The notes beneath the pieces were generated by a model. The model ran no database searches, was not told the origin of the DNA, and worked only from the letters and a program-made list of their open reading frames with translations. The translations under genes were made by a program, and so were the position numbers. Of a stretch of 64,000 nt of DNA, positions 1-64,000 are shown in pieces; the stretch's first letter is position 1; every line of letters begins with the position of its first letter. Source of the stretch: Bolinopsis microptera (Eukaryota; Ctenophora; Tentaculata; Lobata; Bolinopsidae); assembly GCF_026151205.1 (NCBI RefSeq), contig NC_087073.1, positions 22,762,987-22,826,986 on the forward strand, written 5' to 3'.

Positions 1-1010
1 TAAACCGGGGGCGATATTTAGTACATTTCTGAGAATAAACTGTGGGCGACATTTAGTACAATTCTGAGAATAAACCGTGGGCGACATTTAGTACAATTCT
101 GAGAATAAACCGGGGCGACATTTATTACAATTCTGAGAAGAAACCGGGGCGACATTTAGTACAATTCTGAGAATAAACCAGGTGCGACATTTATTACAAT
201 TCTGAGAAGAAACCGGGGGTGACATTTAGTACAATTCTGAGAATAAACTGTGGGCGACATTTAGTACAATTCTGAGAAGAAACCGGGGGTGACATTTAGT
301 ACAATTCTGAGAATAAACTGTGGGCGACATTCAGTACAATTCTGAGAAGAAACCGGGGGCGGCATTTAGTACAATTCTGAGAATAAACCGGGGGCGATAT
401 TTGTACATTTCTGAGAATAAACTGTAAACCGTGGGCGACATTTAGTACAATTCTGAGAATAAACCGGGGGCGATATTTGTACATTTCTGAGAATAAACTG
501 TAAACCGTGGGCGACATTTAGTACAATTCTGATAATAAACCGGGGGCAACATTTAGTACAATTCTGAGAATAAACCGGGGGCGATATTTGTACATTTCTG
601 AGAATAAACCGGGGGCGAAATTTAGTACAATTCTGAGAATAAACCGGGGGCGATATTTGTACATTTCTGAGAATAAACCGGGGGCGATATTTGTACATTT
701 CTGAGAATAAACCGGGGGCGAAATTTAGTACAATTCTGAGAATAAACCGGGGGCGATATTTGTACAATTCTGAGAATAAACCGGGGGCGATATTTGTACA
801 TTTCTGAGAATAAACCGGGGGCGAAATTTAGTACAATTCTGAGAATAAACCGGGGGCGATATTTGTACAATTCTGAGAATAAACCGAGGGCGATATTTGT
901 ACATTTCTGAGAATAAACCGGGGGCGAAATTTAGTACAATTCTGAGAATAAACCGGGGGCGATATTTGTACATTTCTGAGAATAAACCGGGGGCGATATT
1001 TGTACAAATA
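1..1010. repeat. Tandem array, ~33-36 bp unit
   Basis: The stretch is a run of about 29 imperfect units built on GAGAATAAACCGGGGGCGA followed by a TTTAGTACAATTCT or TTTGTACATTTCT segment. Two spacer types alternate, so units differ by a few bases. The array is cut by the window start. It lies beyond the 3' end of the mannosidase gene, and the short minus-strand reading frames across it are repeat artefacts. Confidence 0.95.
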
Positions 1011-1526
1011 CAATTTTGCTGGAACACCTCCTCTGGAAACTTGTAAATAAATTTTTGTTTAAAAGCTATCTTCTTTAATACTTTGATAGAGTTTACGACT
1101 TGAGACCTTGTGATCTCCAATTCTTTCCAAAATAAATATGTAGCGGTTTAAATCGATAGATATGAGGTTAGCCATAAGTTTGTAGGTTTACAACCTACCA
1201 GGACGCGCGCCGAGTGGAACAAATATTTTACGAGTATCACCCGTTAACCATAAGTGCGCATAACAAAATTGTCAACAGTTAACTTCATAAAAAGAGATCA
1301 CATTAAGTTTAACTTTAACTACACTCCTTCTGTAAAATTCATAAATAAATTCATAAATAAATGATATCTAATCGCTCCCAATAAAATGTACATAATAAGA
1401 AGAAAATTGCATAGGTTTATGGTTCTGAACTTTGTTATCTCCAAACTCGTGGAAAGGAGAGAGAGGGTGAGCCTTACACTCCACCGGAACGGTGAAAACA
1501 TCCTTCAGGGGCTGAAATCAGGTTGA
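1011..1526. other. Unannotated intergenic stretch
   Basis: I see no gene, RNA or repeat that I can name here. It is moderately AT-rich, with short open frames only and no similarity by eye to the other elements in the window. Confidence 0.6.
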
Positions 1527-1985
1527 TAAATATGATGTATAAATTCATGAAGGATCGACTGGGACCGCTTTTTTGGCCGGGCCCGGGACTGATAAAAAGT
1601 ACCGCGCCGGGACCGGGAATAAGACTGGGACCGGGATTAGGCCGGGATTGAGACCGCCAATATGATGTATAAATTCAAGGATCGACTGGGACCGCTTTTT
1701 TGGCCGGGCCCGGGACTGATAAAAAGTACCGCGCCGGGACCGGGAATAAGACTGGGACCGGGATTAGGCCGGGATTGAGACCGGGATCGTAGATAACAAA
1801 CATTTTACTTTTAATATTCTTTGTGCAAAAAGTTGTTTGATAATTTAAGAAAATTAGCAAAAATAAATTTTAAAAACTTAAAATTGGTCCCGGTCAAAAT
1901 TCGGCATTTTAGCCGGGACCGGGATTCCCGGTCCCGGCCGATTTTTTACCAGGACCGGGATTAAGCCGGGATCCCGGTCGAACCT
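1527..1985. repeat. GC-rich GGGACCGGGA repeat with a ~128-bp tandem duplication
   Basis: A block starting AATATGATGTATAAATTCA and continuing through GGGACCGGGAATAAGACTGG occurs twice in a row, near 1530-1657 and 1661-1790. A third part (about 1885-1985) carries the same motif in both orientations (GGTCCCGG and CCGGGACC). This looks like a non-autonomous DNA transposon or its tandem remnant, but I cannot assign a family. Confidence 0.55.
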
Positions 1986-2007
1986 TGTCAGTATAATGTA
2001 TAATGTA

Positions 2008-2097
2008 CAGGGTGGGCCAAAAGTCAGTGGGCATACGTTGGCCTTAAGGGGAGATACACCAAAAACGTTTTTGCTCCGAACATCGATTTTATTTTAT
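2008..2097 (+). mobile_element. Possible mariner/Tc1-like terminal sequence
   Basis: The sequence after a TA dinucleotide reads CAGGGTGGGCCAAAAGTC, which resembles the terminal inverted repeats of Tc1/mariner elements. No matching inverted end was found on the far side of the foldback next to it, so it may be a truncated end. Confidence 0.35.
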
Positions 2098-3370
2098 ATT
2101 ATGGTTAAATAGACAAAAAGAATAAAATTGCACACCTTCAAAATTTTCTAAAAATATTCCCTCATCGAGAAAAAAAAAAATTTTTCTTTTTCGAAAATTT
2201 TAAAAATTTGGAGAAGTCTGTCGCTGTAATACCGATAGTTCGGCCATTTTAAAAGTTTTTTTTGGCTGATTTTTTTACTGAACATTACTTACAATCTGTA
2301 CAAGAAGCCATTGAAAGGATTATATAATTGAACGATAAATGACGAAGTTACAGACCAAACAACTAACAAGGTCGAAAAAAATAAAAATTGAAATTTTTCC
2401 CACTTCTAAAGTTGTACATTTCACCAATCACCCGGGTCAGCAGATATCGCTTCAAAAATTCTTGTGAGTGTAGTTGATGATCATATCAAACTTTTGGAGT
2501 AGGATTTTTCTCAGATTTGAGTTTTAAGCTATGCAATGTGGCCTCAAACGACTGAGTAAAATTCATCGTAAAAAAAGGGCAAAAAAGGCAGATTTAAGGC
2601 TTAAAATGCCTATAACTCAAAAATTATCAGTTTTTTTGAAATAATTTTTACAGAATCATAATCAGCTTGGTAAGACGAATCTTTTAGTACCAAATAGGTG
2701 CTTTTAGAAGAAATAAATTTTGTACAAATTGTACACATATTTTAACAAATTTTGTGTCTTTAAATATTATAAATGTCAAACTAAAAGATTCGTCTTACCA
2801 AGCTGATTACGATCCTGTAAAAATTATTTCAAAAAAACTGATACTTTTTGAGTTATAGGCATTTTAAGCCTTAAATCTGCCTTTTTTGCCCTTTTTTTTA
2901 CGATGAATTTTACTCAGTCGTTTGAGGCCACATTGCATAGCTTAAAACTCAAATCTGAGAAAAATCCTACTCCAAAAAGTTTGATATGATCATCAACTAC
3001 ACTCACAAGAATTTTTGAAGCGATATCTGCTGACCCGGGTGATTGGTGAAATGTACAACTTTAGAAGTGGGAAAAATTTCAATTTTTATTTTTTTCGACC
3101 TTGTTAGTTGTTTGGTCTGTAACTTCGTCATTTATCGTTCAATTATATAATCCTTTCAATGGCTTCTTGTACAGATTGTAAGTAATGTTCAGTAAAAAAA
3201 TCAGCAAAAAAAACTTTTAAAATGGCCGAACTATCGGTATTACAGCGACAGACTTCTCCAAATTTTTAAAATTTTCGAAAAAGAAAAATATTTTTTTTCT
3301 CGATGAGGGAATATTTTTAGAAAATTTTGAAGGTGTGCAATCTTATTCTTTTTGTCTATTTAACCATAAT
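2098..3370. mobile_element. Large foldback (palindromic) element, ~590-bp arms
   Basis: The left arm (about 2098-2688) and right arm (about 2780-3370) are nearly perfect reverse complements with a loop of about 90 bp. The outer ends read TATGGTTAAATAGAC and GTCTATTTAACCATA. The inner ends read AAGACGAATCTTTTAGT and ACTAAAAGATTCGTCTT. No protein is encoded. The right end lies about 10 bp beyond the stop codon of the last predicted mannosidase exon. The few mismatches between arms suggest a recent event or gene conversion. Confidence 0.9.
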
Positions 3371-3379
3371 TTGTCTTGT

Positions 3380-3502
3380 TTACTGTATTAAAAATCGATT
3401 AAAAAAGTATCTTCTGCTAAAAGTAAAATTGGGAAAGAAACGCCCAAAACGATTAACAAATTTCGGATTTTTAATGGTTTTGAATGCCTTCGGTATATAC
3501 GC
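3380..3502 (-). CDS. Candidate last mannosidase exon, ends near foldback
   Basis: After a 62-nt intron, acceptor GCATTATAG opens 40 codons ending at TAA. The part [18 protein letters not shown] vaguely resembles the HLLPN...TTLTF segment near the family's C-terminus. It lacks the final part of the last beta-sheet domain. The foldback arm starts within about 10 bp, so the true 3' end may have been lost. Confidence 0.45.
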   Translation of the reverse strand, partial: AYIPKAFKTIKNPKFVNRFGRFFPNFTFSRRYFFNRFLIQ

Positions 3503-6500
3503 CTATAATGCAAAAAATAGAATATTAATATTATTATAAAACACAAAACTTAATGATAACTCACTTTGCTTTTGTGATTTTGACAATACTGAGAGTAATC
3601 CATCTGACAAGTGAATCCCAAGTTTCTGATAATGAGAAGGGAGGTGTCAGCTTCTTCATCCACTAATCTCAGGTTAACTAGCTCCTCGTCACACGGCAGA
3701 CTCTTCCTGTACATATGGATCATCATTAATTAATCACTCTACACTCGAGTGTCACGTGACTTTTTAAACACGTTCTCTTGGTGGCCCTGAATGACTATTC
3801 GAAATTCTAGCCCTCTGATCTGATCCCAACCCTAACGCTCCTACTAAATCGCTCGCCCAAATTTTAAGAAAATTCTTGTGAAAAGGCCCTTTGGCCTTGG
3901 GAAAGAAATTGATCTTCATCAGTGATCAGTGTATTTTTGGACGCTGATTCCGAATCACACGGGGTGTGATTAAGAATCAACGTCCGAAAATACATCGATT
4001 GAAATTGGTCTCAACTGTTGGGGGCCCTTTTAGAACAAAAAATGCGGCCGCTTTTCTTTTGTGGATGGCCGCTCAATTTCCCAATCCGTGATGGTTTATC
4101 ATATTCCATACAACCTTGTATATTGGGACCCCAGTCTTTATTGTTTATAAGCATGCATATATCATATATGTGATATGGCGGAGTGACAGGCCGAGCGCCG
4201 CCCAGTTAATATAATTCCATGTTGAATTTGAAAATTGTGTATATTTCTATGTAACCACATGTTTATTGTTTATGCAAGGGGCCATCTACTTAGGACGTCC
4301 GGCAAATAGGAAGGGGGGTGGTTTTGGAATTTCGGACAAATCCGGACAGGGGGAGGGGGGTGGTTTCTGAAAATCCGGACGTTCGGAAATTTTGGCAGAA
4401 TTAACGAAAATTCCCATTTATTTCGACTCTTTGAATTTTATTTCAACTCTTTGAATTTTATTAACAATGAATTTGAGTTGGTTTTATTTGTAGTCTTAAA
4501 AGTAGCTGGAATTCTGACGTCCGGGGAAGGGGGGAGGGTTTTGAAAATTCGGACACACCCGGACAGGGGGAGGGGGTGGTTTGAAAATCTACGATTTTGG
4601 CGGACGTCCTAAGTAGATGGCCCCTTTGCTTATTTGCTTCCTCATAGTTTTTATTGAAACTATACCAAAATTACACACGAACGAACGAACGAACGAACGA
4701 ACGAACGAACGAACGAACGCAAACACTTTTTGGAATCATTAGTATAGGTATATCCTCACATGAGTTGTACAAATCTGGTAGATGAAGAGTCCCCAGGTTT
4801 ATGTCCCGCGAAAACAGGGTGCATAAGGGACTGCTGAACCCAGTAGCTCAAAAGAGAGGGGTACTCAACAACGTAGTCCTCCACTTTAGCACCGGGACCA
4901 AATTCCACAAGGAGTCGTAGTCGCGCCGGTGTGGGAACGTTGTCGTCCAAACCCTGGCCTAGACCTCTCCCATCATCTTTCTGGTTCCTTCTGTCCAGCA
5001 CTACTTCTAGATAACCTGGCAGTGTAACTATGGTAACCTGGCAGATAACAGAGTGTAACTATGGTAACTATGGTAACCTGGCAGATAACAGAGTGTAACT
5101 ATGGTAACTATGGTAACTATGGTAACTATGGTAACTATGGTAACTATGGTAACTATGGTAACTATGGTAACTATGGTAACTATGGTAACTATGGTAACAG
5201 AGACTCACCCTCTTTCAGCGAAGCCACACCGTGAGGTTCAGAACTGAGTACTGAGAACCGAGTCTCTGAATCTTGGATAAAGGCTGTAGAGGGCATCGGG
5301 AAGAAGTTACCCTGGTACGTGGTATTGCGGGTAAGTAAATAAGGCGAACAGGGGGAAAACTTTTTAAACATAGATAATATCATATTATTCATTTCGCTGG
5401 TATGGCTGATCCCCCTAGTAATAAAACGACCTGAAAAAAAACCTGAATTTTAAGTTTGTCTTTGTATTTGTGCTGCTGGATAGTGTGTCCATTAAGATCA
5501 GTAAACAAGCTTCCTCCACTCTTAATATCAGTTTTAAATCTCATACTAAGGTCCCCTACTTCCTTCAGATCTGTCAAAATCTCCAACTCAACATATTCCT
5601 CTTCTACACCTGAATAGGATAAGATGCAGCTCTTAAACAGAGGGGTAGGAAGAGGCCCCCCCTCCCCATAAAATCTTGGAAAGGGGCCAATTTTTTTGGC
5701 CCCATTCCATTTTTTGTAAACTTGATTTGGTCAACTGCTATCTCGAAATCAAGTTTCACAAAAAAATACCCATTGAAATTTGATCGAATTAAAAAAAAAA
5801 GTATATCACAATGCTGGCAAGCATTACCGTCGCCCTTATATTCACAATACTATTTACCCCCTATACTAGTATATCCCCTTTATTGTTTTCCAGGCATTAA
5901 GACTCATCGAAAGTAGTTCAGCAGGTAAATTTAAGTTCAAAACATTCTAATTCAATGTTAAAGATGACAGGAATAAGAAATAGTTATGTGGAGGTTTTTT
6001 AGAAATTTGCGCAAAATACGCGCCAGCATGTTATACGAAATTAGGTAAAAAACCCAAAATCGCCATATTCAGGTGCCTTAAAAACCATGTTAAAATTGAG
6101 TTAGAGATCTGAAACTTTGCACGGCGTCTAGACCTGTCCAAATCGACTGTAAAAAAAATTGCATGTTTTCAGGAGTATCGGGAGATGGGTTTTCTGGAAC
6201 CCCTTTTTACAACAGATTGTCGTAGAAGTATATATATATATATATAGACGCTTTTGAAGTCAATTGTAGCCTACATTTAAGTGTCCGTAGATTCAAAAGT
6301 ATAAAAGATACAGTCATTTCGAACCACAGGTTTTAAAGATAATTGTTTATACTTTAGTTTACATTATATCAAAAAATAATTTATCTTCATCATCAACACT
6401 TGATGACGTCATCAAATTAGGTGTTTTTAAAACTTGGTTTTTGACAAAGTAACAACTTTTCAAATCGATTTAAACCATTAAGGAGTAAATTTTATTCAAA

Positions 6501-9500
6501 ACTTGAGGACATTTTCATCTTAGATAATTGTTCAAGCATTCTGAAAATCTACCGGAATAGTTTCTTACTTTGCTCCTTCATAAAGATATCGCTATTGAAG
6601 TAAGTGCTTTTTTGAAGAATAATTTTATAAAAACACAAAAGTTGTGAATTAGTATTCTCTGGTGTTGGGCCATCCCTTGGGTTGTGCCTGTGGAGCTCAA
6701 TTTTGCTTTTTAAAGGTCTAAATTGTGTTTATAGGCTAGTTTAAAGTTGGAAAATCAAAAAGTTGCACACGTGGGGACACGCCCAGTTTGATAGAAAAAT
6801 TGCTAAAATTACTGAAAATTGCTGTTTTCACCATTTTTATCAACTTTGGAGTCTCGTTGTGATCCAAGTTCTATATGAAATCTTCTGAAACTTTGCATGC
6901 TTATTAAACTATATATAAAATACGCTATGCAAAAATTTACGGTGATTCAATATCTGTATCCGCACGCAACGTCCGCTCAAAGTTTGCACGTGCGAAAGGT
7001 GAGAATTTGCTCATTCGTGATTTCGAATAAAATCTGCTTTCCTACGATATTTAAATGGCATTATATATGAATTTAATGCCAACTTGATAAGTAAAAAGTG
7101 CCATATTCAGTCAGGTAAAATTTCGAAATTGAATGAAATTACCTCCTAATTATTAATATAAATATTAATGAAGTTATGAGTTACATTTCGGCTTTGTAAA
7201 TTATCTTGACATTATAATCAAAAAGAGATGATATTTGACCAAAACCCATAATCATGGGTAGAGTGTACCGCTGCCAGTGTCTCTCTTTTCCAAACAAAAG
7301 GAAATGATATTAATTTGAATAACCGTCCGAAAATGCAAATTGATACGAGAATGAAATCGGTCGCTCGCTTTTTCCAATCAATAAGCATTATATTACAATT
7401 CGTAAGCCGTGATCGAATGGAAAAAGCGAGCGAACCGATTCATTCTCGGTATCAATTTGCATTTTCGGAACGGGTTTATTCAAAATTTAAAATTTATTTT
7501 CCTTTTTTTTTGGAAAAGAGGACACTGGCGCGGTACACTTACCCCCGGGTTTGGGGGGTTTTTTAAATTCAAGTATATTAAAAAGAGGTTTTTCCCGATT
7601 TTGAGAGCGGAATAACTTTAATATGCCCCCCCCCCCCCACCCTTTTTGGACCTAAGGGTATTTCCGTAAAAGGGCTTGACCCCCCAAGGCACACAAAGCC
7701 AAAATCTTTTGTTTTATCAAAACCCCTGCTAGCCAACCGAAAAAAATTCTGAAATTTCCCCAAAAATACACTAGTACCCTTTTTCGAAACAACTTTTAAA
7801 TTTGCAAGAGCTGCTGTGGGATGGCTTAATATCAAAATTAAAAAAAATTATTATTGAAATGTTTTTGAAACTGTGTTTGAAAATTTTATAAAACCCAAAT
7901 TGCTCCTAGGCTTTTTGCATGAGAAAATCTTCAAAAAAATTTTGCCCCACGGCGAATTTCGCCATTATTTTCCCATTCTAACGAAATTTGGACAGGAAGC
8001 AGCTTTCGGCAGTCCCCCCAAAAATTTTAAAAAAAAAAAGTTTTAAAGGGATTTTAAAAATGATTTTTTATTTTTGCAGGTTTTTTAATTAACATACCCC
8101 CCCAAAAGGGTTTGTGTATGATGACTGTTTCTGTCATACTTTACAACTGCCTTTTGCTTAAGGGCCCTTTTATTACCACAATTCGAGGTCGAGACGTCTC
8201 TACAAATGCAACAAACAGGGTATAAGTACTCTACTAACAAGTATTTACCCTGCTATCTAATACTCCCCTGCTACTCAACAAGTATCACACTGCTAAATCA
8301 AAAGTACTCAACCGGGACTCAACAAATCCCCCCCCGCACTCAACAAGTACCCCCTGCTCTCGACAATACTCACCCTGCTACCAACAAGTACTCACCCCGC
8401 ACTCAACAAGTATCAAGCACTCAACAAGTAAACCCCCCCTAACAAGTACTCAAACCCCGCAAATAAAAAATAATCACCCCGACTTTAACAAGTATCCCCC
8501 TTACCCAAGTACTCCCCCCTGCTACCCAACAAGTACTCACCCTGCTATCAACAATTTTCCATCCTTTCCAACAAGTACTTCCCCCCGCTACTCGACAAGT
8601 ACTCCCCCTGCTATCAACAAACTCACCCCGCGCTCAACAAATATTCACCCTGACTCAACAAGACTCCCCCACTCAAAAGTACTCACCCCGCTACTCAAAA
8701 AAGTACTCACCCCCGCATCACAAGAATCACCCTGCACCCCAACAAGTACTCACCCTGCTACCAAAAATATCACCCTCTACTCAACAATTCTCACCCTGCT
8801 AATCAACAAGTACCACCCTCTACTCCCAAAAGTACTCACCCGATCAAAAGTATCACCCCCTTTCTCAACAATTCTCACCCCTCTCAACAATTATCACCCG
8901 CTATCAACAAATTTCACCCCCGCACCAAAAAAGTATTCCCCCCTGTACTCAAAAGTACTCACCCTGCCCAAAAGTACTAACCCGCAAATCAACAAGTCTA
9001 CCCTGCTGCTCAAAAATCTCCCTGCATCAAAAGTACTCACCCCGGGCTCAACAAAACTCATGGTACTCAAAAAAGTCTCACCCTGTGTTTAAAAGTACCA
9101 CCCTGCTACTCAACAAGTAAAACCCTGCTAAACAATACTCACCCTGCTCTCAACAAGTACTCACCCCCCTGTCAACAAGTACTCACAGGGTGCTCAACAA
9201 AGTCCTCCCGCCTCAACAAGTACTTTAAAACCCCCCCCCCCACCAAGTTTTCCCCTGCTCTCAAAAAGTACTTTAAACCTGCACCAACAAACAATCAAAA
9301 AGTAAATCACCCTGTTATCGAAAATACTCCCGTTGAGCAGGGGGGCCCTTGGTAAGAAAAGGGGAAGCACCCGCAGTATTGTTGTACAGCAGTATTTTTC
9401 CTCTCCATTCTCGTTACCCCCCCTTTCCTTAAGTGTTGTATAGCCGCCCCATAATTATGACGGTTAGTATTATTAATTACCTAAAAAAATTAACTAAAAT

Positions 9501-12500
9501 AAAAACACGTGACTTTAAACACAAAATTGACCCCCCGTCCCCGCAGCCAAGACAATCTGAGTTTTTTCGTCCCCAAACAATATCTTTGCAATGACCCCAG
9601 AGTGGATCCTGCGTGGGGAAAGTCGTGAAATCAGGTGCCAGCTCGTATTGTAAACGTCTACGGCCCTTTTTTTATCGGGGGGCCCCTGGGACCATTTTGT
9701 AACTGAGGGATATTTTATAAAAATAACCAGTGACTTTGCCAGCCTAAACAAAAGAAACAAAAGCTTTGCTTTTAGAAAACATTTTGCCTGCTTCGAAAAT
9801 TTCCCGGAGGAAAAATTAAAGTTTTAGTGTCCCCCATTGAATTAAAACCAAATCCCCCAAAATTCCAACGCAGAAAAATGCAGAAAAAGGGCAAAAAATA
9901 CCGTTGCACCGTGCTTCGACTTTCTGGGTTTTTTTTTCCTCTTTATGCTTGATTTGGAGGGCTTTCGACGCGCCCCCGCGAAAAAATCATTTTTGCTTTG
10001 CTTTATTTCCCGCAGATCATGAAAACCCTTTGGGCAGGACTCGAAGGGTAAAACGTAAAACAATCAAAAAGGGTGTAAAATGAAAAAATTCAAAAATTTA
10101 CCCCCAAAATGGTCTTAAAAAAAAAATTTGTTCCTTAGAATTTTGTGAGCGTACGTTTGTGACCACAAAACTTTAAAAAAAGTTTTAAGGGGCCCCGGGT
10201 GATCGATACAGTTTTTCCCTTTCCGCAGGAGACATTTTAAAAAGTCAGGGGGGGGGATTTGGGAACAATCCGAAAATAAACGGTTGAAGTTTGGGTTTCA
10301 ACCCAAAGGGGCCCCATTAGAACAACTCGAAATCGATGTAGAGTGATTTAGCCGCTCGTAACCCCTTTCGGCACTGAGGGATGGATCGGGGAAAATTGAG
10401 TGTTTTTAGTAGTACTATAACGACGGTCCACTCAATGTTTTGGGGTTTTGGGAACAATTTATTCGAATAATTGGGAAGTTAGCACTACGTTTGTATGGAC
10501 GGGGGGCGTGTTGTTAGCAGTACTTTTTATAGGACGGAGGGGTGTTGCTCGGGAACGTTGTTTTTAAAAAGACGGAGGGGGTGTTTTAGGGTTCGACGTT
10601 TTTTTAAGAACGGAGGGGGTGTTGCAGGGACGTAGTTTGTTGAGCGGGGGGTGGTTTTGCTATGGTTCGATTTTTTATAGGGACGGGGGGCGTGTTGCAT
10701 TTCGTACTTTGGAAGAGACAGAGGCGTGTTTTTAGGGGAACGTACTTTGTTAGAGCGGAGGGCGTGTTGCTTGGTAACGTACGTTTGTATGGAGGGGGCG
10801 TGTTGCTATGGTTACGTAGTTTTTATAAACGGGGGGGCGGGTTTCTATGGTTACGTACGTTTGTTAGAGACAGAGGGGGTGTCAGCAAGGGAAAACCAGG
10901 GATTTAGATTGAGGTACCCCTTTCCTATTCCCAGGGTCAGATGTTTGGTAACATGCTCCCCCCTAAACCCCGTCACCTTTCGAATAAAAAAGGGGGGATA
11001 CCAGGGGGGTTACAGCAGGGGGGGGGCACGAGGGGGTTTTCAGCAGGAGGGGGGGAGCAGGAGGGTTACAGCGAGGGGGGTTACAGAAGGTGGGGAGCAA
11101 AGGAGGGGGTTACAGCAGAGGGGGGTTTTACAGGAGGGGGTTACGCGAGGGGTGGGACAGGAGGGGGAAGCAGGAGGGGGTTAAGCAAGGGGGGGCAGAG
11201 GGGGGGTTTCGGGGGGGGGTTGCAGCAGGGGGGGGCGAGGTGGGGATTTTTACAGCAGGAGGGGGGTTTCAGCGGAGGGGGGCAGCAGGAGGGGGTTTTT
11301 CAGGAGGAGGGGGTGCAGCAGGGGGGAGTTACAGAGGAGGGGTTAAAAAGGGGGGGGTGGGGGAAAAGGGGTTTTCGGGAGGGGGGGGTTACAGCAGGGG
11401 GTTTACAGCGGGGGGGGTGGCGGGAGGGGGGGGACAGAGGGGGTGGCAAACCCGGGGGGTTAAGAGGAGGGGGGTTAAGCAGGGGGGGGTTACAGCAGGG
11501 GGGGGGTCAGAGGAGGGCGGCAGCAGGAGGGGGTTAAGAGGAGGGGGGGGGGCAGCAGGAGGGGTGGGGGGCAGGGGGGGTTCAGCAGGGGGGGGGTTAC
11601 AGCAGGGGGGGGTGGCAGCGAGAGGGATGGTTTCCCCGGGGAGGGGGGTTACAGCGGGAGGGGTGGAGAGGGGGGGTTAATCAGGGGGGGGTTAAGCAGG
11701 AGGGTGGCAAGAGGTTTTACAGGGCAAAAGGGAGGGGGGGGGAAAAGCAGGGGGGGGTTCCCCCGGAGGGGACACAAAGGGGGTTACAGCAAGGGGGGGG
11801 CGCAGGAGGGGTAAGCAGGGGGGGGTTTGGGAGAGGAGGGGGTACTCAGGGGGGGTTACATCAGGAGGGGGGTTAATCACGGGGTTTCAGCAGGGGGGGG
11901 TGGCAGCAGGAGGGGGGGGCACAGGAGAGGGTTACACAGGGGGGGGTTACATCAGGAGGGGTGGGAGCAGGGGGGGTTATATAGGGGGGGGGTTCATCAA
12001 AGGGGGGGGGTTTCAGCGGAGGGTGGGGAAAACAGGAGGGGGTTTCAGGGGAGGGGTTAACAGGAGGGGGGGTTACACAGGAGGGGGGGCAGCAGGAGGG
12101 GTTAAGCAGGAGGGGGACAGCGGAGGGGTTACAGCGGGGGGTGCAGCAGGAGGGGGTGGCAGCAGAGGGTTTTCAGAGGGGGGGTTCAGCAGGGGGGGTG
12201 GCAGCAGGGGGGGTGGCAGCAGAGGGGGTTTCATCAGGGGGGGGTTTTCATCAGAGGGGGGGTTTCGCAGGAGGGGTGGAGCAGGGGGGTTACAGCAGGG
12301 GGAGTTCAGCAGGAGGGGGGTTCAGCAGGAGGGTGGCACAGGGAGGGGTTACAGCAGGGGGGGGTTACAGCAGGGGGGGTTACAGAAGGGGGGCGCAGGG
12401 GGGGGGGGCAGCGGAGGGGGTTACAGCGGGGGGGGTGGCAGCAGGAGGGGTTAAAATCAGGGGGGGGTTCATCCCGGGGTTACAGCAGGAGGGGGCGCGG

Positions 12501-15500
12501 AGGGGTTACAGCAGGAGGGGGGGCACAGGGGGTTACGCAGGAGGGGGGACAGCAGGAGGGGTTCGCAGGGGGGGTACAGCAGGGGGGTTCGCAGAGGGGG
12601 GGGCAGCGGGGGGGGTTACAGCAGGGGGGGGGTGGGAGCAGGAGGGGGTTACGCAGGGGGGGGTTACCCATCAGGAGGGGGGGACAGCAGGAGAGGGGCA
12701 GCAAAGGGGGGTGGCGCAGGGGGGGTTACAGCAAAGGGGGGGGTGACAGCAGAGGGGGTTACAGCAGGGGGGGGTTACAGCAGGAGGGGGGGCGCAAGGG
12801 GTTTCGCAGGAGGGGGCAGCCGGGGGTTACAGCAGAGGGGGGTTACAGCAGGAGGGGGTTTCAGCAGGAGGGGTGGGAGCAGGAGGGGGGGGCAAACAGG
12901 AGGGGGGGTTTTTAAACAGGAGGGGTGGGGGCGGAGGGGGGGTTCGCGGGGGAGGTTTTGGAGAGGGAGGTCAGTGTTACAAATTGTGAGGGTTTGTTTT
13001 TTTTTGGGGATTTTGTTAAAAAGGGGGGAAGTGGAAAAAATTTTCTAGGTACTGTTCGGTGAATGTTAATTCCTTTTCTACTTGAAGGTCCTGGGAGTTA
13101 TTGATGGCGACAATTATTAAGGAGAGTGCGTCTCTGGATAGAGTGTTAGCAAGGACCAACTCACTGGGCCCCCCCCAAAACATCGTACTTTTCAACCGTG
13201 TTGAAAGCCAAGTCGACTGCTAGTCGGGGAAAAAGTGGTTCTTTCTTTCAGCAGATACTGTATAGCTAATATTGTCAGGTCTGTGCAGGTCTTATAAGCG
13301 TTGTACAACCTGAAACAGTTATAGTTGGTCACTTCAAATAAAAGTTACAATGCTGGTTTCTTACCACGACACAAGTTGCGCGCATGATTCTTGTCACGCT
13401 CGCTGTATACAAACTTAACTTACCACAATGCTCAAATTATCGCGCCTTCCATTTAGTGAGCCATTTTAACATTCTGCAGAACAGTTTGGTACAACTCAGC
13501 AGATGTTTTCTTTTCAGAATTGTACATCGAAAGGGATGGAGACATGTTTCAGACTTTGAGAATAAGATCATACAATTCTGATTCGAAATGTTGAAAGTCG
13601 GGGTGTTGGGGTGGTGTATTGCTGGATTTAAAGAATCTTGGTCTTCACTGGTGGGTTCACGTACTGTAGTGCGACACGTACTCTAGTGCGACATGTACCC
13701 TAGTGCGAAACCTCCAAGATCGACACTGTCGCAGTAGAGTACGCTATCTGGATCGTAGTGCGACACGTACCCTAGTGCGACAGAGAATTTTCAAGGCCGA
13801 CAATGTCGCACTACAGTGCGCTACCTGGACTGTAGTGCGACACGAACTAAAGTGCGACAAAACACTTTGCACATTCAATAAAAATTTGACTTTCATTTTT
13901 AAGTTTTAATGACAAGAGTGTAGTCGTGTATGAGTAATGGGGTTAAATATAAAATCAAAGATTACAATCACAATATTCAATTCAAAATCATTGTTCCAAC
14001 ACACTTCAAATAACCCATTCTGTCATAATCATCGTAGCTATCAATCACAGCGTTCAAGCGACGGTCGTAATCGGTCCACTTCTTCAGTCGGCGAGGAGGT
14101 AGGTGGTTGTCTGAGCATCTTCTGGTTGATCTTCCATTGGGTTAGATCTGCTCCTTCTTCAGGACGTCGATAAATCTCCAGATAGTAGGGTTGGTGCAGC
14201 CCATCAAGGATCGAAAACCGTTGTGCCAACCCTCAGCAATGTTGGAACTTCTGGGGAGTCCGGCCATGACAGCATCCCGTTGATTCCAGATCCACGTGTC
14301 GCACTACAGTACGATTACCTCACTGGTGTTTGTATTGTGGTCTCCTCACTCCTGCTTTCTTCCATAATACCAGAATACTCCCCATCTTTTTTATGAAGCT
14401 CTCAGTTAGTTGGTGTTTATAATGGCAGAGTGCTCAACAGTTGGTGTTGATAATGGCAGAGTGCTCAACAGTTGGTGTTGATAATGGCAGAGTGCTCAAC
14501 AGTTGGTGTTAATAATGGCAGAGTGCTCAACAGTTTGTGTTGATAATGGCAGAGTGCTCAACAGTTTGTGTTGATAATGGCAGAGTGCTCAACAGTTGGT
14601 GTTGATAATGGCAGAGTGCTCAACAGTTGGTGTTGATAATGGCAAAGTGCTCAACAGTTTGTGTTGATAATGGCAGAGTGCTCAACAGTTGGTGTTGATA
14701 ATGGCAGAGTGCTCAACAGTTGGTGTTGATAATGGCAGAGTGCTCAACAGTTGTTGTTGATAATGGCAGAGTGCTCAACAGTTGGTGTTGATAATGGCAG
14801 AGTGCTCAACAGTTGGTGTTGATAATGGCAGAGTGCTCAACAGTTGGTGTTGATAATGGCAGAGTGCTCAATAGTTGGTGTTTATAATGGCAGAGTGCTC
14901 AATAGTTGGTGTTGATAATGGCAGAGTGCTCAACAGTTGGTGTTGATATTGGCAGAGTGCTCAACAGTTGGTGTTGATAATGGCAGAGTGCTCAACAGTT
15001 GGTGTTGATAATGGCAGAGTGCTCAACAGTTGTTGTTGATAATGGCAGAGTGCTCAACAGTTGGTGTTGATAATGGCAGAGTGCTCAACAGTTGGTGTTG
15101 ATAATGGCAGAGTGCTCAACAGTTGGTGTTGATAATGGCAGAGTGCTCAACAGTTGGTGTTGATAATGGCAGAGTGCTCAACAGTTGGTGTTGATAATGG
15201 CAGAGTGCTTAATAGTTGGTGTTGATAATGGCAGAGTGCTCAATATTTGGTGTTGATAATGGCAGAGTGCTCAACAGTTGGTGTTGATAATGGCAGAGTG
15301 CTCAACAGTTGTTGTTGATAATGGCAGAGTGCTCAACAGTTGGTGTTGATAATGGCAGAGTGCTCAACAGTTGGTGTTGATAATGGCAGAGTGCTCAACA
15401 GTTGGTGTTGATAATGGCAGAGTGCTCAACAGTTGGTGTTGATAATGGCAGAGTGCTCAACAGTTGGTGTTGATAATGGCAGAGTGCTCAACAGTTGGTG

Positions 15501-18500
15501 TTGATAATGGCAGAGTGCTCAACAGTTGGTGTTGATAATGGCAGAGTGCTCAACAGTTGGTGTTGATAATGGCAGAGTGCTCAACAGTTGGTGTTGATAA
15601 TGGCAGAGTGCTCAACAGTTGGTGTTGATAATGGCAGAGTGCTCAACAGTTGGTGTTGATAATGGCAGAGTGCTCAACAGTTGGTGTTGATAATGGCAGA
15701 GTGCTCAACAGTTGGTGTTGATAATGGCAGAGTGCTCAACAGTTGGTGTTGATAATGGCAGAGTGCTCAACAGTTGGTGTTGATAATGGCAGAGTGCTCA
15801 ACAGTTGGTGTTGATAATGGCAGAGTGCTCAACAGTTGGTGTTGATAATGGCGGAGTGCTCAACAGTTGGTGTTGATAATGGCAGAGTGCTCAATAGTTG
15901 GTGTTGATAATGGCAGAGTGCTCAACAGTTGGTGTTGATAATGGCAGAGTGCTCAACAGTTGGTGTTGATAATGGCAGAGTGCTCAACAGTTGGTATTGA
16001 TAATGGCAGAGTGCTCAACAGTTGGTGTTGATAATGGCAGAGTGCTCAACAGTTGGTGTTGATAATGGCAGAGTGCTCAACAGTTGGTGTTGATAATGGC
16101 AGAGTGCTCAACAGTTGGTGTTGATAATGGCAGAGTGCTCAACAGTTGGTGTTGATAATGGCAGAGTGCTCAACAGTTGGTGTTGATAATAGCAGAGTGC
16201 TCAATAGTTGGTGTTGATAATGGCAGAGTGCTCAACAGTTGTTGTTGATAATGGCAGAGTGCTCAACAGTTGTTGTTGATAATGGCAGAGTGCTCAACAG
16301 TTGGTGTTGATAATGGCAGAGTGCTCAACAGTTGGATGTTGATAATGGCAGAGTGCTCAACAGTTGGTGTTGATAATGGCAGAGTGCTCAACAGTTGGTG
16401 TTGATAATGGCAGAGTGCTCAACAGTTGGTGGTGATAATGGCAGAGTGCTCAACAGTTGGTGTTGATAATGACAGAGTGCTCAACAGTAGTTGTTGATAA
16501 TGGCAGAGTGCTCAACAGTTGGTGTTGATAATGGCAGAGTGCTCAACAATTGGTGTTGATAATGTCAGATTGCTCAACAGTTGGTGTTGATAATGGCAGA
16601 GTGCTCAACAGTTGGTGTTGATAATGGCAGAGTGCTCAACAGTTGGTGTTGATAATGGCAGAGTGCTCAACAGTTGGTGTTGATAATGGCAGATTTCTCA
16701 ACAGTTGGTGTTGATAATGGCAGAGTGCTCAACAGTTGGTGTTGATAATGGCAGAGTGCTCAACAGTTGGTGTTGATAATGGCAGAGTGCTCAACAGTTG
16801 GTGTTGATAATGGCAGAGTGCTCAACAGTTGGTGTTGATAATGGCAGAGTGCTCAACAGTTGGTGTTGATAATGGCAGAGTGCTCAACAGTTGGTGTTGA
16901 TAATGGCAGAGTGCTCAACAGTTGGTGTTGATAATGGCAGATTGCTCAACAGTTGGTGTTGATAATGACAGAGTGCTCAACAGTAGTTGTTGATAATGGC
17001 AGAGTGCTCAACAGTTGGTGTTGATAATGGCAGAGTGCTCAACAGTTGGTGTTGATAATGTCAGATTGCTCAACAGTTGGTGTTGATAATGGCAGAGTGC
17101 TCAACAGTTGGTGTTGATAATGGCAGAGTGCTCAACAGTTGGTGTTGATAATGGCAGAGTGCTCAACAGTTGGTGTTGATAATGGCAGAGTGCTCAACAG
17201 TTGGTGTTGATAATGGCAGAGTGCTCAACAGTTGGTGTTGATAATGGCAGAGTGCTCAACAGTTGGTGTTGATAATGGCAGAGTGCTCAACAGTTGGTGT
17301 TGATAATGGCAGAGTGCTCAACAGTTGGTGTTGATAATGGCAGAGTGCTCAACAGTTGGTGTTGATAATGGCAGAGTGCTCAACAGTTGGTGTTGATAAT
17401 GGCAGAATGCTCAACAGTTGGTGTTGATAATGGCAGAGTGCTCAACAGTTGGTGTTGATAATGGCAGAATGCTCAACAGTTGGTGTTGATAATGGCAGAG
17501 TGCTCAACAGTTGGTGTTGATAATGGCAGAGTGCTCAACAGTTGGTGTTGATAATGGCAGAGTGCTCAACAGTTGGTGTTGATAATGGCAGAATGCTCAA
17601 CAGTCGGTGTTGATAATGGCAGAGTGCTCAACAGTTGGTGTTGATAATGGCAGAATGCTCAACAGTCGGTGTTGATAATGGCAGAGTGCTCAACAGTTGG
17701 TGTTGATAATGGCAGAGTGCTCAACAGTTGGTGTTGATAATGGCAGAGTGCTCAACAGTTGGTGTTTATAATGGCAGAGTGCTCAATAGTTGGTGTTGAT
17801 AATGGCAGATTGCTCAACAGTAGTATAATACTACTTCCTTTATCTGTAGAAGTACAGAATAAATAAATGTATATTGGATGTATATGGATCTGAAAATATT
17901 CCCGTCTATAGTTGGTGATATTCTATATAACTTCCGACCCGGGGTTTGAGACTTGGAATAGCTCAAGGGACCCATCAGAAACAAATTTGACTTGGGTAGA
18001 AATTTTGGCTATGGTGCAGTTTTGTGCAATTGATCACGCACACCCTTTAAAATCAAAATAACTCCGCTTCTAATTGGAGTAAGAAACTCAACTTGGCCAT
18101 AAAAATGTGCAGAATTATCACATTTAGTGGGATATAGCATAAAAAAGTCCTCAGACATCGAGTTTGATGAGTTATCTGGCCACACCTATTTTCGCTCTCG
18201 CGAGTCGCATTTTACGCACTAAATACAAAATACAAAATATTTCCGCTTCTGATTGAGCTAACTGCTCATCTCGGGCAGAATCATGGTAGTAAGTAGGGTA
18301 GAGCATGACGTCAGGTTGTTGCAATTACAGCGGGGGTTACAGCACTTAATTAATACTACATGCCTTGTAATTACAGCGGGGGTACAGCACTTAATTAATT
18401 ATACTTTACTACATGCCTTGTAATTACAGCGGGGGTACAGCACTTAATTAATTATACTTTACTACATGCCTTGTAATTACAGCGGGGGTACAGCACTTAA

Positions 18501-21500
18501 TTAATTATACTTTACTACATGCCTTGTAATTACAGCGGGGGTACAGCACTTAATTAATTATACTTTACTACATGCCTTGTAATTACAGCGGGGGTACAGC
18601 ACTTAATTAATAATGCTTTACTACATGCCTTGCCCCGTAGTCATTGACAACGTGCGTCTTGGCAGTGCCAGTAATACCATCGTGGTGTTGGAACAAGGAC
18701 AACGTGTTTCTAGCCATCACAAACGCTCCTTTTCTCAGATCTGAGCGGTAAAAGGAAAACAGTATCTCCGTCCTCCTGAAAACGAGTAATTTAAAGTATA
18801 GAGCGCAATTACCATGGTAACACCATGGTAACACACACCCAGTATATAGCGGACTATATAGCGGACTATATAGCGGACTATATAGCGGACTATATAGCCA
18901 CACTCACGGAATGTTAAGTCAATTGTCTTGTTGTTGGTTTAGGAAAATTGGATCACTGGATAATGCTAATATTACACAGTCAGTAACAACACACTCGTTA
19001 CACAGTCAGTAACAACACACTCGTTACACAGTCAGTAACAACACACTCGTTACACAGTCAGTAACAACACACTCGTTACACAGTCAGTAACAACACACTC
19101 GTTACACAGTCAGTAACAACACACTCGTTACACAGTCAGTAACAACACACTCGTTACACAGTCAGTAACAACACACTCGTTACACAGTCAGTAACAACAC
19201 ACTCGTTACACAGTCAGTAACAACACACTCGTTACACAGTCAGTAACAACACACTCGTTACACAGTCAGTAACAACACACTCGTTACACAGTCAGTAACA
19301 ACACACTAGTTACACAGTCAGTAACAACACACTCGTTACACAGTCAGTAACAACACACTCGTTACACAGTCAGTAACAACACACTCGTTACACAGTCAGT
19401 AACAACACACTCGTTACACAGTCAGTAACAACACACTCGTTACACAGTCAGTAACAACACACTCGTTACACAGTCAGTAACAACACACTCGTTACACAGT
19501 CAGTAACAACACACTCGTTACACAGTCAGTAACAACACACTCGTTACACAGTCAGTAACAACACACTCGTTACACAGTCAGTAACAACACACTCGTTACA
19601 CAGTCAGTAACAACACACTCGTTACACAGTCAGTAACAACACACTCGTTACACAGTCAGTAACAACACACTCGTTACACAGTCAGTAACAACACACTCGT
19701 TACACAGTCAGTAACAACACACTCGTTACACAGTCAGTAACAACACACTCGTTACACAGTCAGTAACAACACACTCGTTACACAGTCAGTAACAACACAC
19801 TCGTTACACAGTCAGTAACAACACACTCGTTACACAGTCAGTAACAACACACTCGTTACACAGTCAGTAACAACACACTCGTTACACAGTCAGTAACAAC
19901 ACACTCGTTACACAGTCAGTAACAACACACTCGTTACACAGTCAGTAACAACACACTCGTTACACAGTCAGTAACAACACACTCGTTACACAGTCAGTAA
20001 CAACACACTCGTTACACAGTCAGTAACAACACACTCGTTACACAGTCAGTAACAACACACTCGTTACACAGTCAGTAACAACACACTCGTTACACAGTCA
20101 GTAACAACACACTCGTTACACAGTCAGTAACAACACACTCGTTACACAGTCAGTAACAACACACTCGTTACACAGTCAGTAACAACACACTCGTTACACA
20201 GTCAGTAACAACACACTCGTTACACAGTCAGTAACAACACACTCGTTACACAGTCAGTAACAACACACTCGTTACACAGTCAGTAACAACACACTAGTTA
20301 CACAGTCAGTAACAACACACTCGTTACACAGTCAGTAACAACACACTCGTTACACAGTCAGTAACAACACACTCGTTACACAGTCAGTAACAACACACTC
20401 GTTACACAGTCAGTAACAACACACTCGTTACACAGTCAGTAACAACACACTCGTTACACAGTCAGTAACAACACACTCGTTACACAGTCAGTAACAACAC
20501 ACTCGTTACACAGTCAGTAACAACACACTCGTTACACAGTCAGTAACAACACACTCGTTACACAGTCAGTAACAACACACTCGTTACACAGTCAGTAACA
20601 ACACACTCGTTACACAGTCAGTAACAACACACTCGTTACACAGTCAGTAACAACACACTCGTTACACAGTCAGTAACAACACACTCGTTACACAGTCAGT
20701 AACAACACACTCGTTACACAGTCAGTAACAACACACTCGTTACACAGTCAGTAACAACACACTCGTTACACAGTCAGTAACAACACACTCGTTACACAGT
20801 CAGTAACAACACACTCGTTACACAGTCAGTAACAACACACTCGTTACACAGTCAGTAACAACACACTCGTTACACAGTCAGTAACAACACACTCGTTACA
20901 CAGTCAGTAACAACACACTCGTTACACAGTCAGTAACAACACACTCGTTACACAGTCAGTAACAACACACTCGTTACACAGTCAGTAACAACACACTCGT
21001 TACACAGTCAGTAACAACACACTCGTTACACAGTCAGTAACAACACACTCGTTACACAGTCAGTAACAACACACTCGTTACACAGTCAGTAACAACAAAC
21101 TCATTACACAGTCAGTAACAACACACTCGTTACACAGTCAGTGTTGCTATGGCAACTGGTTACTATGGTAACTAGTTACTATGGTAACTGGGGTACAGGT
21201 CACATATTTAAAACTAACCTCAGGGCTGACTCCAACACTCGGTCCAAGTTTTTGTAAAAGGGTCGTGAAGTGTAATAACCACTCCAGTAGTCTGCTTGTC
21301 TGCAACACATTAACTGGTTACTATGGTAACTGGTTACTATGGTAACTGGTTACTATGGTAACTGGTTACTATGGTAACTGGTTACTATGGTAACTGGTTA
21401 CTATGGTAACTGGTTACTATGGTAACTGGTTACTATGGTAACTGGTTACTATGGTCGTGAAGTGTAATAACCACTCCAGTAGTCTGCTTGTCTGCAACAC

Positions 21501-24500
21501 ATTAACTGGTTACTATGGTAACTGGTTACTATGGTAACTGGTTACTATGGTAACTGGTTACTATGGTAACTGGTTACTATGGTAACTGGTTACCATGGTA
21601 ACTGGTTACCATGGTAACTGGTTACTATGGTCGTGAAGTGTAATAACCACTCCAGTAGTCTGCTTGTCTGCAACACATTAACTGGTTACTATGGTAACTG
21701 GTTACTATGGTAACTGGTTACTATGGTAACTGGTTACTATGGTAACTGGTTACTATGGTAACTGGTTACTATGGTAACTGGTTACTATGGTAACTTGTTA
21801 CTATGGTCGTGAAGTGTAATAACCACTCCAGTAGTCTGCTTGTCTGCAACACATTAACTGGTTACTATGGTAACTGGTTACTATGGTAACTGGTTACTAC
21901 GGTAACTGGTTACTACGGTAACTGGTTACTACGGTAACTGGTTACTACGGTAACTGGTTACTACGGTAACTGGTTACTACGGTAACTGGTTACTACGGTA
22001 ACTGGTTACTACGGTAACTGGTTACTACGGTAACTGGTTACTACGGTAACTGGTTACTACGGTAACTGGTTACTACGGTAACTGGTTACTACGGTAACTG
22101 GTTACTACGGTAACTGGTTACTACGGTAACTGGTTACTACGGTAACTGGTTACTACGGTAACTGGTTACTACGGTAACTGGTTACTACGGTAACTGGTTA
22201 CTACGGTAACTGGTTACTACGGTAACTGGTTACTACGGTAACTGGTTACTACGGTAACTGGTTACTACGGTAACTGGTTACTACGGTAACTGGTTACTAC
22301 GGTAACTGGTTACTACGGTAACTGGTTACTACGGTAACTGGTTACTACGGTAACTGGTTACTACGGTAACTGGTTACTACGGTAACTGGTTACTACGGTA
22401 ACTGGTTACTACGGTAACTGGTTACTATGGTCGTGAAGTGTAATAACCACTCCAGTAGTCTGCTTGTCTGCAACACATTATTATGTGTACGGGGGGGGGG
22501 GGGATCATACACTTAGTACCGTACGTGACGTTGGATAGTTGGGGAAGAAGTGAGAGTCTCACTTCGTCCCCAACTATCCAATATGATCGATAAACATTAT
22601 TATTTGATTAAGAATCATTTTTAATTAGATTTATTATATAATCGTAAATTATTATTCATAGATTTTTGACATTATTGCGAAATATTCTTGAATTAGAAGT
22701 CCATCCTTACAACGACAGTGTACAATTATTATAAGTGATAACAGCGTCACCATGCTGCCACCACAGCGCCACCATGCTGCCACCACAGTGCCACCATGCT
22801 GCTACCACAGTGCCACCATGCTGCTACCACAGCGCCACCATGCTGCTACCACAGTGCCACCCTGCTGCTACCACAGCGCCACCATGGTGCTACCACAGTG
22901 CCACCATGCTGCTACCACAGTGCCACCATGCTGCTACCACAGTGCCACCATGCTGCTACCACAGCGCCACCATGCTGCTACCACAGCGCCACTATGCTTC
23001 TACCACAGCGCCACCATGCTGCTACCACAGCGCCACCATAATAATTGTACACTGTCGTTGTAAGGATGGACTTCTAATTCAAGAATATTTCGAAATAATG
23101 TCAAAAATCTATGAATAATAATAGTAAAGTAAACACGGATATACATTACAGCAATACAGAGATATACATGTACATTGTACCACTAACCTCTTATCACCAA
23201 TATAAGAAGGTGTTACCTGTTATCTCTAATATAAGAAGGTGTTACCTGTTACCACTAATATAAGGAGGTGTTACCTGTTTCCACTAGTATAAGAAGGTGT
23301 TACCAGTTATCTCTAATATAAGAAGGTGTTACCTGTTTCCACTAATATAAGGAGGTGTTACCTGTTATCACTAATATAAGGAGGTGTTACCTGTTACCAC
23401 TAATATAAGGAGGTGTTACCTGTTATCACTAATATAAGGAGGTGTTACCTGTTATCTTTAATATAAGGAGGTGTTACCTGTTATCTCTATTATAAGGAGG
23501 TGTTACCTGTTATCTCTAATATAAGGAGGTGTTACCTGTTATCTTTAATATAAGGAGGTGTTACCTGTTATCACTAATATAAGGAGGTGTTACCTGTTAT
23601 CTCTAATATAAGGAGGTGTTACCTGTTATCTCTAATATAAGGAGGTGTTACCTGTTATCACTAATATAAGGAGGTGTTACCTGTTATCTTTAATATAAGG
23701 AGGTGTTACCTGTTACCACTAATATAAGGAGGTGTTACCTGTTACCACTAATATAAGGAGGTGTTACCTGTTACCACTAATATAAGGAGGTGTTACCTGT
23801 TATCTCTAATATAAGGAGGTGTTACCTGTTATCACTAATATAAGGAGGTGTTACCTGTTATCTTTAATATAAGGAGGTGTTACCTGTTATCTCTATTATA
23901 AGGAGGTGTTACCTGTTATCTCTAATATAAGGAGGTGTTACCTGTTATCACTAATATAAGGAGGTGTTACCTGTTATCTCTAATATAAGGAGGTGTTACC
24001 TGTTATCACTAATATAAGGAGGTGTTACCTGTTATCTTTAATATAAGGAGGTGTTACCTGTTATCACTAATATAAGGAGGTGTTACCTGTTATCTTTAAT
24101 ATAAGGAGGTGTTACCTGTTATCTCTATTATAAGGAGGTGTTACCTGTTACCACTAATATAAGGAGGTGTTACCTGTTATCTCTAATATAAGGAGGTGTT
24201 ACCTGTTATCTCTATTATAAGGAGGTGTTACCTGTTACCACTAATATAAGGAGGTGTTACCTGTTATCTCTATTATAAGGAGGTGTTACCTGTTACCACT
24301 AATATAAGGAGGTGTTACCTGTTATCTCTAATATAAGGAGGTGTTACCTGTTATCTCTATTATAAGGAGGTGTTACCTGTTACCACTAATATAAGGAGGT
24401 GTTACCTGTTATCTCTAATATAAGGAGGTGTTACCTGTTATCTTTAATATAAGGAGGTGTTACCTGTTATCTCTATTATAAGGAGGTGTTACCTGTTATC

Positions 24501-27500
24501 TCTAATATAAGGAGGTGTTACCTAATACCTGTTATCTCTATTATAAAGTTATAAGGAGGTATTAATGTAAGGTATTACCTGTCGGAGTATGTGAAGAAGT
24601 CGCCAGACAGTGCAGCTAGTTTCTGTGTACCGTGTTCTCTCACGTGTTCAAAATACTCACTCAGCACACCCCAGCTTACCTGAAAGTTATTTAATAGTAA
24701 AGACCCCCGTCGCCCCCTCCCCCCCCCCCCCCAAATCTCCACCCCCCCCCCCCCTCTTTTGGTGCCCCCTCCCCCTCTTAAAGCATGAAGTTAAAATTGG
24801 GCAGATTAGAACTCTAGGGGGATAACAGCTCAGAACTACAGGGGCCAGGGGGGAGTGAACTACAGGGGGGGGGGGAGTGAACTACAGGGGGGGGGGGGAG
24901 TGAACGACAGGCTAGGGGGCCAGGGGGAAAACAGCTCACTTAATTTACAATGGACGAACAAATCTTACCTTGCTGTTCAAATCAGGCTGACTGTTTATGT
25001 AGTTCATTATCGGCTGAAGAGAATTGAAACTTAACGCAATTATAAAGCAATGAAAGGCATTAGTTTGGTCAAATCAAACGGAACATATGCTATCAGACTT
25101 TCAACTGACTATGGCAGGGTTAAAACAGTTTTAACGCTAGCAACGATCCCCTTTTACATAGTTCCACTAAAATGATAATTTAAGATTAAATATGTATACT
25201 GTATAGTGATAGGTAGATAAAGTAAAAATTGTAATAAAACGGTAGGTATAAAGTATACTAAGTAAACGTAGTCAACACGTCATAAAACGAACTGACCCAA
25301 ACTACAATTACTCCCGCGTAATTTCCCGCGTAATTCTAGAACTCCGATTTGCGCCGCTGCAAAGTTATTATAAAACTAAATTCAACACGTGCGACAAATA
25401 TTTCGCAACATTAGAAAAGGATGCCATAGGTCAAGCTATGGCATTAATATATTTCCACACCCAATACCAAACTTATTCTTTAGCCCATGCCTCTTTACCA
25501 CTGATAAGTATATTTTACTAAGACGATCCCGTCTAAAACCCAACTCAATTAAATCATCAGTAAACTTCAAAACCCTATCAGAAAAAGCAACAACGTTATT
25601 ACAGATCCTAGAATATCTCACAACCTGTGAACAGTACGTGCCATATAATACACTACTAGCTTGATTACTCATCAAAGGTTGAAACTTGACCACTTTAAAA
25701 CCAAACTTATCCCTTTTATCATAAACTCTACAAGAAAACTTCCCCTCGCTATTTATCGAAATATCAAGATCTAATACATTGGCGGCACTATCTACTTCAT
25801 TTTCCTTATTAAGAGTAAGAGAGTCTGGATATATCCTGCAACACATAAGAAGCACCATAACACATGTATATTTGTGATAGATATATTAGATAACTAGCAG
25901 GTAACTAGGGTAACTAGCAGGTAACTAGGGTAACTAGCATGAACCCGTCGGCCGTCTTACCTTAAAGAGAAAAATTTGCCAAGTTTCAAGGATATAATAT
26001 ATATGTGTATATATCTATATTATATATGTGTGAGATATATCTCTCACGGTTTTTGTGGAAATTTGTGTTAAAGTTGATGTCGTGGTGTCAGTAAAATGGT
26101 ACGGATATATATATATATATATTATGATTGGCTACTGGGACACGTCATACACACGGTTGGATTGTTAATTCGGTTGAAATACCTTTACATCCATTGCATT
26201 ATCACCATAATCTGAACATGATTTATTAAAAATTTGCAATATTGAAAACGAAAAATCTGAATGGACTGAAAACTTTGAAACTGAAAGCTGCACTGAATTG
26301 ATGGAAGGCAAAAATATACTCATAACTAGCATGGTAATAACTACAAATGAACAGCAAATTTATATATAATATATATATATTATATCGTCTCGCTTTACAT
26401 ATAGTAAGATATAGTAAGATTAACCTTGTAGTTGTCGTACATCAAGTGTGCGTCTTCCTTTAGTGAGTAAGTAAAATCGTTCCCCAATTCAATAAACACC
26501 GCGTTCGTAGAGTGAAGGGCAGCTTTTAGTCTCCACTGCTCCAATATCTTCAGTGACCTGCAGTAGGGACTAGTAATCTAACCTCTCTACAACGTTCTCC
26601 TCTGTAGTAGGGACTAGTAAACTAACCTCTCTACAACGTTCTCCTCTGTAGTAGGGACCAGTAAACTAACCTCTCTACAACGTTCTCCTCTGTAGTAGGG
26701 ACCAGTAAACTAACCTCTCTACAACGTTCTCCTCTGTAGTAGGGACCAGTAAACTAACCTCTCTACAACGTTCTCCTCTGTAGTAGGGACTAGTAAACTA
26801 ACCTCTCTACAACGTTCTCCTCTGCAGTAGGGACTAGTAAACTAACCTCTCTACAACGTTCTCCTCTGCAGTAGGGACTAGTAAACTAACCTCTCTACAA
26901 CGTTCTCCTCTGTAGTAGGGACCAGTAAACTAACCTCTCTACAACGTTCTCCTCTGTAGTAGGGACCAGTAAACTAACCTCTCTACAACGTTCTCCTCTG
27001 TAGTAGGGACTAGTAAACTAACCTCTCTACAACGTTCTCCTCTGTAGTAGGGACTAGTAAACTAACCTCTCTACAACGTTCTCCTCTGTAGTAGGGACTA
27101 GTAAACTAACCTCTCTACAACGTTCTCCTCTGTAGTAGGGACCAGTAAACTAACCTCTCTACAACGTTCTCCTCTGTAGTAGGGACTAGTAAACTAACCT
27201 CTCTACAACGTTCTCCTCTGTAGTAGGGACTAGTAAACTAACCTCTCTACAACGTTCTCCTCTGTAGTAGGGACTAGTAAACTAACCTCTCTACAACGTT
27301 CTCCTCTGTAGTAGGGACCAGTAAACTAACCTCTCTACAACGTTCTCCTCTGTAGTAGGGACTAGTAAACTAACCTCTCTACAACGTTCTCCTCTGTAGT
27401 AGGGACTAGTAAACTAACCTCTCTACAACGTTCTCCTCTGTAGTAGGGACTAGTAAACTAACCTCTCTACAACGTTCTCCTCTGTAGTAGGGACTAGTAA

Positions 27501-30500
27501 ACTAACCTCTCTACAACGTTCTCCTCTGTAGTAGGGACCAGTAAACTAACCTCTCTACAACGTTCTCCTCTGTAGTAGGGACCAGTAAACTAACCTCTCT
27601 ACAACGTTCTCCTCTGTAGTAGGGACTAGTAAACTAACCTCTCTACAACGTTCTCCTCTGTAGTAGGGACTAGTAAACTAACCTCTCTACAACGTTCTCC
27701 TCTGTAGTAGGGACTAGTAAACTAACCTCTCTACAACGTTCTCCTCTGTAGTAGGGACCAGTAAACTAACCTCTCTACAACGTTCTACTCTGTAGTAGGG
27801 ACTAGTAAACTAACCTCTCTACAACGTTCTCCTCTGTAGTACGGACTAGTAAACTAACCTCTCTACAACGTTCTCCTCTGTAGTAGGGACTAGTAAACTA
27901 ACCTCTCTACAACGTTCTCCTCTGTAGTAGGGACTAGTAAACTAACCTCTCTACAACGTTCTCCTCTGTAGTAGGGACTAGTAAACTAACCTCTCTACAA
28001 CGTTCTCCTCTGTAGTAGGGACTAGTAAACTAACCTCTCTACAACGTTCTCCTCTGTAGTAGGGACTAGTAAACTAACCTCTCTACAACGTTCTCCTCTG
28101 TAGTAGGGACCAGTAAACTAACCTCTCTACAACGTTCTCCTCTGTAGTAGGGACTAGTAAACTAACCTCTCTACAACGTTCTCCTCTGTAGTAGGGACCA
28201 GTAAACTAACCTCTCTACAACGTTCTCCTCTGTAGTAGGGACCAGTAAACTAACCTCTCTACAACGTTCTCCTCTGTAGTAGGGACTAGTAAACTAACCT
28301 CTCTACAACGTTCTCCTCTGTAGTAGGGACTAGTAAACTAACCTCTCTACAACGTTCTCCTCTGTAGTAGGGACTAGTAAACTAACCTCTCTACAACGTT
28401 CTCCTCTGTAGTAGGGACCAGTAAACTAACCTCTCTACAACGTTCTCCTCTGTAGTAGGGACTAGTAAACTAACCTCTCTACAACGTTCTCCTCTGTAGT
28501 AGGGACTAGTAAACTAACCTCTCTACAACGTTCTCCTCTGTAGTAGGGACTAGTAAACTAACCTCTCTACAACGTTCTCCTCTGTAGTAGGGACTAGTAA
28601 ACTAACCTCTCTACAACGTTCTCCTCTGTAGTAGGGACCAGTAAACTAACCTCTCTACAACGTTCTCCTCTGTAGTAGGGACCAGTAAACTAACCTCTCT
28701 ACAACGTTCTCCTCTGTAGTAGGGACTAGTAAACTAACCTCTCTACAACGTTCTCCTCTGTAGTAGGGACCAGTAAACTAACCTCTCTACAACGTTCTCC
28801 TCTGTAGTAGGGACCAGTAAACTAACCTCTCTACAACGTTCTCCTCTGTAGTAGGGACCAGTAAACTAACCTCTCTACAACGTTCTCCTCTGTAGTAGGG
28901 ACTAGTAAACTAACCTCTCTACAACGTTCTCCTCTGTAGTAGGGACTAGTAAACTAACCTCTCTACAACGTTCTCCTCTGTAGTAGGGACTAGTAAACTA
29001 ACCTCTCTACAACGTTCTCCTCTGTAGTAGGGACCAGTAAACTAACCTCTCTACAACGTTCTCCTCTGTAGTAGGGACTAGTAAACTAACCTCTCTACAA
29101 CGTTCTCCTCTGTAGCTAGGGACTAGTAAACTAACCTCTCTACAACGTTCTCCTCTGTAGTAGGGACTAGTAAACTAACCTCTCTACAACGTTCTCCTCT
29201 GTAGTAGGGACTAGTAAACTTACCTCTCTACAACGTTCTCCTCTGTAGTAGGGACCAGTAAACTAACCTCTCTAAGACGTTCTCCTCTGTAGTAGGGACT
29301 AGTAAACTAACCTCTCTACAACGTTCTCCTCTGTAGTAGGGACCAGTAAACTAACCTCTCTAAGACGTTCTCCTCTGTAGTAGGGACTAGTAAACTAACC
29401 TCTCTACAACGTTCTCCTCTGTAGTAGGGACCAGTAAACTAACCTCTCTACAACGTTCTCCTCTGTAGTAGGGACTAGTAAACTAACCTCTCTACAACGT
29501 TTTCCTCTGTAGTAGGGACCAGTAAACTAACCTCTCTAAGACGTTCTCCTCTGTAGTAGGGACTAGTAAACTAACCTCTCTACAACGTTCTCCTCTGTAG
29601 TAGGGACCAGTAAACTAACCTCTCTACAACGTTCTCCTCTGTAGTAGGGACTAGTAAACTAACCTCTCTACAACGTTCTCCTCTGTACTAGGGACTAGTA
29701 AACTAACCTCTCTACAACGTTCTCCTCTGTAGTAGGGACTAGTAAACTAACCTCTCTACAACGTTCTCCTCTGTAGTAGGGACCAGTAAACTAACATCTC
29801 TACAACGTTCTCCTCTGTAGTAGGGACCAGTAAACTAACCTCTCTACAACGTTCTCCTCTGTAGTAGGGACTAGTAAACTAACCTCTCTACAACGTTCTC
29901 CTCTGTAGTAGGGACCAGTAAACTAACCTCTCTACAACGTTCTCCTCTGTAGTAGGGACCAGTAAACTAACCTCTCTACAACGTTCTCCTCTGTAGTAGG
30001 GACTAGTAAACTAACCTCTCTACAACGTTCTCCTCTGTAGTAGGGACTAGTAAACTAACCTCTCTACAACGTTCTCCTCTGTAGTAGGGACCAGTAAACT
30101 AACCTCTCTACAACGTTCTCCTCTGTAGTAGGGACTAGTAAACTAACCTCTCTACAACGTTCTCCTCTGTAGTAGGGACCAGTAAACTAACCTCTCTACA
30201 ACGTTCTCCTCTGTAGTAGGGACTAGTAAACTAACCTCTCTACAACGTTCTCCTCTGTAGTAGGGACCAGTAAACTAACCTCTCTACAACGTTCTCCTCT
30301 GTAGTAGGGACCAGTAAACTAACCTCTCTACAACGTTCTCCTCTGTAGTAGGGACTAGTAAACTAACCTCTCTACAACGTTCTCCTCTGTAGTAGGGACC
30401 AGTAAACTAACCTCTCTACAACGTTCTCCTCTGTAGTAGGGACTAGTAAACTAACCTCTCTACAACGTTCTCCTCTGTAGTAGGGACCAGTAAACTAACC

Positions 30501-33500
30501 TCTCTACAACGTTCTCCTCTGTAGTAGGGACTAGTAAACTAACCTCTCTACAACGTTCTCCTCTGTAGTAGGGACTAGTAAACTAACCTCTCTACAACGT
30601 TCTCCTCTGTAGTAGGGACCAGTAAACTAACCTCTCTACAACGTTCTCCTCTGTAGTAGGGACTAGTAAACTAACCTCTCTACAACGTTCTCCTCTGTAG
30701 TAGGGACTAGTAAACTAACCTCTCTACAACGTTCTCCTCTGTAGTAGGGACTAGTAAACTAACCTCTCTACAACGTTCTCCTCTGTAGTAGGGACCAGTA
30801 AACTAACCTCTCTACAACGTTCTCCTCTGTAGTAGGGACCAGTAAACTAACCTCTCTACAACGTTCTCCTCTGTAGTAGGGACTAGTAAACTAACCTCTC
30901 TACAACGTTCTCCTCTGTAGTAGGGACTAGTAAACTAACCTCTCTACAACGTTCTCCTCTGTAGTAGGGACAGTAAACTAACCTCTCTACAACGTTCTCC
31001 TCTGTAGTAGGGACTAGTAAACTAACCTCTCTACAACGTTCTCCTCTGTAGTAGGGACTAGTAAACTAACCTCTCTACAACGTTCTCCTCTGTAGTAGGG
31101 ACTAGTAAACTAACCTCTCTACAACGTTCTCCTCTGTAGTAGGGACTAGTAAACTAACCTCTCTACAACGTTCTCCTCTGTAGTAGGGACTAGTAAACTA
31201 ACCTCTCTACAACGTTCTCCTCTGTAGTAGGGACTAGTAAACTAACCTCTCTACAACGTTCTCCTCTGTAGTAGGGACTAGTAAACTAACCTCTCTACAA
31301 CGTTCTCCTCTGTAGTAGGGACCAGTAAACTAACCTCTCTACAACGTTCTCCTCTGTAGTAGGGACCAGTAAACTAACCTCTCTACAACGTTCTCCTCTG
31401 TAGTAGGGACCAGTAAACTAACCTCTCTACAACGTTCTCCTCTGTAGTAGGGACCAGTAAACTAACCTCTCTACAACGTTCTCCTCTGTAGTAGGGACTA
31501 GTAAACTAACCTCTCTACAACGTTCTCCTCTGTAGTAGGGACTAGTAAACTAACCTCTCTACAACGTTCTCCTCTGTAGTAGGGACTAGTAAACTAACCT
31601 CTCTACAACGTTCTCCTCTGTAGTAGGGACCAGTAAACTAACCTCTCTACAACGTTCTCCTCTGTAGTAGGGACCTAGTAAACTAACCTCTCTACAACGT
31701 TCTCCTCTGTAGTAGGGACTAGTAAACTAACCTCTCTACAACGTTCTCCTCTGTAGTAGGGACCAGTAAACTAACCTCTCTACAACGTTCTCCTCTGTAG
31801 TAGGGACTAGTAAACTAACCTCTCTACAACGTTCTCCTCTGTAGTAGGGACCAGTAAACTAACCTCTCTACAACGTTCTCCTCTGTAGTAGGGACCAGTA
31901 AACTAACCTCTCTACAACGTTCTCCTCTGTAGTAGGGACTAGTAAACTAACCTCTCTACAACGTTCTCCTCTGTAGTAGGGACCAGTAAACTAACCTCTC
32001 TACAACGTTCTCCTCTGTAGTAGGGACCAGTAAACTAACCTCTCTACAACGTTCTCCTCTGTAGTAGGGACTAGTAAACTAACCTCTCTACAACGTTCTC
32101 CTCTGTAGTAGGGACTAGTAAACTAACCTCTCTACAACGTTCTCCTCTGTAGTAGGGACTAGTAAACTAACCTCTCTACAACGTTCTCCTCTGTAGTAGG
32201 GACTAGTAAACTAACCTCTCTACAACGTTCTCCTCTGTAGTAGGGACCAGTAAACTAACCTCTCTACAACGTTCTCCTCTGTAGTAGGGACTAGTAAACT
32301 AACCTCTCTACAACGTTCTCCTCTGTAGTAGGGACTAGTAAACTAACCTCTCTACAACGTTCTCCTCTGTAGTAGGGACTAGTAAACTAACCTCTCTACA
32401 ACGTTCTCCTCTGTAGTAGGGACTAGTAAACTAACCTCTCTACAACGTTCTCCTCTGTAGTAGGGACCTAGTAAACTAACCTCTCTACAACGTTCTCCTC
32501 TGTAGTAGGGACTAGTAAACTAACCTCTCTACAACGTTCTCCTCTGTAGTAGGGACCAGTAAACTAACCTCTCTACAACGTTCTCCTCTGTAGTAGGGAC
32601 TAGTAAACTAACCTCTCTACAACGTTCTCCTCTGTAGTAGGGACTAGTAAACTAACCTCTCTACAACGTTCTCCTCTGTAGTAGGGACCAGTAAACTAAC
32701 CTCTCTACAACGTTCTCTCTGTAGTAGGGACCAGTAAACTAACCTCTCTACAACGTTCTCCTCTGTAGTAGGGACCAGTAAACTAACCTCTCTACAACGT
32801 TCTCCTCTGTAGTAGGGACTAGTAAACTAACCTCTCTACAACGTTCTCCTCTGTAGTAGGGACTAGTAAACTAACCTCTCTACAACGTTCTCCTCTGTAG
32901 TAGGGACTAGTAAACTAACCTCTCTACAACGTTCTCCTCTGTAGTAGGGACCAGTAAACTAACCTCTCTACAACGTTCTCCTCTGTAGTAGGGACTAGTA
33001 AACTAACCTCTCTACAACGTTCTCCTCTGTAGTAGGGACTAGTAAACTAACCTCTCTACAACGTTCTCCTCTGTAGTAGGGACCAGTAAACTAACCTCTC
33101 TACAACGTTCTCCTCTGTAGTAGGGACTAGTAAACTAACCTCTCTACAACGTTCTCCTCTGTAGTAGGGACTAGTAAACTAACCTCTCTACAACGTTCTC
33201 CTCTGTAGTAGGGACCAGTAAACTAACCTCTCTACAACGTTCTCCTCTGTAGTAGGGACTAGTAAACTAACCTCTCTACAACGTTCTCCTCTGTAGTAGG
33301 GACTAGTAAACTAACCTCTCTACAACGTTCTCCTCTGTAGTAGGGACTAGTAAACTAACCTCTCTACAACGTTCTCCTCTGTAGTAGGGACTAGTAAACT
33401 AACCTCTCTACAACGTTCTCCTCTGTAGTAGGGACCTAGTAAACTAACCTCTCTACAACGTTCTCCTCTGTAGTAGGGACCAGTAAACTAACCTCTCTAC

Positions 33501-36500
33501 AACGTTCTCCTCTGTAGTAGGGACCAGTAAACTAACCTCTCTACAACGTTCTCCTCTGTAGTAGGGACTAGTAAACTAACCTCTCTACAACGTTCTCCTC
33601 TGTAGTAGGGACCTAGTAAACTAACCTCTCTACAACGTTCTCCTCTGTAGTAGGGACTAGTAAACTAACCTCTCTACAACGTTCTCCTCTGTAGTAGGGA
33701 CTAGTAAACTAACCTCTCTACAACGTTCTCCTCTGTAGTAGGGACTAGTAAACTAACCTCTCTACAACGTTCTCCTCTGTAGTAGGGACCAGTAAACTAA
33801 CCTCTCTACAACGTTCTCCTCTGTAGTAGGGACCAGTAAACTAACCTCTCTACAACGTTCTCCTCTGTAGTAGGGACCTAGTAAACTAACCTCTCTACAA
33901 CGTTCTCCTCTGTAGTAGGGACCAGTAAACTAACCTCTCTACAACGTTCTCCTCTGTAGTAGGGACTAGTAAACTAACCTCTCTACAACGTTCTCCTCTG
34001 TAGTAGGGACTAGTAAACTAACCTCTCTACAACGTTCTCCTCTGTAGTAGGGACTAGTAAACTAACCTCTCTACAACGTTCTCCTCTGTAGTAGGGACCA
34101 GTAAACTAACCTCTCTACAACGTTCTCCTCTGTAGTAGGGACCAGTAAACTAACCTCTCTACAACGTTCTCCTCTGTAGTAGGGACTAGTAAACTAACCT
34201 CTCTACAACGTTCTCCTCTGTAGTAGGGACTAGTAAACTAACCTCTCTACAACGTTCTCCTCTGTAGTAGGGACTAGTAAACTAACCTCTCTACAACGTT
34301 CTCCTCTGTAGTAGGGACCAGTAAACTAACCTCTCTACAACGTTCTCCTCTGTAGTAGGGACTAGTAAACTAACCTCTCTACAACGTTCTCCTCTGTAGT
34401 AGGGACTAGTAAACTAACCTCTCTACAACGTTCTCCTCTGTAGTAGGGACTAGTAAACTAACCTCTCTACAACGTTCTCCTCTGTAGTAGGGACTAGTAA
34501 ACTAACCTCTCTACAACGTTCTCCTCTGTAGTAGGGACCAGTAAACTAACCTCTCTACAACGTTCTCCTCTGTAGTAGGGACTAGTAAACTAACCTCTCT
34601 ACAACGTTCTCCTCTGTAGTAGGGACCAGTAAACTAACCTCTCTACAACGTTCTCCTCTGTAGTAGGGACTAGTAAACTAACCTCTCTACAACGTTCTCC
34701 TCTGTAGTAGGGACCAGTAAACTAACCTCTCTACAACGTTCTCCTCTGTAGTAGGGACCAGTAAACTAACCTCTCTACAACGTTCTCCTCTGTAGTAGGG
34801 ACTAGTAAACTAACCTCTCTACAACGTTCTCCTCTGTAGTAGGGACCAGTAAACTAACCTCTCTACAACGTTCTCCTCTGTAGTAGGGACTAGTAAACTA
34901 ACCTCTCTACAACGTTCTCCTCTGTAGTAGGGACCAGTAAACTAACCTCTCTACAACGTTCTCCTCTGTAGTAGGGACTAGTAAACTAACCTCTCTACAA
35001 CGTTCTCCTCTGTAGTAGGGACTAGTAAACTAACCTCTCTACAACGTTCTCCTCTGTAGTAGGGACTAGTAAACTAACCTCTCTACAACGTTCTCCTCTG
35101 TAGTAGGGACCAGTAAACTAACCTCTCTACAACGTTCTCCTCTGTAGTAGGGACCAGTAAACTAACCTCTCTACAACGTTCTCCTCTGTAGTAGGGACTA
35201 GTAAACTAACCTCTCTACAACGTTCTCCTCTGTAGTAGGGACCAGTAAACTAACCTCTCTACAACGTTCTCCTCTGTAGTAGGGACCAGTAAACTAACCT
35301 CTCTACAACGTTCTCCTCTGTAGTAGGGACTAGTAAACTAACCTCTCTACAACGTTCTCCTCTGTAGTAGGGACTAGTAAACTAACCTCTCTACAACGTT
35401 CTCCTCTGTAGTAGGGACCAGTAAACTAACCTCTCTACAACGTTCTCCTCTGTAGTAGGGACTAGTAAACTAACCTCTCTACAACGTTCTCCTCTGTAGT
35501 AGGGACCAGTAAACTAACCTCTCTACAGACGTTCTCCTCTGTAGTAGGGACTAGTAAACTAACCTCTCTACAACGTTCTCCTCTGTAGTAGGGACCAGTA
35601 AACTAACCTCTCTACAACGTTCTCCTCTGTAGTAGGGACCAGTAAACTAACCTCTCTACAACGTTCTCCTCTGTAGTAGGGACTAGTAAACTAACCTCTC
35701 TACAACGTTCTCCTCTGTAGTAGGGACTAGTAAACTAACCTCTCTACAACGTTCTCCTCTGTAGTAGGGACCAGTAAACTAACCTCTCTACAACGTTCTC
35801 CTCTGTAGTAGGGACCAGTAAACTAACCTCTCTACAACGTTCTCCTCTGTAGTAGGGACTAGTAAACTAACCTCTCTACAACGTTCTCCTCTGTAGTAGG
35901 GACCAGTAAACTAACCTCTCTACAACGTTCTCCTCTGTAGTAGGGACCAGTAAACTAACCTCTCTACAACGTTCTCCTCTGTAGTAGGGACTAGTAAACT
36001 AACCTCTCTACAACGTTCTCCTCTGTAGTAGGGACTAGTAAACTAACCTCTCTACAACGTTCTCCTCTGTAGTAGGGACTAGTAAACTAACCTCTCTACA
36101 ACGTTCTCCTCTGTAGTAGGGACCAGTAAACTAACCTCTCTACAACGTTCTCCTCTGTAGTAGGGACTAGTAAACTAACCTCTCTACAACGTTCTCCTCT
36201 GTAGTAGGGACCAGTGAACTAACCTCTCTACAACGTTCTCCTCTGTAGTAGGGACCAGTAAACTAACCTCTCTAAGACGTTCTCCTGTGTAGTAGGGACT
36301 AGTAAACTGACCTCTCTACAACGTTCTCCTCTGTAGTAGGGACCAGTAAACTAACCTCTCTAAGACGTTCTCCTCTGTAGTAGGGACTAGTAAACTAACC
36401 TCTCTACAACGTTCTCCTCTGTAGTAGGGACCAGTAAACTAACCTCTCTACAACGTTCTCCTCTGTTTTAGGGACCAGTAAACTAACCTCTCTACAACGT

Positions 36501-39500
36501 TCTCCTCTGTAGTAGGGACTAGTAAACTAACCTCTCTAAGACGTTCTCCTCTGTAGTAGGGACCAGTAAACTAACCTCTCTAAGACGTTCTCCTCTGTAG
36601 TAGGGACTAGTAAACTAACCTCTCTACAACGTTCTCCTCTGTAGTAGGGACCAGTAAACTAACCTCTCTACAACGTTCTCCTCTGTAGTAGGGACTAGTA
36701 AACTAACCTCTCTACAACGTTCTCCTCTGTAGTAGGGACCAGTAAACTAACCTCTCTACAACGTTCTCCTCTGTAGTAGGGACCAGTAAACTAACCTCTC
36801 TACAACGTTCTCCTCTGTAGTAGGGACTAGTAAACTAACCTCTCTACAACGTTCTCCTCTGTAGTAGGGACTAGTAAACTAACCTCTCTACAACGTTCTC
36901 CTCTGTAGTAGGGACCAGTAAACTAACCTCTCTAAGACGTTCTCCTCTGTAGTAGGGACTAGTAAACTAACCTCTCTACAACGTTCTCCTCTGTAGTAGG
37001 GACCAGTAAACTAACCTCTCTAAGACGTTCTCCTCTGTAGTAGGGACTAGTAAACTAACCTCTCTACAACGTTCTCCTCTGTAGTAGGGACCAGTAAACT
37101 AACCTCTCTACAACGTTCTCCTCTGTTTTAGGGACCAGTAAACTAACCTCTCTACAACGTTCTCCTCTGTAGTAGGGACTAGTAAACTAACCTCTCTACA
37201 ACGTTCTCCTCTGTAGTAGGGACTAGTAAACTAACCTCTCTACAACGTTCTCCTCTGTAGTAGGGACCAGTAAACTAACCTCTCTACAACGTTCTCCTCT
37301 GTAGTAGGGACCAGTAAACTAACCTCTCTACAACGTTCTCCTCTGTAGTAGGGACTAGTAAACTAACCTCTCTACAACGTTCTCCTCTGTAGTAGGGACC
37401 AGTAAACTAACCTCTCTACAACGTTCTCCTCTGTAGTAGGGACCAGTAAACTAACCTCTCTACAACGTTCTCCTCTGTAGTAGGGACTAGTAAACTAACC
37501 TCTCTACAACGTTCTCCTCTGCAGTAGGGACTAGTAAACTAACCTCTCTACAACGTTCTCCTCTGCAGTAGGGACTAGTAAACTAACCTCTCTACAACGT
37601 TCTCCTCTGTAGTAGGGACCAGTAAACTAACCTCTCTACAACGTTCTCCTCTGTAGTAGGGACTAGTAAACTAACCTCTCTACAACGTTCTCCTCTGTAG
37701 TAGGGACCAGTGAACTAACCTCTCTACAACGTTCTCCTCTGTAGTAGGGACCAGTAAACTAACCTCTCTAAGACGTTCTCCTGTGTAGTAGGGACTAGTA
37801 AACTAACCTCTCTACAACGTTCTCCTCTGTAGTAGGGACCAGTAAACTAACCTCTCTAAGACGTTCTCCTCTGTAGTAGGGACTAGTAAACTAACCTCTC
37901 TACAACGTTCTCCTCTGTAGTAGGGACCAGTAAACTAACCTCTCTACAACGTTCTCCTCTGTTTTAGGGACCAGTAAACTAACCTCTCTACAACGTTCTC
38001 CTCTGTAGTAGGGACTAGTAAACTAACCTCTCTAAGACGTTCTCCTCTGTAGTAGGGACCAGTAAACTAACCTCTCTAAGACGTTCTCCTCTGTAGTAGG
38101 GACTAGTAAACTAACCTCTCTACAACGTTCTCCTCTGTAGTAGGGACCAGTAAACTAACCTCTCTACAACGTTCTCCTCTGTAGTAGGGACTAGTAAACT
38201 AACCTCTCTACAACGTTCTCCTCTGTACTAGGGACTAGTAAACTAACCTCTCTACAACGTTCTCCTCTGTAGTAGGGACTAGTAAACTAACCTCTCTACA
38301 ACGTTCTCCTCTGTAGTAGGGACTAGTAAACTAACCTCTCTACAACGTTTTCCTCTGTAGTAGGGACCAGTAAACTAACCTCTCTAAGACGTTCTCCTCT
38401 GTAGTAGGGACTAGTAAACTAACCTCTCTACAACGTTCTCCTCTGTAGTAGGGACCAGTAAACTAACCTCTCTAAGACGTTCTCCTCTGTAGTAGGGACT
38501 AGTAAACTAACCTCTCTACAACGTTCTCCTCTGTAGTAGGGACCAGTAAACTAACCTCTCTACAACGTTCTCCTCTGTTTTAGGGACCAGTAAACTAACC
38601 TCTCTACAACGTTCTCCTCTGTAGTAGGGACTAGTAAACTAACCTCTCTACAACGTTCTCCTCTGTAGTAGGGACTAGTAAACTAACCTCTCTACAACGT
38701 TCTCCTCTGTAGTAGGGACCAGTAAACTAACCTCTCTACAACGTTCTCCTCTGTAGTAGGGACCAGTAAACTAACCTCTCTACAACGTTCTCCTCTGTAG
38801 TAGGGACTAGTAAACTAACATCTCTACAACGTTCTCCTCTGTAGTAGGGACTAGTAAACTAACCTCTCTACAACGTTCTCCTCTGTAGTAGGGACCAGTA
38901 AACTAACCTCTCTACAACGTTCTCCTCTGTAGTAGGGACTAGTAAACTAACCTCTCTACAACGTTCTCCTCTGTAGTAGGGACCAGTAAACTGCCGCTCT
39001 TAAAACATTCCCTGAATCCCCCGTTCCTCATATCCATAAAGTTAAACATGCAGCAAACCTGAAAGTATAGTGTCCGTGAGTGTGACAGAAAGAAAACGTC
39101 TTCAAGTAATATGTTAACACGTGATGCCCAAATAAGGTAATGTTAACAACGTGTTACCCCACGTGATGCCCAAATAAGGTAATGTTAACAATGTGTTACC
39201 CCACGTGATGCCCAAATAAGGTAATGTTAACAATGTGTTACCCCATGTGATGCCCAAATAAGGTAATGTTAACAACGTGTTACCCCACGTGAAATTTTAT
39301 AAGGTAATGTTAACAACGTGTTACCCCACGTGATGCCCAAATAAGGTAATGTTAACAATGTGTTACCCCATGTGATGCCCAAATAAGGTAATGTTAACAA
39401 TGTGTTACCCCACGTGATGCCCAAATAAGGTAATGTTAACAATGTGTTACCCCACGTGATGCCCAAATAAGGTAATGTTAACAACGTGTTACCCCACGTG

Positions 39501-42500
39501 AAATTGTATAAGGTAATGTTAACAACGTGTTACCCCACGTGATGCCCAAATAAGGTAATGTTAACAATGTGTTACCCCACGTGATGCCCAAATAAGGTAA
39601 TGTTAACAATGTGTTACCCCACGTGATGCCCAAATAAGGTAATGTTAACAACGTGTTACCCCACGTGATGCCCAAATAAGGTAATGTTAACAATGTGTTA
39701 CCCCACGTGATGCCCAAATAAGGTTATGTTAACAACGTGTTACCCCACGTGAAATTTTATAAGGTAATGTTAACAACGTGTTACCCCACGTGATGCCCAA
39801 ATAAGGTAATGTTAACAATGTGTTACCCACGTGATGCCCAAATAAGGTACTGTTAACAATGTGTTACCCCACGTGATGCCCAAATAAGGTAATGTTAACA
39901 ATGTGTTACCCCACGTGATGCCCAAATAAGGTAATGTTAACAACGTGTTACCCCACGTGATGCCCAAATAAGGTAATGTTAACAATGTGTTACCCCATGT
40001 GATGCCCAAATAAGGTAATGTTAACAACGTGTTACCCTACGTGATGCCCAAATAAGGTAATGTTAACAACGTGTTACCCCACGTGAAATTTTATAAGGTA
40101 ATGTTAACAACGTGTTACCCCACGTGATGCCCAAATAAGGTAATGTTAACAATGTGTTACCCCACGTGATGCCCAAATAAGGTAATGTTAATAATGTGTT
40201 ACCCCACGTGATGCCCAAATAAGGTAATGTTAACAACGTGTTACCCCACGTGATGCCCAAATAAGGTAATGTTAACAATGTGTTACCCTACGTGATGCCC
40301 AAATAAGGTAATGTTAACAACGTGTTACCCCACGTGAAATTTTATAAGGTAATGTTAACAACGTGTTACCCCACGTGATGCCCAAATAAGGTAATGTTAA
40401 CAATGTGTTACCCCACGTGATGCCCAAATAAGGTAATGTTAACAATGTGTTACCCCACGTGATGCCCAAATAAGGTAATGTTAACAACGTGTTACCCCAC
40501 GTGATGCCCAAATAAGGTAATGTTAACAACGTGTTACCCCACGTGATGCCCAAATAAGGTAATGTTAACAACGTGTTACCCCACGTGATGCCCAAATAAG
40601 GTAATGTTAACAATGTGTTACCCTACGTGATGCCCAAATAAGGTAATGTTAACAACGTGTTACCCCACGTGAAATTTTATAAGGTAATGTTAACAACGTG
40701 TTACCCCACGTGATGCCCAAATAAGGTAATGTTAACAATGTGTTACCCCACGTGATGCCCAAATAAGGAACTAACGTCAGGGTCTGGCCCGCAGGAGTGT
40801 TGTTGTCCGTACGACACGAAAGGGCCCAGGTGAGTCAGCATATCTGTCACTCCCTCAGAATCTGAAGTATTGTGTGTCTTACTGAGTGATATTCTAGTAT
40901 ATTATATTCTAGTATATTATATATGATATTTAAATGGTGGTTAAGGGGTTTTCCAAAACTCCAGGGGCTCGTGAAGTGTCTTACACAACCTCTCCGAGCC
41001 CAAGATCCGTAGTGCGTGGTGAAGAGCCACACCCTTCTCGAGGTGCCACTGTTAAGCTTAGTAGCCTGTTCTGGGTGATTCCAGTTAAAACAGGTGAACG
41101 GTAACAGAACACTGCGGCTCTAGACCAGTACAGGTCGAAAAATATAACCGGGACATCTGTCTCGTTAGGACTGCATGCGGTTCATCGGGTGCGAAGGGCC
41201 AGCATCCCTTCCACCTCAAATAACAACGCTACAGAAACAACAAGGAAAAACCGTGATAGGAGTGATTCTCGGAATGCAAGGAACGGTGATTCCAGTATGA
41301 AGCGGTCTGGGCAAAGCCGCAAGGACCCCAGGACGCAGATGAGAACGAAGAGGTCACCTTATTGCCACAGTGTTATTAGTTCACACATCACCAACGTGAA
41401 CGCCGAAAAAGGGAGATCATCCCCTTCAAATTTTATAAAAAACAGACTTAACTTGGGGACGTGGAATGTTCTGTCTCTGGAAAGCAGCACATCGAAGCTT
41501 TATGAATTGTCACAGAATGTTTCTAAGTACAAGTTGGATGTTCTGGGTCTTACGGAAACACATAGACCAGGTACTGGTGAGGAAATGCTGGATAATGGGT
41601 CATTGTTCATTTATTCAGGGAGATCGGATGGGCATAGGAGGCAGGGTGTTGGGTTGGTTCTGTCAAAAACCGTCAAGAATTCGCTTATCTCTTACACCCC
41701 TATGTCGGAGCGTATCCTAGCAGCTAGACTACATAGTCGGCACATCAATATTTCTGTTGTGGTGGCCTATGCTCCTACGGAGGATGCGCAGGATAGCGTT
41801 AAGGACGATTTTTATCAGCAGTTGGGTGGATCATTCGACAGCCTACCCAGTCACGACGTGAAGATTCTTCTTGGTGACTTCAACGCCAAGATTGGTCGCG
41901 ACAACTCATCTTGGTCTGGGGTAATTGGAGGAGAGTCCTTACATGAGACGTCAAGTAATAACGGACTTCGGCTGTTGGATTTCTGTGCCATGTATCAGTT
42001 GACAGTTGGGGGAACATTGTTTCAACACAAGGACATCCATAAAGGCACCTGGAGGTCCCCCAATGGCCGTACTGTCAATCAGATAGATCATGTTTGTATC
42101 TCTACCAAGTGGAGTCACTCTCTTCTTGATGTTCGAACTTATAGAGGTGCAGGCATAGGCTCTGATCACTACTTGGTCAAGAGTCCTATGAGGATCAAAC
42201 TGATGGTAATCAAAAAGATACAAGGGTCACATAGAAAAGCACCAGCTATCGAGCTTCTGCGTGACCAATCTAAGGTGCAGGAGTATTGCATCGCACTGCA
42301 TAACCGATTCAGTGGTCTGCCGGCGGAAGAGAGTCTGGATGGAGAGTGGGAGTTGGTCAAGGAGGGCATCAAGGAGGTTTCTTTGGAGGTTTTGGGTCAA
42401 CGCCCGCGCCGGAGGAAGAAGCAGCACTTGTCACAAGAGACAAAGGATCTCATCACGGAGCGGAGTAAGGTCAAGCAGAAATGCCCAAGTGATGGATTCA

Positions 42501-45500
42501 CTAGATCTGAGTATTCTCTTGCTAATAAGCGTGTTAAGGGGGCAGGGGGGGGGTCTTTATGAAATTTCTCTCAAAATTGATTTTATAGTTGTTTCTAATA
42601 GAGGGGAGTGATATCTATCTGCTACTTTCGGTCCCATGGAAAAATTTTGTTCCTAGCCGAAATTATTGCCGGTCAAAGGTCAGCGCTCATGTGTAATTGT
42701 ATTGCGCGAGCGATTTTCAATCGCGCGCCCTGAAAATCGAGTCTAAAAATCTATCTCCTCCTACATTTTTTGAGCAATCACCTTGAAACTTTCAGGATAT
42801 GTTCTAAGGACCATTTAGAAACTTTTGCTCTTTTTAAAATTTCGAGATAGGCCTTTAAAAATTTTTTATTCGATTTTGAAAATCTTGGACCTGAAAAAAT
42901 CGTCAAAAAACGGGGTCCAAGATTTTCAAAATCGAATAAAAAATTTTTAAAGGCCTATCTCGAAATTTTAAAAAGAGCAAAAGTTTCTAAATGGTCCTTA
43001 GAACATATCCTGAAAGTTTCAAGGTGATTGCTCAAAAAATGTAGGAGGAGATAGATTTTTAGACTCGATTTTCAGGGCGCGCGATTGAAAATCGCTCGCG
43101 CAATACACTTACACATGAGCGCTGACCTTTGACCAGCAATAATTTCGGCTAGGAACAAAATTTTTCCATGGGACCAAAAATATCTGGTAGATATCACTCG
43201 CCTCTATTAGAAACAACTATAAAATCAATTTCGAGAGAAATTTCATAAAGACCCCCCCCTGCCCCCTTAAGAAGAGCTGCAAGAAGGACGATGAGAACTG
43301 GGCTTTACGGGTTGCAGCCGATCTGGAAACAGCTTCTTCACACGGTCAGCAGAGGGAGGTCTGGCAGATGATCAAGTCCTTGTCAGGCAAGAAAAGTCGG
43401 AAGTCAACTGCTGTCAGAGATAAAACCGAGAAGTTGATTTCTGACCCCGCTGCTCAACGAAAACGATGGGGTGAGCACTTCGCTGAACTACTAAACCCGC
43501 AGATAGGAGACGTGGACCTTTCAGACCTAGACAGTCTAGAGGTCGCACCATGTTTTCCATATCTGAGTGATAGTGATATACCCCCTAGCAGAACAGAGAT
43601 CTCTGAAGCTTTAAAGAGTCTGAAGAATCACAAGAGCCCTGGAATTGATGAAATTTCCAACGAACAGCTGAAGTATGGGGCTCCTGGTCTTTTAGACAGG
43701 CTTGAGAAACTGTTTGCACGTGTATGGGAGACAGAGAATGTGCCAGAGGATTGGGTTAAGGGTATCATTGTTATTGTCCCGAAAAAGGGTGATACATCAT
43801 ACTGCTCGAACAACAGGGGCATTACCCTACGCTCCACGGCATCAAAACTCTATCAGATAATAGTGTTGCGACGGATGAATGCGGGGCTTGAAGAACTGCT
43901 CCGAGAGAATCAGTGCGGGTTCAGGAAAAACAGGTCTTGCATAGATCAGATTTATTCGCTCCGTACTATTATTCACAACAGCATTGAGTTTAATCTCCCC
44001 CTTTACATAAATTTTGTTGACTTTAAAGCGGCATTCGATTCACTTAATCGGGACTTTATCTGGAAAGCTTTCAGTCATTATGGCTTGCCTTGTAAATACA
44101 TTCGCATAATGCAAGCATTCTTTTGCGGCACCGTCAGCGCTGTCAGACATAATGGCGAGCTCTCTGAGTGGTTTGACGTTACATCTGGTTCTGGGCAGGG
44201 GGATATTCAGGGTCCACCTATCTTTAATGTTTGCATCAACCTGCCTGCGCAGCGGGTTGAGGATAACAAAGTGTTGTCACTCGGGGCAGTGCTGCAGAGA
44301 GCTACCACCAGCTCTGGTCAGGATACAGTCGTCCTGGATACTGACTATGCAGATGATTTGGCTATCATGGACAACACCAAGGACGGTCTCCAGGAGACGA
44401 CTGATCTTTTATGCAAGTATGCGGCTCAGGCTGGCCTCAGAATCAATGCAAAGAAAACAGAGGTTATGGCCATCGGCAAGAATACATCACAGAGGCCATA
44501 TACTGAAGCATCAACAGTGGACATTACAGTAGGAGACACGGCTATCCAGCAAGTCAGCAACTTCACTTACCTTGGGTCGATTATATCAAGTGATGGGACT
44601 ATTGACCGGGACTTGTCTGCACGGATCCAGAAAGCCTCAGGAGCATTCAATCAGCTCGGTAATATTTGGAAGAATCGCAATATCCAAACTAACACCAAAA
44701 TACGGATATATGTTGCAGCGGTTCTAACAATATTACTTTATGGAAGCGAAGTCTGGAACACTACTTCAAAGCAACTACATCGCTTCGAAGTTTTTCATCA
44801 AAACTGTTTGAGGAGAATCCTTCGAATTAAGTGGTTCCACCGGACGAGCAATGTTCAAGTGTTGGAGCGGGCAAGAATAAACCCGGTTATAACCTACATC
44901 AGTGCCAACCGTCTTCGCTGGTTTGGACATGTTTCTAGAATGCCGGACACCAGGCTACCAAAGTATCTATTTGATTGGACACCTGCTCACGGCCGAAGAT
45001 CACGTGGGCGGCCAAGAAAGAACTGGCGAACCTGTGTCCTAGAAGACGCAGTAACATTCACAGGAGATCCAGACATTGTATTTGATAAGGTCCGAGAGTT
45101 GGCAGGAAACCGAAAGCACTGGAGAGAGATGATACGACATAAGCGGCAATTCCTTGGTGCAGGCCACTCGAATGATTGAGGAGACCTTATCAAGTATCAA
45201 GTAAGTATTTAAATGCTATTTTAATTTATATAAACAGGTATATATTATTATTATATATTATATATATATAAGTGTGACAAAGTAAACGATGTTTTCGTCA
45301 TGAACTAAAAGTTTCTTGGATGTGTGAACAACAATCTTCTGAAGATTGTTGTTCACACACCCATGAAACTTTCGCCCGCGAGGCGAGTATGATATGTATT
45401 ATATCCACAAGCGGGCGTTTATCACGAAGCTTTAGTTTCGAACAATCACAAACAAACAAAATGAGGGTGTGACTACAGACTTCAAAGACACATTTATGCA

Positions 45501-48500
45501 GGCAATTTTCACCCACATCTTTTTCATCTATAGACCCCAATAGATCTAAATAGTGTTACTAATTACTAACTCACCCCAGGATTGCCTCCATCTGAAATCT
45601 AAATTCTTAGTTTGTGCCAGATGGTTCTTAACAGCATAGTGCACCCTCTGAAATACTCGTGTTACCACAGCAACACAGCAACACTGTGTCACATGTTACC
45701 ACAGCAACACGTGACACAGTCCGTGTAGAGTTTTGTAGAAATTGTCAAACACCTGTCGAATGTCGATGTATAATTGAGTTAAAATAGAAAATGTTGAACA
45801 ATTGTTCACGCGAACATTTGATTAACACATTTCAAGATATGAGTAGATGAACTGTGGGGACTACAACCTGGGGACCCCAGTCTTACTTTTTAGTGTTTAT
45901 AAACATGCAGATATGGCGAACTAAATATTCTAAACCTGGATGTGCATTCCAGTAAGTCCGAACAGTTTGTTAACATAGCCCATTGTAGGAGACAAACCAA
46001 ACGGATCAATGGCCCAACCCGACTTTGGCATCGCCTCTGAAATAAGAGTTTAGATTCGGTCTTACCATTAAATAATTAATGCAAAAAAGTATTACTTTCA
46101 TTTATTAATTCGTAAAATCCCGTAATGAAGGATTACTATTTTAATGTGATCAGTTGCGTGAGAGAAACCTGGTATGTTCTTCTTTAACCAGTCGTGACCG
46201 TCCAACATTTGATTGAAAATAGCAAAGTAATGCGTATTAGCTTCGTCATTCTGCACCCATCCTCCTTGTACAAACTCAAACCTACCCTCCTGTGCTAACC
46301 TGAGAGGGTGCAGCATAGTTAGTAGTTACCCTCCTGTGCCAACCTGAGAGGGTGCACCATAGTTACCCTACTATACAGGGTGCAGCATAGTTACCCTCCT
46401 GTGCCAACCTGAGAGGGTGCACCATAGTTACCCTACTTTACAGGGTGCAGCATAGTTACCCAACTATACAGGGTGCAGCATAGTTACCCAACTAAACCCG
46501 AAGTACCAGCCAAAGTTTACTCAAAAAATAGATATATAATAAGTGTTATAAATTCAAAGTCAAAACTCACACAAGATTAGATCTTATTAAAATGATTAAA
46601 ATGGAGCTTGTCGAACAAAACATAGCTGAGCACATATAATAAAGTTGCCTTAGTTGAAATTATCATATTAATGCGCTTTTAGAGTTGTTAGAGTGGAAAC
46701 AGGCGCATAGCTACGGCTATTCCAAAATTTTAAATTTAACGACCTTCTCATGTACTAAGAAGCTTAAGTTGATGTCTCTTCAGAGGTGGAGAGAGCGTTA
46801 TTCTATTATTCATGTATGGAAAATTCTTAATGAACATGCTCCGAACGATACGGGTTTCGAGTTCAAGTCTCATCAAAGGCATGGAATTAAGGCAGAGATC
46901 CCAGCCATGAACAAAAGCGCACAGTTGTCGGTAAGAACAGATTACGACAACAGCTTTAGAGTTAGAGCAGCTCAGCTCTTCAACGTGCTCCCATCGGAGC
47001 TCCGGAGTACCACATTGCTAGACAATTTCAAAGTTTGTCTAAGCAGATTCATGGAACAGTACCCAGACACGCCACCAGTTCCGAGCTACACTCCGACAAA
47101 CGATAATTCAATGCTGAGCTGGAGGAGGACGCACTCGATGCAGTTGTCCTGAGCACGCCCTGCCAAACTCACCAAAACGTACCAAAACGTACGTACGTAC
47201 TATTATACAGGGTGCAGCATAGTTACTGTACTATACAGGGTGCAGCATAGTTACTGTACTGTACAGGGTGCAGCATAGTTACTGTACTATACAGGGTGCA
47301 GCATAGTTACTGTACTATACAGGGTGCAGCATAGTTACTGTACTATACAGGGTGCAGCATAGTTACTGTACTATACAGGGTGCAGCATAGTTACTGTACT
47401 ATACAGGCTGCAGCATAGTTACTGTACTATACAGGGTGCAGCATAGTTACTGTACTATACAGGGTGCAGCATAGTTACTGTACTATACAGGGTGCAGCAT
47501 AGTTACTGTACTATACAGGCTGCAGCATAGTTACTGTACTATACAGGGTGCAGCATAGTTACTGTACTATACAGGGTGCAGCATAGTTACTGTACTGTAC
47601 AGGGTGCAGCATAGTTACTGTACTATACAGGGTGCAGCATAGTTACTGTACTATACAGGGTGCAGCATAGTTACTGTACTATACAGGCTGCAGCATAGTT
47701 ACTGTACTATACAGGGTGCAGCATAGTTACTGTACTGTACAGGGTGCAGCATAGTTACTGTACTATACAGGGTGCAGCATAGTTACTGTACTGTACAGGG
47801 TGCAGCATAGTTACTGTACTATACAGGGTGCAGCATAGTTACTGTACTATACAGGCTGCAGCATAGTTACTGTACTATACAGGGTGCAGCATAGTTACTG
47901 TACTATACAGGGTGCAGCATAGTTACTGTACTGTACAGGGTGCAGCATAGTTACTGTACTATACAGGGTGCAGCATAGTTACTGTACTGTACAGGGTGCA
48001 GCATAGTTACTGTACTATACAGGCTGCAGCATAGTTACTGTACTATACAGGGTGCAGCATAGTTACTGTACTGTACAGGGTGCAGCATAGTTACTGTACT
48101 ATACAGGGTGCAGCATAGTTACTGTACTGTACAGGGTGCAGCATAGTTACTGTACTATACAGGGTGCAGCATAGTTACTGTACTATACAGGCTGCAGCAT
48201 AGTTACTGTACTATACAGGGTGCAGCATAGTTACTGTACTGTACAGGGTGCAGCATAGTTACTGTACTATACAGGGTGCAGCATAGTTACTGTACTATAC
48301 AGGCTGCAGCATAGTTACTGTACTATACAGGGTGCAGCATAGTTACTGTACTATACAGGGTGCAGCATAGTTACTGTACTGTACAGGGTGCAGCATAGTT
48401 ACTGTACTATACAGGGTGCAGCATAGTTACTGTACTATACAGGGTGCAGCATAGTTACTGTACTATACAGGGTGCAGCATAGTTACTGTACTGTACAGGG

Positions 48501-51500
48501 TGCAGCATAGTTACTGTACTATACAGGGTGCAGCATAGTTACTGTACTATACAGGGTGCAGCATAGTTACTGTACTATACAGGGTGCAGCATAGTTACTG
48601 TACTATACAGGGTGCAGCATAGTTACTGTACTATACAGGGTGCAGCATAGTTACTGTACTGTACAGGGTGCAGCATAGTTACTGTACTGTACAGGGTGCA
48701 GCATAGTTACTGTACTATACAGGGTGCAGCATAGTTACTGTACTATACAGGGTGCAGCATAGTTACTGTACTATACAGGGTGCAGCATAGTTACTGTACT
48801 ATACAGGGTGCAGCATAGTTACTGTACTATACAGGGTGCAGCATAGTTACTGTACTGTACAGGGTGCAGCATAGTTACTGTACTGTACAGGGTGCAGCAT
48901 AGTTACTGTACTATACAGGGTGCAGCATAGTTACTGTACTGTACAGGGTGCAGCATAGTTACTGTACTATACAGGGTGCAGCATAGTTACTGTACTATAC
49001 AGGGTGCAGCATAGTTACTGTACTATACAGGGTGCAGCATAGTTACTGTACTATACAGGGTGCAGCATAGTTACTGTACTGTACAGGGTGCAGCATAGTT
49101 ACTGTACTGTACAGGGTGCAGCATAGTTACTGTACTATACAGGGTGCAGCATAGTTACTGTACTATACAGGGTGCAGCATAGTTACTGTACTATACAGGC
49201 TGCAGCATAGTTACTATACTATACAGGGTGCAGCATAGTTACTGTACTATACAGGGTGCAGCATAGTTACTGTACTGTACAGGGTGCAGCATAGTTACTG
49301 TACTATACAGGGTGCAGCATAGTTACTGTACTATACAGGGTGCAGCATAGTTACTATACTATACAGGGTGCAGCATAGTTACCCTACTATACAGGGTGCA
49401 GCATAGTTACTGTACTATACAGGGTGCAGCATAGTTACTGTACTATACAGGGTGCAGCATAGTTACTGTACTATACAGGGTGCAGCATAGTTACCCTACT
49501 ATACAGGGTGCAGCATAGTTACTATACCTTCTCATGTCCAGTTTAACGTCCACATCCTGCTCCTCCCACCACAACTTGAAGAACGACACCTGAAACAGTA
49601 TTTAGATAGACGAAATATCTATATTCTTTGAAATTTATGTGCAATAATTACGTAAGTTATTTAAGGTTTGCCAGTGGTTACTTTTGGGCCATACGTTCTG
49701 TCGGAATTCAACTTATAGGAATAGTCCATTTAATGGTAAAATGGGCAAAGCTTTTACAGAATGCATAATCTGGCTGCTTGGGATGAATCTTATCTTGGTA
49801 ATAATAGTAATTCCTGGTATTGTTAACCCTGGACCGCTTCCTCTAAGTGCAAATGTGGGGAATGCGGGTAAACTCAGTATTTACTTTCATCCGTCTACCC
49901 GTCTACCCGTCTACCCGTCTACCCGTCTACCCGTCTACCCGTCTACCCGTCTACCCGTCTACCCGTCTACCCGTCTACCCGTCTACCCGTCTACCCGTCT
50001 ATCCGTCTATCCGTCTATCCGTCTACCCGTCTACCCGTCTATCCTTCTATCCGTCTATCCGTCTACCCGTCTATCCGTCTACCCGTCTACCCGTCTATCC
50101 GTCTATCCGTCTATCCGTCTATCCGTCTATCCGTCTATCCGTCTATCCGTCTATCCGTCTATACGTCTATCCGTCTACCCGTCTATCCGTCTATCCGTCT
50201 ATCCGTCTATCCGTCTATCCATCTACCCGTCTATCCGTCTACCTGTCTATCCGTCTACCTGTCTATCTGTCTATCCGACTATCCGTCTACCCGTCTATCC
50301 GTCTATCCGTCTATCCGTCTATCCGTCTACGCAGAGTTTATAAAGTTTTTGCAAAATTAAAACATTATAATCGAGTGCGCTACACTTTCCACTTGATATA
50401 TTTATTGGTGCAACTACATTGTAGGGAAAATTGATCGTGGGTGGTGTAACTGCGAACATGCTAGAAACTCAATTTGAATTTTTATTACAGTAGGTCATGA
50501 AATTTGCAGTAAGATCTGAAAAGACGCATAGTATATGTATGCTATATATAGCAAACGAATTTGAAATAACAAAGTTATCAAGGGCCAGCGTTAATCAAGC
50601 AATTCGTTTATTTCTTTAGCAAAATTGATTGGGTTATTTATATATGGGGGGGGGGGGGGGGGGGGGGGGGTATTTCACTAAAGGACTAATCATGTGAAAG
50701 CGTGATTCCCATAATGTGGATCTAGTTTAAACCCAATGAACGAACATTCAGTAAAAATGAGCATAGTTAAAATTCGATTTGTATATAGGGGGGGGGTGAC
50801 ACCTATATATACAATATTATATCATGGTATATAGGGGGGGTGACACCTATATATACAATATTATATCACATACCATGGTATTAATGTCCTTTAATTTACC
50901 TCTGCATAAATGAACTTGAAGTCAGAATGCTCCATAGCAAATATGTACAGCCAAGACAATATATATCGCACTTTATTCTCGTAGTATTTAGTATAAGTTT
51001 CCAGCCAGCCTGGAGGAGAACACAGTGAGATACTAATCTTACTATATATAAAGCGAGACGATATATGTTTATCCGTACCATTTTACTGACACCACGGCAT
51101 CAACTTTAACGTGACTTTCCACAAAAACCGTAAAAGATATACAACTGAAACTTTTTTGACCGGGTCAAATGTTTTAATGGCCTCCAAATCAGCATGAAAA
51201 AATAAAAAATTGGCCAAGAAATAGAAGTTTTAGAGCCCCAAATTTGGACCCCCAAGTGGTGTCAAAAACGCGAATTAAATAGATAATAATTATTTTAGTC
51301 TCTTGAGTCTTGACACCATTTTAAGGTTATACGGGTTCCTGCTAGTAATAGTAACTGTTAAATACTATACTAATAATAATAGTAACTGTTAAATACTATA
51401 TTAATAATAGTAACTGTTAAATACTATATTTTGTTAATTTTTAATGAGATTAATAAACATCAATTTGACGTAAGAAGTAAGACTGGATCTGAGATCTAGG

Positions 51501-54500
51501 TGTTACCTGGGTCGCAGTGCGAATGCGGAATAAGAAATACTCTCAAATTTTGTGAGTTTGGTAAAGGCTGCAAGTCTGGAAATGAGGTCTGGTTGTGCCC
51601 TGAAATCATATCAGCAGGTTAACTATACCAGATACTATACCAGATACTATACCAGATACTATACCAGGTACTATACCAGATACTATACCAGGTACTATAC
51701 CAGATACTATACCAGATACTATACCAGGTACTATACCAGGTACTATACCAGATACTATACCAGGTAATATACCAGATACTATACCAGATAATATACCAGG
51801 TACTATACCAGGTACTATACCAGATACTATACCAGGTAATATACCAGATACTATACCAGATAATATACCAGGTACTATACCAGGTACTATACCAGATACT
51901 ATACCAGGTACTATACCAGGTACTATACCAGATACTATACCAGGTACTATACCAGGTACTATACCAGGTACTATACCAGGTACTATACCAGGTACTATAC
52001 CAGGTACTATACCAGGTACTATACCAGGTACTATACCAGGTACTATACCAGGTACTATACCAGGTACTATACCAGGTACTATACCAGGTACTATACCAGG
52101 TACTATACCAGGTACTATACCAGGTACTATACCAGGTACTATACCAGGTACTATACCAGATACTATACCAGGTACTATACCAGGTACTATACCAGATACT
52201 ATACCAGATACTATACCAGGTACTATACCAGATACTATACCAGATACTATACCAGGTACTATACCAGGTACCATACCAGGTACTATACCAGATACTATAC
52301 CAGATACTATACCAGATACTATACCAGGTACTATACCAGGTACTATACCAGATACTATACCAGATACTATACCAGGTACTATACCAGGTACTATACCAGA
52401 TACTATACCAGGTACTATACCAGGTACTATACCAGGTACTATACCAGGTACTATACTATAGATTAAACAGGATTTAAAAGAAGAAAGAAAGATTACAGTG
52501 AAAGGTCTGGTGAATAATCCATACCAATACTACATAGGGGGGGGGGGGCTGGGGTGTGACACCTCCCCACTTACTACTACTTTACCTCCGTGGTCAAGGT
52601 GAAAATCTAACTCTTCTACCAAGGAGGAAATCTGAGGATTTAAATTTTAAATTTATGTAGAAAGATAATACACAATTGAAAACGGGTAGATCCGATTATT
52701 CAAACTATCAAATAAATGAAAATATTACTGGTTTTAAACAATCTTTGTAGCCATTGTTTTTATTTAAGTTCATTGTTGTTTTATTCCCTACCCACTCCCC
52801 CCCCCCCCCCCCCCCCCCCCCCCTTATAATATACGTTACCACAAGTTGGGGACTCAAATTTTAATACATTAATGATTAATTATTAATTTCTTATTATTGA
52901 TACAACAATATATACAATAAAAACCTGACCTGAATGTCTGCTTTATTATTATTATCAAGTTTTATCTCCATACACGAGTCCATAACACTGACTTGTGAAG
53001 CTTCTGTTTTCTAAATAATGAAAACGAATTAGTGAACTTTCGGTGGTTGATAACTGGAAAAATGTACATTTCAATGTTCACAGTATGGCCTGGTTCACAG
53101 TATGGCCTGGTTCACAGTATGGCCTGGTTCACAGTATGGCCTGGTTCACAGTATGGCCTGGTTCACAGTATGGCCTGGTTCACAGTATGGCCTGGTTCAC
53201 AGTATGGCCTGGTTCACAGTATGGCCTGGTTCACAGTATGGCCTGGTTCACAGTATGGCCTGGTTCACAGTATGGCCTGGTTCACAGTATGGCCTGGTTC
53301 ACAGTATGGCCTGGTTCACAGTATGGCCTGGTTCACAGTATGGCCTGGTTCACAGTATGGCCTGGTTCACAGTATGGCCTGGTTCACAGTATGGCCTGGT
53401 TCACAGTATGGCCTGGTTCACAGTATGGCCTGGTTCACAGTATGGCCTGGTTCACAGTATGGCCTGGTTCACAGTATGGCCTGGTTCACAGTATGGCCTG
53501 GTTCACAGTATGGCCTGGTTCACAGTATGGCCTGGTTCACAGTATGGCCTGGTTCACAGTATGGCCTGGTTCACAGTATGGCCTGGTTCACAGTATGGCC
53601 TGGTAGCGGTATGGCCTGGTTCACAGTATGGCCTGGTTCACAGTATGGCCTGGTTCACAGTATGGCCTGGTTCACAGTATGGCCTGGTTCACAGTATGGC
53701 CTGGTTCACAGTATGGCCTGGTTCACAGTATGGCCTGGTTCACAGTATGGCCTGGTTCACAGTATGGCCTGGTTCACAGTATGGCCTGGTTCACAGTATG
53801 GCCTGGTTCACAGTATGGCCTGGTTCACAGTATGGCCTGGTTCACAGTATGGCCTGGTTCACAGTATGGCCTGGTTCACAGTATGGCCTGGTTCACAGTA
53901 TGGCCTGGTTCACAGTATGGCCTGGTTCACAGTATGGCCTGGTTCACAGTATGGCCTGGTTCACAGTATGGCCTGGTTCACAGTATGGCCTGGTTCACAG
54001 TATGGCCTGGTTCACAGTATGGCCTGGTTCACAGTATGGCCTGGTTCACAGTATGGCCTGGTTCACAGTATGGCCTGGTTCACAGTATGGCCTGGTTCAC
54101 AGTATGGCCTGGTTCACAGTATGGCCTGGTTCACAGTATGGCCTGGTTCACAGTATGGCCTGGTTCACAGTATGGCCTGGTTCACAGTATGGCCTGGTTC
54201 ACAGTATGGCCTGGTAGCGGTAAGATTTAGGATCTTGAATTTATAAACTGAAAAGTTATTTCTTAGCTGTTTAAGAGGGCAAGGCCAGGGTCTTCATGGA
54301 AATTCTCTCGAAATCGACCTTTTAGTTTTTCTAATAGAAGAGAGTAATATCTATCAGCTGCTTTTGATCCCATCGGTCAAAGGTCAGTAATTGTATCGTG
54401 CAAGCGATTTTCAATAGATTGCTCACTGAATAAAACAAAATTTAAATAAAACAAAACTTTATTTTATACCCACATTCAATTCATATTTAGTTCAATACAA

Positions 54501-56524
54501 ATATTTAAAGTCAAAATAACCATTTCACAGAAGTGGTTTTATTATAATAAAGCCATTTGTAATAAGTGTACAACTACAAGTGATAAATTAATAAATTAAT
54601 TTACACTAAACAAGAATTCTTGATGAGCGCTGTAGTTCGGAAATATAAACCAGTGCGCAGAACTAGTGTTGCAAAGTAAAAATTGTGTCAAGTCATTTGT
54701 AAATTTTTTCCATTCACACGCTTTTGTAAAAAAGCAATAGTGAAAGGTTACAAATGGTATTTTTTGCAGAAAAACATGGATTTTGGAGAACGAGGTAGGT
54801 GGGTCTGAATATGTTGTCATTCCTTTCGTTAGTTACCATGTCTGGCTCGTGATATGTAGATAAATACACTTAAAAGCCGCGCCTGCTCGAGACCTAATTC
54901 CTGTGTGAGACCTAATTTTTCCGTTCGACCTAGTTTCATCTTGGTGACAGTAAATAAAACTTCTTTTTTTTCAAAACTTTTTTGATTTTCCTGATAGTTT
55001 CAGGGTGATTGCTCAAAAACTGTAAAGGAAGATTTTTTAGACTCGATTTTCAGAGGGTGCGATTGTTTTTGTTTCTTCGAAACAACACTGGGGGCGACAT
55101 GACATGACACCTCCACCCACTTTGACCTTTGACCGGCGATGAATTCAGCTAGGAAGATTTATAATAACTCTATTTAAAAAACTAAAAATTCGATTTCGGG
55201 AAAATTTGCACGAAGACCCCCCTGCCCCCTAATAGGCTCAAAGAACTTATTTATTATTATTAACTTGAAATTTTAATTAAACATACAAATGGTTGTAATC
55301 TGGGTAATGTGTTATCTGTCTGTAGCGTGTCTAGGTGCTCAATATCCTGAAATTGAATAAGATAGGTTTATCACATTAAACAGATTAAACGATTCAAAAG
55401 TCAAATTACATGGGAATGTCTGACCCCACATGAATAAATCTCTCAGGTTTGGAGATGCATCATCCCAGGGCCTTCCGAGTGATAGGGTTACAGTGACTGC
55501 TAGTAGAGAAAATATGAGTATCGGGCATTGGCTCGACCTCCGAGGCGGGGTATCCGTGAGGCGTGAGGACCCTGGTCGTAATCAGCTCTGCACTGTTTCA
55601 GTGTATCATGATGCCTGAAATCTCGGACACTGCCTGCGTACGGGGTAGACAGCCACGGATGATTTTGTCTGTGATTTTTTTCATCACTTCCTGACATGAG
55701 CCAGACCTCAGCTGGATCCTTCCTATCCCTTTTTTTTTACTTCCCGTTCAATCTACCTCTTCATTATCAGTTAGAGCTGCCTTGCATTCGAACTTCGCCC
55801 CCACAGTTCACCACGACACCTCTTTTGGAGGCCTTCTGCCGGGCAACACTAGCTCTCAGACACTGGCTAACTTACCGCACACGGCTTAGTTTCTGTGTCT
55901 TTTCCGTGGCCGTGTGTGCCGTTTTGTGCCGCCCTCTCTGCTGTTCTCACGTTTGCGCTCACCCACTTTTCAGTGGGCTGTTCATTTGACAGAGATACTG
56001 GCTGGCACTCTCATCATTTTCTCACTCACCATCACTGCCCAATCAAAATTATGCAATCAAAATCACTATACACCCACGATCATATGAACAAAACACAAAG
56101 CTTTGAAATATATATTTTTCTGTTTGAGATAACGTTACTAACACGTCAAAATGACGACATTTTTCGCTTTTAATTTTATTTGTGTTTATCTTCTGGAACT
56201 GCAGATGATACATAAAATATACAAGTATCATTTTCGATTTTTTTAAACTTTGTCTACTAGTGAAAGAAGTAAGAATTATAAATAATTTTGATCTCTGAGT
56301 TTGAGTAAACTTTAGCCTTTAGACGAAACTTTTTTAATTCAAACCAAAAAAATTTAAATATTTTATGTTGAAAGAAAACATTAGAATACTAAATATGTAT
56401 TTGAAATGTTCAATAAAGAAATAACAATTTATTCACAAACCTGTGAGGTGTATTGAAACATGAGGAAAACAGTGAAGCAGACTACCATCAAAAAAAGCCA
56501 TTTTCCGTATGTTCGTCGTATCAT
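3380..56524 (-). CDS. Golgi-type alpha-mannosidase II-like gene (GH38), about 25 exons
   Basis: This spliced gene encodes a class II alpha-mannosidase of glycoside hydrolase family 38, which trims mannose from N-glycans in the Golgi. Exon 1 gives a type II membrane topology: a short basic N-terminus (MIRRTYGK), then a hydrophobic anchor of about 15 residues. The next exons form the stem. The catalytic barrel begins at HSHCDPGW (zinc ligands His and Asp) and continues through GGWVQNDEA (nucleophile Asp), [16 protein letters not shown] and [12 protein letters not shown] (zinc His). C-terminal exons carry TDLNG and [14 protein letters not shown]. Phases agree at every junction in exons 1-17 and 21-24. 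Family knowledge: the domain order and motifs match animal MAN2A proteins and fly GMII, and the signal anchor argues against the lysosomal enzyme. Odd points are a Gly where the YSYD motif has Asp, Cys in place of Asn in HSHND, a GC donor in exon 17, and introns packed with minisatellites. Exons 18-20 and 25 are uncertain. Confidence 0.93.
3565..3706 (-). CDS. Mannosidase exon 24
   Basis: The exon reads [20 protein letters not shown], then [17 protein letters not shown], matching SSLPCD.HLVNLR...LILHR.GFDC. Acceptor is ATGTACAG and donor AAA|GTGAGT, phase 2 to 0. Confidence 0.93.
3707..4276. other. Intron 23, 5' part; short dispersed repeat
   Basis: There is no gene here. The segment around 4125-4185 (GGGACCCCAGTCTT, then TGTTTATAAGCATGCA and ATATGGCG) recurs in similar form at about 45871-45920, so it is probably part of a dispersed element. 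Confidence 0.5.
4277..4627. mobile_element. MITE-like element with ~27-bp TIRs
   Basis: Both ends carry the same inverted terminal sequence: GCAAGGGGCCATCTACTTAG continuing GACGTCCG on the left, and its reverse complement with one extra A on the right. Internal sequence is G-rich (GGACAGGGGGAGGGG twice, once per half), so the halves also fold. No protein is encoded. A single copy of the same end lies at 57,756. The superfamily is not identified. Confidence 0.8.
4677..4719. repeat. (GAAC)n microsatellite
   Basis: About ten perfect tetranucleotide units lie in intron 23. Confidence 0.95.
4760..5006 (-). CDS. Mannosidase exon 23: [14 protein letters not shown]
   Basis: The exon reads [20 protein letters not shown], then [20 protein letters not shown] and later [19 protein letters not shown]. 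It matches the DRRL..DD.RGLGQG block and the following C-terminal domain. Acceptor is TTATCTAG and donor AT|GTGAGG, phase 1 to 2. Confidence 0.95.
5021..5196. repeat. 9-bp GGTAACTAT tandem array in intron 22
   Basis: Perfect GGTAACTAT units follow two copies of a longer block (GGTAACCTGGCAGATAACAG). The array fills nearly the whole 200-bp intron between exons 22 and 23. Confidence 0.93.
5209..5311 (-). CDS. Mannosidase exon 22
   Basis: The exon reads [20 protein letters not shown], then [15 protein letters not shown], matching QANYYPIP...FIED...RLTLLTGQ. Acceptor is CGTACCAG and donor GAGG|GTGAGT, phase 0 to 1. Confidence 0.95.
5443..5609 (-). CDS. Mannosidase exon 21: TDLNG block
   Basis: The exon reads [40 protein letters not shown] and [15 protein letters not shown], matching VDI...DIKS...FYTDLNG in the family. 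Acceptor is CTATTCAG, donor CAG|GTTTTT, ending in phase 0. Confidence 0.94.
5610..7311. other. Intron 20, 3' part: no recognised feature
   Basis: This AT-rich sequence has only a short (TA)n run near 6228-6243. I see no coding similarity or repeat structure that I can name. Confidence 0.6.
7312..7486. repeat. Small foldback, ~60-bp arms
   Basis: The left arm (CCGTCCGAAAATGCAAATTG to GCTCGCTTTTTCCA) is mirrored by the right arm (TGGAAAAAGCGAGC to CATTTTCGGAACGG) around a loop of about 40 bp. It may be a MITE. Confidence 0.8.
7487..8097. other. Degraded-quality intronic sequence
   Basis: Many runs of 7-10 identical bases (C, G, A and T) occur, with no coherent coding frame. It resembles unpolished long-read consensus. 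Confidence 0.5.
8098..8199 (-). CDS. Candidate mannosidase exon 20 (one frameshift)
   Basis: Acceptor TTGCATTTGTAG is followed by [14 protein letters not shown], then after a one-base frame change [18 protein letters not shown] and donor GTATGT. This matches the VVLVTKG.L...HQTIMRGG segment of the family. It directly precedes exon 21 in order. The G7 run at the donor makes the phase uncertain. Confidence 0.6.
8212..9330. repeat. Degenerate ~22-23-bp array (CAACAAGTACTCACCCTGCT)
   Basis: Repeats built on CAACAAGTACTCACCCTGCT fill intron 19. Units vary by frequent single-base losses, unlike the clean arrays elsewhere in the window, so much of the variation may be consensus error. Confidence 0.85.
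9520..9608 (-). CDS. Candidate mannosidase exon 19 (noisy sequence)
   Basis: An acceptor CCCCACGCAG precedes [19 protein letters not shown] and [10 protein letters not shown], which resembles the FGDPREISLRVGNGPTLAF stretch of fly GMII. The donor is not clear and the surrounding sequence is degraded, so this is a suggestion. Confidence 0.35.
9609..10490. other. Intron 18, 3' part: noisy, no confident feature
   Basis: Coding similarity is not secure. The C-terminal family segment between exons 18 and 19 should lie in this interval or in the next array, but I could not place it. Confidence 0.4.
10491..12960. repeat. G-rich degenerate array (~16-bp GGAGGGGGTTACAGCA)
   Basis: From 10,491 to about 10,900 a longer unit containing GGAGGGGGTGTTGCTATGG appears. 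From about 10,990 the unit is close to GGAGGGGGTTACAGCA with variable G-run lengths. Open frames of up to about 200 codons across it are low-complexity artefacts. G-runs of 5-10 on the plus strand could form G-quadruplexes. Confidence 0.85.
13082..13309 (-). CDS. Mannosidase exon 18, with apparent frameshifts
   Basis: Acceptor CTGTTTCAG is followed by [20 protein letters not shown], continuing DYGAR of exon 17. Further on, in another frame, [20 protein letters not shown] and [10 protein letters not shown] match the VVMHNTL...DFYVSSPFVSV part of the family. The two parts are in different frames, probably from indels near 13,195 and in a C8 run near 13,170. The 3' end is approximate. This could be sequencing error or real damage. 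Confidence 0.7.
13654..14319 (-). mobile_element. MULE-type DNA transposon fragment with TIRs and 9-bp TSD
   Basis: The element ends read GGTTCACGTACTGTAGTGCG and, inverted, GGTAATCGTACTGTAGTGCG. They share the 20 bases CGTACTGTAGTGCGACACGT and are flanked by a 9-bp duplication TCACTGGTG (13645-13653 and 14320-14328). Minus-strand codons around 14,060-14,280 read [19 protein letters not shown] then [13 protein letters not shown] and, one frame over, DLTQWKINQ. This resembles the C-terminal part of Mutator-like transposases. The AGTGCGACA motif is repeated internally. The copy is non-autonomous and sits in intron 17 about 345 bp from exon 18. Confidence 0.8.
14398..17822. repeat. 31-bp tandem array in intron 17
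   Basis: About 110 units of TTGGTGTTGATAATGGCAGA plus GTGCTCAACAG. Scattered variants (TTTGTG, TTGTTG, AGATTG, AGAATG) recur in blocks, showing that groups of units were copied together. Confidence 0.97.
17823..18308. other. Intron 17 spacer, no feature
   Basis: This unique AT-rich sequence lies between two arrays. I see no coding or structured element in it. Confidence 0.6.
18309..18628. repeat. 53-bp array carrying the exon 17 GC donor
   Basis: About six units each contain, on the minus strand, ACAAGGCATGTAGTAAAG, the same string as the exon 17 donor (CAAG|GCATGTAGTAAAG). The array begins at the exon boundary itself. Confidence 0.92.
18629..18775 (-). CDS. Mannosidase exon 17: [12 protein letters not shown] zinc motif
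   Basis: The exon reads [17 protein letters not shown], then [19 protein letters not shown] and [10 protein letters not shown]. The HHD block holds the second zinc His of GH38. Acceptor is CGTTTTCAG. The donor is CAAG|GCATGT, a GC-AG type site. It is chosen because its phase 2 end joins exactly to exon 18 (AG|G, RLYNAYK). The alternative CAT|GTAGTA breaks the phase. Confidence 0.93.
18842..18900. repeat. 12-bp array (GCGGACTATATA)
   Basis: Four to five units lie in intron 16, directly upstream (in gene orientation) of a short spacer leading to exon 17. Confidence 0.9.
18972..21141. repeat. 26-bp tandem array in intron 16
   Basis: About 83 nearly identical units of ACACAGTCAGTAACAACACA plus CTCGTT. 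Only a few units carry a substitution (CTAGTT, AACTCATT), so the array is very homogeneous. Confidence 0.98.
21219..21299 (-). CDS. Mannosidase exon 16: [12 protein letters not shown]
   Basis: The exon reads [20 protein letters not shown] then VLESALR, matching [20 protein letters not shown]. Acceptor is TGTTGCAG and donor CTGAG|GTTAGT, phase 2 to 2. Four upstream truncated copies share its acceptor and first 40 nt. Confidence 0.95.
21453..21503 (-). pseudogene. Decoy copy 1 of exon 16 (acceptor plus 40 nt)
   Basis: The copy is identical to the acceptor-proximal part of exon 16 (TTGCAG, then the bases for [13 protein letters not shown]) and breaks off into the 16-bp repeat. If spliced in frame it would read SRP and then stop at TAG. 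Confidence 0.92.
21629..21680 (-). pseudogene. Decoy copy 2 of exon 16
   Basis: This copy has the same content and breakpoints as the other truncated copies. It is flanked on both sides by units of the 16-bp ACTGGTTACTATGGTA array. Confidence 0.92.
21805..21856 (-). pseudogene. Decoy copy 3 of exon 16
   Basis: This copy has the same content and breakpoints. The spacing from copies 1 and 2 is about 176 bp, so array plus exon piece has been duplicated as one larger unit. Confidence 0.92.
22429..22480 (-). pseudogene. Decoy copy 4 of exon 16
   Basis: The most upstream copy is separated from copy 3 by an expanded run of the ACTGGTTACTACGGTA variant. In transcription order its acceptor is the first one met after exon 15. 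Confidence 0.92.
22488..22590. repeat. Poly(G) run and 25-bp hairpin
   Basis: A run of about 14 G is followed by TTGGATAGTTGGGGAAGAAG and its inverse CTTCGTCCCCAACTATCCAA, a near-perfect stem with a one-base loop. It lies in intron 15. Confidence 0.8.
22645..23128. repeat. Inverted repeat with a 22-bp minisatellite as its loop
   Basis: Arms of about 80-85 bp (about 22645-22731 and 23038-23122) are reverse complements: AGAAGTCCATCCTTACAACG and CGTTGTAAGGATGGACTTCT. The loop, 22741-23036, is a 22-bp array (CTGCTACCACAGCGCCACCA plus TG), about 13 units. Open frames through the loop are repeat artefacts. Confidence 0.92.
23185..24560. repeat. 29-bp array carrying a near copy of the exon 15 donor
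   Basis: About 47 units of CTGTTATCTCTAATATAAGG plus AGGTGTTAC. On the minus strand each reads AACAG|GTAACACCTCC, close to the exon 15 junction GACAG|GTAATACC. Three spacer variants (ATCTCTA, ATCACTA, ACCACTA) alternate in patches. Confidence 0.96.
24579..24679 (-). CDS. Mannosidase exon 15: SGDFFTYSD
   Basis: The exon reads [19 protein letters not shown] and ends [13 protein letters not shown], matching FGTLSDFF...[11 protein letters not shown]. Acceptor is ACTTTCAG and donor CGACAG|GTAATA, ending in phase 2. Every unit of the next intron's array carries a near copy of this donor. Confidence 0.94.
24680..24968. repeat. Intron 14: C-rich and G-rich low-complexity tracts
   Basis: C-runs of 10-14 near 24,717-24,760 are followed by repeated AGTGAACTACAGGGGGGGGG units at about 24,840-24,920. 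There is no coding content. Confidence 0.85.
24969..25013 (-). CDS. Mannosidase exon 14 (45 nt)
   Basis: This small exon reads [15 protein letters not shown], matching the LFDYMNSQ segment. Acceptor is TCTCTTCAG and donor AAG|GTAAGA, phase 0 to 0. Confidence 0.92.
25400..25858 (-). mobile_element. Penelope-like retroelement remnant (reverse transcriptase C-terminal part)
   Basis: A minus-strand frame of 140 codons reads [40 protein letters not shown] and [15 protein letters not shown]. The LDLDI, VYDKRD.F.F, SN and YG.Y.SQ..RY.R.C blocks are typical of the region downstream of the reverse transcriptase core in Penelope-like elements. The catalytic part is missing. The piece lies in intron 13. 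Confidence 0.65.
25970..26410. repeat. Dispersed AT-rich repeat, copy A
   Basis: The segment around 26,045-26,105 (TTGATGTCGTGGTGTCAGTA, then AAATGGTACGGATA) is the reverse complement of 51,065-51,130. The other end, TCGTCTCGCTTTACATATAG near 26,385, matches 51,040-51,062 inverted. Together they suggest an element present in two orientations in introns 13 and 5. Several (TA)n runs are included. Confidence 0.6.
26425..26557 (-). CDS. Mannosidase exon 13
   Basis: The exon completes an Arg codon (AG|G) and reads [20 protein letters not shown] then [16 protein letters not shown], matching LLLDQYRKK...V.L.PLGDDFRY. Acceptor is CCCTACTGCAG, which lies inside the terminal array unit, and donor AAG|GTTAAT. 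It ends in phase 0. Confidence 0.94.
26558..38991. repeat. 44-bp mega-array derived from the exon 12 3' end (~280 units)
   Basis: The minus-strand unit is GTTAGTTTACTGGTCCCTAC then TACAGAGGAGAACGTTGTAG and AGAG. Its coding sense in exon 12 is [14 protein letters not shown], so each unit repeats the exon end plus the donor AG|GTTAGT, and also an acceptor-like CCCTACTACAG. The two commonest variants differ at GGACTAGT versus GGACCAGT. Markers AAGACG and GTTTTAGGG reappear exactly 1,496 bp apart (34 units), for example 36211 and 37707, showing a large block duplication. Copy number is from length divided by 44. The last 39 bases are part of the exon 12 coding sequence. Confidence 0.97.
38952..39058 (-). 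CDS. Mannosidase exon 12; its 3' end seeds the 44-bp array
   Basis: The exon reads [20 protein letters not shown], then [15 protein letters not shown], ending AG|GTTAGT in phase 2. [14 protein letters not shown] aligns to the WKVPP...NVAAR segment of the family, so the coding exon runs into the first copy of the tandem unit. A shorter alternative ending at 38992 (A|GTTTAC) would lose this conserved stretch. Confidence 0.85.
39110..40769. repeat. 42-bp array filling intron 11
   Basis: Units of GTGATGCCCAAATAAGGTAA, TGTTAACAATGTGTTACCCC and AC (about 39). A variant unit (GTGAAATTTTATAAGG) returns at intervals of 5, 6 or 8 units, near 39289, 39498, 39750, 40083, 40335 and 40668, giving a higher-order repeat. 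The array starts inside the exon 11 donor region (GTTAGTTCCTTATTTGGG). Confidence 0.96.
40776..40861 (-). CDS. Mannosidase exon 11: HSCGPDPD block, catalytic Asp apparently Gly
   Basis: The exon reads [20 protein letters not shown] then QHSCGPDPD. It aligns to the HMMPFYSYD.PHTCGPDPK block. The Asp of YSYD, which I take to be the acid/base residue (Asp341 in fly GMII), is Gly here. Acceptor is TACTTCAG and donor GAC|GTTAGT. The phase (G|AT to 0) matches both neighbours. Confidence 0.93.
41189..42537 (+). CDS. RTE LINE: apurinic-type endonuclease part
   Basis: The frame opens at 41189 and contains the APE-like endonuclease blocks: LGTWNV (Asn about residue 93), GLTETH (Glu about 123), LGDFNAKIG (Asp about 230), [15 protein letters not shown], and GSDHYLV (Asp/His about 326-327). 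These residues bind the metal and cut target DNA. The first 80 residues are Ser/Arg/Lys-rich and not recognised. The reading frame runs into the palindrome, which adds a short unrelated tail and a stop at 42562. Without the insertion it would continue into the reverse transcriptase part. Confidence 0.88.
42538..43266. mobile_element. TTAA-flanked palindromic element (foldback MITE) inside the LINE
   Basis: The 729-bp element is bounded by TTAA at 42534-42537 and again at 43267-43270. Its ends are GGGGGCAGGGGGGGGGTCTT and the inverse. Arms of about 340 bp are almost perfect reverse complements meeting near 42,900. No protein is encoded. TTAA duplication is the signature of piggyBac-type transposases, although the terminal bases do not settle the family. 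A diverged relative is at 54275-55229. Confidence 0.9.
43267..45179 (+). CDS. RTE LINE: reverse transcriptase part
   Basis: After the palindrome the same protein resumes ([19 protein letters not shown]). It then has the RT blocks [66 protein letters not shown] and [10 protein letters not shown] (active-site YADD at about 44346-44357). The C-terminal part includes [17 protein letters not shown] and [13 protein letters not shown], and it ends [14 protein letters not shown]. The order is that of RTE-clade proteins. The first Met of the separate downstream frame is at 43368. Confidence 0.92.
45230..45380. repeat. TA-rich run and 29-bp hairpin
   Basis: A (TA)n tract near 45,245-45,270 is followed by TGTGTGAACAACAATCTTC and its inverse at 45311-45369 with almost no loop. 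Confidence 0.75.
45575..45647 (-). CDS. Mannosidase exon 10
   Basis: The exon reads [20 protein letters not shown] and then RQSW, matching the [10 protein letters not shown]...EFxWRQ block. Acceptor is TATTTCAG and donor TGGG|GTGAGT, ending in phase 1. The next intron holds the RTE-type LINE. Confidence 0.95.
45936..46036 (-). CDS. Mannosidase exon 9: GWAIDPFG motif
   Basis: The exon reads [20 protein letters not shown] and ends GLTGMHIQ, one of the most conserved blocks of GH38. Acceptor is TTATTTCAG and the donor CAG|GTTTAG is weak. It ends in phase 0 directly before RVHYAVK of exon 10. Confidence 0.95.
46169..46299 (-). CDS. Mannosidase exon 8: nucleophile motif GGWVQNDEA
   Basis: The exon reads [20 protein letters not shown] and then [20 protein letters not shown]. 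Asp in NDEA corresponds to the catalytic nucleophile (Asp204 of fly GMII). Acceptor is CCCTCTCAG and donor CCAG|GTTTCT, phase 2 to 1. The acceptor and the first bases of this exon are duplicated in the flanking intron at about 46,325-46,430. Confidence 0.95.
46320..46500. repeat. Duplicated exon 8 acceptor pieces
   Basis: The minus-strand string CACCCTCTCAGGTTGGCACA plus GGAGGG occurs twice beyond the true exon 8 acceptor (CACCCTCTCAG|GTTAGCACAGGAGGG). It alternates with the CTATACAGGGTGCAGCATAG unit of the intron 7 array. Confidence 0.88.
46505..47160 (+). mobile_element. LINE 3'-end fragment (reverse transcriptase C-terminal domain)
   Basis: The open frame 46685-47152 reads [20 protein letters not shown] then NEHAPND, and later [18 protein letters not shown]. 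This pattern is common at the C-terminus of CR1/jockey-like LINE proteins. It is 5'-truncated, lacks the RT core and lies in intron 7 between two runs of the 28-bp array. Confidence 0.75.
47185..49525. repeat. 28-bp array in intron 7, starts at the exon 7 donor
   Basis: About 83 units of ACTATACAGGGTGCAGCATA plus GTTACTGT. In gene orientation the unit reads GTATAGTAACTATGCTGCAC, which is exactly the start of the intron (AAG|GTATAGTAACTATGCTGC). Variants with ACTGTACAGG and CAGGCTGC recur in patches. Confidence 0.96.
49528..49589 (-). CDS. Mannosidase exon 7
   Basis: The exon reads [20 protein letters not shown] and ends in phase 2. It matches the E-x-S/F-F-x-x-WW segment that follows FIWAE in the family. 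The donor AAG|GTATAGTAAC is the start of the 28-bp repeat unit that fills the next intron. Confidence 0.92.
49590..49885. other. Intron 6 unique part
   Basis: Nothing is recognised here. An open plus-strand frame crosses into the 8-bp array but has no family resemblance. Confidence 0.5.
49886..50332. repeat. 8-bp array (CCGTCTAC / CCGTCTAT)
   Basis: About 55 units occur, with the first part mostly CCGTCTAC and the second mostly CCGTCTAT. The array is open in two plus frames (YPSTRLPV and YPSIRLSV), which is a repeat artefact. Confidence 0.97.
50333..50899. repeat. Poly(G)25 and a local ~45-bp duplication
   Basis: A 25-base G run spans 50646-50670. Near 50,780-50,870 the block GTATATAGGGGGGGTGACAC then CTATATATACAATATTATAT occurs twice. 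The rest of intron 6 here has no named feature. Confidence 0.85.
50900..51009 (-). CDS. Mannosidase exon 6
   Basis: The exon opens with the Trp of HSHCDPGW and reads [19 protein letters not shown], ending FKFIYAE, matching the WIKTF...FIWAE segment of the family. Acceptor is CTCCTCCAG and donor GCAGAG|GTAAAT, ending in phase 0. Confidence 0.93.
51030..51330. repeat. Dispersed AT-rich repeat, copy B
   Basis: The part 51040-51130 matches copy A at about 26,045-26,400 in inverted orientation. The region after 51,130 has no further match that I could see. Confidence 0.55.
51507..51599 (-). CDS. Mannosidase exon 5: HSHCDPG zinc-binding motif
   Basis: The exon enters in phase 1 (G|GG), has acceptor GATTTCAG and donor CCCAG|GTAACA, and ends [12 protein letters not shown]. 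This is the first catalytic block of GH38. The His and Asp that bind zinc are present, while the usual Asn of HSHNDPG is Cys. Confidence 0.92.
51618..52458. repeat. 12-bp array in intron 4 (ACTATACCAGGT / ACTATACCAGAT)
   Basis: About 70 units occur, with GGT and GAT variants in patches and a few AATATACC units. It is open in both directions (VPGIVPGI on the minus strand, YYTRYYTR on the plus strand) only because 12 is a multiple of 3. Confidence 0.97.
52586..52631 (-). CDS. Mannosidase exon 4: stem to catalytic boundary
   Basis: This 46-nt exon reads [15 protein letters not shown], acceptor ATCCTCAG, donor GGAG|GTAAAG, ending in phase 1. The LDFHLDHGG stretch corresponds to the FDNPDGG segment that precedes the catalytic barrel in the family. 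Confidence 0.75.
52632..52929. repeat. Intron 3 with poly(C)27
   Basis: The intron contains a C run at about 52797-52823 and otherwise AT-rich sequence with no feature. Confidence 0.85.
52930..53010 (-). CDS. Mannosidase exon 3: stem region
   Basis: The exon has 27 codons ([16 protein letters not shown] and on, ending NNNKADIQ), acceptor ATTTAG, donor CAG|GTCAGG, phase 0 to 0. The pattern of a Cys, a short spacer and KADIQ corresponds to the segment before the catalytic domain in animal Golgi mannosidases. Confidence 0.75.
53083..54222. repeat. 17-bp array in intron 2 (CAGTATGGCCTGGTTCA)
   Basis: About 66 almost perfect units. Two interruptions read CCTGGTAGCGGTA, one mid-array (about 53,605) and one at the end (about 54,215). 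All three plus frames stay open, giving a 404-codon frame of no biological support. Confidence 0.98.
54275..55229. mobile_element. Diverged relative of the TTAA palindromic element
   Basis: The left end (TTAA, then GAGGGCAAGGCCAGGGTCTT and CATGGAAATTCTCTCGAAAT) and the right end (GAAGACCCCCCTGCCCCC) match the ends of the element at 42538-43266. Shared internal pieces include TCGGTCAAAGGTCAG, TAGACTCGATTTTCAG and TTTGACCGGCGATGAATTC. The centre (about 54,420-54,960) is unrelated sequence, so it is either an older or a chimeric copy. Confidence 0.75.
55287..55346 (-). CDS. Mannosidase exon 2: stem region
   Basis: The exon has 20 codons between acceptor ATTTCAG and a strong donor GTATGT, phase 0 to 0. 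It reads [12 protein letters not shown] and onward. Stem regions are poorly conserved, so this exon is supported mainly by splice sites, phase and position between exons 1 and 3. Confidence 0.6.
55347..56440. other. Intron 1: no recognised feature
   Basis: Several short open frames occur on both strands (for example plus 55430-55618), but I recognise no protein family in them. Confidence 0.5.
56441..56524 (-). CDS. Mannosidase exon 1: start Met and signal anchor
   Basis: The exon has 28 codons from an ATG at 56524 to CAG|GTTTGT. The peptide begins MIRRTYGK and continues into a hydrophobic stretch ([15 protein letters not shown]), as expected for a Golgi type II enzyme. It ends in phase 0. 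The start was chosen because it is the first Met before the anchor. Similarity of the N-terminus to other family members cannot be judged by eye, so the call rests on topology, phase and position. Confidence 0.72.
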
Positions 56525-57755
56525 CACAGCTAGAGCGAATGAAAAGTTACTTTGAAAGTTATTTTAATACCCATTACCATAACTTACCTACATTAAAGAT
56601 GAATATGCATAATGCATATCGATGTACCTTTGGGTCAATTTACTGGTACAAGGACGGTACTTCACCAGCAAGTAAAATACGGTCATTCACAGTAAAACCC
56701 TGATCTTCCATAGCAGTGGCCAGGGATAGAGCCGTTAAACTGGAAATTACATGGGTGCTCTCAAGACTTGAGGTAAATCGTTGTTTTGATTGTTTACATT
56801 ATGTATGTTAAACCCTATTTGGGGGAAAGGAAACATCCGTGGTAAATCAGGGTTCAGGGTAAATTTGTGTTTTTTTTTAACATTATACATGTTAAGCTCT
56901 ATTTTGGGGAAAGGAGATGGCTGCAGTGAATCGGGGTTTGCGGTAAATTCCTAATTTGTTTTTTAGTATATAAATGAAGTGTTTTGCCGTGAATATTAAT
57001 TTCCAATAAACTTGTTAATTTTCCAATAAACTTATTAATTTTCCAATAAACAATGTTTTCAGTGTTGAAAGTTTAGTTTCTTAAATCCTGGAGTAGTCAT
57101 TCGTGTCCCTGATATTTGGGTTAATTCTAACTCTCCCTTCCAATAAACTTAAAATTTTAACTTGATGAATGAAATGAAATTGTGCCAATAAAAGATATCC
57201 ACTTCTTTGATCTTTCAGATTTGCAAATTAGGAGAGAATGTGCCAATCCAACAGCACGACCTCGCAGCAACTCTTCGGATCACACTTTTTCGAGAATGAA
57301 GATGAGAAGGCAGACACAATAAGGAAAGCAAATTATATCGCTATGTTGCGTGGGAATGGCCGATAAATCTTCAAAATAAACGTGCAAATTTTCTAGTTCA
57401 AACCTCTCTATACCAAGCTTCCCCGAGGAAACAAAAAGTGCCCGGTAGAGAAAAAGCCATAGAGAGGTTCACATGATACGAATTCCTAGTATCTAAGGCC
57501 TCTCAAATAACCTGTCAAATGTCTCATATACTCCATTAGTACGCGAAACAGATAATTTCAGCAATGGTAATTGTCTAGCTATTATAAGGATAGACACCCT
57601 CGAAAAATGAATAAACAAATAAAATAGATTAAATGTTATTTATTTTATTTGTATACAAATGATACAAGTTTTAAAAACCAGGGTAAAAAATAAAACCATT
57701 GGCCTTTGTAAAGTTGTAATATATGACTTACTGTAATATATTAATGGTTTTTAGC
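56525..57755. other. Upstream region of the mannosidase gene
   Basis: This should hold the promoter and 5' UTR, but I see no clear core-promoter element. Near 56,990-57,050 the short string TTTCCAATAAACTTGTTAAT is repeated about three times. Around 57,405-57,470 CCTCTCTATACC and TAGAGAGG form a loose inverted pair. Confidence 0.45.
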
Positions 57756-57790
57756 AAGGGGCCATCTACTTAGGACGTCCGGCACTACTA
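57756..57790 (+). mobile_element. Solo end of the 4.28-kb MITE family
   Basis: The string GCAAGGGGCCATCTACTTAG plus GACGTCCGGCA is identical to the left terminal repeat of the element at 4277-4627. I saw no partner end nearby. Confidence 0.75.
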
Positions 57791-58530
57791 TATAACAAAT
57801 AAGTTTTAATACTTCCAACACTACTATATAACAAATAATTTGAGGATGTACCATGGAAGTCTAGAGTACCCGCAACAAGAAATGCAGCTGTAAACGACTT
57901 GGTAACGGGGTGCATGTGAGCTCTGGGGGCCAGTGGCATCAGAAGACTGGCTATCAGCCTTGGAAATAAGATGAGTTCTTTAGATTCATGTCACATCTGC
58001 ACTGCATCTCCATCACAATGACACAAACTCTTTCTCCTTCACTACCCTACCCTACCCTAGCCTAGCCCTACCCCTCCCTCCTTTTACCTGTTGCGGGTAC
58101 TCTGGACTGCATGGACATCCTTGAATAGAGGTATTTTATATAGTAGTGTTGTGGTATTATACTGTGTACATGTATATATATTCTATCCTATATTATATAT
58201 CAATATATTCTATATCTATATTATATACTGTATATTTTATATACAAACTTTTCCTTACCCCCACCTCCCCTTCCTCTATAAATTGTACTCAAATCCCACA
58301 CCCAACCTGCTATTGACTTACTAAATAACCTCTATATCTCTACATTGGGCCATAGCAGTCCACCCCGCTCCCTTCCCCTCCCTCCCCTATTCCACCAAGC
58401 ACCAACATCTCTCCAAATCACATCATAAACTTTCATGTAATTAGACCTTGTGTTCCTTTTTTATTTTATTTTGAAAATGATTTTGTTTAACTTTACCTCT
58501 TTACCTGATATCACTCACCCCTGTCAAAAC
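57791..58530. other. Spacer and probable LINE 5' region
   Basis: A duplicated ACTACTATATAACAAATAA block (57,784-57,840), a CCCTA-rich stretch (58,045-58,080) and TA-rich sequence are present. The last part may be the 5' UTR of the LINE that follows, but I cannot place its start. Confidence 0.4.
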
Positions 58531-58531
58531 T

Positions 58532-60256
58532 GTGTTACTCTCATTATCTTATTTTCAGGCTGTTGGTTGGTTTGATGGTGCCCTGGCCCCCATCTCATTA
58601 TGTGCTCCCTACCATCTATTCTTCATGCAAGACAGAACTCTTACTGAAGATAATTCTCGATCAACGAGATCGAGAAACAACTCCTCTCCCCTGGATGGAA
58701 ATGTTATTGACTTTACGAAACCTATCACCATCACAACGCCCGGATGCTATGTGCTTAGCAATCCTGACTCTGGTTGTAGAATCAGTCTCTTTCAGGATGT
58801 GTTTGCAAGCCAACTGTGTGACCAATTTTCCTCTGAAATCGAAAATACTGGCACCCTTAAACAGTACAACTCAATCCATAGGCAGTCTCAGGCGCCACTT
58901 CCAAGACTCTCGTCATGGTTTGGACCCGTAGACTATGCGTTCTCAGGAATCGTAATGAAAGCTAATTCTGTCTCCCAATGTCCTCGCCTTATTGCAGCAT
59001 ATCAGAACATGGCCGAAAACCTCTTCACACCCAACAACATTGATTGCTCCTCTGACTGCTTTTTGATCAACCAGTATAGGACTGGACGTGATTCCTGTGG
59101 TGAGCACAGTGACAATGAGCCAGAGGTCGACCTCTCAAAACCTGTCGTTACTCTGTCACTTGGCCAACAGCGCTGCATGCTCATCAGAGAGGCTAAGAAC
59201 CCTGGAAATGCCATCACAGTCAAACTCGACCAGGGTTCAGTTCTTGTAATGCATGGTACTGATTTCCAAAAGAAGTATACGCACCAAATACCCAAAGATA
59301 ATGCGATCACTAATTCACGTACCTCTGTGACCTACAGGACCTGCAGCTCCACTTTCCTAAGAAACCGAAGTGCCCTATCTACACCCCTGAAAGAGATATC
59401 TATCACTCCTATACTTGCCCCCAAGACCCCTGGAGTCTCAGGCTCACCATCGCTACCTCTGCACAACAGACGTAGATCCTCCTTGTCTCTGTCTAGCTTC
59501 TCACAAGTTGACACCAGCTCAGTTGGGTCTCCAGTGGCCAGTAGTTCTCCTTCCATAACCAGCAGCAAAACATCAGTCTCTGATAGTGATACATTGCCTC
59601 TCAGCATAGAAGCCATGCTTGAAGCCATTGATCTAATGAAAGACAAAACCGTGAAAAGCGAACTTTCTCGCCATGGCAGCACAAACTCTGGAACACCTCT
59701 GGATTGTAAGAAAAGACTGAAGAAAGTTGCGAAAGCATGTCACAAACGCCTGAGCACGCTTCTTGTTGAGCCTCCAGTAGTCTCAGCTGAGCCCGAATGC
59801 GTTACCCATTCCCTCCAAACTTTGGAAAACTCTGTTATTGATCTACAATCCAAAATAAGTCTACAACATAGCACCCTCCAAACACTTGTCTTATGTTCTG
59901 ACAGTAATTCCAATCAAAAAGGTAGTGTCAGCCCCCCTAACCTGTCTAATGAACTCAACACTATGGACAAGAGACTTGAAAAGTTAGAGGATATAATGAG
60001 CAGCATAAACGAAAAACAACATGAAACTGCTACCTCCCTTAAAGCCTTCGAAGCAGATGTCACTGCAATTAAGAACAAAGTAGATGACTCTAAGGCCTGC
60101 CTACAGTCTCTCCAGCTTAATGACCGCACCACCCCATCCAGAAAAAAGCCATCGCCTCATCCTCAAAACCAGAACCACCCAACCAGCCAACCCACAGCCC
60201 TAGTAGACAAACACGAAAACCAAAAAAGGTTCTACTCCTACATGACTCCCAGATGA
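58532..60256 (+). CDS. LINE ORF1, first frame: AlkB-like 2OG-Fe(II) dioxygenase plus coiled coil
   Basis: The frame has 574 codons, and a more likely start is the Met at codon 32 (MQDRTLTEDN). Residues about 85-270 match the AlkB family: PRLSSWFGPVDYAFSG, INQYRTGRDSCGEHSDNEPE, VVTLSLGQQRCMLIRE, GSVLVMHGTDFQKKYTHQIP and SRTSVTYRT. The iron ligands are His192, Asp194 and His251. Arg263 and Arg269 fit the 2-oxoglutarate-binding Arg pattern. AlkB proteins remove alkyl groups from RNA or DNA bases. Ser-rich linkers follow, then a helical segment (about 440-525) with heptad-like Leu. The stop at 60254-60256 follows an A6 run. A one-base change there joins the SGNH frame. Confidence 0.85.
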   Translation: MLLSLSYFQAVGWFDGALAPISLCAPYHLFFMQDRTLTEDNSRSTRSRNNSSPLDGNVIDFTKPITITTPGCYVLSNPDSGCRISLFQDVFASQLCDQFSSEIENTGTLKQYNSIHRQSQAPLPRLSSWFGPVDYAFSGIVMKANSVSQCPRLIAAYQNMAENLFTPNNIDCSSDCFLINQYRTGRDSCGEHSDNEPEVDLSKPVVTLSLGQQRCMLIREAKNPGNAITVKLDQGSVLVMHGTDFQKKYTHQIPKDNAITNSRTSVTYRTCSSTFLRNRSALSTPLKEISITPILAPKTPGVSGSPSLPLHNRRRSSLSLSSFSQVDTSSVGSPVASSSPSITSSKTSVSDSDTLPLSIEAMLEAIDLMKDKTVKSELSRHGSTNSGTPLDCKKRLKKVAKACHKRLSTLLVEPPVVSAEPECVTHSLQTLENSVIDLQSKISLQHSTLQTLVLCSDSNSNQKGSVSPPNLSNELNTMDKRLEKLEDIMSSINEKQHETATSLKAFEADVTAIKNKVDDSKACLQSLQLNDRTTPSRKKPSPHPQNQNHPTSQPTALVDKHENQKRFYSYMTPR

Positions 60257-60800
60257 ACAACTTTCTACCTGAGTCATTTTCCTCTGGGTTCAAGGTGGAA
60301 AAAATGAAAGTAGGCTCTTATACTGACATGATAAAAGACCACTGTATGAGAGATGTCATTAAACAGCCAGAGGTCGACTGTTACATTCTCCAGCTTGGAG
60401 TCAATGCTCTGTTAATAAAGCGATTGAGGATGCAAAATCAGTCATCGATAAACTCCTCTCGAGCTCCAGTGCAAAGGTTGTCATCTCCCTACCCACCCCA
60501 ACCCCTGGATTAATCAGTGAACTTACCAACCAATTTGTCTCAGAAATAACCCAATTTGTCTCAGCTAAAAGAGGGTTAAGTGACTTTTACCGCCGCCTAT
60601 ATACTGTAAACAATACTGGAAACTTTTCCCGTGCCATCTCTGTTGCTGAGTCATCCCAAGACTCTCCTAACCCATTGAAGGAGGACCAACTTCATGTCTC
60701 AGAGTATGGTTTGAAAAAACTTTGTTTGAATATTAAACTTGGCCTATACCGTGCCTTTGGTATGAGATCCCATAGAAAGCAGCCCCCTACAGAGCATTAG
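60217..60800 (+). CDS. LINE ORF1, continuation: SGNH/GDSL esterase-like domain (frame-broken)
   Basis: In the frame after the A6 run the sequence reads KVLLLHDSQMNNFLPESF, giving the nucleophile Ser of block I (codon at 60247). It later reads CYILQLGVN at 60394-60405 (block III GxND, cut at the Asp by a one-base loss). In the resumed frame it reads NKAIEDAKSVIDKLL, VVISLPTP and KEDQLHVSEYGLKKL, where DQLH is the block V DxxH (60684-60695). The order Ser, GxN and DxxH is that of SGNH hydrolases. The stop is TAG near 60798. Known context: an esterase domain occurs in ORF1 of CR1-type LINEs. Confidence 0.78.
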
Positions 60801-60849
60801 ATTAACCCTAAAATTCAAGAAAAAACAAGTATCACGAGATCAAGTCGCT

Positions 60850-62304
60850 GTGATGTCCTGGAACATCCAGGACAGCACAGGAGACGGGTCTAACAAATTT
60901 GAAAATAGCGAATTTTTGTCAATCCTAAAACAAGCTAACATTCTTTGTCTTCAAGAAACAAAGAAGCAAGTTAAGATTGAAGGATACCTCTCTTTTAATA
61001 GCAACCGCAAAAATTCACGCTCAGGAGGGGTCTGCATTCTTGCGGAAAATGACCTAAGAAAAGGTGTCTCTAGTGTGCTTTGTAATGAATCTGATGACAT
61101 TATTGTTGTTAAACTGGACAAGAACTTTTTTAAACTTGATTTTGACCTATTTTTGGTATGTTATTATATTAGCCCTGCATACTCGTCCTATGTCAAGAAG
61201 AATCCAGATTATACTGCTAATACCTTCTCTGCTCTTGACTCTATCTGTATCAGACTACGTCAAAAGGGAGAAGTTATTATGTGTGGCGATGCAAATGCAA
61301 GAACTGGAAAACTCCCAGACTATATCCTTTCCTGTAATGCACCTGCCATCCATGACATCTATAACGACATTGGACTCGAGCACGACATAGAAGAACCAAG
61401 AAACAATTCTGACCTTACAATATCTGAACCCCACTGCCAACACTTCCTTGACATGGTTATCAATAACCAACTCAAAATTCTTAATGGTCGTACCCTTGGG
61501 GACACCACTGGAAAAATGACCTGTCACAAATACAATGGAAGCAGTGTGGTTGACTATTTTGTAATCACCTCATGGGCAAGAGATCATGTAAACTCTCTCC
61601 AAGTAAAAGAGTTCACATCATACTCTGATCATTGTCCATTAGTCTTGAAACTCACTACATTTGAACCATTTGTCGCAAACTTCCAGCTCCCAGACTTTTC
61701 TAACTTTCCTTGTGGCTATAAGTGGGACAACAACACCTCCCATTCACTATTTAAAAAAGCCCTTACCTCGCCCGAAATTATCAACAATCTGGAAAGCATT
61801 GTGACAAATGAATTTAGCAGTACTCTGGAGGGCAATCACGAACTGAACGATGCAGTCATAAAATGTCTCCACAGTGCTGCTGATATAGCCTTAAAAGTGA
61901 AAAAGCCTCCCAAAAATTCTGCCCGTAAAAAATGGTTCGACCCACAAGTCAACTCCTCGCGGCGGAACCTTAATAGGCTAGCAAATCGGCTTGGTAGTAA
62001 GCACTGTAACAGTATCCTCAGACTAGAATATTTTAAGCAACGCAACAAGCATAGCAATTTTGTAAACAGTAAGAAAGTAGCTTTCCTTAAGAAGTTAAAT
62101 GAAGCTATAGAAGAAGGTCACATACTCGACTGGAAAAAATTTAAACGGCTTAAACAAGAACATGACACTAGCCCCTTACTTGACAAATTTGATTTAGCTT
62201 CCATGACTTCTTTGCATCCCTTTATAAAAAACCAGACCAGGAGCCAGATCTCACTCACCACAATCTTAAACATTACCCTGAACCACCAGATCTGGATATC
62301 CTAA
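60850..62304 (+). CDS. LINE ORF2: APE-type endonuclease and linker
   Basis: The frame starts MMSWNIQ and contains the endonuclease blocks: Asn5, CLQETK (Glu36), MCGDANARTG (Asp147), VVDYFVIT and YSDHCPLVL (Asp260/His261). The linker after about residue 280 leads toward the RT. Near 62,190 the frame is lost. The next frame reads FHDFFASLYKKPDQEP and runs without stop into the RT frame, so a single indel separates the two halves. Confidence 0.9.
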   Translation: MMSWNIQDSTGDGSNKFENSEFLSILKQANILCLQETKKQVKIEGYLSFNSNRKNSRSGGVCILAENDLRKGVSSVLCNESDDIIVVKLDKNFFKLDFDLFLVCYYISPAYSSYVKKNPDYTANTFSALDSICIRLRQKGEVIMCGDANARTGKLPDYILSCNAPAIHDIYNDIGLEHDIEEPRNNSDLTISEPHCQHFLDMVINNQLKILNGRTLGDTTGKMTCHKYNGSSVVDYFVITSWARDHVNSLQVKEFTSYSDHCPLVLKLTTFEPFVANFQLPDFSNFPCGYKWDNNTSHSLFKKALTSPEIINNLESIVTNEFSSTLEGNHELNDAVIKCLHSAADIALKVKKPPKNSARKKWFDPQVNSSRRNLNRLANRLGSKHCNSILRLEYFKQRNKHSNFVNSKKVAFLKKLNEAIEEGHILDWKKFKRLKQEHDTSPLLDKFDLASMTSLHPFIKNQTRSQISLTTILNITLNHQIWIS

Positions 62305-64000
62305 ATAAGCTCATGTCAGAATCTGAAGTGACTTCTGCCATCAAAAATCTCAAAAAAGGTAAAAGTTGCTCAAACGACTTGATATCCAACGAGATGCTTC
62401 AGAGCGTAACTCCGCTTTGTCTCAAAGCCATCCTCAAAAACTTCAACCACTCACTGGTCTCCGGTTACTATCCATGGCACACCAGCATCATTACTCCTAT
62501 TTACAAGTCTGGCAACCCTTTCAGCCCGGACAACTACAGAGCAATAGCTGTTGGTAGCTGTATGGGTAAACTGTTTTCTAGCATCTTACTTGAGCGTCTC
62601 CTGCACTTCAAAAAGCTCTACTGCCCTGACCCAAAAGAACAACTAGGGTTCTCGAAGGGTGCTCAAACAAATGACCACGTTTTTACCCTTAAGACAGTCA
62701 TTGACAAATATACCAAGGTTAAGAAAGCTCGCCTCTATGCATGCTTTGTTGATCTAAGAAAGGCCTTTGACACTGTATGTAGGGACCTCCTTCTGCACAA
62801 AATCACATGCCTTGGAATAACTGGAAACTTCTTCAATTGCCTAAGTGATATGTATAGAAACTCAATAGCTCATATAAAAATCTCCAAACTCTTGTCCCCT
62901 AATATTGACATTGGAAAAGGAACAGAGCAGGGACACCCTCTATCACCGGACCTTTTTAAAATCTATATCAACGACTTGTCATCTCTCCTGAAATCTGTTG
63001 GTGATTATCCTATTCTAGCTGACGTCTTAATATCACATCTGCTCTGGGCTGACGATCTTGTCCTACTTGCCCTAAGTCCCAAGGCCTTGCAAGACAATAT
63101 AAACATCCTATTCGACTTCTGTAACTCTATGGGCCTTGAAGTAAACATTTAAAAAACCAAGATTCTCATATTCTGCCCTCCTAAAAGAAAACAATCCTAT
63201 AAAACATTCATTTTGGGAGGCCAGCCCATCCAACACACCGAAAAATACTGCTATCTTGGCATTATATTCCACAGAAATGGATCTTTTACAGCAGCAAATA
63301 CTGAACTGAGGGCCAAGGCTCTCCGTGCTCTCTATGGCCTCAAAGGCAATATCGTCAAAGATGCCCTCTCTCACCGTTCTCTAAACATTCTATTTGACTC
63401 TCTAATAAAACCGATACTGCTCTATGGCTGCCAAATCTTATGTCCCCACTCAAAAACCATGAGATACCTCTCCAAAACAGATAGCAATACTCTCAGGTAC
63501 ATCTCACAAGACCACTATGAAAGATTCCACCTTAAGTTTATCAAGTGGTCCTTGTCTGTCCATTCAAAAGCATCAAATATAGGCTGCTGGGGAGAAAGTG
63601 GGCGCCACCCCCTCTTCTTTGAAGCCTGCAAACTTGCAATAGATTTCTATACTCGCCTTGAAAGCACTGAAAATGAACTTCTCTCCGCTGCATCTCACGA
63701 GCAGATTATGCTGGGCCTTCCTTGGTACACCAACATCTCTAATCTTCTCACCAAATATAACTTCCCCCACTCATCCTCTTCAAAATCCAAGCTCTCTACC
63801 CAAATCAGTCACAACATGAGGGAAGAATTTGTGGATACCTGGAAATCTGCCAAGGCATCCTCACCTAAATTAGAATTCTACAATCAAATTAAACATGATT
63901 TTGAACCAGAAACATACTTAGGAGTGGTTAAGATCCCCGATGCTCGGAAAAGCTTAACAAGGTTTCGTATTAGCTGCCACAATCTTTACATTGAAAGGGG
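62195..64000 (+). CDS. LINE ORF2: reverse transcriptase and C-terminal domain (one in-frame stop, runs off window)
   Basis: Blocks include AIKNLKKGKSCSNDLISNEM, TPIYKSG, NYRAIAVGSCMGKLFSSIL, EQLGFSKGAQTNDHVFTLKT, CFVDLRKAFDTV, GTEQGHPLSPDLFKIYIND and LLWADDLVLLA. The active site is WADD (63045-63056) in place of the usual F/YADD. A TAA at 63150-63152 interrupts the frame just before KTKILIFCPP, after which it stays open to the window end (CYLGIIFHRNGSF, LIKPILLYGCQIL). The clade is CR1-like from order and the esterase ORF1. Confidence 0.9.

Follow-up and report, generated by a model that had tools for sequence, protein, structure and literature searches.

In the alpha-mannosidase II gene of the ctenophore Bolinopsis microptera, donor, body and acceptor of one intron all consist of a single 44-bp tandem repeat, whose unit is the junction between the upstream exon and the intron itself. 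The intron lies on the minus strand of the window analysed here, a 64,000-nt stretch of DNA (Table 1). It is probably a minisatellite of the mirage type known from amphioxus, which would have arisen when the junction was duplicated within a pre-existing intron and then amplified, and which would be spliced by its outermost donor and acceptor through exon definition.

Table 1. Features of the mannosidase gene in the window (window coordinates).
Feature	Position	Strand	Remarks
Upstream coding exon (exon 12)	38952..39058	-	107 nt, ends in phase 2
First (exonic) repeat copy	38952..38992	-	last 41 nt of exon 12; CCCTACTACAG is coding here
First donor, GAG/GTTAGT	38946..38951	-	frame kept; junction joined in NCBI protein P0006
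Intron, wholly 44-bp repeat	26558..38951	-	12,394 nt; 281 units plus a partial one
Last partial unit, GTTAGATTACTAGTCCCTACTGCAG, with real acceptor	26558..26582	-	
Downstream coding exon (exon 13)	26425..26557	-	133 nt; mannosidase homology, reading frame, NCBI model
53-bp array (x5.3)	18354..18632	-	extends 4 nt into the exon across another donor; one unit in copy B
Acceptor plus 39 nt of exon start (TTGCAG/ACAAGC...), x5	21261..22473	-	amid 16-bp repeats; x2 in copy B
42-bp array (x39.5)	39118..40768	-	begins 7 bp into preceding intron; unit lacks clear exon sequence
Acceptor-side array, CTCAG/GTTRGCACAGGAGGGTA	46283..46494	-	3 copies, at most 1 mismatch
28-bp array (x83)	47204..49527	-	begins exactly at donor; unit without exon sequence

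The gene encodes alpha-mannosidase II (GH38), a sugar-trimming enzyme (phmmer E 8.3e-47 to 1hty_A), and PF01074 is listed for relatives. The piece of exon carried by the repeat is coding, as the spliced peptide was aligned by phmmer to solved mannosidase II structures. Moreover, the Bolinopsis protein model in the NCBI database (P0006) joins exactly exons 12 and 13, the Mnemiopsis ortholog (P0001) likewise joins the peptides of the two exons, and the peptide around the join is found in both.

TRF called the array at 26558-38992, with a period of 44, 282.5 copies and 97% matches. The minus-strand unit, GTTAGTTTACTAGTCCCTACTACAGAGGAGAACGTTGTAGAGAG, comprises the final 41 nt of exon 12 followed by GTT. 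A sequence-only reading of this DNA had proposed that the exon-intron junction itself is repeated in tandem, which the TRF call and the identity between unit and exon confirm, with the exon-derived part measuring 41 nt rather than 40 and the junctions corrected to a first donor base at 38951, an exon 13 start at 26557 and an intron of 12,394 nt. The hundreds of donors and acceptor-like sites that it described are present: GTTAGT starts 279 of the 282 segmented units, and CCCTACTACAG is found in 259/273 units of exactly 44 bp. The 282 units fall into 22 types, one of which is the partial final unit with exon 13 attached; the commonest (n=135/282) and second commonest (n=103/282) differ by one base, and the final 41 nt of the latter match the copy in the exon exactly. 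Because there are 282 near-identical copies, a chance origin of this identity is excluded. The final partial unit ends in CCCTACTGCAG, directly before exon 13, placing the real acceptor inside the last unit, as had been suggested. The length of the array in the assembly may be inexact.

Among 280 donors tested in the array, only donor 1 retains the reading frame, and for all 279 downstream donors tested an in-frame TAG follows 10 nt past the normal exon end, a stricter outcome than the expectation that mis-spliced forms would be mostly out of frame. Recursive splice sites consist of an acceptor AG with a donor GT directly after it; here, the acceptor-like CAG and the donor are 19 nt apart in 271/275 units, so that recursive sites with a zero-length exon were not found in these units, which instead delimit a 19-nt pseudo-exon and a 25-nt pseudo-intron. 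We posit that splicing picks the first donor together with the last acceptor through exon definition, these outermost sites being the only ones adjoining normally sized exons (of 107 and 133 nt), whilst the pseudo-exons and pseudo-introns within units would be too short for recognition. Mis-splicing would lead to early stop codons and probably to transcript degradation. The array may be tolerated because additional copies all fall inside the outermost donor-acceptor pair.

Comparison with paralogs places the intron before the array. In paralogs C and E, the exon 12/13 site holds a plain, repeat-free intron in the same phase (206 bp in C, 111 bp in E), and paralog D has no intron there; the ordinary introns of C and E show that the array came after the intron. 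These observations bear on whether the array marks the birth of the intron, de novo, through tandem duplication of an exon segment, as in the Rogers model, for which the available part of one report names ATP2A1, 24-bp repeats in fission yeast and potato RdRp (PMC4974935). An acceptor derived from exon sequence, an intron that is entirely repeat and the intronless paralog D all fit such a birth, and the cases described there likewise have intron splice sites supplied by tandem exon copies; the mannosidase intron, however, pre-dates its repeat, and its copies far exceed the two to four of fission yeast (PMC4974935). Intron gain by AGGT tandem duplication takes place where no prior intron exists, and this is true of D but not of C and E. 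As C and E have the ordinary intron, its loss in D is simpler than a birth, and we therefore consider birth at this site unlikely and rejected by C and E. Birth is a likelier account of other introns in the gene that are absent in both C and D; the intron of the acceptor-side array is absent in these two paralogs. For the exon 12/13 intron, the mirage-type reading would start from tandem duplication of 44 bp (41 exon nt plus the first three intron bases) within the pre-existing intron, followed by slippage or unequal exchange that amplified the unit until the intron contained nothing else, the real acceptor itself being a unit copy.

A second, allele-like copy of the gene (copy B), which differs from the window copy by ~2% substitution, carries a seemingly shorter version of the array, with 99 (TRF) to ~131 units (to the next exon) against 282 in the window; this stretch of copy B is error-rich, and copy B could be a recent duplicate. 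A 26-bp repeat has 83.5 copies in the window and ~1.5 in copy B, and the 53-bp unit 5.3 and one. Error-rich patches in both copies, together with an assembly that, according to the available part of its report, underwent gap closing with TGS-Gapcloser and haplotig purging (PMC10232365), would suit an assembly artefact. Against this, the 22 variant unit types follow an ordered pattern along the array, in which rare types come back at a spacing of 34 units, and the same array, at another length, appears in the read-like, unpolished sequence of the second copy; an artefact is thus extremely improbable. Selection for a role, such as poison splicing or a length-dependent brake on enzyme expression, is also decidedly unlikely: every downstream donor tested leads to an early stop, and output could therefore fall with array length, but array content differs widely between the two copies, and paralogs C, D and E all lack the 44-bp array.

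Further arrays in the same gene lie at splice junctions (Table 1). The donor at the 53-bp array was read from paralogs as a GC donor, GGGGCAAG/GCATGT, and the 28-bp array is missing at the corresponding donor in copy B. The 42-bp array was not classed among the junction arrays, since 7 bp of the intron come before it. In the mannosidase gene, 6/24 array edges lie no more than 15 bp from a mapped junction, where 0.48 would be expected (p = 0.00005 by circular shift, 0.00015 by independent placement), with arrays of <100 bp, of period <8 or at 7.9-13.1 kb left out; the gene-model junctions in the window were assigned manually, a procedure that can bias them towards array edges. This test replaced an earlier one of arrays spanning or touching junctions, which was not significant (6/12 versus 3.9-4.0 expected, p 0.12-0.19), since a long array will take in junctions by chance. 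Of the TRF arrays, two overlap the 15 window exons tested; each of these crosses a junction, and none lies inside an exon. With 12-mers from the mannosidase gene in the window and copy B, recurrence at least 3 times nearby with at most 1 mismatch was seen for 3/20 donors and 3/19 acceptors, versus 7/187 sampled exon-interior places; exact matching left just 2/20 donors and 1/19 acceptors, and two mismatches were uninformative (7/20 and 10/19). Across 264 kb, array units in general were not enriched for 5' splice sites (2/47 versus 0.42 expected; mean percentile 0.48, as scored with a splice-site matrix).

Genome-wide, tandem triplets of 5' splice sites show a 3.4- to 13-fold excess over three patterns of the same composition, and both an ANP32-family gene and paralog C carry junction arrays of their own. 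Two chaperonin genes (L053, L054) contained no exon-overlapping array when read; in them, a 30-bp x61 array stops ~20 bp before an acceptor and a 20-bp x2.5 repeat stops 3 bp before another. Whether junction amplification in Bolinopsis is genome-wide, fast and ongoing, rewriting and sometimes creating introns, arising or expanding within two allele-like copies and leaving exon definition to take the outermost of hundreds of equal sites, is in our judgement evenly balanced.

The sequence-only reading knew of no gene with this layout, which proved wrong: minisatellites across exon-intron boundaries, most of them called mirages, are reported in the amphioxus Adh3, globin, troponin C and PGBD5 genes in the available parts of two papers (PMC3087553, PMC3902484). 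There, Adh3 units measure 10-72 bp, both 5' and 3' boundaries are affected, haplotypes differ in length, mRNA is reported normal, and somatic instability is reported for Adh3 (PMC3087553, PMC3902484). Like the mirages of Adh3, BflGb6/BflGb9 and PGBD5, the mannosidase array has minisatellite-like repeats across a boundary, here 41 exon nt plus GTT, and repeated AG/GT signals. Unlike the mirages described in those parts, it makes up the whole intron, is one of several in its gene and resides in a ctenophore; BflGb6, the one globin gene for which counts are given, has 3 and 6 units in its two haplotypes, compared with 282 donors over 12.4 kb here. New relative to these accounts are the scale, the phylum, the several arrays per gene, the ANP32-family case and the genome-wide triplet excess. 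Expansion of a repeat over exon ends also alters intron structure, polymorphically, in Cryptococcus CNN00420, but each ~107-nt repeat there has a full intron that is used and EST-supported, according to the available text (PMC2395259). In human segmental duplications, gene structure differs between recent copies owing to repeats located at exon-intron boundaries, although the cases described in the part available include no intron made wholly of donors (PMC2812944).

Taken together, the mannosidase intron would be an extreme case of the amphioxus-type arrays and a natural test of how the cell chooses among identical splice sites. It amounts to a natural minigene series, with hundreds of sequence-identical donors and acceptors within one transcript; local sequence cannot decide among identical sites, and position and exon size must therefore do so. 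Junction minisatellites would extend from amphioxus to ctenophores, and one genome would offer many recent steps from plain to repeat introns.

The minus-strand gene of the window encodes alpha-mannosidase II, its exon-joined peptide matching solved mannosidase II structures (E 8.3e-47). Segmentation divided the 44-bp array that forms one of its introns into 282 units of 22 types, the final unit being partial, and this count and that of TRF (see table) both bear out the roughly 280 copies proposed in the sequence-only reading. The unit consists of GTT plus 41 nt from the end of the upstream exon; the exon end and its donor do lie in the unit as had been claimed, the exon part measuring 41 nt and not 40. 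One type accounts for 135 units and another, identical to the exon copy, for 103, while 279/282 units start with GTTAGT. Six rare types lying close to the exon reappear 34 units on, and at this lag 21 of the 25 neighbouring units match, which points to a segmental duplication within the array; a lag of 73 scores the same, but owing to common types. The acceptor CCCTACTGCAG before the downstream exon comes from the last partial unit, so that VPTT-coding exon sequence doubles as a 3' splice site.

Pattern counting revealed 280 donors in the array, and only with the first does the frame stay open on entering the downstream exon. All 279 others lead to a TAG 10 nt past the exon end, which sharpens the earlier expectation that mis-spliced forms would mostly be out of frame. 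From acceptor-like site to following donor, the piece bounded is 19 nt in 271/275 cases, and inclusion of one such piece shifts the frame; the real acceptor lies 25 nt from the last donor. The flanking exons are joined as expected in P0006, an NCBI database model, and in the Mnemiopsis ortholog P0001.

Five enzyme-like places were found besides the window gene: copy B, three paralogs (C, D and E) and, on C1, a distant sequence at 36% identity. At the identical place and phase, paralogs C (C2, 21.24 Mb) and E (C5) each carry a plain intron (206 and 111 bp, respectively), and paralog D (C3) has none; comparison of these sequences indicates that the intron is older than the array. Copy B, a second copy of the gene region, lies inverted at C2:22.93-22.99 Mb (window copy at 22.76-22.83 Mb) and differs from the window by 78 mismatches in 3,814 aligned bases, counted in 15 clean blocks of 35 outside repeats, two of which overlap by a few bases. 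Of the 20 omitted blocks, three lie in the error-rich stretch of copy B (78-87%) and one in that of the window (84%), and another spans 2,401 bases at 92% with 82 mismatches. Cross-matches of 47 bases arising from a duplicated exon start account for two more and multi-copy matches for twelve, and the last is a short block that matches elsewhere. Two NCBI protein models match the two copies, and a recent duplication is possible; copy B looks more like the other haplotype, probably left inverted in the assembly, which would agree with the haplotig purging and gap closing described for the published assembly (PMC10232365). Its 44-bp array is error-rich, with 99 copies over 4.5 kb by TRF and repeat-like sequence that extends 5.8 kb, as far as the following exon, equivalent to about 131 units; allele length change in this array is likely, although the comparison is not a clean one. 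Unpolished error-rich patches break exons in both copies (see table), and the NCBI models P0006 and P0009 appear truncated or exon-skipping, perhaps because of them.

Other junctions of the gene recur as well. Among 39 hand-placed junctions in the window and copy B combined, 3/20 donors and 3/19 acceptors recur at least three times nearby with up to one mismatch, versus 7/187 exon-interior places; with no mismatches allowed, 2/20 donors and 1/19 acceptors do. Of 24 array edges, 6 lie no more than 15 bp from a junction (0.48 expected). Between window and copy B, a 26-bp repeat has 83.5 and about 1.5 copies, a 53-bp unit 5.3 and one, and a 28-bp array starting at a donor 83 and none. Six window introns, three of them containing long arrays, are missing from paralogs C and D; they are candidates for recent gain, loss in those paralogs being a possible alternative.

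Repeat and junction features of the gene region and of other loci (L-numbers, stretches of the same assembly; slash, exon-intron boundary)
Feature	Position	Strand	Detail
44-bp array	26558-38992	-	TRF: 282.5 copies, 97%; recurring donor
41-bp array, copy B			recurring donor; 25 exon nt (one mismatch) + GTACGT
23-bp array, copy B			recurring donor; GCAGG/GTGAGT
Recurring acceptor and exon start			TTGCAG/ACAAGC; window 5x, copy B 2x
Acceptor-side repeats	46299; 5015
Introns absent in paralogs C and D	49527-46299; 46168-46036; 24968-24679; 24578-21299; 21218-18775; 5442-5311		window
Error-rich patches	window 8231-12900; concatenated L029-L034, about 12.1-23.3 kb
LINE-like open frames	58481-64000	+	window
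Paralog C array	L035:6860-7590		66-bp unit, 11 copies
ANP32-family gene array	L034:8035-10000 (C2 near 22.988 Mb)	-	at least 26 in-frame copies, 69-bp unit
Chaperonin (TCP-1 family) gene	L053:2948-4775		30-bp array, x61

Genome-wide counts covered 264.65 Mb in 232 contigs (C1-C13, 15.2-26.2 Mb each; C14, 0.2 Mb; four other small contigs examined, shorter still), the window being C2:22762987-22826986. AGGTRAGT triplets spaced 8-38 bases apart numbered 2,579 against 197 backwards (permuted control, 739; backwards, 758) and TTTCAGG triplets 1,252 against 316 backwards, one array yielding many such matches, which are not independent. The matches listed for the donor pattern reach 2.51 Mb into C1 and fall into five arrays there, against one for the permuted pattern over that stretch. 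This excess fits widespread donor arrays but does not show that they lie in genes. Array units overall displayed no clear donor excess in the 264 kb examined, and no array overlapped an exon in two chaperonin genes; the array in the tabulated chaperonin gene stops about 20 bp ahead of an acceptor. The long open frames at one end of the window resemble a LINE-type retroelement by eye.

The sequence-only reading knew of no gene with this layout, a view that does not hold: amphioxus mirages, minisatellites across exon-intron boundaries, share the defining features that could be compared in the sequence, a repeat unit spanning the boundary and splice signals repeated in the units. New relative to mirages are the wholly replaced intron, the hundreds of donors and the different phylum. 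No ctenophore junction array was named among the matches listed in the openly licensed literature, most matching papers lying outside that listing.

Because every unit repeats 41 nt of the exon end, local sequence cannot single out the true donor. Position can mark both true sites: the first donor closes a 107-nt exon and the exon that begins at the last acceptor measures 133 nt, while nearly all internal acceptor and donor pairs bound 19 or 25 nt. Under exon definition, an established principle of splicing, the outermost pair would be chosen, and the same logic may account for the survival of the array, since a repeat fully within coding sequence would change the protein and one crossing a junction would only lengthen the intron. 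Arrays reading in frame occur in other genes. That of paralog C joins 59 exon nt to GTAAGTT and codes in most copies for HSHCDPG (HFHCDPG in one), a motif from the end of the active-site exon. In the ANP32-family gene (phmmer E 1.7e-25 to 2jqd_A), the unit comprises 59 nt of exon start and 10 nt read as intron end, the junction being set by homology and an AG; each copy, if included, would add 23 residues to the protein.
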